A program made the position numbers and the translations under genes. A stretch of DNA of 64,000 bases, taken from NCBI GenBank assembly GCA_963971425.1, contig OZ020518.1:31502770-31566769 (forward strand). The letters run 5' to 3'. Every line of letters begins with the position of its first letter. The first letter of the stretch is position 1. Under the pieces are notes generated by a model. It was not told the origin of the DNA. It ran no database searches and was given only the letters and a program-made list of their open reading frames with translations. This document shows, piece after piece, positions 1 through 64,000 of this stretch. Source of the stretch: Bryoerythrophyllum caledonicum. Lineage: Eukaryota; Streptophyta; Bryopsida; Pottiales; Pottiaceae.

Positions 1-4
1 CCAA

Positions 5-454
5 AATGGAAATCATAACACCCCCCCTCAAAACATTGATTACCAATGGCGCCGCTTTACAGAAAACCTAAACTTCATTTACATCAAAACCAATACACAA
101 TTCTCTAGACAAGGTGGCTATAATTACAGTGATTGGAGCCTAATAGATGGATTCTATATAAACACAAACAACAATACACAATACACCTCTACAACAAATA
201 AAGATGATATTCTCAACTCAGACCACTCACCTATACGACTGCACATTCTAGACAACACATTAATTAATAGAACTCCCACAACACCAAACAATGACACAAT
301 ACGCATACTCAACCCTATACCAAAAGACAATATAGAAAATTTCAACACAAAATTCTTTGAAGAAAATCCATACAAAAAGATTCTCTCACAAACACTCTTG
401 AAAACAACAACCAACTATCATAAATACAATGGCAAGAAACATGCCACACCCTAG
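5..454 (+). pseudogene. LINE AP-endonuclease domain, C-terminal part
   Basis: Open in frame from the window start to a TAG at 452-454. It reads GGYNYSDWSLIDGFYI and then SDHSPIRLHI at 218-235, the usual last catalytic block of LINE endonucleases (Ser-Asp-His). The N-terminal catalytic blocks would lie before position 1. After the stop, another frame (from 451, LDKLINKISKTLEQ) continues the expected linker, so the break is a frameshift plus stop. This domain nicks the target DNA in intact relatives. Confidence 0.65.
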
Positions 455-909
455 ACAAACTCATCAATAAAATCTCTAAAACATTAGAACAAACTTGTAG
501 AGCCCACCCAATACCTAAAATGACAAACAGAACTTCTCAACAAGGCGGATATCTCCCCCGCAAACTTTCTAAAACTTGAAAACAACACCTAACTACATAC
601 CATGTTATATGGAAAACCATTAGAATTGTAAAAAACAACCCTCAATGGCGTAACCATCCCATATGCACTGAGCTACTAACACTACAACACACCCAAATCC
701 CTACCCCGCCACCTCCGGACCTACCTCACGATACATGGATAAAGGATATTGTACTAATTGCAAAAAATGCCAACATACAAGCCCGAAAAATAACCTCAAA
801 ATATGCCAAAGATAACATTAAGAAAGCCATCTCAAAATACAGACAACTATACAAAATTAGCCCCAAAAAAATTAACAAGACAGTCTTTAAAAACCTGGAA
901 TCCCCGCCA
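455..909 (+). other. Degenerate LINE linker between endonuclease and reverse transcriptase
   Basis: No continuous frame. Short fragments in shifting frames (LDKLINKISKTLEQTCRAHP and others) look like the helical linker that joins endonuclease and reverse transcriptase in LINE ORF2. No promoter or separate gene is seen. Confidence 0.5.
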
Positions 910-3645
910 ATGGATTGTATCATCGATCAACACAAAAATATTCTAACTAGCCCAGAAGACATCGCGAATGAAATATTCAACCAACAAACAAAAAGCAATA
1001 GACCGACAATACCAACATGTAATTACCAACCACAACATCCAATTGAATGCACATGTGCAGTACGCCAATACCCATGGCATGACCTTGATGGATTTACCCT
1101 TGACAAACGAGGTGAACCAGAAATCCCACTACACAAATACTTTAACATAGCCACATACGACACATGCCTTTGGAATCTTGGTAACAACAAAGCCCCTGGC
1201 CCAGATCGCATACCAAACTCAATACTCAAAAACATGCCCCCAAGATTCCATAAATTATTATTCCTATTCTTCTCTCATTGCTATAAACAAAAACAAATAC
1301 CAACGTCATGGAAATCAAGCACAACAATTCTACTATACCAAAAAAGAGATCCATCTATACTATCTAACCACAGGCCAATTGCACTAGCTAACACAATATA
1401 TAAACTCTTCACTAGTACACTCACCTCTATACTATCCTCATACGGTGAAAAATTTAGAATCCTACACGATAGTCAAGAAGGATTTAGAGCAGAAAGAAGT
1501 ACCGCTAGACAAATACAAACTATAGTAGCCGCACTAGAAGACGCAAGATTCACAAACAAAGATATATACATACTATACGTTGACTTTTTAAATGCCTTTG
1601 GCTCAATAGATCATGCCCGACTACTAGCAATAATGACGGACCTTGGTTACCCAAAAGATACAACTACACTTGTTGGAAACATTTACTCTCAATCTTCCAC
1701 TTGCTATATCAGAGAACACTTCGGGAAAACAAAACCTATACCCATCCAAAGGGGAACTATTCAAGGAGATACCCTCAGCCCATACCTATTCATTATATTT
1801 TTAGAACCACTACTCAGATGGCTAGAACGAGGCAACAATGGATACACTTTTGGCACATCACAAGTCACAATAAACGCTGCCGCATACGCGGATGACCTCG
1901 CCGCCATATCTAACAAAATTAAATCCATCCAAATACAACTCAATAAAATTGATAGATATTGCAAATGGACCGGAATGGACATAGGTGTCCCAAAATGTGC
2001 CACTACCGGATGCCCAAACAAATCCAAACTAAACCCTACCACTTTCAAAGCCCTAATGCAAACTTCCAACATCAATTACCGCAATCAACCGATCCCTATA
2101 CTACACCAAAATGAACCATACATATACTTAGGTACAAATCTTGTTCCATCACTAAAATGGAAAATCCAAATCCACGCTACAACAACGAAACTCATCAAAC
2201 AATGCAAAGAACTAACAACATGTCCGGCCACCATGAAACAAAAAATAAAAATGATTGACACCGTAATACGTCCAGGCGTGGCATACAATTTCTACGGTGT
2301 ACCATATTCTATGCCTGCTATCAAAAAACTTGATAAGAAAATAATAGCCATACAAAAAATCATATGTGGACTACCAAAATGTATGTCAAATGCAGTCACC
2401 CAACTCCCACATAACCTATTTGGGCTCGAAGCTTTCTCCCTCAAAAACGCATATCTCCGATGTATAGGTGAACAACTCCAAAATGCCTTAAACGATAAAG
2501 GTAGACTTGGAAAAATATATAATGGACTAACTCATTATGTCCTCGCCCAATATGGAGGAGCCGAAAACATACCCAGAATTAAAAAAAGTGGTTGCATAAG
2601 ATCACCAATAACACGAACATTCTTCTTATCAAAACACATAGCTAAAATCCACCTTAAAAGTACACTCCCAAACTTTCTCATTAATCCCACATCACTAGAA
2701 ATGTCATGGCGACAAGAAACATTAAATCACAACACACTCAATACCCATCTCTCCCAAAAACTCCTACAAAAACTCCTCTCAAAAAATATCTTTGAACTAA
2801 GCCAAATCACTTTACCTAACGGCACACACATCATGAACAATGAGGATTTCAAAACCTACCACTTCACCCCATCCAAATTACTAAAAAGTGCTCTAAACAT
2901 TGCTAAACAACTATTTTGCCACCCAACATGCCCCACCACATGTCATACCCCTTGCAACATACACCCATACTTCTATTTACTCCAAGATTCATTCATCACC
3001 ACCAACAACACCATCACTCCAAGGAACATCACCCCACTAGTCTACCCCCCTATCCCCCCACATCCACAACACCCTCGCCTCCCAACATACATCCCCAAAA
3101 GCCCTACCACATACCCCATTAATAACATCATACACCATAAACACATCCAACACACAGACACAAATAATATACAAAATACCTACACAAAATATCTATGCCA
3201 ATGGCAACACAATGATAATACATACAATAAATGGCTTCCCCAAAGAGCCCTCTTTCCACGACACGACACCAACACCTCCACACACAACATCGAAAAATTA
3301 AAACAATACTACCAAAAAACTCAAAACAAAATCTACTCGGGTATCATTCTAGCTCACCACCCACACGAACAATCCCCAGACTCAAGATCTGTAACACCAC
3401 CCATAATTATTCCACTCTTAAAAATTTATACATCAGAATGTAACCCCGAAAATGATATCATTGCATTCTCAAATACAATTAAAATGGATAACACTCAAGC
3501 ACATCTATACGAAGAAAATGGCCGACATTTACACACTATCCCCGTCACTCGACTCCAATGGTTATGGAATCAATACAATACAAAACTACAAACCCCTACA
3601 AACATTGAACCAGTGACCCAACCCTTTGAAACCGAACTAATCTAG
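910..3645 (+). CDS. LINE reverse transcriptase (ORF2 middle part)
   Basis: 911-codon open frame. Reverse transcriptase blocks are clear: NNKAPGPDRIPNSIL (block 0/1), YKLFTSTLTSIL, QEGFRAERSTA, YVDFLNAFGSIDH (first catalytic Asp), QRGTIQGDTLSP, and AAYADDLA with the YADD active site at 1885-1896. The thumb follows (YLGTNLVPSLKWK). The last 300 residues are Pro/His/Asn-rich and AC-biased and hold a Cys/His cluster (CHPTCPTTCHTPC, about residues 671-683). The first ATG is probably not the real start because ORF2 should be fused to the endonuclease upstream. It ends at TAG 3643-3645, and the next segment lies in another frame. It is the best preserved part of the element. Confidence 0.85.
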   Translation: MDCIIDQHKNILTSPEDIANEIFNQQTKSNRPTIPTCNYQPQHPIECTCAVRQYPWHDLDGFTLDKRGEPEIPLHKYFNIATYDTCLWNLGNNKAPGPDRIPNSILKNMPPRFHKLLFLFFSHCYKQKQIPTSWKSSTTILLYQKRDPSILSNHRPIALANTIYKLFTSTLTSILSSYGEKFRILHDSQEGFRAERSTARQIQTIVAALEDARFTNKDIYILYVDFLNAFGSIDHARLLAIMTDLGYPKDTTTLVGNIYSQSSTCYIREHFGKTKPIPIQRGTIQGDTLSPYLFIIFLEPLLRWLERGNNGYTFGTSQVTINAAAYADDLAAISNKIKSIQIQLNKIDRYCKWTGMDIGVPKCATTGCPNKSKLNPTTFKALMQTSNINYRNQPIPILHQNEPYIYLGTNLVPSLKWKIQIHATTTKLIKQCKELTTCPATMKQKIKMIDTVIRPGVAYNFYGVPYSMPAIKKLDKKIIAIQKIICGLPKCMSNAVTQLPHNLFGLEAFSLKNAYLRCIGEQLQNALNDKGRLGKIYNGLTHYVLAQYGGAENIPRIKKSGCIRSPITRTFFLSKHIAKIHLKSTLPNFLINPTSLEMSWRQETLNHNTLNTHLSQKLLQKLLSKNIFELSQITLPNGTHIMNNEDFKTYHFTPSKLLKSALNIAKQLFCHPTCPTTCHTPCNIHPYFYLLQDSFITTNNTITPRNITPLVYPPIPPHPQHPRLPTYIPKSPTTYPINNIIHHKHIQHTDTNNIQNTYTKYLCQWQHNDNTYNKWLPQRALFPRHDTNTSTHNIEKLKQYYQKTQNKIYSGIILAHHPHEQSPDSRSVTPPIIIPLLKIYTSECNPENDIIAFSNTIKMDNTQAHLYEENGRHLHTIPVTRLQWLWNQYNTKLQTPTNIEPVTQPFETELI

Positions 3646-3679
3646 CTTTACCAACGGTATAAATACCGAATACCAAAAA

Positions 3680-4390
3680 ATGGCCCCCCTCAAAAACGCG
3701 CAATACACAATACCCACACCCATCTTAGACTCACTAATCTCATCCTTTAACATCGAACAATCATACTTTTCTTCCCCGGTCACATGTTCTACTAAGCTAA
3801 AAAAATTTTACTCACCATTTGAAAGAGACAAAATATTCAAGTCCCTAGGAAAAGCCTTTGACTACAAATGGGCCGGTAAGGGGATAGCTCACCCCCACAA
3901 CGAGAAGGAAATGGAACAAGCAATACATTGGGCTAGACTTGCCGCCAAACATGATCCAAATAACACAAGTACAATCATCATCACACCAAACAACAAGTGG
4001 TACCAAAACAACAACCAACACTCAGACCCATTTCCAGATTCCCATATCATTGCAATATTCGAGGCAGACTCAATACCATACAAAGAACCTACTATTCCAC
4101 CCGAGCTAAAAAAACCCCGAATCGAGCCATCTACATTACAAATACTATGTGTCCATCATCAAAATCAAACCCTTGGCTCCCTAGAACAACTTGCGGAACT
4201 TACCTCCATAACAGACAATTTAAACATACAAAGACTATATACAAAACTGACCCCACCAACACCTATACAAACCCCCGTTAACCGAAGTAAAAAATGGTCA
4301 AAACTAAACTATGTTAACAATACACTAAACTACCATATCACACCGCCCCCCCCTCCCAAGCTATCCAAATCATACCACACCAAAATTTAA
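3680..4390 (+). pseudogene. LINE methyltransferase-like segment between RT and RNase H
   Basis: 236-codon frame lying between reverse transcriptase and RNase H. It contains FYSPFERDKIFKSLGKAF, then GIAHPHNEKEMEQAIHWARL and STIIITPNNKWYQN, and ends in a run of prolines. The order 'F-x-SPF-R-D...G-x-AF...HP...A-x-WA...P' weakly resembles the PCIF1-type adenine methyltransferase fold that I associate with some algal LINEs. The usual NPPF-type catalytic block would be AHPH here, so activity is unlikely. The frame ends at a TAA (4388-4390) just after a C-run (about 4346-4353), while the RNase H frame is open from 4329. A one-base slip in the C-run would fuse them. The family call is tentative. Confidence 0.4.
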
Positions 4391-5867
4391 CCCTGCACAT
4401 AGTTATTACACTGATGGCTCTTTTAAACCACCGAAACAAATTAGCCCAGGACCTTGGCGAAGAGAAAAAGCTGGCTATGGCATTTATAACTCTACCAAGG
4501 AAATCAAGCTTGCCAAAAGACTCCATGGACTACAAAATATACTTAGAACAAAACTCATGGCCATTCACAAAACACTACAAATTATCACAACAAAATACAA
4601 TAATGAACCCGCACATATATTCACCAATTGTATAAACGCACTTTACCTACTAAACACTCAAATAACACACCCTACTCTTCACAACAGTCACCCCGATCTA
4701 ACCATATTAATATCAATGGTCCGAATGTTACAAAAACAAACACAAATCACAACCCTCCACAAAGTGCAAGCCCGTGCCAATATTGATGGCAACGAAGAGG
4801 CAGATAAACTAGCAAAAGAAGGCCAAGAAAAAACACACAAAAATGCCAAAGACCCACACGAACATGCCCATGCTATCCCATACTACTTTCAAAAAGAAGA
4901 TTGGCCGTCCAAAGAAGATACCCCCGACAAAGGCCCAATCAGATTTTTGGACAAATACCTCAAAAAACAAGACCTCTACAACAACCTTGACACAATCTCA
5001 GAAAATATTCCTAACATAGAAAAATGGACCAACAATAACGACATAGACAATGAACTCTCTACAAATTTTTGGAAAAACCCCATCATTTCAGACTCACAAA
5101 TAACATGCCTCATCAAATTCCGTACTGGTCAATATATGGGAAACGCTCGCAAACAACTCTTCTTAGGAATAGAAAGATTCCCATCCATAACATGCCCCAT
5201 ATGCCCTTCAACGGACCCCGATACATGGCTTCATGTTCTACTCAAATGCCAAAATCACCACATACATTCCCTAATTGTTAAAAGACATAATAAAGCGGTA
5301 TGGGAAGTCCGAAAGCTAATCACCTCCTACAACAAATCAAGATGTTTTATATTAATGAACGCCGACACCTTTAATAATAATCCACAAGAAAATACGGTCC
5401 CTCCTTGGCTACTCCCATGCTCATGTGAGACTCAAAGATGTCATTGCAATGCTAGACTCAAACCAGACATTCTTTGTGTCAAAGGTTTACCATATAATGA
5501 CCCACCACCTGATCACATTAACCAAGACTACACTATTCAATTCATTGAATTCACATACTGCAACGACAAATTTTCCCCAGAAACCATTCAAAAAAAAATA
5601 GAAAAATACCAACCCCTCATTGAAGACATCATCGCCCTTGATTGGAATGTGGACCCCCTCATTGTAATCACGGCCGACGCTCGTGCCACCACCTTTATCC
5701 CATCTATGAAAACTCTAGAAGATGCTTTCAAAATACCCATTGAAACAATTAAAACCACCTTTAAAAACATTCACACCATAGCTATTCAACATGCCATGTC
5801 CATTCTTTTACATAAACGCAAAATCGAAAACAAGCAAGCCCTCCCCGATACACAAGACCCCCCTTAA
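4329..5867 (+). CDS. LINE RNase H, CCHC finger and restriction-like endonuclease
   Basis: Open for 512 codons from just after a TAA at 4326 (first ATG at 4557, inside RNase H). RNase H begins YYTDGSFKPP (first Asp at 4413-4415). Where active enzymes have Glu and the second Asp, this copy reads RTKLMAIHK (Lys) and IFTNCINAL (Asn). The late GNEEADKLAKEG block is kept. RNase H is therefore probably inactive. Then follow a CCHC finger (CPICPSTDPDTWLHVLLKC, 5193-5249), a Cys-rich patch (PCSCETQRCHCNARL), KPDIL at 5459 and IQFIEFTYC with Glu at 5547, which match the KPD...(D/E)-x-T pattern of restriction-like endonucleases in R2-type LINEs. The C-terminus is helical. It ends in TAA. Confidence 0.7.
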   Translation, partial: TTISHRPPLPSYPNHTTPKFNPAHSYYTDGSFKPPKQISPGPWRREKAGYGIYNSTKEIKLAKRLHGLQNILRTKLMAIHKTLQIITTKYNNEPAHIFTNCINALYLLNTQITHPTLHNSHPDLTILISMVRMLQKQTQITTLHKVQARANIDGNEEADKLAKEGQEKTHKNAKDPHEHAHAIPYYFQKEDWPSKEDTPDKGPIRFLDKYLKKQDLYNNLDTISENIPNIEKWTNNNDIDNELSTNFWKNPIISDSQITCLIKFRTGQYMGNARKQLFLGIERFPSITCPICPSTDPDTWLHVLLKCQNHHIHSLIVKRHNKAVWEVRKLITSYNKSRCFILMNADTFNNNPQENTVPPWLLPCSCETQRCHCNARLKPDILCVKGLPYNDPPPDHINQDYTIQFIEFTYCNDKFSPETIQKKIEKYQPLIEDIIALDWNVDPLIVITADARATTFIPSMKTLEDAFKIPIETIKTTFKNIHTIAIQHAMSILLHKRKIENKQALPDTQDPP

Positions 5868-6157
5868 ATTCTTCCCCCGCCTTGATTTTTATGATTAAGT
5901 TGGCTTTGATGTATTGGACTACTTGCTTAGTTAATAGTTGTTTCGTTGGCTAGTTGCTTGGTAAGTGGATCGTTGGTTGGTTGGTTGTTTGGTTTGTGGT
6001 TCTTTTGGCTATTTTTGACATAGTGTCTACCCTCGAGAGAGGGAAGTAGTCCCAGCTAACAAATTCCTTGTCCAGTGGGCATGGTCTTAGTAGTGGAACG
6101 AACAGACACTTTACTCATGCCGGCCCCCTTCAGAGACCGGCATTCTTCTTCTTCTTG
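5868..6157 (+). other. LINE 3' untranslated region with terminal hairpin and TTC tail
   Basis: No ORF. GT-rich stretch with repeated TTGGTTGG, then a hairpin with GCCGG at 6119-6123 and CCGGC at 6137-6141, followed by four TTC repeats ending at 6157. LINE transcripts often end in a hairpin plus simple repeat recognised by the reverse transcriptase. Position 6158 onward reads as transposase coding sequence on the other strand, so 6157 is the likely element end. Confidence 0.6.
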
Positions 6158-9100
6158 AAAAATGTAGTAGAGGCGCTTGCAATTTATCCATTGCCTTCAC
6201 TTTCCTAAAGCTTTGCCCGACGTCTCTATAAAAAATGGGCTAGAACAATTGGGAAATTGACCAATTGTAATAAAGTACTGTGAAGTTTTGATGTAATCTT
6301 AGACTCAAAAGTAACTATGCAACCGATAGCAAGAGCGGGTACCATAGACACTTTCAAAATCCGACCTATGACTGAGAGGGTGGATATGCAGCTGTTGACG
6401 TGTTTTATGGAAGGTGCCTTTGGATTCCGTCTGATGTTATTCCCAAATTTGCACTTAGGATAGTCACCGGGAAACTCAAGCATAGCATATTCCGACAGGT
6501 CCTCCAACAAATTGTCTTTTCTGAAGAGCTTCTTGGAAGATAACTCCACACAAGGTGCTAATTGAAAACCGACGTTCTCCAAAGCAATAATTTCCTTCAT
6601 TGAAAGAATAGTTCCAATATTAACAAGCCTAGCCAAATCTTAGGTAGTGGTGGGTTGGAAACAACCCACTTCCACCTTGTACCTTTCACGTAACGTTCAA
6701 TGCCATCATTGCATTTTTTTTGAGCTTAATCTTCTTGTAGTTGTCCATCATTCTAGTATAAGTTGGGGTGGGAGTGTTTGTGCCATCTTGTACAATCTTC
6801 GTCACACATTTATTCTTAGTGGTGGCATTTTTTGCAAAACAAGCCTTTGCAGAGGATTTTGAAAGTCTCGCAATGTGCCACTCTTGTTTATTGCATGACG
6901 TCTCTTGGATAGCCTTCGCATGTTAGAATCTTGGAATAGTGGTTGGTGTCGTGAAATGTGATGGGTTGTTGTTTTCATTAATCTGTTGTTTGCAGTCGTC
7001 ATCTAAAGAGAGATCATAGACGCAAAGACCAGTTGATCGAGTCTGCACTCAAAGACGGGAGATGCTTAAATTCGGACATGTGAGAATCAAATTTGGATCC
7101 AGGAAGAAGGTTAGCCTTGCGCTTTAGGAAAAGAAAGACTTCCTCACCTTCTAGATGGGGCTTACGAGTGCAAAAAATTCTTTAGCTCTTGGCATATTGG
7201 CAAGTGCTTGGTGAAGTAATTTGGAATTTCCAGAACGTTGGACGGATTGTTGTGTAATTCGTAGTAAGAGTTCTTTTTTAGGACCGGTGCCAGCTCTCTC
7301 CCCATTCAAATATTGGTAGTATGCTACCACTTGCATAAAAACACGGACGTAATCATCATCAATAGTTGCCACGTGGAGGTCATTACCTTGTTTTCCACAC
7401 TGTTGCAGCCACTTGTTGTGGATAGACTCTACTAGATTGCAAGAGGGAATTTGGCAAGCTCAGTCTCTGAGAGAGCCTATGACATCACATACAAAAAATC
7501 AAAAAAATCAACATAGATGTACCACATAACAAATATAGAATTATAGAAAAGATTGGACCAAATTATGAACATACTAGTTTCATGAATCCACCCCATTGGC
7601 GATAGCGAAAGTGCCAAAAAGCAAGCCATAGATTAAGACAAACAATTCCTTCGTCAGCTGTAGCTCCTGAGGATTGCCACCAAGACCTAATAGCTAGATA
7701 TCGTGTTTCAGCCTTTAATAATGTTTTGGCATTCTTGTATTGTTTGCAGAGCTGTCGATGTTGATCTTGAAGGTCTAGCCAAATATCACCCTTTGAATGT
7801 TTTTCCAATGACTAGGTCCAATGGATCAAGCAAGTGCATTTTTTGTACTTCATAGGAACAGACGCATCACTGCTATTATACATGATACAAACGGCATTCC
7901 AATTCGCTTGTGCACTATTCGCCATAATGCCCTTAAATTGTGCCTATGAGAGATCCTACCTAGCAAGAACAACATTCAAGTTTTTTCAAAAGACAATCTG
8001 AGCAGCAACATCTTTGGACTGCATGTCGCACACTGCAATGGTCATAACACAACAATATATGGCATTGTATACATGGCAAGCCATTGTAGTCCAGCCCTTC
8101 ACACATTTCACATGGTCAAACATCAACCAAACATTCTGCAAATCTTCTCTAGGCTGCATTCGTTTTACTAAATATACTTCGCTACCAGGTCCAATCTTAG
8201 ACATTTTGAAGATAAAGACCTTATTGCAGTGAGATCCTTGGCCAAGAAACTTATTCTCCTACACAAAAGCCCAATTACTAGAATCCCTTAGTTTAGTGAT
8301 GCTGTCCATGACTCCAAAGCGGCGTAAATAGCAGAATGTGGTAATCTCATTGCAAATACTAGGAGAAGACGTGTGCTTGAATTTGTCAAACACCGGCACC
8401 AACTCATCAAGCGCTAGTGGCTTTTGAGGTGCTCCGTGTGGACAAAGAAGCAATTCACTAAGAAACTCATTGCTTGCTTCAAGCATGATGGCGGAATTAG
8501 TCGATGTAGGTGTACTCTTCACTTGCTCTAAAATGAGGTTCTTCATCTTCTTTGTAGAGTCTGGGTAATTGCCTATCTTCACCGGATGACCATGCAAACC
8601 CATATGCACACATGCACGAGTCATGTGTCTACGACGAACTACATAATAAATCTTAGCCATACAAACATCTAAGCAATAAGGAGGATTCTTACAGACTTTG
8701 CAGACAATGATGGAGCCTTTAGGAGGTTCAAACCTACTTCAAATGTGAAAGAGGAGACACCTTCTCATTCTGTTTTATTTGCTGTTGATATTTGGTGTAC
8801 CCGCAATAGAAAATCACAATCAAGATTTACACATTGTAAATGGCCCAAACAAGATGACATTCTGAAAGTAAGACCCATGTCATTCTTAATGTTGCTTGTA
8901 ATAGTCCGAGTCCAAGCGTGACTGTCATGGCGTTTGTCCATGCCGTGAAGGAGCTTTGCTTGGGACTATGATAGGTTCTTTCCAATAGGGGGGAACTCAA
9001 AGATGACATCACCGTTAAAACTAGGAGGGAGGAAGTTCACCTTCTCTAATTTTTACTTTGTTAAAATCTACCTTTGATAGCATAGACTTGGACCCTTTTC

Positions 9101-9705
9101 TAACACTTATTCTCTTAAGACAATCTATTATGCTAACAATATCACACACAGGAGGGAAGAGGAGGCCTAGAAGTAGAGGGGCGACTATCCTCTAAAGAAT
9201 GCGAAATTGAAGATCGAGGTCAACTAGAAAGATATGTGAATTTTGAAATATTGGAAGAGGGTAATCAATTTGGGCACTCATCCTCAGAGTCTTCACTTAA
9301 GAGATTAATCGTATTTTCAAAAGGATCGATCTTAACTCTAGACAACAAGGGCGTCTGTTGTGTAGAAGTGGCGGACATTCTAGGCGTACGAATCTTAGTA
9401 GACGCGCCTTGCGGACTATCACTCAATCCATACACTCGGTATGTGCCAAGCTTTACAATCCATACTACACCATCATTAATAATTGTGGGTATCTGAGCAA
9501 TAGTATGAGTGAGATTTCTAGTGCATGGATCAAACAATTCTTCATCAATATGCATAGACCCCTCATGAAATAAGAATCTAAGACGTAAACAAAGAGTACT
9601 AATAGTACAATAGCCCTCATCATCTACAGTAAATGAAATGGGAACACCTTGTCCATCACCCGGAATTGCTACCATACGCAAAGTGGAAGCATGGATATCA
9701 GCCAC
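6158..9705 (-). pseudogene. MULE-like transposase with SWIM zinc finger, decayed and cut by the LINE
   Basis: A single ancestral ORF read from 9705 down to 6158 through stops and frameshifts. N-terminus MADIHASTLRMVAIPGD; an N-terminal Cys/His region (DSHAWTRTITSNIKNDMGL, SCLGHLQCVNLDCDFL, CKVCKNPPYC); a middle block (CYLRRFGVMDSITKLRDSSN, WLMFDHVKCVKGWTTMACHV); the probable DDE region FKGIMANSAQANWNAVCIMY; then LWLAFWHFRYRQWGGFM and NLVESIHNKWLQQCGKQGND; and a last block about 6160-6640 (WARLVN-like, FRKDNLLEDLSEYAMLEFPG) ending in WINCKRLYYIF, the end of a SWIM finger. Defects: TAG inside HWT*SLEKH, Asn where I expect the catalytic Asp (MANSAQ), and several frameshifts. The C-terminus beyond SWIM is missing because the LINE abuts it. 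MULE class is inferred from the transposase-SWIM order. Confidence 0.65.
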
Positions 9706-11974
9706 ATTTGTAGAAAACTAAAAGAAGAAGTGACATCAGAAATGCTGAACTAAAACACAAGAAATGAAGAGAATTTCTTTGAGATTATCTTTATATCATG
9801 GAAAGGACAAAGAAGGTTTAAAGCTCTATTGATGAAATAGAAGAGGGCAAGCAAAAGGTGGCGCACTGTCAATGTATTCAAACAGACACCCAATTATTTT
9901 GTTAAGGAGAAAAAATAGATGTAGTGCATGCTTGTAAAGGCATATTATGCGATGGAGACAACTGGCTTACATTAAATTTCAATCTAGCAAGCACATGGCA
10001 TTCAAAATTTTAGCATGTGGCATGCTCCTATTGTTAATGAACAAAATTAGATTTAACGGACCTTTGTAAAGGCGTATAATGTGGCAGAGGAAAGTGTATG
10101 TTTATAAAATTCAGGTTGGCAAGTTCTTTGTTTTACAATTTAAAGCATGGAGTATACTTTTATTGATAGGGAACAAAATTAGATCTAGCACATGGCTGCA
10201 AGGGTCTTACATATGATAGCACATGAAAGATTGATAAGATAGTTATTTTTATTTCAAAGAGAAATTACAGCAAAGAATAATTAATGATAAGGAGAAAAAA
10301 AGGAGGGAGGGACTATTTTGGTCAAAACGGAAGGACGTAGAAGGTGAAGCCTTCTTGTATTTTGATAACAACAAAGTTCTCATTGCACACAGATGGTGAA
10401 GAATTTTGATGTTGTAGTTGTCTGATGATTGAGGTAGTGAGTCCACAATCAATTGCTCTTGTGTCCGCACCAAAGAAGAGGTGTAGGAGGCAAAAGATAT
10501 TCTTTTTAAATAGAAAGCAGCTAAATAGGTCTAGGATGAGAAGGAGTAAAGTATATATTGAAAATGTAGACATAGTTGATACGGCTAGGGTCTTGTCTTT
10601 CAATTCTCGAGAGAATGAATGTGATTCAAGTCTGCATCAACTTTGGAAACACGAAAGGTATGCATTATCTGATGTAGAGGAGATTCAGAAATAAGGCGTG
10701 GAGTGAAGATCCAGTAATGAAGAAGAAGCGGACTCCAACAAGGTAGTGCACTCTTCTGTTCAATCATTCGTAAGTATTTAGCCTTTATTTAGTCGTGAAT
10801 TTAGAGAAGAGTGTGGTCGGATACGATGCACACATATGAAGCTTTGGTACTGAAGGCTCTTTCATCAGCAAAACCTATCAAGATTTTATTTTTGACAATC
10901 ATTCTTCAATTTGTCTTTGTTTGAGTATTTTCCTTTTGAAGTCTTTGTTTGAATATATTCTATTGAAAAGGACAATAAAGGAATGAAAGGTAAGGCTTCA
11001 ACAAGGAAGAGTTTCTCCCTTTATTGCCTAAGTTTTTATCCTTCAATGGCTTTTTTCCTTAATACTTTTTTTTTGCCTTTTTTTCATATTGAAAATTAAG
11101 ATTTTGGAATATTGTTGGATAATTTTTACATAAAAATAATGTCATTTGATATGAGTGTAAATTTTTGAAAAGATGTAGATTTTACAAGAGAATTAGGCTT
11201 GATTTTCATAACTAATCTTCGGCTGAAATGTAGGAAATATTTGGATTTTCTAGAAATTTTCACTTTGGTGATTTTAGCTGGTTTTGAGGATTTATAGAAA
11301 ATGGAAAAAAAATTAAAAATTTGAAAAAATTAGGATTGATAGTTCCACCACCAATGTATGAAGGATAGAATTTTCAGCATGTTTGGCATTGTTACAAAAG
11401 ACTTATAGGCGTTTCCATTTTGTCTATATCTATGGAAAAAAACTTTGATGGTATTTTTTTATTTAAATTTTTTTTTTGCCCACGCTTCTTGCCTATAGGC
11501 CCCTGCGCTCTCTTTGTTGAATGGGCTTACTTTCTAAATCGAATAGGAGGGTCACTAGAGCACGTCCACTTCAAGCTTCGACTCCAATGGCTATCCAACC
11601 CGCTGCACCTTCGATGGTATGTTTATTCCATCTTCTTTATATTAGGTTGGGAGGGAGTGTTACTTGTATACTACATTTAGGCTTCGGCATTGATGGCTCA
11701 AACAACGACAAGAAATCTTAATGTTTAGGGTTTTTCACCCATTGTTTTACAATCGCCTATGTTTCATTGAAGGTCATGTGGATAGAACTCTTAACAATGC
11801 AGACACAAGGCTTTGGCGCCAAAGCCTTGCCATTCAACAATATATTTTTTGCTTTATCTTCTTTTCAATCAAACTTGTGCTGAAAATGTACCTTTGGAGC
11901 CGAAGCCTTTTCTTATCGTACCACCTTCTTGTGATTTTTTTAAAAATTCGTTATCTTTTCATCTTATTCATTGA
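9706..11974. other. AT-rich intergenic stretch without a supportable gene
   Basis: Contains only short ORFs (the longest, 10425-10694 on +, 89 codons, Arg/Lys-rich, not recognised). Near 9900-10200 a phrase of the type 'aaaattagatctagca' recurs three times at about 100-bp spacing, which may be terminal sequence of the neighbouring transposon. No RNA gene or promoter was recognised. Confidence 0.5.
11806..11829. repeat. Perfect 24-bp palindrome centred on GGCGCC
   Basis: Both arms read CAAGGCTTTGGC, giving a perfect self-complementary 24-mer. The same core recurs in the tandem array at 12.5-13.1 kb, so this is probably a stray unit of that family. Confidence 0.8.
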
Positions 11975-12481
11975 GGGCCGCTTCACACCTAACTCTCAAG
12001 TTGAGAGTCCGTCGGTTTCCACCAATGAGATTGCTTGAATGACCAAAGTCCGGCCTCTCGGCCTTCACACTAAAGGCCAAAGTCCAAAGGCCGTCGTCTT
12101 CCAATGTGCCTACATGGCAGTACTTTTGGAGAGTTTTGGCGCCAAGGCGACGAACTCTTGAGCAAATCTTGGGTTGCCGTTTTTAGTCGACCCAAACTTC
12201 CTTCAAGAGTCCCTCAATTTTTTTAACAAAATAATCAAAATCTGACAAGATCTAGACCGTTGGATGAAAGAGGGTGATTTTTTTGGTTGATTTTTTTTGG
12301 CGTAGTGATATGGAGCCCGGACTTTGGACTTGGGCTTTGGGGCTTTACACCTCAGCTGCCCAAAGGCTTCAATATATTTATTTTAATGTTTTTTTTAAAT
12401 TCAAAAGTTTGGACTCTTGCCATAGTTTGGACAGAAATTTTGACGGACGGACTCTCGACTCGGCCTGGTGTGAAGCGGCCC
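11975..12481. mobile_element. MITE, Harbinger/Tourist-like, 507 bp
   Basis: Terminal inverted repeats: the left end GGGCCGCTTCACACC is matched by its exact reverse complement at the right end (GGTGTGAAGCGGCCC). A second matched block (GAGAGTCCGTC) lies just inside. TGA on both sides (11972-11974 and 12482-12484) would be a 3-bp target duplication. GGGCC ends and 3-bp duplications suit PIF/Harbinger MITEs, although TTA/TAA is the usual target. No coding capacity. Confidence 0.7.
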
Positions 12482-12534
12482 TGAATGTGCTGAAATTTTG
12501 GTCTTACGGAAGGACAACTATAACATAGGGAAAT

Positions 12535-13110
12535 GAGGCTTCGCCGCCGAAGCCTTGCCTTCTAGTATTTCCGTAATGTGAAAGCGGCGATTTTGAAAAA
12601 AATCTACCAATTTGTCTTTGATTTGGCTCAAATTTTTGCATGATGGTAGGATTACTTCATCATTGCAAATTGAGGCTTTGGCGCCAAAGCCTTGCCTTGC
12701 AATAGCACCTCCATATGAAACTTAATTTTTTGGAAAAGATTCATCTTCTTCTTCTAAATTAATTTTGCGGAAATTTTTGCCTTATGGTAGGATCACTTCA
12801 TCATTGCAGAATGAGGCTATAGCGCCAAAGCCTTGCCTTGTGGTAGCACCTCCATATGCAACTTAAATTTTTGAAAAAAAATTCATCTTTTTCTTTTTTG
12901 ATTTTGGTGAAATTTTTGCCTTATGGTAGGATTATTTCATCATTGTAAAATGGAGCATCGGTACCGAAGCCTTACCTTTTGGTAGCATCTCCATGTGAAA
13001 CTTAAGTTTTTGTCTTACTCTTTGAATTGTGCTGGAATTTTCATGTTGTACAATGATTTCTTTAAAATAGAATATTGAGGCTTTGGTGCAAAGCTATCTC
13101 TTATAGAAGT
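12535..13110. repeat. Tandem array of ~140-bp units each opening with a palindrome
   Basis: Five degenerate units start at 12535, 12672, 12813, 12953 and 13077 (spacing 137, 141, 140, 124). Each opens with GAGGCTTTGGCGCC-type dyad sequence followed by AAAGCCTTGCCTT, then 'gtagcacctccatatgaaactt', a T-rich part and 'ttatggtaggattacttcatcattg' (written with variants). Divergence between units suggests an old array. Function unknown. Confidence 0.75.
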
Positions 13111-14671
13111 TCCTCCAGGTGGGTTTTTTCCTTTCTCTTGCCAATGCTCAATGCACTTTCATTGTAATGTCCTCACAAACAACTTTAAGATCTTGACATC
13201 TCTAGTGACCCTGCAATTTCTCCTGCTGTTATTGATGCTTCAAAAGTTTGTATCACTTCTCTTGGCTATTTATCATATGTTTTATTTTAAATATTGATTT
13301 TGATGTATTATAATTTTTTAGTAAGGACATAATATAGAACATAATTCATTGTTGTTTTTTCGAAAAGGATTTGGGCAATTTAACCATGGATGATGACGTT
13401 GCTGATTCTACTGAATTTAATTGTCTACCTCGGCTTCAGAACTCAAATGAAGGACAACGTGCAATGAGACCATCACAAATCAAATTTTGTATTAGTTCTT
13501 GACAACATGCGGGTGACAAAAAACCATTTCTATGTTCCCTTGTGCAGAATGATTCCACTTCCACGAGTTTGACCGGTCTAGGAGGTGGATGTGAAGACCC
13601 AAGAGAAGAGGTTTGAAGGGGATGAAGCTATTTTGCGTGCCCAGAGCAGTGAGCGGTGAGCGGTGAGCGGTGAGCCTAGAGCGGTAAAGTTGGGGTTTTT
13701 ATGGGAAAACAAAGTCATAAAGTTGACAATGAAGCAAGTGGAAAAGTAAATAAAATAGAGCCAAACTTGACGGTAGAGGGCCTATCACCGTGGGTCCCAT
13801 AAAATTTAAACAATTATTGGGTATTCCATTCCATATATGGTGGTACTTTCTGAAAAGGGAACATTTGATAAGTTTATGGAGGGATGTTGGAACCCTATGG
13901 CCGTGGATTACTGGAACACCCTTAAATTAGGGAAGTTGTATTAAACCAAGGTAAGTGTTCATTTATTTACTATACCAATGTCAACTGAAAATTTATGCCT
14001 AATTATATTGCATGATATAAGAGAATTGTAATTAAAAAAATACCTAAATTTTGCAGAAGATTAGAAGAAGGCTCAGTACTTTAGGATACACATAAGAATG
14101 ATTAAAGTGAGCGTGTTTACATAGTAGAACATGTGGAATTGAGAGGTTGGAGAGTTCATGTAGGAAGAGAATAGAGCAATGACTTAATTTAGTGAATTAT
14201 AGGTCAAATAATAAGCCACATACTCAATTTTGCAATGACATTATGTATACAAAGTAAAGTTGGTGTCACAGTGAGGAAATAATCTTTATGGATAGCGTGG
14301 ATAATTATGCTACTAAATAGTGACAAAATCAAATGTCACTATTATGAAGGGATTTTTTAACTGCCATCACGAGAGCGAATAAAGAAACTTAAGAAGACGC
14401 AAGTTCAAGATATAGGGATGACCAAATGAATGAAGGTTTAAGAGAATCATGTAATAGCGTAAAGATACTTGAGCTATCTCATTAAACACGCAGCCAAGAA
14501 GGAAAGCATGGAATCTGGTTGTAGGTGGCAACAAATGAAAACAAACTTTTCATACTCATATAATGACAACAGAATGGGGAAAAGAAAAAGAAGAAACGGT
14601 CGTTAACATAGGGGGGTTCCTTTGAAACGCGAGAGACAAGGAAGAAGAACAAGTCAAAACAAAACGTTTGC
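13111..14671. other. AT-rich stretch downstream of the methyltransferase gene; short GAGCGGT repeat
   Basis: No ORF worth calling. A simple 7-bp repeat (GAGCGGT, about three and a half copies) sits at 13651-13675. The part just below 14672 is the downstream flank of the minus-strand gene and would hold its 3' UTR. I could not pick out a poly(A) signal with confidence. Confidence 0.5.
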
Positions 14672-17600
14672 TCACGTTGATGCAAAAGAACTGGATGCCG
14701 AAGAGGAGGGTAAGACATGTAATTCTACGTTAGCTTCTACATCTAGATAACAAACCACACATGGATCATATTGTTGATTGCGGGTATGATGGCGAGGAGA
14801 CAAAGTAGATGCCACTATGTCAGCAACATGTCCGGCCCAAGGTGGCAGCAGAAAATCCCTGGGTGGAGAAACCGCCCTGGCAATCAAACTACAGAAAGCA
14901 TAGGATAATTAGGTAATAAAATCATGGAGTTCTTCACAATAATTGGCAGAGAGTTGCAAACAAATAAAAGTTGAACTTACGTACTCAATCTATTACGTTT
15001 CACGATTTTCCGGATAGGGCTGTATTCATCCGGGAGAGTTGCCACTCCACGCGACTCAGTTCGGTTGGAATGACCCAATAATGGCGATGAAAGGGCCTTC
15101 AACTTCTCGTTGAAGATGGTTGTGTCGCTTTCCAAAGCAATGATATGTCGACCGCACATCTGGCATGCAAGCACAGAATTGCTTGCAAAGGAAATTCACA
15201 ATATTAGAATAACTTTACGTGTCAAGCTAGCAAATGATAGAAACGCATCTTGAACGACTGCGCCAGGCTGTGATAACGCCTCGATCAACATCTGGAAAAA
15301 GGAAGCATCCTTCTCACAAGGTCCCCTCCATGGAATGACTCCTCGCATGGATTGAGACTCCGCCGTGGTGAAATTGAAAAGAACATCGGATTCTTCCACG
15401 CCCATTCCCACCTAAGAGAGGGATTCGTTCTTATTGACTGTAAACTTGGCACCATTCATGTTCTCACGAACAAAAAATAAGACACAGAACCTGCGAGACT
15501 ATGAAGGCACAACAAGTCAAATTCCTTACCGATGTTGTTAGAATGAGAATTGAGGTTGAAATCAACAAATGAACCAAAAGGAATGTTGGGTAAAAGACAA
15601 GAAATCCAACCTTTAGCGATGGGAAAATGTGCGAAGTCAATGGTAGGTCGTTAATTGCCCACCATTCTCTGAAAACCTTGAAACCGTATCCGCCAGCATA
15701 CGACAATTCATCAGACCGGATAGAGGGGACCTCGGGCACGAAGATCAGTATGCCTCCCATATCATGAAGGAAGTAGTCCGCAAACTCAAATAAGCTTTCC
15801 AGGCCCGCAATCAAATATTCATTCCATGAAGGAATGTCCAACGCATGCTTGGAGATGGATGGGACCGACATTCCGTCAGGAATGTCACCCAAGATCAAAT
15901 CGAACCTACTGTGAAGACAATGAGTGGACCGTCTTGAACTGGAAGCCTCCTTCCGTGCCTGGAAAACTAGAAGTCGGTAATTTTATTTCGAAACAAAGGT
16001 GATAGTTATTAAATACAATGTGAATAATAAGTAATTGTGACAAATTTGATTAAATCATATACTGTATGATTGAATCAACAATGAGAAAATAATAGCAATG
16101 AAGTGCAAAACTTTCTAAACCAAAGTTATGCTGAAAATTTCAAATTACCTGGAGGACGAACGAATTGATTTTAAGTAGAGTCGCATGCTCTGCAGGAAAG
16201 GACTCCATGATCATGGAGATCGATGAGTTGTCCACGAAGACTGTCGCAGGGAGAGGTGGAGAGGTTCTACCAACATTAACCTTCTCGATGAGCATCTTAG
16301 AGCACTGGGAAAGAGGACTCGAGGCGCTCGAAGCTTCTGGAAGAGGTCGCTTTGATCTCCTAGTAAATCGCAGCGGTGCCACCAAGGACTCCGAATCCAA
16401 CATCTCAATGTCATCAACATCGGCACTTGATACCGATGGGATCAGTTGAGCTTGTTGAATAGCTAGTTCCGCCTTCGCGGCGGCCAATGCCTTCGCAACT
16501 GCCGATGCTGCAGCATCCGACTCTGCCTTGATCTTGGCGGAGGCCTCTGACTCCGCCTTTGCTTTCGCAATGGCCTCGGCATCAGCAGCAACCTTCTGCT
16601 TCGAGACACGAGTCTTCTTAGCGCCAACCTCTATAGAGACTGACGGAACTGACAATTCTCTACCCAGAAGATCCGGCTGGACACTATTTCGGAGTTCGAT
16701 ATCAAATGAAGGTGGCCTCTTCACCGGACAATCCAAATACCACCCGCAACGCTCCCAATGCTCCCGGCCGCACGTCTTCGTGATATTTTTAGTGAACATA
16801 AACATATTACTAGTCTTCTCCAAGTAATTAGAGAAGGATGGTGGAGTCCTAGTGATTGCCTTCCTTGGGAAAAGGATGTACATGAAGTACCTATAGAGAG
16901 TGCGGTTAATGGCATGCTTGAGTCCCACTTGCTTCTCCACCAGGTTATTCTTGTGAACGCCTTTCCCCTTGAATTCATTCTGAAAGGCGATATCCCACAA
17001 CTGCACGCGCATCTGTTCAATGTATTCGGATATTGTGGGAATGGGCATACCATTCTCAGTAATGTACTCAATAGAAACCCCCATGTCAGACATGATCCCA
17101 TGAAATAGCATTTCGGTCTCCCCTGAAAGCTGCAAATATGAAGGAAACGGTATTCATAAATACAAGCAGTATGTAATGTGGCACCAAAAGAGATATTCGA
17201 ATACCATATAGAAGAAAATCACAACATTGTATTGCATTAAGTGATAGGAAACAATATACTTGAGACCACCATGTTGCCTTGTGAAGCCATTCTGGAAAAT
17301 CATGGTCAGGAAACTTCGTCCTGGAAAATCGAACTTGCTCACGCAAAAAAGGGGGCTTGTTTCACCGCTCCAACCATTTCACCTTCATGCTTGGGACCAT
17401 AGCAGAGGTGGCGAGGTAATACAGCTTCTCCTGAGACATCTCTGGATCATCTTCACGGTTCTCATAGTGAATACGAACTTGCGATAAGAACTCAGAAGTG
17501 TGTTTCGGGTCCGCAATCGGCAATTGCTTCTTGAGCTCCGAGCTAAGGTGCACCTTTACTTTCTCAACTCGATCTGTAACGAATTCGTGAATGGCAGCAG

Positions 17601-20600
17601 AAGTCCAAGATGACTCATCAGGGAACTTTTCCTTGAATTTCCTATTGACATGAGCAACTGCATCACCAAGCTCTTGTTGCAGAGGCAAAAGCAGAAAACA
17701 ATTATCATCATATCCAACTGATTTCACAGGACAAAGTCGATGAAAAGAGGTTTTGAAAATAGTACAGTCTAATAAATACAGGATTTTAAAATAGTTTTGA
17801 AAATTCAATTTATGAAAACAGTTTAAGAACTAGAAGCACTGTCCTAGATACGTTGAAAAGTCTTTGAATACAGTCACAGTCCTAGGAACGCATTACAACC
17901 TTTCCTTCTTCAGTTTAAGAAAAAAATGAAATTCAGTTTCTGAAATATAGTCTTTTAAATTAAATTTTCAAAAACAGTCTTTGGAGGTGAGTGTTTGACC
18001 CTACAAACATATTTAGAAAACAGCCTTCAAACTTTATATTATGAAAACATCAAACAAAAAACAATGTATGAAAACAGTTTTTGAGAACGCATAACAACCT
18101 AAAAAACTCAATGTTTGAAAGTAGTCTTTGGTATAAAGTTTTTAGACCAAAAATTTTGTTTTGAAAACAACCGTAAATTTTAATTTCTGTAAACACTGAA
18201 TGAAATACAGATTTCCAAAAAAATTCAAAAAATGCATCACAGTCCTAGAAAATTAAATTCTGGATTGTAGTCTTCATAATAATGTTCAAGGGTAAAGAAA
18301 CATGAATCTTAAACAGCCTCAAAATATTCAGTTATGGAAAACAGCAAAGTATAGTCTTTAGAATTTAGTTTTAAATTAAAGTCACCCAAGAAAAAACGAA
18401 ACGAATCACATAAATTCACTTGTTGACCCCCTTTTTGTCAATGATCCTCTCTAATAAAATAGTTCAGAGATGACTTCATGAATACAGTGTGAACAAAGAA
18501 GCCAAATCTTGAATTGATCGTGAATTTATCATTGATCGTAAAGACATGTCATGAAATTTCAAAACTACAGATTATTTGATACTCATACAATGGCCTATGA
18601 CTTCAAATTTTGGCCTTGAAATCACAATTATTGGATATTGAATCAAACGTATATTTTGCAATGATTTCAATTCATAAGATGTCTGTGTTTAGTGAGAATG
18701 TAGTTACAAATTCGAGCACGATACACTTGACAGAATTGTAAGGGGGAATTGAGTTAATTTTTTAGCACATAAATTAATTGATGTAAAGAATCCAGCAAAG
18801 CACAAAGATAAAAAATTCTAGGCACGAGATAATTTAGAGTAATTTGAGAATACGAATTGACAAGTCGAGCACACAATAATAAATATTAAATCACCAACTT
18901 CAATGCATCCAAAAATACTTCTCAATTAATCTCTTGGTAATGAAACTGATATTCTGACGATTCATTATCTAATACCGCCAATTTGATCTCGTGGAGTTGA
19001 GATAGCTATCCAGAAGAGAATTCTATCAGGTACTTAAAACGCTTAAGTGAAAAAACTTAAGCATCGTGAGCTAAACTGTGTGTACATGAAAGTGTATCAA
19101 TTAGGATGCCTCGTGTCTGCGAGAGAATCAAGTGAAATGAAATAGGGAGTACAAGTACCTGATAGAGAATTGCGATCAGAGACTTGAAAGTCAAGGTGTA
19201 CCATGTTCTGTCTTTGGACCTCTGCTTTGCCTTGGCTGCCACAATTTTGTCCTTGCCCAGGAGCGACTCGAAATACACAAGGAGCTGCCCGACAATACCT
19301 TGAATGCGATATAACTTGTGGACCAGATTTGTTGTCACATGTGATTTTTGGTTTCTCTTGATAGAACAAATCATTTAGTCATACTCGAAGCTCATAATCA
19401 AGGTAGACATTCAACTCATTCAAGAAATAAATGAATGTATTATCAGAAAGTCATCATGAAGTCATACTAGAAGTCATGCTATAACTTCATCATAAAGTCA
19501 CACTAGAAATCATACTGCTTAATAAATGAAAGTATTATCAGAAACAAAAAACATACCAATTCACTTGGTGAAGAGCTGGAAGCAGAGGAGCAACTTGACC
19601 GTCCACATTGAGGATGATCGATTCCACAAAGTAGTGCCAGTTGATGTCATTCGAATGATCTATGTTGATAACCAACAGGCAAGCTTGTAATCTATGGTTC
19701 CCATCCCAGACGTAAAACATCATTCCAGAAAGGGGCTTCAAATCTTCATCACTCTGCAACTCAATCTCAAAATGCTCGTTTGTGCTAGTCCAAAGTGGAC
19801 TCCAGGAACTGGAAATTGCCTCAGACACTAGTACAGTCTTACCTTTGTTGTTCTCCAAAGCCACGTAAAACACACCGTGGCCTTCCATATACCCTATGCT
19901 AACAAAATAAGCACCTAGTCCCATCACATCATTCTTCAAATAAGGTCGGACAACCGGTACGGAAATCATTCTACAAAGTGGTATATTCAACTTTGATTTG
20001 GCCTTAGGTTTAAAACGGAGTCTTTCCAAAACCAGGTTCGTATTTACAGACTCCTTCATGACTAATTCATCCATCTCCTTCCCAAGCTCGTCAGCTGTCA
20101 TTGGCGTCCCCTTATCCTCAATGCCCTCCAAGTCAAGTACTTCCATCTCATCCATTGGAAGTTCTGAAAAATATCCAGTAAGACTCATTAGAAATAAATT
20201 AAAACGTTAAATTGAGTGAGGGAAACAATCAAACTTATAACAATACCTTCAGTCTCGACTCCGAGACGAGGGAAGCCAGTCTCCTCATTGATGGGACCAT
20301 CTGATAACTTCTCTGAAAGAAAAATGACAATGTAAACATTATCAAAAAAGTTCTAAACAATACCATCATTCATTGTGTCTAACAATCCTTAAACACACAA
20401 GCCTACGGGGGGTGCCGACAACGGCCCCTCCCCGGAGGAGACGGTGTCCCTTGGGGCAGCACCACCTCCGGGGAGGTGTCGCTATGGACACCCCCTCGGT
20501 GCCGGCCCTCTCATGAAAAAGAGAGTCGACACCGAGGGGGTGCCAACAGCGGCACCTCCTCGGAGGTGATGCAGCTCAACCGAGCAGCGCCACCTCCGGG

Positions 20601-21088
20601 GAGGTGTTGCTGCCGACACCCCCTTGGTACTGGCCCTCTCACAAAAAAGAGAGTCGGCGCCGAGGGGGTGCCGACAGTGGCACCTCCTCGGAGATGATGC
20701 AGCTCAACCGAGCAGCGCCACCTCCGGGGAGGTGTCGCTGCCGACACCCCCTCGGTGCCGGCCCTCTCACGAATGAAGGCAACTATTCACAATTACATAA
20801 ATGCAAGGTAATTTATGTAGCAAGGCCCTTACCCGACATTCTTAGTCCTCTCTGGTCGTTCAGTGCTTTCGTGACGTATCCGTCGTCACTGGCATCCGTT
20901 GCGACAACAAAATTATGGTAGTAATCAATATCGGAAAACGCTACTCCATTCTTTTGTGAAGACTACCTAATCTAACACCACTTTTCACTCTCTTTCCACT
21001 TACCTGCCATTTGTTGCTCGACGTTGCGAAACGCAGTTTCCTCGCCTTGCGTTGCACTTTCACTTCCCGAATTTTCCAGAAGTACCAT
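14672..21088 (-). CDS. ParB-like domain fused to permuted DNA N6/N4-methyltransferase-like domain, 11 exons
   Basis: Spliced by hand. Exons (high to low): 21088-21004, 20940-20833, 20312-20247, 20163-19565, 19356-19159, 17670-17260, 17129-16149, 15958-15611, 15411-15214, 15159-14981, 14888-14672. Nearly all junctions are GT-AG and in phase. The total is 3390 nt (1130 codons), ending in TGA. ATG at 21088 opens MVLLENSGSESATQ. Domains: ParB/sulfiredoxin-like fold about 140-260 (FYVWDGNHRLQA, DGNHR at 240-244); helical middle; Ala/Lys/Glu-rich coiled coil about 660-715 inside exon 7; methyltransferase about 835-1060 with motif IV-like DIPD (841-844) before the SAM-binding blocks, the permuted beta-class order. 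Phage and bacterial ParB-methyltransferase fusions are known. One in-frame TGA (codon 455, 17364-17362) and degenerate catalytic motifs suggest a pseudogene or non-catalytic protein. The exon 9/10 join is the least certain. Confidence 0.7.
14981..15958 (-). other. Exons 8-10: permuted methyltransferase-like domain
   Basis: Exon 8 (15958-15611) reads FDLILGDIPDG, then LFEFADYFLHDMGGILIFVP, which parallels motif IV and the following strand-helix of N6/N4 DNA methyltransferases. Exon 9 reads ALSQPGAVVQDAFLSFAS, parallel to the PG-x-V-x-D-x-F-x-G-x-G SAM block but with both Gly lost. Exon 10 reads MCGRHIIALESDTTIFNEKL, parallel to the GR-x-x-I-G-I-E-x-D block. Motif IV is DIPD rather than DPPY. 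Order IV then I marks the beta (permuted) class. Spacing to the family suggests that a few residues upstream of CAG/ATG (ACQ) may also be exonic. Confidence 0.6.
17671..19158 (-). other. Intron 5 (1488 bp), AT-rich with recurring GAAAACAG phrases
   Basis: Bounded by donor CAG/GTACTTG at 19159 and an AG acceptor above 17670. Between 17740 and 18400 the phrase 'tttgaaaacagtc' and close variants recur many times, a degenerate short repeat. No ORF or mobile element recognised. Confidence 0.5.
19565..20163 (-). other. Exon 4: ParB/sulfiredoxin-like domain
   Basis: Acceptor TTTTTCAG just above 20163 and donor GTGAAT just below 19565, both in phase with the neighbours. Carries ISVPVVRPYLKNDVMGLGAY and, at 19705-19691, DGNHR inside FYVWDGNHRLQA. 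The G-x-H-R-x-x-A signature is the nucleotide-binding motif of the ParB/Srx fold, which in bacteria binds CTP or ATP. An alternative donor (GTATGT at 19556) exists but would not keep phase with exon 5. Confidence 0.65.
20404..20770. repeat. Three GC-rich snap-back (quasi-palindromic) repeats inside intron 2
   Basis: Units of about 125 bp: one partial (20404-20513) and two full (20521-20641, 20650-20770). Each begins GAGAGTCGGCGCCGAGGGGG, continues GTGCCGACAGTGGCACCTCC, and ends with the near reverse complement (GGAGGTGTCGCTGCCGACAC, then CCCCTCGGTGCCGGCCCTCTC-like sequence), so each can fold into a long hairpin. Much richer in GC than the flanks. It lies in an intron of the ParB-methyltransferase gene. 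Confidence 0.75.
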
Positions 21089-21925
21089 AGATACACAAAC
21101 ACAACGTCTTGACCATACCCTCCCTTTCACCCGAACCCCCCTAACTTATTGTCCCTCACCCCATCTCTCTCCCCCTGAACTCGCAACGAACCCTCTCTCC
21201 CCTTTGAACCCTCGACCCTCACTGTCTCTCACCTCCCACTCTCTAAACCTAAACTACTAACAAACCCTCACTCTCCCGAATCCTTGACCCTAACAGTCAC
21301 TCACCCCCTCACTCTCCCCCAAAATTCCCAACGTACCCTCTCTCTCCCCTAAACCCCCGAACTTCACAGTCTCTTTCCCATTACTATCCCCCTGAACTCC
21401 CTCGAACCCTCGAAAGTCACTGTGGCTCATCCACTCCCTCTCACAACGCTCAAACCCTCACCCGTGTCCTCCCACTCTCAACTGTTCCTTTCCTCAACCC
21501 TTTCTAACCCACTGCCCAAATCCTGACCTCGAACCTTCCTTTCCCGCTGTCGCTCACACTCAAACTCTCAACCACCCCGAACCCGTGTCCTCCCACACTC
21601 AACCACCCCGAACCCTAACCCTGATACCTCCCTCTCCACGCTGTCCCTCACCCTCGAACTCTACCACTCGTACTCACCGCGAACCCTTACCCCGAACCCT
21701 CCTTTTTCCGCTTGCCCTCACCTAACACCCTTCCACTCTCACATAGCCCGAACCCTCCCTCTCCCAACTGTCCCTCACCCTCCGAATCCTCCCCTTCTCA
21801 TAATCCCCTTACCCTCAATTCAGAATCCTCCCTATCCCAAATGACCCTCCCCCTAAACTCTCCCACTGCCCAAACTCTCCCTATCCCTCTTCCACACCCA
21901 CTCCCCAAACTCACAAATTAGAGTG
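21089..21925. promoter_or_regulatory. Pyrimidine-rich (C/T on +) tract upstream of the ParB-methyltransferase gene
   Basis: About 800 bp in which the + strand is nearly all C, T and A with very few G: repeated phrases such as CCCTCACTCTC, GAACCCTCGAACC and CCCGAACCCTAACCCT. On the minus strand, the sense strand of the gene starting at 21088, this is a purine-rich, G-rich upstream region. It may act as core promoter or 5' UTR sequence and may form G-quadruplex or triplex structures. The promoter role is inferred from position only. Confidence 0.4.
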
Positions 21926-22104
21926 GGTTTTCCTTGAACCTGGGAGTCGGAGGAAATGAAGCCCTACCCTAAAGTTTTTCCAAGTTGTTACAATGTGGCA
22001 GCCATTTCAAACATTAGTGTAGACTTCAATGCCTTCCAACAAAGTCTTACATCGACAGCAACATTTTGAAACAAAGAGGACTCACCAAGTTCATAATCAG
22101 TTAC

Positions 22105-23023
22105 ACAGCTTGATGGTGTGCATTCCACGTGGATTTTATCACAATATTGGAATGAAAGAAATGGATGGATTTTATCACAATATTGGAATGAAAGAAATCC
22201 ATATGTGAATGTGTTTGGCTTATCGGAGGCATTGTCATCATTACCTAGTTCAATTCGTAGGGAAAATACTACAAAACTTACTTCTTTCCAAATGATTGGT
22301 AGATTAAAAATACTTTGTATTCTCCAAACATGAGGTAAACCACATCAGTTCTAATTAGTGCATTATTATGCGTTTTGATATGATTTTGAATTTTCTATTT
22401 CTTGGAAACAATATTGTTTACAATTCCCTTCCTGAATATTTCCTCATGGAAAGTCTCATGGTGTTGTATGATGCAAAGCGCACCTTTGATTCTGATGTGG
22501 GCATGCGTACAAGCTTCTTGTATAGTTTTGGTTGAATCGGACTCATGTTTCACAGAAACTCTAGCGTCAGTTGAAGTGAGCTCTGTAAATTCAAGCTACA
22601 ACTAAGGTAAACCCCCCATAGCCGACAAGTTAGGAATGTGCATATATGGAGAGAACAAATAATAACACATTCACTTTTTTAGTGATACCCAATAGAATTA
22701 CAATTTCAACCCAAGTGATTTTATATTTTTCCAATGAAATGTGAAGTAGTTATGAATTTTCAAAGTGTACTCCTATGTTTAGCTGGTGGCTGCCAATAGG
22801 TACCCCCCATAAGCTAATCAAAACTAAGGGGTCTTGCCTAATGGCCAACCTTCATTTGGAGCTGAATGGGTGATATTGAGATGGAAGTGGGTTGGATATA
22901 GGGTTAATTTTATAAATATTGGTTATGGATTTTGGTTGATTGCCATAGGGTTACCTTATCTCATTTCATGAAATGTATCCCTTGTTTGCTAGCCACTTTG
23001 AGAATGAAGAATTTTTTTAACAA
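22105..23023 (+). repeat. Copy A of a dispersed repeat also present at the palindrome edges
   Basis: Matches, with scattered differences, the reverse complement of about 57920-58812, and its last ~410 bp (22613-23023) match 29383-29789. Homology starts at 'agcttgatggtgtgc' and stops after 'tttttttaacaag'. Copy A carries a 32-bp tandem duplication near 22131-22195 (GGATTTTATCACAATATTGG repeated) not seen in the right-hand copy. A coding-like frame near 22415 (SLPEYFLMESLMVLYDAKRT) hints at a decayed transposon ORF, family not recognised. Confidence 0.7.
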
Positions 23024-23201
23024 GTCTAGAACTACACAGAGAATCATTGAGAACTACAACGACTAACAACAAGTCTAGAACTGTACAAGATCAAGTATAC
23101 CACAATAAATACATTAAAAGATAGAGAATAAAGGTTTAGATCAGAAAGCGTGGGTATTAACTACATCAATTACCCCGCTCTTCGTACGCGTGTTGTACCC
23201 A

Positions 23202-23335
23202 AGTACGTCCTACCTTGCGCGGGTGGTAAAAACCTTTGAGTACGTCCTACCTTGTACGTCCTACCTTGTACGTCCTACCTTGTACGTCCTACCTTGTACG
23301 TCCTACCTCATACGTCCTACCTCGTATGGGTAGTA
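23202..23335. repeat. 14-bp minisatellite GTACGTCCTACCTT
   Basis: About seven copies, the middle ones identical and the last two changed (CATACGTCCTACCT, CGTATGGGTAG). It resembles a variable-number repeat. No ORF. Confidence 0.85.
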
Positions 23336-23339
23336 AGGA

Positions 23340-24402
23340 CTTTTATTAATGAGACTTTGGATTAGATGTGGGGCTTATCTTTACACCTATGCACAATATG
23401 AACATCTGGAGTACATGCGTACCCGGAAGGGGGTTATATCACCATGGACGATAATCCGTGGACTCACACAGATTTTAGTGTTTCGACACAAGTAACGACT
23501 ATTATTCCTCTCATTCTCTCCTTCTAACTCTATTCACTCACTTAGATGTTTGTGGTGTCACTGAGATCCCCCCGAAGGGCTGTTAGGCCCATGTTTCCGA
23601 AACTACGAGTGGCGTAATATAAGTGAGCAAGGGGCCTACCCGCCCACTATCCGTCCTCCTCCCAGTCTCCCTCCACATCCGATGCGACTGGACGTAGGAT
23701 GCTTCAAGGAACGATACGAGCCTTCACAACCGGCACCAATCTGACGCCGGAAGGTCACTCAAAACTCGCTATGACCCCTACATGTCCGTCACTCCTCCCT
23801 TGTCCTTCCCTAGACACTTACAATCTCACCTATTAGTCCCACCCACATGGACTAATCTACTTGATGGAACAAGGAAACAACTGTAATTGTTAGAGTTAGA
23901 GTCACACCCCTACTAACACTCTCTCCACCTCACCTGTTATTCCCATCGACACGACTAACTATACTTGATGTAACAAGGAAATAATGAGTTGGCAGTTAGT
24001 ACGAATTTGAGGAGTGGACTACTTGAAATGGCACTCACAGTCATGTATGGAATCCGAGCTCTCCAACCATCGAAGGTTTTCTGAGAGCATAGGTTTAGAA
24101 TTAAACTGAAAGCAAGTACACACATCAAGCAGTCTAGAGGGGTGCCAAGAGGATCCCCACTTATACTGCAGCAAACACACACTAACGTCCAAAGGCAAAC
24201 GATACCTTCTAACTAAAGACGGCGCATTAACTACTCTTGGCGGCGGTGGCTACCACTCCACACGATGTGCACCGTCAGAAGGTGACTTACTACACAAATC
24301 CGAAGGCAAAACCAAGTCAAATCCCAAAGTCAACGCGGGGGCCAAATCCCGGAATGAACAGTGACCTACGAATCAAGATCCTTACCCTACAGACGTAGGG
24401 TT
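23340..24402. other. Non-coding stretch with one ~50-bp direct repeat
   Basis: No gene recognised. Two related phrases at about 23827 and 23932 (acctattagtcccacccaca / acctgttattcccatcgaca, each followed by a variant of 'acttgatggaacaaggaaa') lie about 105 bp apart. It may be the 3' region of the broken ORF at 24403-26208. Confidence 0.4.
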
Positions 24403-26208
24403 CTACCTACCCTGAGCCAACTCCTCGAGCCTCTTCTTCTCCTCCTTCCTTCTATGCTTCTTGGAGCTTCGGCTCATAGAAGGGGTGGGTGCGGCCGTAG
24501 CAAGTGTCATCAAGGGTGCCAAAGTGGCATCCGCGGGCTGAGTCGGAGTGGCAAACGGACGGGACACAGTTTCTCTTGCAGAGAAAGTGGTGCCCGTTCC
24601 GGTGGAGGTAATTGGCAGAGAGACCGGAACCGGATGAAACTTTGACCGAGCTAGAAGAATTGGTACCTGGTTCGGAGTTGTCATAATGATATCTGGGCCG
24701 AATGTAAGGACCGGGAGGTGCCAGTGAGAAGAACTCTCATTGGTAGTCTTTCCTAGGGGAAAGGCACTCAATAATGGGACCATAACTGGTGCAAAGCGAA
24801 CGATGTCGTTGCGGGGTGGCTGGCGATGACGGATCAAAGGTGGAGGTTCCACCCCTTGATCGGAGCTCTCCTCCCAACCACTCTATGTCTGGGTGGTGAT
24901 TTCTGAAGGAGATGGTCTTGTAGGAGCACTCGCAGGTCGCACAAGAAGAGATGGACTGTCAAGGACCACTACAACCTTCCCCTTGTTGTTGCCAGTGCCG
25001 GAATCTTCTGTGTTGGTGTCACAGTCCAAATCTCCGTCCTTGCTTGAGCTGTCGGAGTCATCCACAAACTTGGGTAAGATGTGTGTGAGGTTGCTTACCA
25101 ATAATCTCATACTAGCATAAGCCTCCTCAATCTTCGTGGTTTGCTCCATCATGAATGCAATCACCCTCTTGTTCGAAACGTGGTCATCTCTCTCCAACCT
25201 AGCATCGAACATCCGGGCCTTGAGTACAACCTCCACAGATAGGTACAAAGCATCCTCCACTCGCTGTAATGCCTCCGCAGAGGCATTGGCTTGGAGAAGA
25301 GCCTCTTTCTACCTCTTCTCTGCCTCCAATGCCCGACTCTTCATCTTCGTCATCTCTAGGGTGAGCCGGTGAACCTTCTGCTTCATACTACGGAGGTCAC
25401 TCGCTCCTCCAATACGTTCCTTGATCGGAGTGACTAGTCCTTGGATGGGTGGGTTGCCCACCAAGCTGCTCACATGTACCAATGTCTTGTCTGTGTCTTC
25501 TACGTACACCCAAAGGGCCTCAATTAGTTCGGATGCATGGTATGTCTTCTCTGTGTCTTCTACGTACACTCAAAGGGCCTCAATTAGTTCGGATGCATGG
25601 TATGTCTTGTCTCCAAGGTGTGCGGATCCGGTAACTGCTCCGTGGAGTGCGGCTCGGGTTCGAGTAGAAGGGGCTCATCCCTCTCTCCTTTGACGTTTGG
25701 GGGGTAGAGGTGCCTCTTCTTCTGATGGAGAGGAAGTGCTTCCTCCTTCAGAGCCTAACTCGAACTCCGATTCTGTCCCCTGGAACTTCTTCATCATCAA
25801 ATGAGTCCTGTACGCCGTTGTCTCCTCTGGCGTTGTTTCCTTGAAGTGATGATAGAGGTGGATCAAGAAGGGACAAAGAGGAGAGCGCTTGGCATTGCTA
25901 ACACTCTTTGTCAACCGGAGAACCACGTCCTTCACAATGATGGCCCAATTCACCATCCTCTCTCCTAGATAAGATCCATACACGGTATTGGCAAGGGTCA
26001 CGGTGACCCGTGTAGGTTTTTCAGGGTGTAGAATGGGTACGAGGAATGCAAAGACCCGTCGGGCTCGAGGGTCTATGCAATCCTTCAAATCGTAACCATT
26101 CTTGGAGTCCTTGGTGCTGAATCGTCCCTTGGCATACTCCTCATTCTTCAAACTCGTCCATCTTGCACCCTCCCAAGGAAATTCGTACACCTCTTGCCAC
26201 TTTCCCAT
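24403..26208 (-). pseudogene. Broken 602-codon coiled-coil ORF, probably from a retroelement accessory gene
   Basis: One frame runs from ATG 26208 to TAG 24403 with four in-frame stops: TGA 25675, TGA about 25571, TAG 25309 and TAG 24883. There are no frameshifts. N-terminal globular part (MGKWQEVYEFPWEGARW, RVFAFLVPILHPEKPTRV, NWAIIVKDVVLRLTKSVSN, PLCPFLIHLYHHF); acidic Ser/Glu stretch; a heptad-like coiled coil (MKQKVHRLTLEMTKMKSRAL through KIEEAYASMRLLVSNLTHIL); Asp/Ser-rich stretch; Pro/Thr-rich tail ending in a basic patch (SKKHRRKEEKKRLEELAQGR). Globular head plus coiled coil and basic tail recalls accessory ORFs of plant LTR elements, but I recognise no defined domain. It contains a 60-bp tandem duplication. 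Confidence 0.5.
25497..25616 (-). repeat. 60-bp tandem duplication inside the coiled-coil pseudogene
   Basis: Two near-identical 60-bp copies encode VYVEDTEKTYHASELIEALW twice in frame. One copy has TGA where the other has TGG (Trp), so the duplication preceded that mutation. Confidence 0.85.
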
Positions 26209-26259
26209 AGTCCACCGACTTGCGTAAGCCTGGATACTATCTCCTTCAGGTTCCGGTGT

Positions 26260-26869
26260 CGTGTAGAGAGGAGCGCGCTTTGAGAATACGCGAGGTATCT
26301 GGCTGCGACTTCTTACAGTCTGTTACGGAGTTCTGTCAAATCTTGTAATCTTCGGTCTTCAGTCTCTAGTCTTCAGTCTTCAGTCTTCAAACTCCTCCCC
26401 GTTGGCCTATCCTGTGGTGGCTCTAAAGGGTTAAGGGTAAAGGTGGGTGATAAGAAACCACGGCCTCGGACGGGTAAAACGGGACGGCCAGACCACAAGC
26501 TGAAACCGTCCGAAAGATTGGCTCCTAAAATTCAAACCCACGATGACCAGCAAACGTGCCTCACCGGTGGGAACAACATAAATACGACCGTGTGGGCAAT
26601 TAACCCCACTTCGCCGCAACAGAGTTTACAAGAACAGAATTGAAATACAACTAGCCTACAAAGCTGGCTTGGAATCACAAAAAAAGAAATCGGACCACAA
26701 GCCACAACACACTTGTCTCCATCTTCTCTTCTCTTCAAGCCTTAAGTCTTCAATTCCTCCATCCTTCAACTCCAAAGTTTTCAAGTGTTCAAAAACACTA
26801 AGAAACTCAAAAACACAATGGAAAAATTTCACCAAGGCTGTAACCTTCAAACAAGTGACACAGATGACT
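26260..26869. other. Upstream flank of the coiled-coil pseudogene, no gene seen
   Basis: Contains a short run of 'cttcagtcttcagtctt' repeats near 26350-26390 and AC/AT-rich sequence. ORFs here are short and overlap in opposing frames. I see nothing I can support as a gene. Confidence 0.4.
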
Positions 26870-27480
26870 CAAAACTTCAAATACTAAGTGTAATAACTCT
26901 TTGGAAAGCTAATTCAGACAACTAACACTCCTCCAAATTTCAAGTCAATCTAAACTACTGTCCGAAAGTTATACGAGTTCAAAGTTCTGCCCCTCCAGAT
27001 ATTCAATCGCTCATAACTTCTTCTTTTAAAACTCCAAATCTCAATTTTAATAACTTTTTGAAGAGCTATGACCATGGTTCACGCACCTTCAAATTCTCAA
27101 ACAATTCTAAACTACAGTCCAAAAGTTATGGACAATCAAAGTTTTGCCTACCCCTATTCATTCAGATCTTTATAACTTCTTGCTCACAATTCCAAATCTC
27201 AATTGAAATATCTTTCTATAAAGCTAAAATAGAGATGCACAGTCCCTCAAAATCTCAAATCAAATTGAGAACTACAGAAAAAGTTGTGGCTCCTCGAAAC
27301 CTCTACCCCTCAATGGATGGCCTTGGGTTTTCACAGAATTAAAACCTCAATAACTTTTTTTTTCTACAACTCCGAATTCAAAATTTAAAACAAGTATGAA
27401 AAGCTCTTAAAACTAGGAACAAGATCACAAATTTTCAATTCCATATTATTCAAGCTCAACGAGTTACACACAGTCAAAGT
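26870..27480. repeat. Degenerate tandem repeats, ~150 bp period
   Basis: The order 'ctccaaatctcaatttaataactttttgaagagct', 'tctaaactacagtccaaaagttat' and 'caaagttctgcc' recurs about four times (near 26890, 27030, 27190, 27340) with many substitutions. It looks like an old array or repeated untranslated sequence of a retroelement. Confidence 0.55.
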
Positions 27481-27829
27481 TCTGCTCCAAACCCTCGCTC
27501 TCTCTCCCGCACACACACATACACTCCCTAAGGAATCTTCCCCCTAACCTTTTCCACCTCAAGTGGACGTGGGCATTCCAGCCCATGTCACTCTATCCAA
27601 AGTACCCCACAAGGTACTTCATTACTTTCTTATCCTTTCCACTTTCAACCACATAAAATCCCCTAGTCTTTTATTTATTGGAAGACTAAAAATTTAGACC
27701 TTCCAACCAACAAGATAAGTAAAATAAAAAAATAACTAAATAAAAAAAACTTATCGTAAGATAGCTGATGGTACGGACGTAGAAAGGTGTTGATTCGCAC
27801 AACCTGATCGCCAAGTCGTGGACTTGGTT

Positions 27830-27990
27830 GACTGGAAATGTCGTGGTCAGTGGCCGCCGCCGGTCCGGGTTCGAACCCGATCGAGTCCATTGAGTGGTTG
27901 GGCAGCCCGCGGCTTGGTTCGCTAGCGAGGCAGGAAAAATACCAGTCAACCCGCTACCTACTCCCCTGAGCAGTGACAAGAACGGTGCAG
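27830..27990. other. tRNA-type B box (GGGTTCGAACCC) in a possible SINE fragment
   Basis: GGGTTCGAACCC at about 27867-27878 is a perfect T-arm/B-box palindrome in a GC-rich patch. No A box at the 30-60 bp distance of a true tRNA was found on either strand, so this is at best a tRNA-derived SINE fragment or chance. Confidence 0.25.
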
Positions 27991-28439
27991 AACCTACATG
28001 TTAACACTTGCCCAAATCCTCAAACCGTGGTTCTCACCACGACCAACCTTTTTACCTCATCTAACCGCTAGCTGTAATCAAAACATATCCACACTGGTAT
28101 TAATATCTACGTGATGGAAGAATTTCCATCAGGACACCGGCAACGAATCATGCCTTAACTCCTGCATAGTGGACTCAATGCAACAACATTTGAGAAGGGA
28201 GAGGCATCCCATGCGAAGAAGATCCTCCTTGAGTTCGGTAAGCTCAAGGGGGTCCTTGGGGATGGCGGGGAAAATGGCTTTGACCGAGGCCATCACTTGG
28301 TTGGAAGAGGCCAGGACCCCCCCTACTTCCTCGTTCTACTTCCTTCCTCCATGTTGGGCAATTCTTGGGTACCGGCTGCTCCCTCGTGGACTGACTTTGA
28401 ATACTGACTCGTCTTCTCGTGTTCCTCAAGTTCCGTGCT

Positions 28440-28860
28440 CCGGGTTGGACCTCTCTGGTGCTCTAGCTGGGGTGTGATGGTGCCTTCGGGCTTGTAAGTG
28501 GAATGGTGCCTCCGGGCTTGACCTTGCTGGAACTCCCAGCAGGGCTGTGATGGTGCCTCCGGGCTGACCTTGCTAGAGCTTCGAGCAGGGGTGTGATGGT
28601 GCCTCCGGGCTGGACTTTGCTGGAACTCCCGGCACGGGTGTGATGGTGCCTTCGGGCTTGACCACGACAGCGCATCTGGGCTGAACGACGACGATGCCTC
28701 CGGACTTGGGTTGCTTCGAGGCTGGGTGTGATGCTGCCTCTGGGCTGGACCACGACGATGCCTCCGGGCTTATAAGTCATGGTGCCTCCGGGCTTGACCA
28801 CGACAGTACTTCCGGGCTGAACCACGACGATGCCTCCGGGCTTAGCTTGTCTCCTCTCAA
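28440..28860. repeat. GC-rich minisatellite, GATGGTGCCTCCGGGCT-type units
   Basis: The phrase GATGGTGCCTCCGGGCT (variants GATGCCTCCGGGCT, GGTGCCTTCGGGCTT) recurs about ten times at 30-60 bp spacing, joined by 'tgaccttgctggaactccc' or 'gaccacgac'. Open frames here on both strands are by-products of the repeat. A weaker repeat of 'gcttggggtccg' follows near 29165-29205. Confidence 0.7.
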
Positions 28861-29382
28861 GCTCCTGGCTCAGCTCGTCCTCACACGCTTTCTAATCCCT
28901 TGTGTTGTAGAGGCCATGTGGGATCAATTAAGTAGTTGACCCGGGCTTAAGGGGAAGATTCCGTCGGGTTGCAGCTGCAGGTTCCACGTTCCTTCCTCTC
29001 GTTCCAGCTAGCTCTCCGGGCTCGGCACGTTGATCCTCGCTTTCCAACTTGCACTTGTCTGTTACTCGTTGTCCAGCTGGAGCTTCAGGGCTTGGGCTGG
29101 CTTGGTCGTTGGCTGTATCCGGCTCGATGTTCCGGGCTTGGGGCTGGCCGGATCTTAGCTGGCTCCGTGCTTGGGGTCCGAGCTTGGGGTCCGGGCTTGG
29201 GGACCGAGCTTATGTCCATCCTTTGTTGTTTTAAGGTATCCAACCAGTCCCCATTAATCGTTTACTCTAATCTATCTAATAAACTATTCTAAAGTAGTAT
29301 TAACCCAAAACCTTAACTAATTAGTCTAAGTTTATCATAGTTAACCTTTTAACTAAAAAAAATTGAGAATTCGTGATACAAC

Positions 29383-29789
29383 ACCCCCCATAGCCAACAA
29401 GTTAGGAATGTGCATATATGGAGAGAACAAATAATAACACATTCACTTTTTCAGTGATACCCAATTTCAACCCAAGTGATTTTATATTTTTCCAATGAAA
29501 TGTGAAGTAGTTATGAATTTTCAAAGTGTACTCCTATGTTTAGCTGGTGGCTGCCAATAGGTACCCCCCATAAGCTGATCAAAACTAAGGGGTCTTGCCT
29601 AATGGCCAACCTTCATTTGGAGCTGAATGGGTGATATTGAGATGGAAGTGGGTTGGATATAGGGTTAATTTTATAAATATTGGTTATGAATTTTGGTTGA
29701 TTGCCATAGGGTTACCTTATCTCATTTCGTGAAATGTGTCCCTTGTTTGCTAGCCACTTTGAGAATGAAGAATATTTTTTTTAACAAGA
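29383..29789 (+). repeat. Copy B of the dispersed repeat, at the left palindrome edge
   Basis: Direct repeat of 22613-23023 with several substitutions and lacking 11 bp (agaattacaat) present in copy A and in the right arm. Inward of the indel it matches the right arm almost exactly, and outward it diverges, so the edge of the palindrome falls inside this repeat. Confidence 0.75.
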
Positions 29790-29991
29790 GTACGAACTTG
29801 TGATAGACACCTCTATTTCCATCTTTTCTTTATCTTCATCATCAATGCAAATGCTTAGAAAGAAAGCAACACATTCAAGAAATGAGGTACAAGTGTGTCC
29901 CTTCCAATCTTCCTTTAAGTGGAAAATTGCTAATCTAATTATAACATGGAGTTTCATTGCTTTCTTGTAGCTTGCATGGGATGGGCTATCG

Positions 29992-30378
29992 GTGCGATGG
30001 AGTTGCAGATTGTCTACTCAATCTGCAACAACATCCACCACTCCACCATCTGAAAGTCCGACATTTTCAAATGCTCCAGATGTACTTTTCGAGCACCCAA
30101 CACCTCTTCCTATGCCGCCAGTTTTTGTCAGTGACAATTCTCACTATAATGAAACTCAATGTATTGGCCATTTTGATGAGAAGTATTTTGATAGCGAAGA
30201 AGTCAAAGAGGAAGGAAGGGCTCCAAGCTGTGAAGATTTGGAAGATGATGAGTTTGATGAAGGTCCATATTCTAACCTTGAATTGAGGTCTGTAGAGGAT
30301 TTATGGTGGCCGCTAGAGCTCCGACAATATTCCTCAAAAACAAAGCGGGACAAGTACTCCAACGGCTCTAATGGCTAG
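29992..30378 (+). CDS. Acidic ORF of unknown function, likely transposon N-terminus
   Basis: 128 codons: Ser/Thr/Pro-rich start (TTPPSESPTFSNAPDVLF) then an acidic run (DEKYFDSEEVKEEGRAPSCE, DLEDDEFDEGPY). No known domain. It lies just upstream of the piggyBac-like remnant in the same orientation, and acidic low-complexity N-termini are usual in piggyBac-type transposases, so it may be part of that gene. Present identically in the other arm. Confidence 0.35.
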   Translation: MRWSCRLSTQSATTSTTPPSESPTFSNAPDVLFEHPTPLPMPPVFVSDNSHYNETQCIGHFDEKYFDSEEVKEEGRAPSCEDLEDDEFDEGPYSNLELRSVEDLWWPLELRQYSSKTKRDKYSNGSNG

Positions 30379-30594
30379 GGATGGCAGAGAGCAATATGAA
30401 GCTATTGGGAGCGGCGGAGAACAAGGAGAAGCTTCCGGGAGTGGGGGAAGCAACTAAGAGCTTTAGGAAGTGGTGGGAGCTTTGGGAGCATTTGGAAGCA
30501 ACAAATACATCGAGAACAATGGGGTTCTCTTCAAGGTGAACATTTTCTAGACTTGGTTGGAGGGGCTTGTTTTCTAGAGACGGCCTCGACAAGG

Positions 30595-31050
30595 GACTAT
30601 GGATTTTATGAAGAAATTGAGGTGGGGCATGATGGAGTGGGGACGACTTTGAAACCTCAGTATACCTTGGGTCCTAGAAGCGTTCGTGGTCGGAGACTTC
30701 ATACTTTAGCTCAACATTGATAAAGGGCTCATATTGAGTCTTCGTCCACACATAATGATAGTAGAAACGAGTTAGAAATTGAGGATGGAGATGAAGTTTC
30801 TGAGGATGAAATTATTGGCAATATCAATAATATCAAGTATGCACATCGTGACAACACTTGGACTCAAAGTTTTTATACATATATCCTCGAGTTCCAAGAA
30901 TTTGTAGTGATTTCAAGGGCAAATGTTTATTGGCGTTATTTTCCAACGATGAAGAATCCATTTGAAGATTTTTGGCCAATGTGAATTTTTCAAGACTTTG
31001 TTTCAAAGACTAATTGTTGTTCGGTGGCAAAGATTACGGTGTCGTGATGT
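30595..31050 (+). pseudogene. piggyBac-like transposase N-terminal remnant
   Basis: One frame from 30595 reads DYGFYEEIEVGHDGVGTTLK, an acidic part (NELEIEDGDEVSEDEIIGNI), then YFPTMKNPFEDFWPM, stop, IFQDFVSKTN. The 'NPFE-x-F...F...V-x-x-TN' order matches the start of the piggyBac DDE domain. In-frame stops near 30720 (TGA TAA) and at 30979 (TGA) kill it, and the catalytic part is absent because the sequence ends before CopA. Family call tentative. Confidence 0.35.
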
Positions 31051-31267
31051 GGGCCGTCTTGTGGATATACTTAATTAAATACTTGTGATTAATATTAGTG
31101 AAGGCGTGGTTGATATGTGATTTATGTTTAGGTTGTGTTTAATTTATGTTTAGTTTATAGTGTGGTTAATGTTTGGTTTGTGTTGATGTTGCGGTTGAGA
31201 ATCAGTTTGAATTTTCATTAGCTGGTTGATAAGTGGTTGAGAAAAGATTTTTTGATAGGGATTTAAT

Positions 31268-31466
31268 TGTTTGTACAAATAATAGTTACGTCAATGTAGA
31301 ATAGACACACCTCTTATAGTTACCAATTGACACACCTCTTCTAGAGATCTACAGACACCAGTAGTAGCTCTTTACTTCATTTAAAATGGTTGTATGTTGC
31401 GTTGTATCATTATTATTATGAATATAACTTCTTACTCTTTCACCTTCACCTTAAGGTGTTAGTTCA
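31268..31466 (+). repeat. CopA 5' LTR (left arm)
   Basis: Starts TGTTTGTACAAATAATAG and ends TTAGTTCA. 199 bp, the same length as the 3' LTR. Contains a TATTATTATGAATATAA stretch that could serve as promoter or poly(A) region. Confidence 0.88.
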
Positions 31467-31470
31467 TGCA

Positions 31471-31483
31471 TGGTATCAGAGCA
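31471..31483 (+). promoter_or_regulatory. CopA primer-binding site for initiator tRNA-Met
   Basis: TGGTATCAGAGCA, complementary to the 3' end of plant initiator tRNA-Met, 4 bp after the LTR. Confidence 0.9.
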
Positions 31484-31559
31484 AGTTTTTTTTTAAGCTT
31501 GTAGGATCTCTCATGAGTTCCTTTTGATCATAAGCTCAATACTAGCTTACTTGAAGAGC

Positions 31560-32400
31560 AGGCTTGAATTTCTTTAAATTCAACTATAGCCTCATCCTCT
31601 TCGAGCTCAGCTTCACGAGCTTATCATATCCCTCCTCTCAGTGCTAGCAATTATGCTACCTGGAGTATTGAAATTGAAATGTTATTAATACGTTCCGAAT
31701 TATGGAGCGTGGTCGACGGAAGTGAAGCCAAGCCTGCAGCCAGTGATACTGTCAGTCTCCAAGCCTGGACGCTGAAAGATGCAAAGGCTCGTTCTGACAT
31801 CTTCCTTCACTGTGGAGAAAAAAAATTGATTTCTCTTCGCCCTCTTGCCACTTCTAAGGAAGTATGGGATCGGGTTATACAACTCTATGAGAAATCTAAT
31901 AAAGCTTCCCAGGTTCACTTGCACAAACAGTTATGCCACATGACTATGTCAGAATCCGACGATGTGATTGCCTTCCTAGAATTATGGCAGGCAACACTCC
32001 TAGAGGCTGCTACTTCTGGGTGCATATTCACTGACTCTCAACAAGTAAATCTTCTTCTTGGTGCCTTACCTGAATCGTGGAGCGCATTTATTACAACACA
32101 AGGTGGCATCAGCAACCTGACCTTTACAAATTTGTTGTCAAACATCCTGCAACAAAATTCCATCAATCAATCCAAAACAAATATATCCAAACTTGATATT
32201 TCCAAATCAAGTGTTTTTTATGTTAAAGGGAAATTTATAAAACTAGCTTCACTAAAATTCTCAAATCCCAGACGTTCATACAAACCCAACCTTTCCAGAT
32301 CTCAGCCATCATTCCAACGAAACTCGTTATCGACCACCCAACTCTTTACAAATAATATGCCACTACTGTGGCATCCGAGGGCATAAAGCCCCTGACTGTC
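31560..32400 (+). pseudogene. CopA gag (left arm)
   Basis: Capsid-type UBN2/gag protein. Reading starts upstream of the ATG at 31679 (SNYATWSIEIEMLLIRSELW is continuous with it). Contains the copia-gag pattern SKEVWDRVIQLYEKSNKAS, HKQLCHMTMSESDDVIAFLE, LLLGALPESWSAFI. The frame changes near 32340. The zinc knuckle CHYCGIRGHKAPDC (CX2CX4HX4C, about 32358-32399) is intact in the shifted frame. Makes the virus-like particle in active relatives. Confidence 0.8.
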
Positions 32401-32510
32401 AAAAGAAAAAGCGGGACCACGAAAGTAGTGGGAAACCTCATGTAATTACTTTTACTGCTGATGAACAATTTTATCTATTTTTAGCAATACCTGACACTCC
32501 AGCTGTTTCT

Positions 32511-33926
32511 TTGTCATGGTACCTTGACTCAGGTGCCAGTCAACACATGTCACCAATCAAAACATTATTCCGAGACTTTAAAGTCATTGATATTCCACGA
32601 ACCATTCTCCTCGGAGATAATAGCTCCTACAGTGCAATTGGCTTTGGCTCTATTCTCTTACAACTCTCAACTGGTTCCGGTTTACTAATTCGAGATGTAT
32701 TATATGTTCCGGGACTAGCCAAAAATTTGTTGTCTGTGGCGCAGATAACGAGCACAGGCAATACACTTGTCACATTCATCCGTTCTCAGTGCATTATTAA
32801 TACCAAATCACCAACTACCAACAAGTGACTGAAGTTCCATATGAATAAAGAAGGGAACTTATTCTCCCTCGGTACTGGAATACCACTTTCGGATTCCAGC
32901 TTCATCGCTACAACTTTACCAAGATCTGACGTCGAAACTCTCAAATGGCATTATCGCCTGGGGCATCTCAACATTCGTTGCCTCACTTTAATGACAAATC
33001 ATGATCTCGTCAATGGCTTATCTCCCATCAGATCAACTTTACCTGTTTGTGAAGGCTGTATTTTTGGGAAACAATCCAAAAGTTCTTACCCAACTGACCC
33101 CACAACACGAGCAACAACACCTTTGGCGTTGATCCACACAGACCTGTGTGGACCCATGAGTTCACCATCTTTTGGTGGTGCTTTATATTTCCTTATATTT
33201 ATTGATGATTTTTCTAGGTTCACCCATATATACTTCTTGAACAAGAAATCTGCTACTTTATCTCACTTTCAAGCTTACAAAACCCTCGTGGAAAATCAAC
33301 ATAGTAATCACAGAATTCTCATCCCCCGTTCAAATAACGGGGGAGAATTTACATCAAACAATTTTAACAAATTTTGCTTGGACCATGGCATCCAACACCA
33401 ACTTACCAATCCCTATAACCCGGCTCAAAATGGTATATCCGAACGCAAGAATCATACTTTGGTTGAAGCTGCTCGAAGTATGCTTCAAGTTGCTCAACTG
33501 AACAACTCTTTTTGGGCACAAGCCGTTGCCACTGCCTGTTACTTACAAAACTGCTCTTATACTATGGCTTTGACCAACACCACACCTTATGAGGTTTGGA
33601 CCGGTTTTAAACCGGACCTTAGTGACCTCCGCATTTTTGGTTGCCGTGCTTACTCTCATATACCAGATGAAAAGCGCAAGAAATTGGACTCCGAAACAGT
33701 CAAATGTATTTTTATCAGATATGGAAAACTTACCGGCATCAAAGGTTACCGACTCTATAATCCTGACACAAAATTAATATTCTCCAGTCGTGATGTTGTC
33801 TTTCATGAGGATCACTTATTGCCTGGCGGAGCTGGTCCTTCCACCAGTAGATCATCCAACCTCCCGTCTTACCAAGATTTTGATGCCTTCTATAACATTT
33901 CCGACCCCATGCAACCTCCGAATTAG
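32511..33926 (+). pseudogene. CopA protease and integrase (left arm)
   Basis: Aspartic protease active site WYLDSGASQHMS (DSGA at 32526). TGA at 32826 separates it from the next open frame, 32841-33926. That frame has the gag-pre-integrase finger (HYRLGHLN, CEGCIFGKQSKSS), integrase core HTDLCGPMSSPSF, and PRSNNGGEFTS where the second catalytic Asp of the usual RSDNGGEF is Asn, then NGISERKNHTL with the Glu. TAG at 33924 ends the frame, but the same frame resumes immediately with reverse transcriptase. Probably inactive. Confidence 0.85.
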
Positions 33927-35077
33927 GTGCAAGCTCCAAATCAGGAGCAACCACCCCATGAACAATGGCCGCCTCCTAATCTGGATGTCTCATCACCTGG
34001 CTCACCATCCTCTCTAGATACACCTGAGCAACAACCAAAATTTAAGCCTTTTGGCTCTGCCCATTCCCGATCTCACCTACGGCAAACTCTGACAACACAG
34101 GCTTCTCCTCAACGGACCTCTCAAAGACACAACAAAGGCACCTGGCTCTCCGCTAAGTTCTATGATGCAAATCACTATGCCTGCGCCTTCATTACTCAAC
34201 TTGCTGAACCAATTTCCGTTCAAGAAGCTCTTACTGGCAAAGATTCCACACACTGGAAACTTGCAATGGATAAAGAATATCAGTCTTTGGTTCAAAATAA
34301 AACCTGGCAACTAGTTGATCCTCCACCTAATCGTTCCATCATCAGCACTAAATGGTTGTTTCGTCGAAAATACAACTCTGATGGCACATTGTCTCGTTAC
34401 AAAGCCCGCCTTGTAGCTCGAGGATTCTCTCAAAAGGAAGGAATCGACTATTCCGAAACTTTTTCCCCAGTCATTAAGATGACCTCCTTAAGACTCTTAT
34501 TAGCCATTGCTACTTTATGTGACTACCACATCCATCAAATGGATGTCACCACAACCTTTCTCAATGGCATTCTAAAAGAAGAAATATTTACTTCACAACC
34601 TGAAGGCTATATTCAGCCTGGAGCAGAACTCAAGTATGTCGATTACTTAAGTCTCTCTATGGTCTTAAACAAGCCCCACGAGTATGGTATGAATTATTTG
34701 ACACTTATCTTACCTCTCAAGGTTTTCACAAATGCACCTCTGACACAAATGTCTATATCAAATGATCATCATCTGTTATTCTTTACATTGGCCTATATAT
34801 TGATGATCTTTTGCTCATCTCCAACGATTTCCAATATTTATCAGCTCATAAAGCACTACTTTCCCAAAGCTTCAAGATGACTGATAACAATGAGGTTGAA
34901 TATCTACTCGGAATTCAAATTCGACGAGACCGTTCTGCTAAGACTCTTTTCTTATCTCAAACTCAATACATCTACAACCTCCTTTGCAAGTTCAACATGC
35001 TAAATTGCAACCCAGTAAGCACCCTACTTGAAGCTGGGATCTGTTATTCCCAGGATCAAAGTTCAAATCTTACTTAA
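33927..35077 (+). pseudogene. CopA reverse transcriptase (left arm)
   Basis: In frame with integrase across a single TAG. Proline-rich linker, then LAMDKEYQSLVQNKTWQLVD, STKWLFRRKYNSDGT, RYKARLVARGFSQKEGIDYS, ETFSPVIKMTSLRLLLA, HQMDVTTTFLNG. Frameshifts near 34640-34800. The YIDD active site (LYIDDLLLISND, about 34794-34830) lies in another frame continuing as 34811-35077 (KMTDNNEVEYLLGIQIRRD). Catalytic Asp pair present but the ORF is broken. Confidence 0.85.
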
Positions 35078-35289
35078 GAGGAAGTCAAAACCATGGCAAC
35101 AGTTCCTTATTAAGAAGCAATTGGAAGCTTTCAATATTTGGTCCAATGTACAAGGTGGGACATCAATTTTTTGGTTAATCATTAGGCCTAGTTCATGGCT
35201 TCACCAGCCCCTCCACATTGGCTTGGAGTTAAACGCATTTTCCGATATTTAAAAGGAACAATGAACAAAGGTATCACGTAAACTGGTGC

Positions 35290-35809
35290 CAACTGTAACT
35301 CATCCTCTCAACATCATAGTTTAACAGGATGGAGTGATGCCGACTGGGCAGGTGATCCCGACACCCGACGATCAACGTCAGGATATATCTTCCTTCTCGA
35401 CTCTTCTTGTGCACTCTCTTGGCAAAGTCGTAAGCATCATGTTGTTGCCCTTTCCTCTACAAAAGCAGAGTATATTGTTGCAGCCACGGCTACCAAGGAA
35501 TTACTATGGCTCCAGACTATTACTTCGGAACTGGATTTATCTTTGAAACTACCGAGTACATTATTTTGTGACAACCAGTCATGTATTGCTCTTACGAGGC
35601 ACCCCAGATTTCATGACAGATCAAAACATATTGATATCCGCTATCATTTCCTTTGTGACCAAGTTGCCAACAAACTACTCCACCTCGAATACACTCCCAC
35701 TTTCGAGATGTGGGCAGATATTCTCACAAAGTCACTTCCCAATGTCAAACATCAAGCTTGTATTTCAGGTCTCTTGAATCTGGATCCACAAGCACCTTTG
35801 ACGGCTTGA
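35290..35809 (+). pseudogene. CopA RNase H (left arm)
   Basis: Open from about 35290: GWSDADWAGDPDTRRSTSGY, ALSSTKAEYIVAATATKELL, LFCDNQSCIALTRHPRFHDR, SKHIDIRYHFLCDQV, then MWADILTKSLP. These are the four blocks of copia RNase H with catalytic Asp, Glu and Asp present. Stop TGA at 35807. The stretch 35078-35290 that should link it to the reverse transcriptase is frame-broken. Confidence 0.85.
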
Positions 35810-35917
35810 TGCAAGGGGGAGTTCTTGTATATCTCAATTCATCAAAGCTGCTCATGGATGGAAACTATCTACGTCAACAAATCTTTTTAGCTTAACTGTT
35901 ATTTTCAGCTATGCAGC

Positions 35918-35928
35918 TGAGGGAGGAG
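35918..35928 (+). promoter_or_regulatory. CopA polypurine tract
   Basis: Purine-rich run (tgagggaggag) directly before the 3' LTR; primes plus-strand DNA synthesis. Confidence 0.75.
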
Positions 35929-36127
35929 TGTTGTTACAAATAATAGTTACGTCAATGTAGAACAGACACACTTCTTCTAGCTACCAATAGACACACCTCC
36001 TCTAGAGATCTACAGACACCATTAGTAGCTCTTTACTTCATATAAAATGGTTGTGTGTTGCCGTGTATCATTATTATTATGAATATAACTTCTTACTCTT
36101 TCACCTTCACCTTAAGGTCTTAGTTCA
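35929..36127 (+). repeat. CopA 3' LTR (left arm)
   Basis: Starts TGTTGTTACAAATAATAG, ends CTTAGTTCA; about 14 differences from the 5' LTR. Confidence 0.88.
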
Positions 36128-37313
36128 AAGATTAACTGGATAGTAGTGGGTGGTGGTGGATGCTCTTCAACGAATTGACCATGTGAATGCTTATCATTGT
36201 ACCGACCAAGGGGTAGGCTTTGAGTTGCCCATATGGAGGCTTCTCATTGGACCGACCTCACGAAATTCTTCTTTGTATGCCAAGTATGTGGTGATTTCTT
36301 ATTGGTTAGTGCTTGGGTGTAGAGTAGTATAAATTAGGTTGGAGTTGGAGATTATAACATTAGCAATTAGCGTGTGATTGTAGTGTGCCAGCATTGGGTT
36401 TGAAGTTTCGTGAGTGTCTCTAAATATTTTTCAATACTAAGAGGTTTAGAAGGTACTGAGGTTGTTTGAAGAGTGTAGAGATGCACAAAGCATCAAGCTT
36501 ATATCTTCTTTCTTGAACTATAAAGAGGGCAGAACTTTGCATCTTGTGTTTTAGACCATATCTTTCAATTGGAGAAGATTCTTGAGGAGAAATTTTGATA
36601 TCTTCAAGAATGCAAAATACTCTACCTATGAGTGGTGGTTTTAGACAAGGAACTATTTGGAGCAGAGAGAAAAATAGCCATAATGTGAAGGAGGTCCAAG
36701 GAGTCAACAAATTGAGAGCAGTTACTTTGAAGGCTTGGTTCTCACTTGATTTTAGAGCTATGATAGTAAGATTTGGAAGGTAGCTTCATTGTAATGTTAT
36801 TAATATTGTATTAAAGTTTTAAGTTTATATCTCTTATAGGCTAGGAGTTATTTTAGTTATAAAACCATTGGTTTAAAGGAGTGTTGAAATAAAAAGATTG
36901 ATTGAAGATAGTCCAACATAAATCACATTAACTACCGCACTAAGGAGCCCCGTACTTACCGGATGCACAACAATCTTCACAACAACGGAAGGACAAACTT
37001 ATGGTGGACCAAATTGGTTTCCTCTCACAGTGTTGGAGCTGAAGGCATTTCTAGCTATTACTTTGTATATGGGTATAAAACAACAACCCAATGTAGGATC
37101 TTACTAGGCGTCCTTGTAATTTAGAGGAGGTAGACGCCTGCTTTGCTGCTATATAAGTGGACGTCCCTACGCTGTTGCATTCGTTGTACTGTGCAGGTGA
37201 AGCTGTGCAGCCGAAATTTCGGAGAGAGAGAAAGAAGTCGGAGTCTTGGGAATTTGCAACAAATGTACGGCGTTGCTGCAAATCATCATGTATTGGACAT
37301 AGGGGGGGGCTTG
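36128..37313. other. Filler between CopA and CopB (left arm), no gene recognised
   Basis: About 1.2 kb of AT-rich sequence separating the two copia elements tail to tail. Longest frame 36420-36710 on minus (96 codons, not recognised). Duplicated exactly at 50397-51582. Confidence 0.5.
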
Positions 37314-37499
37314 TGATAGATTGTGCAATAGAGATGATTATAATGGCAGAGACGCAAAGCCCTTAAATACAATGAGGGTGGAGCTAAAAGCCGAAGGGCA
37401 GCAGAAGCGCTGCAACACGATGTACGATCTAGATCTAAACCTAAGAAAATGAATGTCTTTACTATACAATGGTGACACTAGGATTATGTATTAACAACA
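37314..37499 (-). repeat. CopB 3' LTR (left arm)
   Basis: 186 bp; reads TGTTGTTAATACATAATCC to CACAATCTATCA on the minus strand. Preceded by the purine run GGAAGGG. Mirror copy at 50211-50396. Confidence 0.88.
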
Positions 37500-37556
37500 C
37501 CCTTCCTAAATCCGGAGAAGGATATTTGTACAATTTGTCGTAAAAAAACGACAGTT

Positions 37557-38435
37557 TTAAGAATCAACAATGTTTGCCGGACTGAAATTTAGAAATTTCT
37601 TGCATGACGTGAATTTAAGACGGCCTAAAGCTTTTGTAAGCATGTCGGCCGGTTGGCAATCAGTAGGAGTGTAAAAAATGGTGACAAAAACTCTTTCAAC
37701 CATGTCCCGAACAAAGTTGAGATGAATTTCAACGTGTTTGGTTTTGGAATGGAATTGTGGATTTTCGAAAATCTTAATTGCGCTTTGATTGTCACACATG
37801 AGCTGAATGGATTTTTTCCTGTCAAATCCCAACTCTTGAAATAAAATTTGAATGCATCTTGCCTTTTTTGTAGCCTTGACAAGGGAACGAAACTCGGATT
37901 CAGTAGATGACAATGCAATGCATGTTTGCTTCTTCGTGTTCCACGTGACTGGAGTATTGTTGATCGTGAAAATATAAGCTCCAGTGGACTTGTGTTGGTC
38001 TAAATCTCCCCCCCAATCAACATCATTGTATCCAAGGAGGAAAAAAGTGTCGGATCGGGGATAGAAAAGACCCTGAGATGTGGTCCCCCGCACATATCTT
38101 AGAATTTCTTTCGCTGCCTGGAGATGTGCCGTTTGTGGAGCAGAATTGTACCTTGATAAAAGGTTGACAACGAAAGTAAGATCAGGACGTGTGGTGGTGA
38201 GGAAGGACAATTTACCGATAAGAGAGAGGTAGCTAGTAGGATCAACATTGGGAGTGTCGGTTTGTGCAGAGGTCGTGAATTCAACAGGTAAAGGCATCCG
38301 GGTCGGATTGCAGTCTTGCATTCCATATTTGATAAGTATGGATTCTGCATAGTCGGTTCGATGGATGTTGATTCTTTGTGGGGATAGTGTGTACTCAATA
38401 TCGAGAAACTTTGAAACGAGACTGAGATAGGTCAT
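37557..38435 (-). pseudogene. CopB reverse-transcriptase tail and RNase H (left arm)
   Basis: 292 codons: thumb (FLDIEYTLSPQRINIHRTDY), TRPDLTFVVNLLSRYNSAPQ, then RNase H (GYNDVDWGGDLDQHKSTGAY, ALSSTESEFRSLVKATKKAR, LMCDNQSAIKIFENPQFHSK, KHVEIHLNFVRD, DMLTKALGR). Ends TAA. Intact by itself but separated from the rest by a frameshift. Confidence 0.88.
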
Positions 38436-39048
38436 CTTCCATCGGGAATGGAACCTCTCCCGAAGCCATGAGATTTTGATTGTGAAATTGCCAGTAATAA
38501 AATATCATCAACGTATAAAATGAGGAGGATATATAGGTGCCCGCGGCGTAGAAAATATAGATTATTGTCGGCATGAGTCGGTTGAAGGCCATGCTTGCGA
38601 AGCCACCTATTAATCTTGCGATTCCAGTTCCTTGCGGATTGTTTGAGGCCATATAATGATCGATGTAGTTCACATACCAAGTGCTCTTGTCCTTTAACAA
38701 TGTGCCCAGGCGGTTGATGCATAATGATACTTTCTCTTCTAAGTGGCTATTGAGGTAAGCACTTTTAACATCCATGTGATGAATATCCCAATCCATAGTT
38801 CCTGCAAGAGCGGTGACTATCTTGATGGTGTTGTATTTGGCTACTGATGCAAAAGTTTCATGATAGTCTGTACCTTCTACTTGTTGGAAACCGCTAGCAA
38901 CTAGACGCGCTTTATATCTTTTAGGAATATTGCCCTGGACTGATTTCAACTTGAACACCCATTTGGATGAGATGGCGTGATGTCCAGGGGGTAATTCTTT
39001 GAGTGTCCATGTCTTCATATCCTGCAAGCTGTCGATTTCCTCATGCAT
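38395..39048 (-). pseudogene. CopB reverse transcriptase (left arm)
   Basis: MHEEIDSLQDMKTWTLKELP, SKWVFKLKSVQGNIPKRYKA, ETFASVAKYNTIKIVTALAG, HHMDVKSAYLNSHLEEKV. The frame shifts near 38720. SLYGLKQSARNWNRKINRWL and the active site ILYVDDILLL are in the overlapping frame 38432-38722. Probably a one-base indel. Confidence 0.85.
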
Positions 39049-39101
39049 TGCTTGGACCCAATTGGGATCGTCTAATGCTACTTATAGGTTGGGTGTGAAT
39101 C

Positions 39102-39980
39102 CTATGTATTGCCTACGAAACCTTCGAGTCTCACCGAAGGTCGTTTGATACGACTGGAACGACGGAGAGGTGGTGATGGGTGGCTTGGTGGTGGATCCTC
39201 GGTCGATGTGTGCCATGGAGTGTTGGAGTGAGGTTCAGACTCCGTTGTAGTTGTGTGCGGTGAAGGGAGAGGTGACAAGGGGGAAGGTTGATGTGTCACG
39301 TCTTCAGGTTGATTACTATTAATGGAAGGATTGGATACTTGTCTAGGGTCCATCTGAGGGATCACTAATTTGAAGTGACCTTGTCTAGTCTCAGATAGTG
39401 GAGGAATGTCGGAGGGGGTGTGACATGAATTTCCCTCATCGATCTTAATATCCCTGGAAATGATAATGCGATGTGTGTGTGGACAATAGCATCTATATCC
39501 TTTGGTGGATTCATCTAAACCAAGAAGAATACAAGTGGAGGATTTGGGAGACATTTTGTACCTTTTTTCTTTTGGAATGTGGACAAAAACTCGTGTGCCG
39601 AATATATGAAGCTCGAATAAATCGTGTTTCATACCGGAAAAAGCTTCTTCTGGTGTCATGTTGGTTAAAACACGAGTAGGGACTCGATTAATAATATAAG
39701 TGGCGGTCTTGATAGCCTCAGACCATAAGTAAGATGGGATGTTGTGTTGAAAGCAAAGACATCGGGCTATCTTGAGTATAGATCGGTTCTTGCGCTCCGA
39801 AACACCATTGCTTTGAGGGATATAATGTTGTGTGCGTTCATGGTGAATGCCGGAATGAATGAGGAGTTGTTGAAAGGCTAAGGACATGTATTTGGTGTCA
39901 TTGTCCGTACGGAGTGTAATAATCTGCTTTCCTGTCTGATTTTCTATGCAGTTTTTTAACTTTTTGAATTCGTCAATAAC
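39102..39980 (-). pseudogene. CopB integrase core (left arm)
   Basis: RTDND at the second catalytic Asp, HYIPQSNGVSERKNRSIL with the catalytic Glu, TATYIINRVPTRVLTNMTPE, LFELHIFGTRVFVHIPKEKR, then a Ser/Pro/His linker. Separated from the upstream half by TGA (39981-39983) in the same frame. Confidence 0.85.
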
Positions 39981-40721
39981 TCAGTCCTTGGTTTTTATAA
40001 GTGAAACCCATAGTTTTCGACTATAATCGTCGATGAAAGTAACAGAATATCTAGCGCCATTGAAAGATGGTTTCTTGATGGGACCACATACATCACTATG
40101 AATAACTTGAAGGATGTCGATAGTCTGAGAAGTACTTGGGGAGAAGGAAAAACGTGCTTGTTTGCCTTGTTGCCATGTTTCACAAATGATGTCTATATAA
40201 TGTAACTTGGATAAACCTTTCACAATATTTTGTTGAGACATGATGTGTAACGTCTTGAAGTTAATGTGACAGAGCCTTTTGTGCCAAAGAAGTACTTTGG
40301 ATCGCATCCGATCACCAACTTGTACAAAGTGGGCCTCACGAACCGATGGTAGACCTAATTGATGTAAGCCTCTATGCATCCTAGTTCCATGACCAATAAT
40401 GTCTTTTGTATGTTCATCTCTAATTAATACCTCCTTATGGTTAAATTGGATATTGCATCCCTCATCCGTAATACGCCCAACCGATAATAAATTGCGACGA
40501 ATACCAGACACATAGAGAACGTTCTTAAATTGCTTGTACTTTCCACCTGGGAAATTAATGCTTATATTTCCTTTTCCTGCGATTCTATGTACCTCTCCAC
40601 CGGCGGCTAACATAGAGGTATTGCTAGTACATGCTTGGAAATCTTGCACTAGGTTTGGATTCCCAGTTACATGATGTGTAGCTCTTGAATCTAGCACCCA
40701 TGCCGGTCCCTCTTCACCCAT
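39981..40721 (-). pseudogene. CopB protease and integrase N-terminus (left arm)
   Basis: Protease site reads WVLDSRATHHVTGN; the Gly of DSG is Arg. The integrase finger has HKRLCHINFKTLHIM but CETWQQGKQ, where the second Cys (CxxC) is Trp. Then HSDVCGPIKKPSFNGARYSV and FIDDYSRKLWV. Both zinc and protease sites are damaged. The frame continues upstream into gag up to the gap. Confidence 0.85.
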
Positions 40722-40913
40722 GGTGATGTTTGCTTCAATCTCATTGAGCTCATATAGATATGTTTCTAATGCACTTTCCGCACTCTCACTGCCACTTGGG
40801 TATGAGTCAGAGTCGGGTTTTGAATTTTTATCTTTGGATATGTTGTTTGCTTGTGCTTTATGCCAAGGTTGTTGATACTTGATCTTGCCTTCTAATGTTT
40901 TTACTCGGTCGAT

Positions 40914-41113
40914 NNNNNNNNNNNNNNNNNNNNNNNNNNNNNNNNNNNNNNNNNNNNNNNNNNNNNNNNNNNNNNNNNNNNNNNNNNNNNNNNNNNNNNN
41001 NNNNNNNNNNNNNNNNNNNNNNNNNNNNNNNNNNNNNNNNNNNNNNNNNNNNNNNNNNNNNNNNNNNNNNNNNNNNNNNNNNNNNNNNNNNNNNNNNNNN
41101 NNNNNNNNNNNNN
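40914..41113. other. Assembly gap, 200 N
   Basis: Exactly 200 undefined bases, a typical scaffold placeholder. It lies at the inner end of the left arm, where reads from the two identical arms cannot be told apart. Confidence 0.99.
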
Positions 41114-41279
41114 CGGATGTGCTGCAGTTACAGTTTTCTGTACTTGTTGCTCTTACTAGGTGAGGAGACGGGGGTCCTTTTATTGTGACTGGATAAACCG
41201 TTTCTTAATTTTCCAAACCATTCATTCACGAATCAATACTGGAGTGTCCGCGCTTGTTTTTTTAAAAGCAATCGTTATC

Positions 41280-44200
41280 ATGGCGGCGGAGAAGGGGATC
41301 GTGGTGGAAGATGTGAGTGAAATTGGAACGGGAGAGTCGAAGAAATAGTTCAAACAGAAAGGTGTTACTCATGATCTACGGTGGGAGATTTTGGACAATG
41401 AAGACATTCAGGCGAAGGAAGGTTGGGAGGCTGAAATGGAGGATTACTGGGTATCCAAGACATGCAAGAAATATGTGAAGATGAACCACATCGATAAACT
41501 TTGGCCAAGAGATTGCCACATAAGTCATACGACTTACTTTGCTTGCAAGCCGTGGATGTGCAAAGATGATCACTTCATTTATCATGCGGAGGAGGTTTGG
41601 CGGGCTTTGTTTGGGAATCGCCCAAGAAGCAAAGGATTTTTCAATTATAGCCTTCTATCAATGATATACACCGAGGTCGTGTTGAAACGAAAGGTGGATT
41701 GGAACACGTTTCCGACTACAAAACAATATCCGCTTAGGATTAGACAAAAACTAAAGCATATTCCTGATTTATTCAGTCCTGAATCGACCTTGACCAAGGC
41801 TTTTTTGGAGGAGTTGAAAAAAAAGCCTCGTCAGATGACTGTGGTGGATACCGTGCCGAATATACAACCATCAGTGGAGGAGGTTGCCGTTGTGATGGAG
41901 TCTGACAAACATTTGGATATTGTGGTCGACAATATATTGTCAACCACAATTCCCAGAGAGAGTTTGGAGACAACGACGGTAGAAGACCCCGTACAATCAG
42001 ATATTTTGAATATTGTGATTGTAGGAGGTGAAGACCATAGTAACGCGGAACGAGGGGGGGAGAATATGGATGGAGAAGAAATCGTTGTTCCAAACGTTCA
42101 AACTTTGGAATGCATTGCACCAAAGACAATGGATGCCGGACCAAGCACTTCAACGCGGGAAGCATTGAAACCAAATTCCAATTACCCGATCATTGACAAG
42201 GGTACTTTGATTTCCAAGATTGAAGAAATGCTTCGAACAATGCCAAACAAAGATAAGTTGAAAGGCTTGCTCGAGATGAGTATTAAGTGGGCTGAAGCGT
42301 GCGCTCAAGTAATACAATTTGGTCATCCAGTCGATCTGCCAATTGATTCGAACGAATGGGACCAAATACATGGAATAGTGAGAGTGACACGTAATTTGTC
42401 GAACGGGGCCGAAATTCTTGTAGCAATGGCTCCTCATCTTCTAGATATGGCTCATACGTTTTCAACTATCACTCCAAGTGTGCTACTAGCCGCTGATAGC
42501 TTCAACACGTTGGCTTCCTCTATAATGCCAATGTTAAAAGACAAGATCGTGCTAACTCAGAAAGTGATGGATATGGAGGAGGAGGTCCATAAAAATGAAA
42601 TGCTCACTAGACAGTTTAAATGGGAATTGGAAGATAACAAGTGGCAGCTGGAGTCCACTAGGAGACTCGTTACAAGGATGTCGAAAAAGATGAATGCGCA
42701 GGTTCGTGAGGTGGATGTGGTAGTCATTGAGGACAACGCCGAAACTTCTGACGACCTTTCTCTTTCCAAGTTTGGAGGGAACGATGCAGAGGATACCACA
42801 CCGATCAAATCTAACAGACTGACTGAGCCATCTTCTGTTCAACTGGCATTACCAGCTGGAAGTAGCCAAGTACGGCCAGCAGCGCCTGGAAAAGGGAAGG
42901 CGATAGTGGAAGGTGAAGGGAAGATGGAATCGATGTCACAGAAGTTGGAGGTGGCAAATAAAGAGAGGGACGAGGCACGAGTGGAACTAGAGACATTGCG
43001 GAGGACATTGAGATCGATGGACGACACACCATGGAACGAGAACACAATGCCTTGGTTGGGTTGGGTTCATCGCCTTCAGGACAGGGAGACCATGGTCTCA
43101 AAAGCACAACATGATCTCAAGAAATTTGCCACCGAATGACAAGAATCATGTGAACTTGTGGATACTTCATTGAAGAGATTGAAGAAATTTGTTCGACAAC
43201 GTGGACATGAGTCCACGAAGGTTACTATTTGGGGTGATGTACCGGAGATAATAGATCGCACAAACTATCATCGGAAGGGAAAGAGCCATGGTATTGACTG
43301 GGCTTTAAATGTGGAGGAAGGATGGGTGCCCTACAATACCTTCTCATCATATTTTGTAGAATCGGAGCGAAGAGTAATCCATACTTGCGACCCTGTCCCG
43401 GCATTCCTCAATGACAAATGCAGCTTGTGCCAAGATCATTTCGGTCCGGAGGGAGCGTATACATTGGGCCAATGAGGCCATAACTTTCATATTACTTGCA
43501 TTTCCGTAGGTTTTATGATACAATCCGCGTATCCTATGTGTCGCTCTCCAATTAGCACAAGATTCTACGAAGTGATGGGGATAAGAGATGTTATGCCACC
43601 GGGGCACAAGTTCAACCGATGGAATTTCCCCTTGGATCAACTTCCGAAGAAATCCTTGAACTATCGTGAGTGGGGAAAACCACTTATGTGGAATAGTAAG
43701 GTTTCTTGTCACCAACTATACGAGGAGTATGGGATGGAAATTGATCCATTATTTTGGATGACACAAGACTATGAGGTGGAGATACGGGCGCGAGAGATTG
43801 AAGATGGCGAGCAACAAGAGTTGTTTTGCCGCAACTTCGGGGGACATTGGAGCACTGAGCACAAGCGTTTCTTCCGATTTCCTCCAAGGAGAGTTGAGAA
43901 GGGAGAAGATGGTGTATGGCATGAGGTAAACGATGGCATTGAATTGAGAGATGAATACAAGAAGTACAATCGTACTTTGGTGGGAAGAGCCTTGGTCCTT
44001 GCAAAGTTGGAAGAGGCCGCAAAGCTACGGAGTTCAACGGAAGCGGATTCTTTCAAAAACGTAGACTGTTCTTATTGGGATGCGGTGCAAGCATTTGATC
44101 GGAGGATTGTGGACATCATTGGTTATTGGCGGAATGTGCTACTGAAATCGGAAGGGAAATTATTGGTGTCATTCCCAGAGAATGATGCTTTTGTGAACAA

Positions 44201-44387
44201 TGTGGTGGAACGAATAAAGAAGGCCATGAAAATCTTTCCGGCGAAGAAGGTGGATCCTGGCGGGAAGCGAAAGAGGGATGATGGCAATGACAGCGACGAT
44301 AGTAGGGGGTCGGAGATGCATAGGAAAATTGCAGCCGTGGATCGAGAGTACGAAGAGGGGGGGAGGATTGCTAGGCCAAGCCAGTGA
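41280..44387 (+). pseudogene. 1036-codon ORF with three stops; coiled coil, broken RING-H2-like finger, basic tail
   Basis: One frame from ATG 41280 (MAAEKGIVVEDVSEIGTGES) to TGA 44387, interrupted only by TAG 41346, TGA 43137 and TGA 43473; no frameshift. N-terminal globular part (WEAEMEDYWVSKTCKKYVKM, FFNYSLLSMIYTEVVLKRKV); a long middle with a coiled coil (MEEEVHKNEMLTRQFKWELE; KLEVANKERDEARVELETLR); then CSLCQDHF...YTLGQ, stop, GHNFHITCI...YPMCRSPI. This is RING-H2 order, but the stop sits where a Cys is expected and Tyr replaces the first Cys of the last CPxC pair. The Trp-rich end (HWSTEHKRFFRFPPRRVEKG) and basic KKVDPGGKRKRDD tail may be nuclear. Family not recognised. Head-plus-coiled-coil layout resembles 24403-26208. 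Probably a retroelement accessory gene. Confidence 0.55.
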
Positions 44388-45156
44388 CCGCGGACTCGTA
44401 GTAGCACTCGAACGGATCATACCGACGAGCCTTCTTCTTCAAGGCAATAGAATGTGGTAGATGAATGTAAAGGTTACCGTAGTTGTTGTTTAAGGAATGG
44501 TGTGGCAAGAAGTTGGAAGCATAACGTGGTGGGGAATACTTTTTGAAATAAAGGTTTACAATTTGTAAGATATTTTGTGAACTTGTTAATTCTTTAATTG
44601 CATGTGGGTGTTAGAAATATTGTGGTGCATGAGGTGGATGCAAAGCAGTGAAATGAATAGAAGTTTGTAAACTCGAATTACATTCTGCATACAACAAGAA
44701 TGTCATCTTTAAGTCATTTCGTATGGGATGACTAAATCCATACACAAAACACAAGACAAAAGAATAGCAAAAGAGATGGATGTAAAACTTGTGCATATAT
44801 GAAAAAACTTTATTAATATTCGGAATAAATCCAAGAATCATTTGAGACAATAGAAGCTTTTAATGCATACGCAGAACGACTATAAAGTACTCTAAACTCA
44901 AACTACGTCGGTAGGAAGCTGACCTCCCCTGTCCCTTGTCATCTTGAGCACTTGGCTGTCCACTTGTATACGGGGTTCTTGCAGTACTGAAATTGCAACG
45001 CCCGCAAGAATTCAGTCGAACTGGAGCAGTTCAAGACCTAATTTATTTCTAAACTGTGAAAATTCTCTACAATGTTCAGTAGTGGGAGGAGGCTACGCAA
45101 AATCCTGGAAGCATGTGCACTCGTGCTAACTTTTTAGCACGGCGAGACTGACCTCT
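44388..45156. other. Flank of the spacer ORF, no gene recognised
   Basis: AT-rich 3' flank, then a moderately GC-rich part from about 44920. Only short ORFs. Confidence 0.4.
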
Positions 45157-45519
45157 TTAGCGGGATTGCAAGTAGACGTGGCATATGTCTCTTTCGTCGT
45201 CGTAGGCGTCATCCTTGAATAAGCCAGGGGCAGCGACAATGGCGAGTCCCCGCTCAGCGCACTCTCGTTGTGCTTGGACCACTTCTCCTTCACACCGGCT
45301 TCTGCCTCGCCTCTCGACTCCGTCTCGCCTTGACTCCGTCCGTGCCCATCCAAGACAACTGAAACTCTCCCAAGTCCGGCTGCTCATTCCGGAGCGCGGG
45401 ATCCAAAGCAGCGACTAATCGGCACGGGCCCTTCTGCTTTCTCCATCGACTGAGAGCGAATTGCGACCACAACACACCTCCATTAAGAGGCGTAACCGTG
45501 CCACGACCCAGTGACAACG
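45157..45519 (-). pseudogene. GC-rich gene fragment abutting CopB 5' LTR, function unknown
   Basis: Two minus-strand frames look coding and join by a frameshift near 45290-45330. One reads FALSRWRKQKGPCRLVAALD and RNEQPDLGEFQLSWMGTDG, the other AQRECAERGLAIVAAPGLF then KDDAYDDERDICHVYLQSR. Base composition is richer in GC than the copia sequence next to it. The fragment stops at the LTR. No domain recognised. It may be an exon of a host gene interrupted by CopB. Confidence 0.3.
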
Positions 45520-45705
45520 TGTTGTTAATACAGAATCCTAGTGTCACCATTGTACAGTAAACACTTTCATTTGGTTAGGTTTAGATCTAGATCGTACATC
45601 ATGTTGCAGTGCCTCCGCTGCCCTTTGACTTTTAGCTCCACCCTTATTGCATTGAAGGACTTTGCTTCTCTGGCATTATTATCTTCTCTATTGCACAATC
45701 TATCA
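45520..45705 (+). repeat. CopB 5' LTR (right arm)
   Basis: TGTTGTTAATACAGAATCC to CACAATCTATCA, followed at once by the primer site. Confidence 0.88.
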
Positions 45706-45717
45706 TGGTATCAGAGC
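45706..45717 (+). promoter_or_regulatory. CopB primer-binding site for initiator tRNA-Met
   Basis: TGGTATCAGAGC directly after the LTR. Confidence 0.9.
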
Positions 45718-45776
45718 GCAGGTTCTGGCTCTCACCTAGTGTGTAAGTAGATCTAGATCTGTAGTGCACATCTAGC

Positions 45777-46797
45777 ATGGCGAACTCTGAGGAGAGCAAC
45801 AGGGTCGTTGAAGAATCGTCAGAGCTAGGCACTAACCTCCCACCATACACCACTCCTAAGAGAGACATAGAAATCACGATTCCAAAAACCAGTAGATTGG
45901 ATGGACGTGTGAACTATCAGGTGTGGTCTTATAGGCTAAAGCGCTTACTAGAGAGGAACAAGGTGTGGATCTATTGCACCGAATTTAGATCTAGAAATGC
46001 AGTTGCAGTAGAAAAAGAATGGAGAAATATCGCTTTGTAGGTGATCACAGACTCAGTCAAGGACTCCGTGATACCTATTGTATGCAGATTTGAAGATCCA
46101 CATCTCTCGTGGAAGGCGCTCGAGGACCGCTATCAATCCAATTCTAGATCACGGAGGCTCATGCTGCTGCGAACATTGGTGTCACTGCGGAAGGAAGATG
46201 GCACAAGCATGGAGCAATATGTTACTGAGGTCAAGGATGTTATGGACCAGCTTAAAGGTATGGAGGTAGAAATTCCTGAAGATCTACGCACCTTGTTACT
46301 GCTAAACTCTTTGTCATCCGAATACAAGTTATTCTGCAGGACACAGACAGGAAGAGACACCTTACCATCTTTTTTGGAGATAGAGTTAGGCGTGCTTGAT
46401 GAAGAGATGCAGCTGAGAATGGACGCACAAGCCTTGGTATTCAAGAAACAATTACGACATCAAGGAGATAGAACAAAGAGCGGTGGAGGAGCGCAGGAGC
46501 AAGACAACAGAGCGCGAGAGCAAGATGGAACGTGGGCACAAGGTAGCGCAACACAGGTGAAAGGCGGCGGAGCACAAGGGCGAGACAACAGAAGACGTGG
46601 GGGTAGTCGACGCCTCCCTACTCGAAATCCTACCACGAGTGGCACCCGTGACTACAACAGGTCCTACGACCGTGGACATGGCCGCGATGGACATGGCCGA
46701 GGGCATATCACAGGAGGATACTCCAGTGAAGAGGGACAGGAGTGCCACTACTGTGGTGAGCCTAGGCACATTGCCCGGGACTACATTAGGAAGGCCA
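45777..46797 (+). pseudogene. CopB gag (right arm)
   Basis: MANSEESNRVVEESSELGTN start; YQVWSYRLKRLLERNKVWIY; TAG at 46038 in frame (Gln expected); UBN2-type core (ALEDRYQSNSRSRRLMLLRT, RTLLLLNSLSSEYKLFCRTQ). Arg/Gly-rich basic part, then a knuckle CHYCGEPRHIARDY in which the last Cys is Tyr, so it probably no longer binds zinc. Confidence 0.82.
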
Positions 46798-47729
46798 TTG
46801 ACCGAGTAAAAACATTAGAAGGCAAGATCAAGTATCAACAACCTTGGCATAAAGCACAAGCAAACAACATATCCAAAGATAAAAATTCAAAACCCGACTC
46901 TGACTCATACCCAAGTGGCAGTGAGAGTGCGGAAAGTGCATTAGAAACATATCTATATGAGCTCAATGAGATTGAAGCAAACATCACCATGGGTGAAGAG
47001 GGACCGGCATGGGTGCTAGATTCAAGAGCTACACATCATGTAACTGGGAATCCAAACCTAGTGCAAGATTTCCAAGCATGTACTAGCAATACCTCTATGT
47101 TAGCCGCCGGTGGAGAGGTACATAGAATCGCAGGAAAAGGAAATATAAGCATTAATTTCCCAGGTGGAAAGTACAAGCAATTTAAGAACGTTCTCTATGT
47201 GTCTGGTATTCGTCGCAATTTATTATCGGTTGGGCGTATTACGGATGAGGGATGCAATATCCAATTTAACCATAAGGAGGTATTAATTAGAGATGAACAT
47301 ACAAAAGACATTATTGGTCATGGAACTAGGATGCATAGAGGCTTACATCAATTAGGTCTACCATCGGTTCGTGAGGCCCACTTTGTACAAGTTGGTGATC
47401 GGATGCGATCCAAAGTACTTCTTTGGCACAAAAGGCTCTGTCACATTAACTTCAAGACGTTACACATCATGTCTCAACAAAATATTGTGAAAGGTTTATC
47501 CAAGTTACATTATGTAGACATCATTTGTGAAACATGGCAACAAGGCAAACAAGCACGTTTTTCCTTCTCCCCAAGTACTTCTCAGACTATCGACATCCTT
47601 CAAGTTATTCATAGTGATGTATGTGGTCCCATCAAGAAACCATCTTTCAATGGCGCTAGATATTCTGTTACTTTCATCGACGATTATAGTCGAAAACTAT
47701 GGGTTTCACTTATAAAAACCAAGGACTGA
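46798..47729 (+). pseudogene. CopB protease and integrase N-terminus (right arm)
   Basis: Same frame as gag. DSRATHHV protease site (Gly to Arg), damaged HHCC finger (CETWQQGKQ), HSDVCGPIKKPSF. Ends at TGA 47727-47729 (Trp expected). Differs from the left-arm copy by one residue (HYV here, HYI there). Confidence 0.85.
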
Positions 47730-48608
47730 GTTATTGACGAATTCAAAAAGTTAAAATACCGCATAGAAAATCAGACAGGAAAGAAGATTATTACACTCCG
47801 TACGGACAATGACACCAAATACATGTCCTTAGCCTTTCAGCAACTCCTCATTCATTCCGGCATTCACCATGAACGCACACAACATTATATCCCTCAAAGC
47901 AATGGTGTTTCGGAGCGCAAGAACCGATCTATACTCAAGATAGCCCGATGTCTTTGTTTTCAACACAACATCCCATCTTACTTATGGTCTGAGGCTATCA
48001 AGACCGCCACTTATATTATTAATCGAGTCCCTACTCGTGTTTTAACCAACATGACACCAGAAGAAGCTTTTTCCGGTATGAAACACGATTTATTCGAGCT
48101 TCATATATTCGGCACACGAGTTTTTGTCCACATTCCAAAAGAAAAAAGGTACAAAATGTCTCCCAAATCCTCCACTTGTATTCTTCTTGGTTTAGATGAA
48201 TCCACCAAAGGATATAGATGCTATTGTCCACACACACATCGCATTATCATTTCCAGGGATATTAAGATCGATGAGGGAAATTCATGTCACACCCCCTCCG
48301 ACATTCCTCCACTATCTGAGACTAGACAAGGTCACTTCAAATTAGTGATCCCTCAGATGGACCCTAGACAAGTATCCAATCCTTCCATTAATAGTAATCA
48401 ACCTGAAGACGTGACACATCAACCTTCCCCCTTGTCACCTCTCCCTTCACCGCACACAACTACAACGGAGTCTGAACCTCACTCCAACACTCCATGGCAC
48501 ACATCGACCGAGGATCCACCACCAAGCCACCCATCACCACCTCTCCGTCGTTCCAGTCGTATCAAACGACCTTCGGTGAGACTCGAAGGTTTCGTAGGCA
48601 ATACATAG
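47730..48608 (+). pseudogene. CopB integrase core (right arm)
   Basis: Continues the same frame after the stop: LRTDNDTKYMS, YIPQSNGVSERKNRSIL, and a C-terminal Ser/Pro/His-rich linker ending SSRIKRPSVRLEGFVGNT. The frame then shifts near 48590 to reach reverse transcriptase. Mirror of 39102-39980. Confidence 0.85.
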
Positions 48609-48661
48609 GATTCACACCCAACCTATAAGTAGCATTAGACGATCCCAATTGGGTCCAAGCA

Positions 48662-49315
48662 ATGCATGAGGAAATCGACAGCTTGCAGGATATGAAGACA
48701 TGGACACTCAAAGAATTACCCCCTGGACATCACGCCATCTCATCCAAATGGGTGTTCAAGTTGAAATCAGTCCAGGGCAATATTCCTAAAAGATATAAAG
48801 CGCGTCTAGTTGCTAGCGGTTTCCAACAAGTAGAAGGTACAGACTATCATGAAACTTTTGCATCAGTAGCCAAATACAACACCATCAAGATAGTCACCGC
48901 TCTTGCAGGAACTATGGATTGGGATATTCATCACATGGATGTTAAAAGTGCTTACCTCAATAGCCACTTAGAAGAGAAAGTATCATTATGCATCAACCGC
49001 CTGGGCACATTGTTAAAGGACAAGAGCACTTGGTATGTGAACTACATCGATCATTATATGGCCTCAAACAATCCGCAAGGAACTGGAATCGCAAGATTAA
49101 TAGGTGGCTTCGCAAGCATGGCCTTCAACCGACTCATGCCGACAATAATCTATATTTTCTACGCCGCGGGCACCTATATATCCTCCTCATTTTATACGTT
49201 GATGATATTTTATTACTGGCAATTTCACAATCAAAATCTCATGGCTTCGGGAGAGGTTCCATTCCCGATGGAAGATGACCTATCTCAGTCTCGTTTCAAA
49301 GTTTCTCGATATTGA
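48662..49315 (+). pseudogene. CopB reverse transcriptase (right arm)
   Basis: Fingers and first catalytic Asp (HHMDVKSAYL) in this frame; YVDD active site in the overlapping frame 48988-49278 after a one-base shift. Mirror of 38395-39048. Confidence 0.85.
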
Positions 49316-50153
49316 GTACACACTATCCCCACAAAGAATCAACATCCATCGAACCGACTATGCAGAATCCATACTTATCAAATATGGAATGCAAGACTGC
49401 AATCCGACCCGGATGCCTTTACCTGTTGAATTCACGACCTCTGCACAAACCGACACTCCCAATGTTGATCCTACTAGCTACCTCTCTCTTATCGGTAAAT
49501 TGTCCTTCCTCACCACCACACGTCCTGATCTTACTTTCGTTGTCAACCTTTTATCAAGGTACAATTCTGCTCCACAAACGGCACATCTCCAGGCAGCGAA
49601 AGAAATTCTAAGATATGTGCGGGGGACCACATCTCAGGGTCTTTTCTATCCCCGATCCGACACTTTTTTCCTCCTTGGATACAATGATGTTGATTGGGGG
49701 GGAGATTTAGACCAACACAAGTCCACTGGAGCTTATATTTTCACGATCAACAATACTCCAGTCACGTGGAACACGAAGAAGCAAACATGCATTGCATTGT
49801 CATCTACTGAATCCGAGTTTCGTTCCCTTGTCAAGGCTACAAAAAAGGCAAGATGCATTCAAATTTTATTTCAAGAGTTGGGATTTGACAGGAAAAAATC
49901 CATTCAGCTCATGTGTGACAATCAAAGCGCAATTAAGATTTTCGAAAATCCACAATTCCATTCCAAAACCAAACACGTTGAAATTCATCTCAACTTTGTT
50001 CGGGACATGGTTGAAAGAGTTTTTGTCACCATTTTTTACACTCCTACTGATTGCCAACCGGCCGACATGCTTACAAAAGCTTTAGGCCGTCTTAAATTCA
50101 CGTCATGCAAGAAATTTCTAAATTTCAGTCCGGCAAACATTGTTGATTCTTAA
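49275..50153 (+). pseudogene. CopB reverse-transcriptase tail and RNase H (right arm)
   Basis: 292 codons, all four RNase H blocks kept (DVDWGGD, STESEF, CDNQSAI, KHVEI). Mirror of 37557-38435, identical as far as I compared. Confidence 0.88.
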
Positions 50154-50210
50154 AACTGTCGTTTTTTTACGACAAATTGTACAAATATCCTTCTCCGGAT
50201 TTAGGAAGGG

Positions 50211-50396
50211 TGTTGTTAATACATAATCCTAGTGTCACCATTGTATAGTAAAGACATTCATTTTCTTAGGTTTAGATCTAGATCGTACATCGTGTTGCAG
50301 CGCTTCTGCTGCCCTTCGGCTTTTAGCTCCACCCTCATTGTATTTAAGGGCTTTGCGTCTCTGCCATTATAATCATCTCTATTGCACAATCTATCA
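50211..50396 (+). repeat. CopB 3' LTR (right arm)
   Basis: Preceded by purine run GGAAGGG at 50204-50210. 186 bp, ends CACAATCTATCA. Confidence 0.88.
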
Positions 50397-51582
50397 CAAG
50401 CCCCCCCCTATGTCCAATACATGATGATTTGCAGCAACGCCGTACATTTGTTGCAAATTCCCAAGACTCCGACTTCTTTCTCTCTCTCCGAAATTTCGGC
50501 TGCACAGCTTCACCTGCACAGTACAACGAATGCAACAGCGTAGGGACGTCCACTTATATAGCAGCAAAGCAGGCGTCTACCTCCTCTAAATTACAAGGAC
50601 GCCTAGTAAGATCCTACATTGGGTTGTTGTTTTATACCCATATACAAAGTAATAGCTAGAAATGCCTTCAGCTCCAACACTGTGAGAGGAAACCAATTTG
50701 GTCCACCATAAGTTTGTCCTTCCGTTGTTGTGAAGATTGTTGTGCATCCGGTAAGTACGGGGCTCCTTAGTGCGGTAGTTAATGTGATTTATGTTGGACT
50801 ATCTTCAATCAATCTTTTTATTTCAACACTCCTTTAAACCAATGGTTTTATAACTAAAATAACTCCTAGCCTATAAGAGATATAAACTTAAAACTTTAAT
50901 ACAATATTAATAACATTACAATGAAGCTACCTTCCAAATCTTACTATCATAGCTCTAAAATCAAGTGAGAACCAAGCCTTCAAAGTAACTGCTCTCAATT
51001 TGTTGACTCCTTGGACCTCCTTCACATTATGGCTATTTTTCTCTCTGCTCCAAATAGTTCCTTGTCTAAAACCACCACTCATTGGTAGAGTATTTTGCAT
51101 TCTTGAAGATATCAAAATTTCTCCTCAAGAATCTTCTCCAATTGAAAGATATGGTCTAAAACACAAGATGCAAAGTTCTGCCCTCTTTATAGTTCAAGAA
51201 AGAAGATATAAGCTTGATGCTTTGTGCATCTCTACACTCTTCAAACAACCTCAGTACCTTCTAAACCTCTTAGTATTGAAAAATATTTAGAGACACTCAC
51301 GAAACTTCAAACCCAATGCTGGCACACTACAATCACACGCTAATTGCTAATGTTATAATCTCCAACTCCAACCTAATTTATACTACTCTACACCCAAGCA
51401 CTAACCAATAAGAAATCACCACATACTTGGCATACAAAGAAGAATTTCGTGAGGTCGGTCCAATGAGAAGCCTCCATATGGGCAACTCAAAGCCTACCCC
51501 TTGGTCGGTACAATGATAAGCATTCACATGGTCAATTCGTTGAAGAGCATCCACCACCACCCACTACTATCCAGTTAATCTT
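50397..51582. other. Filler between CopB and CopA (right arm), no gene recognised
   Basis: Mirror copy of 36128-37313. Confidence 0.5.
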
Positions 51583-51781
51583 TGAACTAAGACCTTAAGG
51601 TGAAGGTGAAAGAGTAAGAAGTTATATTCATAATAATAATGATACACGGCAACACACAACCATTTTATATGAAGTAAAGAGCTACTAATGGTGTCTGTAG
51701 ATCTCTAGAGGAGGTGTGTCTATTGGTAGCTAGAAGAAGTGTGTCTGTTCTACATTGACGTAACTATTATTTGTAACAACA
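51583..51781 (-). repeat. CopA 3' LTR (right arm)
   Basis: Mirror of 35929-36127. Confidence 0.88.
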
Positions 51782-51900
51782 CTCCTCCCTCAGCTGCATA
51801 GCTGAAAATAACAGTTAAGCTAAAAAGATTTGTTGACGTAGATAGTTTCCATCCATGAGCAGCTTTGATGAATTGAGATATACAAGAACTCCCCCTTGCA

Positions 51901-52420
51901 TCAAGCCGTCAAAGGTGCTTGTGGATCCAGATTCAAGAGACCTGAAATACAAGCTTGATGTTTGACATTGGGAAGTGACTTTGTGAGAATATCTGCCCAC
52001 ATCTCGAAAGTGGGAGTGTATTCGAGGTGGAGTAGTTTGTTGGCAACTTGGTCACAAAGGAAATGATAGCGGATATCAATATGTTTTGATCTGTCATGAA
52101 ATCTGGGGTGCCTCGTAAGAGCAATACATGACTGGTTGTCACAAAATAATGTACTCGGTAGTTTCAAAGATAAATCCAGTTCCGAAGTAATAGTCTGGAG
52201 CCATAGTAATTCCTTGGTAGCCGTGGCTGCAACAATATACTCTGCTTTTGTAGAGGAAAGGGCAACAACATGATGCTTACGACTTTGCCAAGAGAGTGCA
52301 CAAGAAGAGTCGAGAAGGAAGATATATCCTGACGTTGATCGTCGGGTGTCGGGATCACCTGCCCAGTCGGCATCACTCCATCCTGTTAAACTATGATGTT
52401 GAGAGGATGAGTTACAGTTG
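51901..52420 (-). pseudogene. CopA RNase H (right arm)
   Basis: Mirror of 35290-35809; blocks DADWAGD, STKAEY, CDNQSCI, KHIDI. Confidence 0.85.
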
Positions 52421-52632
52421 GCACCAGTTTACGTGATACCTTTGTTCATTGTTCCTTTTAAATATCGGAAAATGCGTTTAACTCCAAGCCAATGTGGAGG
52501 GGCTGGTGAAGCCATGAACTAGGCCTAATGATTAACCAAAAAATTGATGTCCCACCTTGTACATTGGACCAAATATTGAAAGCTTCCAATTGCTTCTTAA
52601 TAAGGAACTGTTGCCATGGTTTTGACTTCCTC

Positions 52633-53783
52633 TTAAGTAAGATTTGAACTTTGATCCTGGGAATAACAGATCCCAGCTTCAAGTAGGGTGCTTACTGGGT
52701 TGCAATTTAGCATGTTGAACTTGCAAAGGAGGTTGTAGATGTATTGAGTTTGAGATAAGAAAAGAGTCTTAGCAGAACGGTCTCGTCGAATTTGAATTCC
52801 GAGTAGATATTCAACCTCATTGTTATCAGTCATCTTGAAGCTTTGGGAAAGTAGTGCTTTATGAGCTGATAAATATTGGAAATCGTTGGAGATGAGCAAA
52901 AGATCATCAATATATAGGCCAATGTAAAGAATAACAGATGATGATCATTTGATATAGACATTTGTGTCAGAGGTGCATTTGTGAAAACCTTGAGAGGTAA
53001 GATAAGTGTCAAATAATTCATACCATACTCGTGGGGCTTGTTTAAGACCATAGAGAGACTTAAGTAATCGACATACTTGAGTTCTGCTCCAGGCTGAATA
53101 TAGCCTTCAGGTTGTGAAGTAAATATTTCTTCTTTTAGAATGCCATTGAGAAAGGTTGTGGTGACATCCATTTGATGGATGTGGTAGTCACATAAAGTAG
53201 CAATGGCTAATAAGAGTCTTAAGGAGGTCATCTTAATGACTGGGGAAAAAGTTTCGGAATAGTCGATTCCTTCCTTTTGAGAGAATCCTCGAGCTACAAG
53301 GCGGGCTTTGTAACGAGACAATGTGCCATCAGAGTTGTATTTTCGACGAAACAACCATTTAGTGCTGATGATGGAACGATTAGGTGGAGGATCAACTAGT
53401 TGCCAGGTTTTATTTTGAACCAAAGACTGATATTCTTTATCCATTGCAAGTTTCCAGTGTGTGGAATCTTTGCCAGTAAGAGCTTCTTGAACGGAAATTG
53501 GTTCAGCAAGTTGAGTAATGAAGGCGCAGGCATAGTGATTTGCATCATAGAACTTAGCGGAGAGCCAGGTGCCTTTGTTGTGTCTTTGAGAGGTCCGTTG
53601 AGGAGAAGCCTGTGTTGTCTGAGTTTGCCGTAGGTGAGATCGGGAATGGGCAGAGCCAAAAGGCTTAAATTTTGGTTGTTGCTCAGGTGTATCTAGAGAG
53701 GATGGTGAGCCAGGTGATGAGACATCCAGATTAGGAGGCGGCCATTGTTCATGGGGTGGTTGCTCCTGATTTGGAGCTTGCAC
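52633..53783 (-). pseudogene. CopA reverse transcriptase (right arm)
   Basis: Mirror of 33927-35077; YIDD active site in the shifted frame 52633-52899. Confidence 0.85.
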
Positions 53784-55199
53784 CTAATTCGGAGGTTGCA
53801 TGGGGTCGGAAATGTTATAGAAGGCATCAAAATCTTGGTAAGACGGGAGGTTGGATGATCTACTGGTGGAAGGACCAGCTCCGCCAGGCAATAAGTGATC
53901 CTCATGAAAGACAACATCACGACTGGAGAATATTAATTTTGTGTCAGGATTATAGAGTCGGTAACCTTTGATGCCGGTAAGTTTTCCATATCTGATAAAA
54001 ATACATTTGACTGTTTCGGAGTCCAATTTCTTGCGCTTTTCATCTGGTATATGAGAGTAAGCACGGCAACCAAAAATGCGGAGGTCACTAAGGTCCGGTT
54101 TAAAACCGGTCCAAACCTCATAAGGTGTGGTGTTGGTCAAAGCCATAGTATAAGAGCAGTTTTGTAAGTAACAGGCAGTGGCAACGGCTTGTGCCCAAAA
54201 AGAGTTGTTCAGTTGAGCAACTTGAAGCATACTTCGAGCAGCTTCAACCAAAGTATGATTCTTGCGTTCGGATATACCATTTTGAGCCGGGTTATAGGGA
54301 TTGGTAAGTTGGTGTTGGATGCCATGGTCCAAGCAAAATTTGTTAAAATTGTTTGATGTAAATTCTCCCCCGTTATTTGAACGGGGGATGAGAATTCTGT
54401 GATTACTATGTTGATTTTCCACGAGGGTTTTGTAAGCTTGAAAGTGAGATAAAGTAGCAGATTTCTTGTTCAAGAAGTATATATGGGTGAACCTAGAAAA
54501 ATCATCAATAAATATAAGGAAATATAAAGCACCACCAAAAGATGGTGAACTCATGGGTCCACACAGGTCTGTGTGGATCAACGCCAAAGGTGTTGTTGCT
54601 CGTGTTGTGGGGTCAGTTGGGTAAGAACTTTTGGATTGTTTCCCAAAAATACAGCCTTCACAAACAGGTAAAGTTGATCTGATGGGAGATAAGCCATTGA
54701 CGAGATCATGATTTGTCATTAAAGTGAGGCAACGAATGTTGAGATGCCCCAGGCGATAATGCCATTTGAGAGTTTCGACGTCAGATCTTGGTAAAGTTGT
54801 AGCGATGAAGCTGGAATCCGAAAGTGGTATTCCAGTACCGAGGGAGAATAAGTTCCCTTCTTTATTCATATGGAACTTCAGTCACTTGTTGGTAGTTGGT
54901 GATTTGGTATTAATAATGCACTGAGAACGGATGAATGTGACAAGTGTATTGCCTGTGCTCGTTATCTGCGCCACAGACAACAAATTTTTGGCTAGTCCCG
55001 GAACATATAATACATCTCGAATTAGTAAACCGGAACCAGTTGAGAGTTGTAAGAGAATAGAGCCAAAGCCAATTGCACTGTAGGAGCTATTATCTCCGAG
55101 GAGAATGGTTCGTGGAATATCAATGACTTTAAAGTCTCGGAATAATGTTTTGATTGGTGACATGTGTTGACTGGCACCTGAGTCAAGGTACCATGACAA
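53784..55199 (-). pseudogene. CopA protease and integrase (right arm)
   Basis: Protease DSGAS in 54882-55199; integrase in 53784-54869 with Asn for the second catalytic Asp (RSNNGGEF). Mirror of 32511-33926. Confidence 0.85.
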
Positions 55200-55309
55200 A
55201 GAAACAGCTGGAGTGTCAGGTATTGCTAAAAATAGATAAAATTGTTCATCAGCAGTAAAAGTAATTACATGAGGTTTCCCACTACTTTCGTGGTCCCGCT
55301 TTTTCTTTT

Positions 55310-56150
55310 GACAGTCAGGGGCTTTATGCCCTCGGATGCCACAGTAGTGGCATATTATTTGTAAAGAGTTGGGTGGTCGATAACGAGTTTCGTTGGAATG
55401 ATGGCTGAGATCTGGAAAGGTTGGGTTTGTATGAACGTCTGGGATTTGAGAATTTTAGTGAAGCTAGTTTTATAAATTTCCCTTTAACATAAAAAACACT
55501 TGATTTGGAAATATCAAGTTTGGATATATTTGTTTTGGATTGATTGATGGAATTTTGTTGCAGGATGTTTGACAACAAATTTGTAAAGGTCAGGTTGCTG
55601 ATGCCACCTTGTGTTGTAATAAATGCGCTCCACGATTCAGGTAAGGCACCAAGAAGAAGATTTACTTGTTGAGAGTCAGTGAATATGCACCCAGAAGTAG
55701 CAGCCTCTAGGAGTGTTGCCTGCCATAATTCTAGGAAGGCAATCACATCGTCGGATTCTGACATAGTCATGTGGCATAACTGTTTGTGCAAGTGAACCTG
55801 GGAAGCTTTATTAGATTTCTCATAGAGTTGTATAACCCGATCCCATACTTCCTTAGAAGTGGCAAGAGGGCGAAGAGAAATCAATTTTTTTTCTCCACAG
55901 TGAAGGAAGATGTCAGAACGAGCCTTTGCATCTTTCAGCGTCCAGGCTTGGAGACTGACAGTATCACTGGCTGCAGGCTTGGCTTCACTTCCGTCGACCA
56001 CGCTCCATAATTCGGAACGTATTAATAACATTTCAATTTCAATACTCCAGGTAGCATAATTGCTAGCACTGAGAGGAGGGATATGATAAGCTCGTGAAGC
56101 TGAGCTCGAAGAGGATGAGGCTATAGTTGAATTTAAAGAAATTCAAGCCT
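55310..56150 (-). pseudogene. CopA gag (right arm)
   Basis: Mirror of the left gag: UBN2-type capsid protein with the same frame change before an intact CCHC knuckle at about 55311-55352. Confidence 0.8.
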
Positions 56151-56243
56151 GCTCTTCAAGTAAGCTAGTATTGAGCTTATGATCAAAAGGAACTCATGAG
56201 AGATCCTACAAGCTTAAAAAAAAACTTGCTCTGATACCATGCA

Positions 56244-56442
56244 TGAACTAACACCTTAAGGTGAAGGTGAAAGAGTAAGAAGTTATATTCATAATAATAA
56301 TGATACAACGCAACATACAACCATTTTAAATGAAGTAAAGAGCTACTACTGGTGTCTGTAGATCTCTAGAAGAGGTGTGTCAATTGGTAACTATAAGAGG
56401 TGTGTCTATTCTACATTGACGTAACTATTATTTGTACAAACA
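56244..56442 (-). repeat. CopA 5' LTR (right arm)
   Basis: Mirror of 31268-31466; primer-binding site follows at 56227-56239 on the minus strand. Confidence 0.88.
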
Positions 56443-56659
56443 ATTAAATCCCTATCAAAAAATCTTTTCTCAACCACTTATCAACCAGCTAATGAAAATT
56501 CAAACTGATTCTCAACCGCAACATCAACACAAACCAAACATTAACCACACTATAAACTAAACATAAATTAAACACAACCTAAACATAAATCACATATCAA
56601 CCACGCCTTCACTAATATTAATCACAAGTATTTAATTAAGTATATCCACAAGACGGCCC

Positions 56660-57115
56660 ACATCACGACACCGTAATCTTTGCCACCGAACAACAATTAG
56701 TCTTTGAAACAAAGTCTTGAAAAATTCACATTGGCCAAAAATCTTCAAATGGATTCTTCATCGTTGGAAAATAACGCCAATAAACATTTGCCCTTGAAAT
56801 CACTACAAATTCTTGGAACTCGAGGATATATGTATAAAAACTTTGAGTCCAAGTGTTGTCACGATGTGCATACTTGATATTATTGATATTGCCAATAATT
56901 TCATCCTCAGAAACTTCATCTCCATCCTCAATTTCTAACTCGTTTCTACTATCATTATGTGTGGACGAAGACTCAATATGAGCCCTTTATCAATGTTGAG
57001 CTAAAGTATGAAGTCTCCGACCACGAACGCTTCTAGGACCCAAGGTATACTGAGGTTTCAAAGTCGTCCCCACTCCATCATGCCCCACCTCAATTTCTTC
57101 ATAAAATCCATAGTC
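56660..57115 (-). pseudogene. piggyBac-like transposase N-terminal remnant (right arm)
   Basis: Mirror of 30595-31050, same stops. Confidence 0.35.
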
Positions 57116-57331
57116 CCTTGTCGAGGCCGTCTCTAGAAAACAAGCCCCTCCAACCAAGTCTAGAAAATGTTCACCTTGAAGAGAACCCCATTGTTCTCGA
57201 TGTATTTGTTGCTTCCAAATGCTCCCAAAGCTCCCACCACTTCCTAAAGCTCTTAGTTGCTTCCCCCACTCCCGGAAGCTTCTCCTTGTTCTCCGCCGCT
57301 CCCAATAGCTTCATATTGCTCTCTGCCATCC

Positions 57332-57718
57332 CTAGCCATTAGAGCCGTTGGAGTACTTGTCCCGCTTTGTTTTTGAGGAATATTGTCGGAGCTCTAGCGG
57401 CCACCATAAATCCTCTACAGACCTCAATTCAAGGTTAGAATATGGACCTTCATCAAACTCATCATCTTCCAAATCTTCACAGCTTGGAGCCCTTCCTTCC
57501 TCTTTGACTTCTTCGCTATCAAAATACTTCTCATCAAAATGGCCAATACATTGAGTTTCATTATAGTGAGAATTGTCACTGACAAAAACTGGCGGCATAG
57601 GAAGAGGTGTTGGGTGCTCGAAAAGTACATCTGGAGCATTTGAAAATGTCGGACTTTCAGATGGTGGAGTGGTGGATGTTGTTGCAGATTGAGTAGACAA
57701 TCTGCAACTCCATCGCAC
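57332..57718 (-). CDS. Acidic ORF of unknown function (right arm)
   Basis: Mirror of 29992-30378, identical protein of 128 residues. Confidence 0.35.
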   Translation of the reverse strand: MRWSCRLSTQSATTSTTPPSESPTFSNAPDVLFEHPTPLPMPPVFVSDNSHYNETQCIGHFDEKYFDSEEVKEEGRAPSCEDLEDDEFDEGPYSNLELRSVEDLWWPLELRQYSSKTKRDKYSNGSNG

Positions 57719-57920
57719 CGATAGCCCATCCCATGCAAGCTACAAGAAAGCAATGAAACTCCATGTTATAATTAGATTAGCAATTTTCCACTTAAAGGAA
57801 GATTGGAAGGGACACACTTGTACCTCATTTCTTGAATGTGTTGCTTTCTTTCTAAGCATTTGCATTGATGATGAAGATAAAGAAAAGATGGAAATAGAGG
57901 TGTCTATCACAAGTTCGTAC

Positions 57921-58812
57921 TCTTGTTAAAAAAAATATTCTTCATTCTCAAAGTGGCTAGCAAACAAGGGACACATTTCACGAAATGAGATAAGGTAACC
58001 CTATGGCAATCAACCAAAATTCATAACCAATATTTATAAAATTAACCCTATATCCAACCCACTTCCATCTCAATATCACCCATTCAGCTCCAAATGAAGG
58101 TTGGCCATTAGGCAAGACCCCTTAGTTTTGATCAGCTTATGGGGGGTACCTATTGGCAGCCACCAGCTAAACATAGGAGTACACTTTGAAAATTCATAAC
58201 TACTTCACATTTCATTGGAAAAATATAAAATCACTTGGGTTGAAATTGTAATTCTATTGGGTATCACTGAAAAAGTTAATGTGTTATTATTTGTTCTCTC
58301 CATATATGCACATTCCTAACTTGTCGGCTATGGGGGGTTTACCTTAGTTGTGGCTTGAATTTACAGAGCTCACTTCAACTGACGCTAGAGTTTCTGTGAA
58401 ACATGAGTCCGATTCAACCAAAACTATACAAGAAGCTTGTGCGCATGCCCACATCAGAATCAGAGGTGCGCTTTGCATCATACAACACCATGAGACTTTC
58501 CATGAGGAAATATTCAGGAAGGGAATTGTAAACAATATTGTTTCCAAGAAATAGAAAATTCAAAATCATATCAAAACGCATAATAATGCACTAATTAGAA
58601 CTGATGTGGTTTACCTCATGTTTGGAGAATACAAAGTGTTTTCAATCTACCAATCATTTGGAAAGAAGTAAGTTTTGTAGTATTTTCCCTACAAATTGAA
58701 CTAGGTAATGATGACAATGCCTCCGATAAGCCAAACACATTCACATATGGATTTCTTTCATTCCAATACTGTGATAAAATCCATCCACGTGGAATGCACA
58801 CCATCAAGCTGT
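57921..58812 (-). repeat. Uninterrupted copy of the dispersed repeat at the right palindrome edge
   Basis: Joins in one piece what the left side has split between 22105-22612 and 29383-29789. It retains the 11 bp missing from copy B and lacks copy A's 32-bp duplication. It therefore represents the state without the 6.4-kb block. Confidence 0.75.
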
Positions 58813-59762
58813 TGAACTGCATGATAACCAAACCCATGAGCATTGGTTGGCCCCCATCTTCAATATCCAATATTGTGTGCTTTCCAAATAACAACATAAT
58901 TGAGTGTGATCACATGTAATTGGAGAACATGAGCCGAGCTGAGCGGAACATGAGGTATACCTGAGTTGGATAATAGACTCCTCGCAATTCAATTCCAGGA
59001 AAAGTCAGGGTTGAGTTTGGTTTAGGGAACGCGTAGGGAATTGATTGTAACCAAAAAGTTATGGAAAACTTGGCCTCCGCCGTCATGTGTCCCCACTGGT
59101 CAGACGCCATCCGTATTTGACATCAATTCTCAGCCGCATCTGTTGACGTGCCACGATGTCGTGGCATGATGTTGTGGCCTGACAAAAGGCTTGCCTACTT
59201 TGTTGTTAGGCTTTCCTACCTGCCGTGGCCTACAATTGCGGCAACGATCCCTCCCAACTACCCTGTTGCTAGTATTGAAACCCGTTGCTCCATAGTCCAA
59301 AACAAAACTTGCCCCAATTGACAGCCTAGCTAAAAATCAAAGAGATTCAACTTGCCCGTGCTGCCCTTTCTCCCCTAGTTTCCAAAAAAATCATCATAAC
59401 TTCTCAATTGTCAATCAGATTTGGACAAAATTTACATACCCGCAAAGCTCGTGAGACCCATTATCTCCAATAAATTTTTCAAAAAATCTTGCCTAAAATC
59501 AAAATCATAGGGACCTGCCCAAACCTTCAAGAGTCCCCCAGAGGGACTCTTGGGAATTTAGGGGTTAACCTAATTTTTGATTTCAAGTGTAAAAGCATCT
59601 AAATAAGAAGTTGTGACCCATGGAATCAAGTTCCTAGTGCACTTTGAAATTCTCAAAAGTTGTTACATTTACAAGAGCTACAACAATTTAAAGTTCCAAG
59701 ATTTAGTGTTCCGAAAAATACATTACATAACATGCTTTTCTATCGTATTTCTTTGTGTATAA
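58813..59762. other. Right flank of the palindrome, no gene recognised
   Basis: AT-rich with a small dyad near 59151-59164 (CCACGATGTCGTGG). Short ORFs only. From about 59380 the text ('cataacttctcaattgtcaa', 'aaaatttacatacccgcaaa') looks like old transposon sequence of unknown kind. Confidence 0.4.
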
Positions 59763-60239
59763 GGGCCTATTTACACTAGAGGCCGAAGCCATGGGAAATT
59801 TTCTTCAGCCAATTACATTGGCCAAAATTGATAGGTCCCTAAAATTTGACTTTACATAAGACTTCTCAAATCCAAAAGTTGGATGAAGGCAAAATAAGGT
59901 GGACGGTAGTTTTTGCCTACATGGCAGCAATAGTGACGACCTTTAGAGGCTGCCGACTTTGCATCCAACCACGTCAAAGAAGTAAACCTAACAGAGAATC
60001 CAATGGTCCGTGATGCTAAACCACTATTTCCAGCCCAAAGGTGAGATTATGTGATTTCTTCAACATTTATTCACTACAATCCTTTAGTCAATGTGATTCA
60101 TGGCCTCTTTTAAGTCCACACTACTTCCAAAAGCCATGGCTTCAAATGATTGGCTTCTCATTGAAAAGTCTTTCGAAGTTGGGACCTTGGCAAGACTTTT
60201 GGATTTTTGCAGCCTTTGGCTTCTAGTACAAACAGGCCC
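59763..60239. mobile_element. Harbinger/Tourist-type MITE, 477 bp, TAA target duplication
   Basis: Ends GGGCCTATTTACACTAGAGG and, on the other strand, GGGCCTGTTTGTACTAGAAG; pairing continues for about 26 bp with few mismatches. TAA flanks both ends (59760-59762, 60240-60242), the TWA duplication typical of PIF/Harbinger. No coding capacity; needs a transposase in trans. Confidence 0.85.
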
Positions 60240-60836
60240 TAAGTGCAAAAAATATACCAACTACAGTATAATGTTCATAATAATTTATTTATTTTCCATA
60301 AACATCTTATGGTAAGTTGAGCTTTTGTGATTATTGTAAATTCTCAAGGGTCAAATCTTTGAAAAATCATAAAAATTTCATTTTGTAGCCAAAAAATATG
60401 AAAAATCCATGACAACTAGAAGACATTTGAGAAAAATATCAAAATATTAAAATTATGAATTTAGCAATGTAAAATTGAGGCTAGAAGGGCATGTTTGACT
60501 TTTTTGGAAATGACTAAATATAGATTTTTTGTTGAAGGGTTGATGGGCTGCTATTTATATTCTAATATGGACCATGGTCTGCTCTGGTCAACGCTCCAAT
60601 TGTAGGGTCCTCTAGGAAAGGAAGTCCACGAATTGGCCTTTGGGTTGTGTAAGACATTTTCCTCTTTGGCCTTGAATTTGGCCTAAATCTATTTTTGCTT
60701 CAGGTTGGTTTGAAGTTTGCTTGGCTCGTGGCCCCTCTGTAAAGCGCCCCTAAATTGTTCAATTATGAGAGCACATGTGCATTTTGTGAGCCCTCCGGTC
60801 ACCCCAAAAGTATTCCATCAACTATAACGTTTTAGA

Positions 60837-61238
60837 GCGTGGCTTTTTGCGTTCCATGCAAGAAGACGGTCTTTGACGAAGAAATGGCAAAGGCTCTTTC
60901 TTGATAATACATATCGATATCACGGTCTACCAGACAATACTATTTTTGATCAAAGACCGTAGTGTATATCAAAATTCTACAAATCCATTTTTAAGATATT
61001 GAAGGTGGATATCAAATTATCTTCTAATTTCCATCCTCAAACTAATGGTCAAACAAAATGAGTGAATCAAGTTTTGAAGTAGTATCTATAATGCACTATT
61101 AACTATCAACATGATGATTGGACTACATATTTACCATCAGTGGAGTTTGCATATGATAATACTCTTCATGCTTCAATTCAACCAACATCATTTTATATCA
61201 ACTATGATTATCATCCAACACATTATCATCAACTGTGA
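60837..61238 (+). pseudogene. Ty3/gypsy integrase core remnant
   Basis: Reads through stops and one frameshift: FLDNTYRYHGLPDNTIFDQR, FHPQTNGQTK, DDWTTYLPSVEFAYDNTLHA, then PTSFYINYDYHPT. This order (YRYHGLP...DRGPQF-like...HPQTDGQTERVN-like...W...L...EFAYN) is the gypsy/chromovirus integrase core. Several stops (TAG for a Gly/Pro codon region, TGA for Arg/Glu) make it dead. No LTRs found nearby. Confidence 0.75.
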
Positions 61239-61753
61239 TGGCTAGGATTCTTAAAAAACACTTCGCATTAAGTCTGGTAATGCTCTCGAGCCTCCGGCTA
61301 CCTATTCTTTAGTCCCTTGGCAGGTCAAATTCGGAAAACGAGAACCCGTCAAGCCCTTATCTTTGCAGGGTCCGATTAACGCGAGCTCTAGCTGTGCAGA
61401 GAGTGCGATATTCAGCTGCGCGTTGTTTGGCATCGGTTGCAGGTTGAGAGAGCAAGTCCCCGACAGTGCACCCGACAAGGGTTTCGAGGTTACTCTACGA
61501 TGGCTCTCCACTGCAGAATTCGTTCGCATTCTGGGAGGAAATTGCATAGACGTACTAGTCATTGTTGGGCGCTGAAGCCCATCGTCGGGCGCTGCGCAAA
61601 ATTCTGTGGAGATCCTGTGTGCTTGGATCGCCTTGGCTCAGATATGTGAACACACGGGGATGTCGCTACTAGGATGCGCGAAGGCGCTGTTACGCCGGTA
61701 GGTCGCTTCGAGGACGATCGAAGTTCCACTTTGCGGATCGCTCTCTAAGAAGA
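61239..61753 (+). other. GC-richer leader region before the 61754 gene
   Basis: Base composition rises here. One 70-codon frame (61363-61575, MQGPINASSSCAESAIFSCA) may be coding or 5' leader; no domain seen. It probably contains the promoter of the gene starting at 61754, but no TATA element is obvious. Confidence 0.3.
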
Positions 61754-63046
61754 ATGGCGACTACTTCAGTTCTCAGCGAGTCAGTATTCCGCTTTCACGC
61801 TTCAGAGACTGCTTCGGAGGACGGTGTGGCCGTTAGGTGTTTTGTGCGTCCAAAGGTTGGTGAGCACGGTAATCCGTCGCAGAGTAACAAACCCAAGTGC
61901 ACCCCATTATTCGACCTTGAGGGCTCACATCATACTGCTACTCTGAAGGTTAGCATTCTTCGCTTGATTTCTTTGGCTTCAATACCAAGGTTAATTTGAA
62001 CTTTGAAGATTGTAATTGATTTGAACCGCCCCGTTTGATGTGATGGTGCTGTTTCGCAGGTTCCTCATGATGTCCCTGGGATGGCAGTTTATGGGACTGG
62101 CAAAGTTGTTGTTCCTCTGGCGGACGACAGCATCTCGGACTTGGTGGTGAGCTTTCCTCTTATCTAGAGTATTTACTTTCGCCAATCGCCTCTTTTCCAT
62201 ACCAGAAGCTCTGGACGCTTCTGGTGTGGACGTCCGGATGGTCCCAGTGGGTGACATTTTGGTGTACTGTGCAACTTTCAGTGGATTCAAAATTACTCCA
62301 GATGACTGTATTTACGTCTATACACACTGTGGTTTGACGTGACAAGTCCATGTTGCCTTTGTTAGAAATTGGGGTTAGAGGTTGTTTACTTCATGCATAC
62401 GTGCTTTGTCACACTAGTCATGTACATCCTCAATTCTTCAAAAATTTAGAAACCAACATATTTTAAAATTCGACTCTAAACACGTTTGGTTAAAATATTT
62501 CTGAAAAATAAGAATTGGTATCGAGACCTCTCGAAAATACTGGGCCTAGTGTATATAGTCAATATACAACAGTATGTAATGCTTTCTCTTCTCAACGCTT
62601 CGCTGATGTGTGCTTGCGTGCCCACCGCTCTGTTCTGCAGAATGATGCCGAGTGGGTCAACCTTCGGGACGAGTCTCCTACGAGTGTAGCTTATCGATTG
62701 GCAGTTTTAAGAATTCCGAATGGTGAATACTTTGGAGTGTTGGCTGACGACCCGGCGGATTGCGAGGTGAGTTTCTTTAATGATCGACCGTATCCTTGGT
62801 CTTTCCATTCCAGATCTGGTCATCCAACTTTGGCAACATTACTCTGTTGTATTGGTGCAGATCAGCTTGACGGCAGAACCATCTCTCAGGATTGTCGGAC
62901 AAGCTCCGTTCGCAGTCATCACGTTTGGACCGTTTCCCACAGCACAAGCGCTCGAGGCTGCACTTGGAATGTACGCCCGCGATTACGGTAATATGCTGGC
63001 CTATACTGAACCTCTGCAATCAACAGATCGACGATGGGATACGTAA
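61754..63046 (+). CDS. Multi-exon gene of unknown function (possibly two genes)
   Basis: Exon 1, 61754-61948 (MATTSVLSESVFRFHASETA; donor AAG/GTTAGC); exon 2, 62060-62146 (VPHDVPGMAVYGTGKVVVPL; donor GTG/GTGAGC); exon 3, about 62205-62342 (EALDASGVDVRMVPVGDILV, YCATFSGFKITPDDCIYVYT, ends TGA); exon 4, 62641-62766 (NDAEWVNLRDESPTSVAYRL; donor GAG/GTGAGT); exon 5, 62861-63046 (ISLTAEPSLRIVGQAPFAVI, TFGPFPTAQALEAALGMYAR; ends TAA). Exons 1-2 and 4-5 join in phase with GT-AG introns. Exon 3 fits the protein only if its first base is the G of its own AG acceptor, so that junction is odd. The TGA ending exon 3 could end a first gene. No family recognised. Composition unlike the mobile DNA around it. 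Confidence 0.45.
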
Positions 63047-63236
63047 AATTACTTTCTTCGAATCCAATAGTTGTTATCAAGCCCGCACGCTGATGGGTAT
63101 TACCGTGGCAGGTCCAAGTTTGCAATTGCCCTCAAAGCTTCCAGATTTTCATCAACGCGGACTCAGTGAAACTCCAGCACGTGAGGTACAACGCCAGTAA
63201 TCATTACAGTTCTTTCGCAGTAATAAAGCTTTGTTG

Positions 63237-63427
63237 CCGTAGGCACATAGCAGGATCGTCACATCGCTGACGAATAATTTATTTTTCAAAAATAAGGTTT
63301 GTCAAGACGAATGTTCTCCAGAAACCCATGTTTTCCCGCAAATTTTTGTTTTTGAAAAATAATTTCCCAAAAATTTCATGATTTATTTTCAGAATTAATT
63401 GGTGATGAACCTGCTATGTGGCTACGG
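63237..63427. mobile_element. Short inverted-repeat element (MITE or foldback), 191 bp
   Basis: Left end CCGTAGGCACATAGCAGG pairs with right end CCTGCTATGTGGCTACGG; pairing extends to about 26 bp with three mismatches, and the interior also folds (AATTTATTTTTCAAAAATAA against TTTTGAAAAATAATTT). A related 28-bp phrase (about 63175 and 63466: 'cagcac-tgag-acaacgccagtaat') flanks it at a distance. No clear target duplication next to the ends. Confidence 0.65.
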
Positions 63428-64000
63428 TTCTTGCGTCAAAAAGAAAAAGAAAAAGGAAAATGAGAGCCCAGCACCTGAGGGACAACGCCAGTAATGGATC
63501 CAGCTACACTACTGTACTGTACTTCTGAAAGAGAATGTAGAGATAGTCCACTCTTGTACACAACATTATCACCCCACCCTGGATCCCTCACTACACGAAC
63601 TCTCTTGATCAGATTCCTTGTTTTCATTGAATTGGGTCTGCGGAATAATACTACAGGATATTGCGCTTGGAGATGCTGAACCGCAAGCAGCAGGTTTACC
63701 GATGGCAGCTGATGGTCTAAATTGTGGAGACAAAGCTAGGTAAGCAGAACGTGTTAGAGTTCAAAGAGTTTCACATGTATACACGTACGTCAAGTTGCAC
63801 AATGGGAGTTGCAGTACTGTACGATCATAGCTTGTTGTGCATCATTTGCTTTTTTGTCAAAAATCTTTCTCCCTAATCTAATTCATGAGCTAATTGATGA
63901 CAGTTTCAACTGATAACGACTAACCAGTTGACAGCTTCAACTAATTGTTCAAAGATTTCATTTGAAACACATGAATTTTTATGAGTATCCTTTTAGTGAA
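63428..64000. other. Right end of window, no gene supported
   Basis: One 61-codon frame (63494-63679) without recognisable domain. Otherwise AT-rich sequence. Confidence 0.35.

Follow-up and report, generated by a model that had tools for sequence, protein, structure and literature searches.

The ParB-methyltransferase (MTase) gene in the window, by which we mean the whole 64,000-nucleotide stretch of the moss Bryoerythrophyllum caledonicum analysed here (contig OZ020518.1), is almost certainly the accessory gene of a ~12.3-kb DNA transposon with terminal inverted repeats (TIRs), in which it lies head-to-head with a transposase gene. The identity of the gene and of its carrier is well supported, and its mechanism is one that we infer. 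In the available part of PMC12477816, a ParB-MTase gene in a transposon has so far been a brief remark with a function only suggested; added here are a probably Mutator-like carrier, the apparent loss of the catalytic motif, and palindrome arrays. The moss family is abundant, recently mobile and under purifying selection, lacks the catalytic motif expected of it and brings along a candidate binding site. It opens two questions to experiment: can a DNA clamp of the ParB type function in the nucleus of a plant, and are there transposons beyond the VANDALs that evolved sequence-specific anti-silencing systems of their own?

Gene structure and state of the window copy

On the minus strand, exons running from 21088 to 14672 join through GT-AG introns into one long reading frame, as the earlier note had described, with 10 exons spanning 21088-14981 and the 11th at 14888-14672. 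The motifs on which that description was built (DGNHRLQA, DLILGDIPDG, QDAF and CGRHIIALESD) are all present in the order given; its single in-frame stop has to be corrected to two, TGA at 17364-17362 and TAG at 15414-15412. Exons 4-11 (20163 to 14672) match a recently mobile copy one by one at 69-85% identity, and of the 44 loci compared in the window's subgroup (the best 44 of 150 ParB-exon matches, set against the best 51 of 150 MTase-exon matches), 38 have an MTase exon following the ParB exon within 10 kb downstream on the same strand. Given this alignment and this linkage, the exon joins exceed what chance would produce. Exons 1-3 of the window gene are defined by splice signals and phase only. 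The features are listed below, with element a being a copy described in the next section.

6158-9705, minus strand: decayed transposase gene from a separate, neighbouring copy in this element family (both transposase frames of element a as tblastn queries; matched in eight pieces at 42-64% identity)
13618-13682, no strand: terminal inverted repeat end, bordering the ParB-MTase half on its downstream side (element a, first 63 bp, matched at 87.7%; exact CTATTTTGCGTGCC at 13628)
14672-14888, minus strand: exon 11, C-terminus with TGA stop (borders read from the sequence; 69% to reference exon e11)
14981-15159, minus strand: exon 10, end of motif I (CGRHIIALESD), 5' junction damaged (gene model, alignment to the mobile copy)
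15214-15498, minus strand: exon 9, motif X/I (PWRGPCEKD...QDAF), in-frame TAG at 15414-15412 (PF01555 on the same exons in other copies)
15611-15958, minus strand: exon 8, motif IV position DLILGDIPDG (family profile aligned to DPPY of E. coli YhdJ)
16149-17129, minus strand: exon 7, contains an Ala/Lys/Glu-rich linker (gene model, mobile-copy alignment)
17260-17670, minus strand: exon 6, in-frame TGA at 17364-17362 (gene model, mobile-copy alignment)
19159-19356, minus strand: exon 5 (gene model, mobile-copy alignment)
19565-20163, minus strand: exon 4, putative ParB/Srx-fold domain with DGNHRLQA (AlphaFold model, structural matches to ParB/Noc/KorB)
20247-20312, minus strand: exon 3, not confirmed by homologues (GT-AG and phase)
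20407-20773, no strand: GC-rich palindrome array in the exon 2/3 intron (TGCCG-N4-CGGCA with one mismatch at 20413, 20541 and 20669)
20833-20940, minus strand: exon 2, not confirmed by homologues (GT-AG and phase)
21004-21088, minus strand: exon 1 with ATG, not confirmed by homologues (gene model)

The window copy of the element is dead and truncated, since its gene carries the two in-frame stops and, by comparison with an intact copy, a damaged exon 9/10 junction, and no transposase half was found, with no transposase-like sequence detected across 21088 to 64000 of the window. LTR-like repeats start at 22162. Pfam searches of the six window frames gave no useful match, no Rfam family passed its gathering threshold, whether in the window or L031 (one of the two loci making up element a), and no tRNA was found in the window.

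A high-copy, probably Mutator-like carrier

The carrier is a TIR DNA transposon, probably of Mutator-like type. A paralogue count, one of the checks proposed in the earlier note, showed the family to be high-copy: exon 4, the ParB exon, has 1786 first-look candidates in the 437-Mb genome, with all 150 that were scored confirmed as matches, and exon 8 has 1640, again with 150 of 150 scored candidates matching. Two copies, elements a (C4; L031 and L032) and b (C10; L033 and L034), are 99.3% identical across 12.28 kb, and their flanks do not match each other. Their TIRs of ~62 bp are 90% alike, 10-bp direct repeats (GGCGGTCGAG and AAATTAATAA) form their target duplications, and in each the ParB-MTase gene and a transposase gene are transcribed away from each other. 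The suggestion that the product might be a mobile-element protein was well founded.

Among 3273 transposase candidates, 59 were scored, of which 48 are paired divergently with a scored ParB exon 2.5-7.8 kb away and none has a same-strand ParB exon within 15 kb; the partners of the remaining 11 may lie beyond the 150 ParB exons scored. Fourteen transposase copies, spread over 10 contigs, are stop-free at 99-100% identity. The same divergent gene pair occurs in a second subfamily, with 38-68% protein identity by exon (67-68% for the transposase) and an identical outer 24 bp at the one end read. Common to the two subfamilies are the transposase motifs FMADSAQ, CLFHW and LAE[TS]VHN, which we take to be MULE-like; the Pfam comparison of the transposase returned no MULE domain match and a SWIM finger under the cut-off (E 0.48). 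In the PDB, the transposase had two weak matches to a subunit of a bacterial toxin (E 0.08 and 0.77), which were taken as chance. The 10-bp target duplication, found in both of the two elements read at both ends, is within the range for MULEs, which are described in the available part of PMC6446971 as having 8-11 bp target duplications and TIRs.

Domains of the encoded protein

The N-terminal domain very probably adopts a ParB/Srx fold, as predicted for the exon bearing DGNHRLQA (exon 4), whose AlphaFold model (pLDDT 89.9, pTM 0.80) has ParB, Noc and KorB as its best structural matches. The signature of the ParB/Srx superfamily is DGxHR..A, and DGNHR..A occurs in 35 of the 39 copies having exon 4, with DGNQR in one more; the ParB-like domain of the earlier note is retained. 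The sequence profile PF02195 had 0 matches in the moss's own genome, no ParB family profile (including those of PHROGs) matched any of nine family members, and a sequence search of the PDB gave no ParB match. Because no sequence profile matched, the assignment rests on modelled structure and signature. With the bacterial ParB/Noc/KorB CTP-dependent clamps, the moss protein would share the N-terminal fold in addition to the DGxHR signature, and the moss elements contain palindromic arrays as candidate sites; unlike these clamps, it is eukaryotic, spliced, fused to an MTase-like domain and without a Pfam or PDB sequence match.

For the C-terminal part, sequence comparisons support homology to permuted N6/N4 methyltransferases and a beta-type origin, in agreement with the earlier assignment. 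PF01555 matches the spliced exons 8-10 of seven of eight copies (best E 1.5e-7; 22.7 bits for the first member, below the curated cut-off of 26.7). Sequence matches of the same spliced exons in the PDB include DpnA (1e-6), CcrM (9e-4), MboIIA, an N4-cytosine MTase and RsrI, the whole set ranging from E 1e-6 to 0.2, and all of these MTase matches cover the motif X-I part. An hhalign comparison with E. coli YhdJ (probability 88, E 3e-6, 205 columns) sets ADIPDG against ADPPYN and places motif IV before motif I, i.e. in permuted order. The family resembles the beta-type enzymes DpnA, CcrM and YhdJ in this order and in its recognisable motifs X and I.

The canonical catalytic motif IV is [DNS]PP[YFW]. 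Among 33 copies with exon 8, 32 are readable at this position and, unlike DpnA, CcrM and YhdJ, none has PP[YFW]; the first D is kept in 31 of the 32 and the motif reads D-x-x-[DE]-[GN] in 30, with many of the copies being close relatives and the distant subfamilies read in agreement. Judging from these residues, the MTase domain is probably catalytically non-canonical. For the proposed "modification gene", the MTase origin stands, and the modifying activity is doubtful because no copy read has the canonical motif IV.

Selection, a further check proposed in the earlier note, is purifying on those exons that were amenable to testing. Values of dN/dS were calculated for exons 4-10 by the Nei-Gojobori method from stop-free, non-identical copies more than 80% covered, at pS 0.05-0.6; some of the copies failing this filter are loci cut by the fetched stretch. 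Median dN/dS, which is biased toward constraint by leaving out stop-containing copies, was 0.12 for exon 4 (28 of 39 copies passed, 16 distinct, 19 pairs), 0.08 for exon 5 (33 of 39, 21 distinct, 61 pairs), 0.17 for exon 7 (16 of 47, 13 distinct, 29 pairs), 0.15 for exon 8 (32 of 33, 29 distinct, 253 pairs), 0.23 for exon 9 (25 of 32, 22 distinct, 106 pairs) and 0.34 for exon 10 (24 of 30, 21 distinct, 91 pairs), while the single pair available for exon 6 gave 0.09 (18 of 51 passed).

Palindrome arrays in non-coding parts of the elements

Given the GC-rich repeat in the window intron (20407-20773), the non-coding parts of the elements were compared. The core TGCCG-N4-CGGCA, which was first spotted by eye and then ranked among 9216 bipartite palindromes, comes first by loci (21 of 27, 145.6 kb) and by subfamily group (7 of 9 in our own grouping, against 4 of 9 for the runner-up). 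The 27 loci contain 67 sites versus 0.06 expected from composition, 66 of them outside aligned coding sequence, and ~68 kb of control sequence outside the elements contains none. Genome-wide, there are 4180 sites versus 164 for a reversed control pattern and, among the matches listed (100 of the 4180, all on C1), four of seven site clusters have a scored ParB or MTase exon no more than 10 kb away. A plain palindrome scan was less clear than this core-based ranking, with several loci showing no excess over shuffles.

In element a, arrays are found in the non-coding parts of both genes. They occupy different introns in different subfamilies, and are internal and variable in position rather than located at the termini read. 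Sequence flanking the core differs between subfamilies, and the 10 defined bases recur in seven of the nine groups; the window array itself contains one-mismatch versions only. The commonest spacing between cores is 64 bp, accounting for 14 of the 36 spacings under 300 bp. GC-rich tandem repeats of another kind occur elsewhere in the window. We consider the core a candidate binding site common to most subfamilies read, and its two-fold symmetry suggests a dimeric binder, for which the ParB-like protein is the natural candidate and the transposase the main alternative. That the accessory protein binds these palindromes is a possibility to which we give slightly less than even weight.

Comparison with known systems

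A nuclear gene of this kind, of which the earlier note knew no example, is already in print, since the available part of PMC12477816 reports a ParB-MTase gene in an algal transposon. The Ectocarpus element Sola1-1_Ec32 is described there as carrying, opposite its transposase, a 1104-aa ParB + MTase gene with 4mC or 6mA as the predicted modification; for relatives in green and red algae, that paper cites Iyer 2011 and Petroll et al. Both the moss and the Ectocarpus gene encode a protein of ~1100 aa with ParB-like and N4/N6 MTase domains, on the strand opposite the transposase of a giant DNA transposon. Unlike the Sola1 element of Ectocarpus, the moss carrier shows target duplications of 10 bp and a transposase that is probably Mutator-like and, in a comparison by description only, a motif IV that is not of the catalytic type and palindrome arrays, which go unmentioned for Ectocarpus in that part of PMC12477816. 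Within the open PMC literature, we found no title reporting this carrier, the missing motif or the arrays.

According to the text available from PMC10398659, VANDAL transposons encode VANC proteins, which relieve silencing and bind to arrays of motifs in non-coding DNA. The VANC/VANDAL system of Arabidopsis as presented there resembles the moss elements in its Mutator-kind transposon, accessory gene and short-motif tandem repeats in non-coding regions, a likeness of organisation. The moss protein differs in its ParB/Srx and MTase-like folds, and its core is common to subfamilies, whereas VANC targets diverge rapidly (PMC10398659). Fungal transposons with TET/JBP dioxygenases, as outlined in the available part of PMC12730594, are likewise DNA transposons bearing a gene with a supposed action on epigenetic marks, but of another enzyme class.

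Possible function of the accessory protein

Our main reading, which we hold with evenly balanced confidence, is that the gene encodes a sequence-specific protein that protects or regulates its own element. The ParB-like domain would, as a dimer, recognise the two-fold symmetric TGCCG-N4-CGGCA, and the protein could load at the arrays and then spread, or recruit partners, over the element as ParB does from parS, while the MTase-like part might bind DNA or SAM without performing canonical methylation. Overall, the protein would let its element stay expressed or mobile, most likely by countering host silencing at the arrays in a VANC-like manner; that anti-silencing is what the accessory protein achieves is a tentative suggestion by analogy, and one that we hold with some doubt. 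A bolder version is a ParB-parS-like system in a eukaryotic transposon, in which a ParB-fold protein would load, perhaps with CTP, at palindrome arrays and spread to exclude silencing or organise transposition, the MTase-like domain having traded catalysis for DNA or SAM sensing; we deem this version unlikely as a whole.

Other readings were weighed against the same observations. The arrays may be a mere GC-rich minisatellite expanding in the elements and unrelated to the protein, which would then have another role. Their tandem units with 64 bp as the commonest short spacing, the different array introns of different subfamilies, and the other GC-rich tandem repeats in the window are all compatible with such an expansion, but the 10 bases of the core recur in most groups despite differing surroundings, ahead of the runner-up, and we judge this explanation improbable, if worth keeping in view. 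Accessory proteins assist the transposase in other DNA transposons, and the moss protein could similarly be a transposition or copy-number factor acting with the transposase in synapsis, repression or targeting, with the arrays as regulatory or synaptic sites. Such a partnership would suit the divergent pairing, which persists across large divergence, and the presence of arrays in the non-coding sequence of each of the two genes in element a; arrays that are internal and variable in place, rather than at the termini read, speak against it and leave it an outside candidate.

Still less likely is a self-marking MTase, in which the ParB-like domain would target the element and the MTase domain add 6mA or 4mC, altering how the host sees it. 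Such a role, proposed for the Ectocarpus protein in the available part of PMC12477816, would agree with the MTase homology, the retained motifs X and I, and purifying selection on the motif X/I exons, but not with the absence of PP[YFW] from motif IV in all 32 readable copies, distant subfamilies included. The earlier idea of a host chromatin gene that arose by capture of a modification gene from a prokaryote or virus, to which its many introns and two prokaryote-type domains had lent some appeal, was dropped after the copy count (1786 candidate loci, 150 of 150 scored matching), the TIRs and the target duplications of mobile copies; with a transposon-borne and broken copy, it is largely refuted for the window locus, and we give it almost no weight, though a domesticated copy may exist elsewhere in the genome.

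Origin and distribution

Capture from a prokaryote or virus, as the earlier note had it, is consistent with the two prokaryote-type domains, and no direct source was found, viral contigs having been covered by two scans that gave no confirmed relative. Against a set of 5.8 billion proteins, one full-length search scored 8000 candidates with none at E <= 1, and a second 7432 with none at E <= 0.001. A profile of the ParB exon retrieved 208 proteins from the same set at E <= 1 (best 5e-96); among the 120 of these matches listed, the only organism named is the moss Ceratodon purpureus, the rest being unnamed or "hypothetical". With 58 matches to the chlorophyll a/b-binding family, the host genome is that of a photosynthetic organism. 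When 111 ParB exons are placed in one tree, element a and L038 each lie nearer to a metagenome protein than to all other host copies in it; hence, the subfamilies are not confined to the host genome or sample.

A divergent family member at another locus

At L040, another genomic locus with copies of the ParB-methyltransferase family, a far more divergent member (30–35% identity) lies in the opposite orientation to an adjoining normal copy and reads DCQEN at the motif IV position. The two members are separated by a family terminal repeat with a 90% match to that of the recently mobile element a, an arrangement that hints at nested or abutting insertions.

L040 31–1596: divergent family member
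L040 2305–2366: family terminal repeat

The Ceratodon purpureus homologue of the ParB exon carries a UG locus tag and is located on a 112-Mb contig, which from our reading of the tag is probably the female sex chromosome.

Other elements in the window and host genome

580–5867 (+): long open frames with YADD and YTDGS motifs
22162–23033, 29383–29798 and 57912–58787: LTR-like repeats, 94.6–97.8% identity
29383–40913 and 46797–58338: arms of an 11.5-kb inverted repeat, 99.8% identical
40914–41113: gap of 200 N

Based on motifs that we take to be of reverse transcriptase (YADD) and RNase H-like (YTDGS) type, the open frames are read as a LINE-like element. The repeats flanking the retroelements look like LTRs. 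The inverted repeat, Copia-type retroelement sequence, has a left arm ending at the N gap, and is perhaps an assembly duplication there.

Early light-induced proteins (ELIPs) are a feature of desiccation-tolerant mosses, and 11 chlorophyll-binding-like matches from a whole-genome profile search of the host that cover no more than profile positions 31/32–161 are probably ELIPs.
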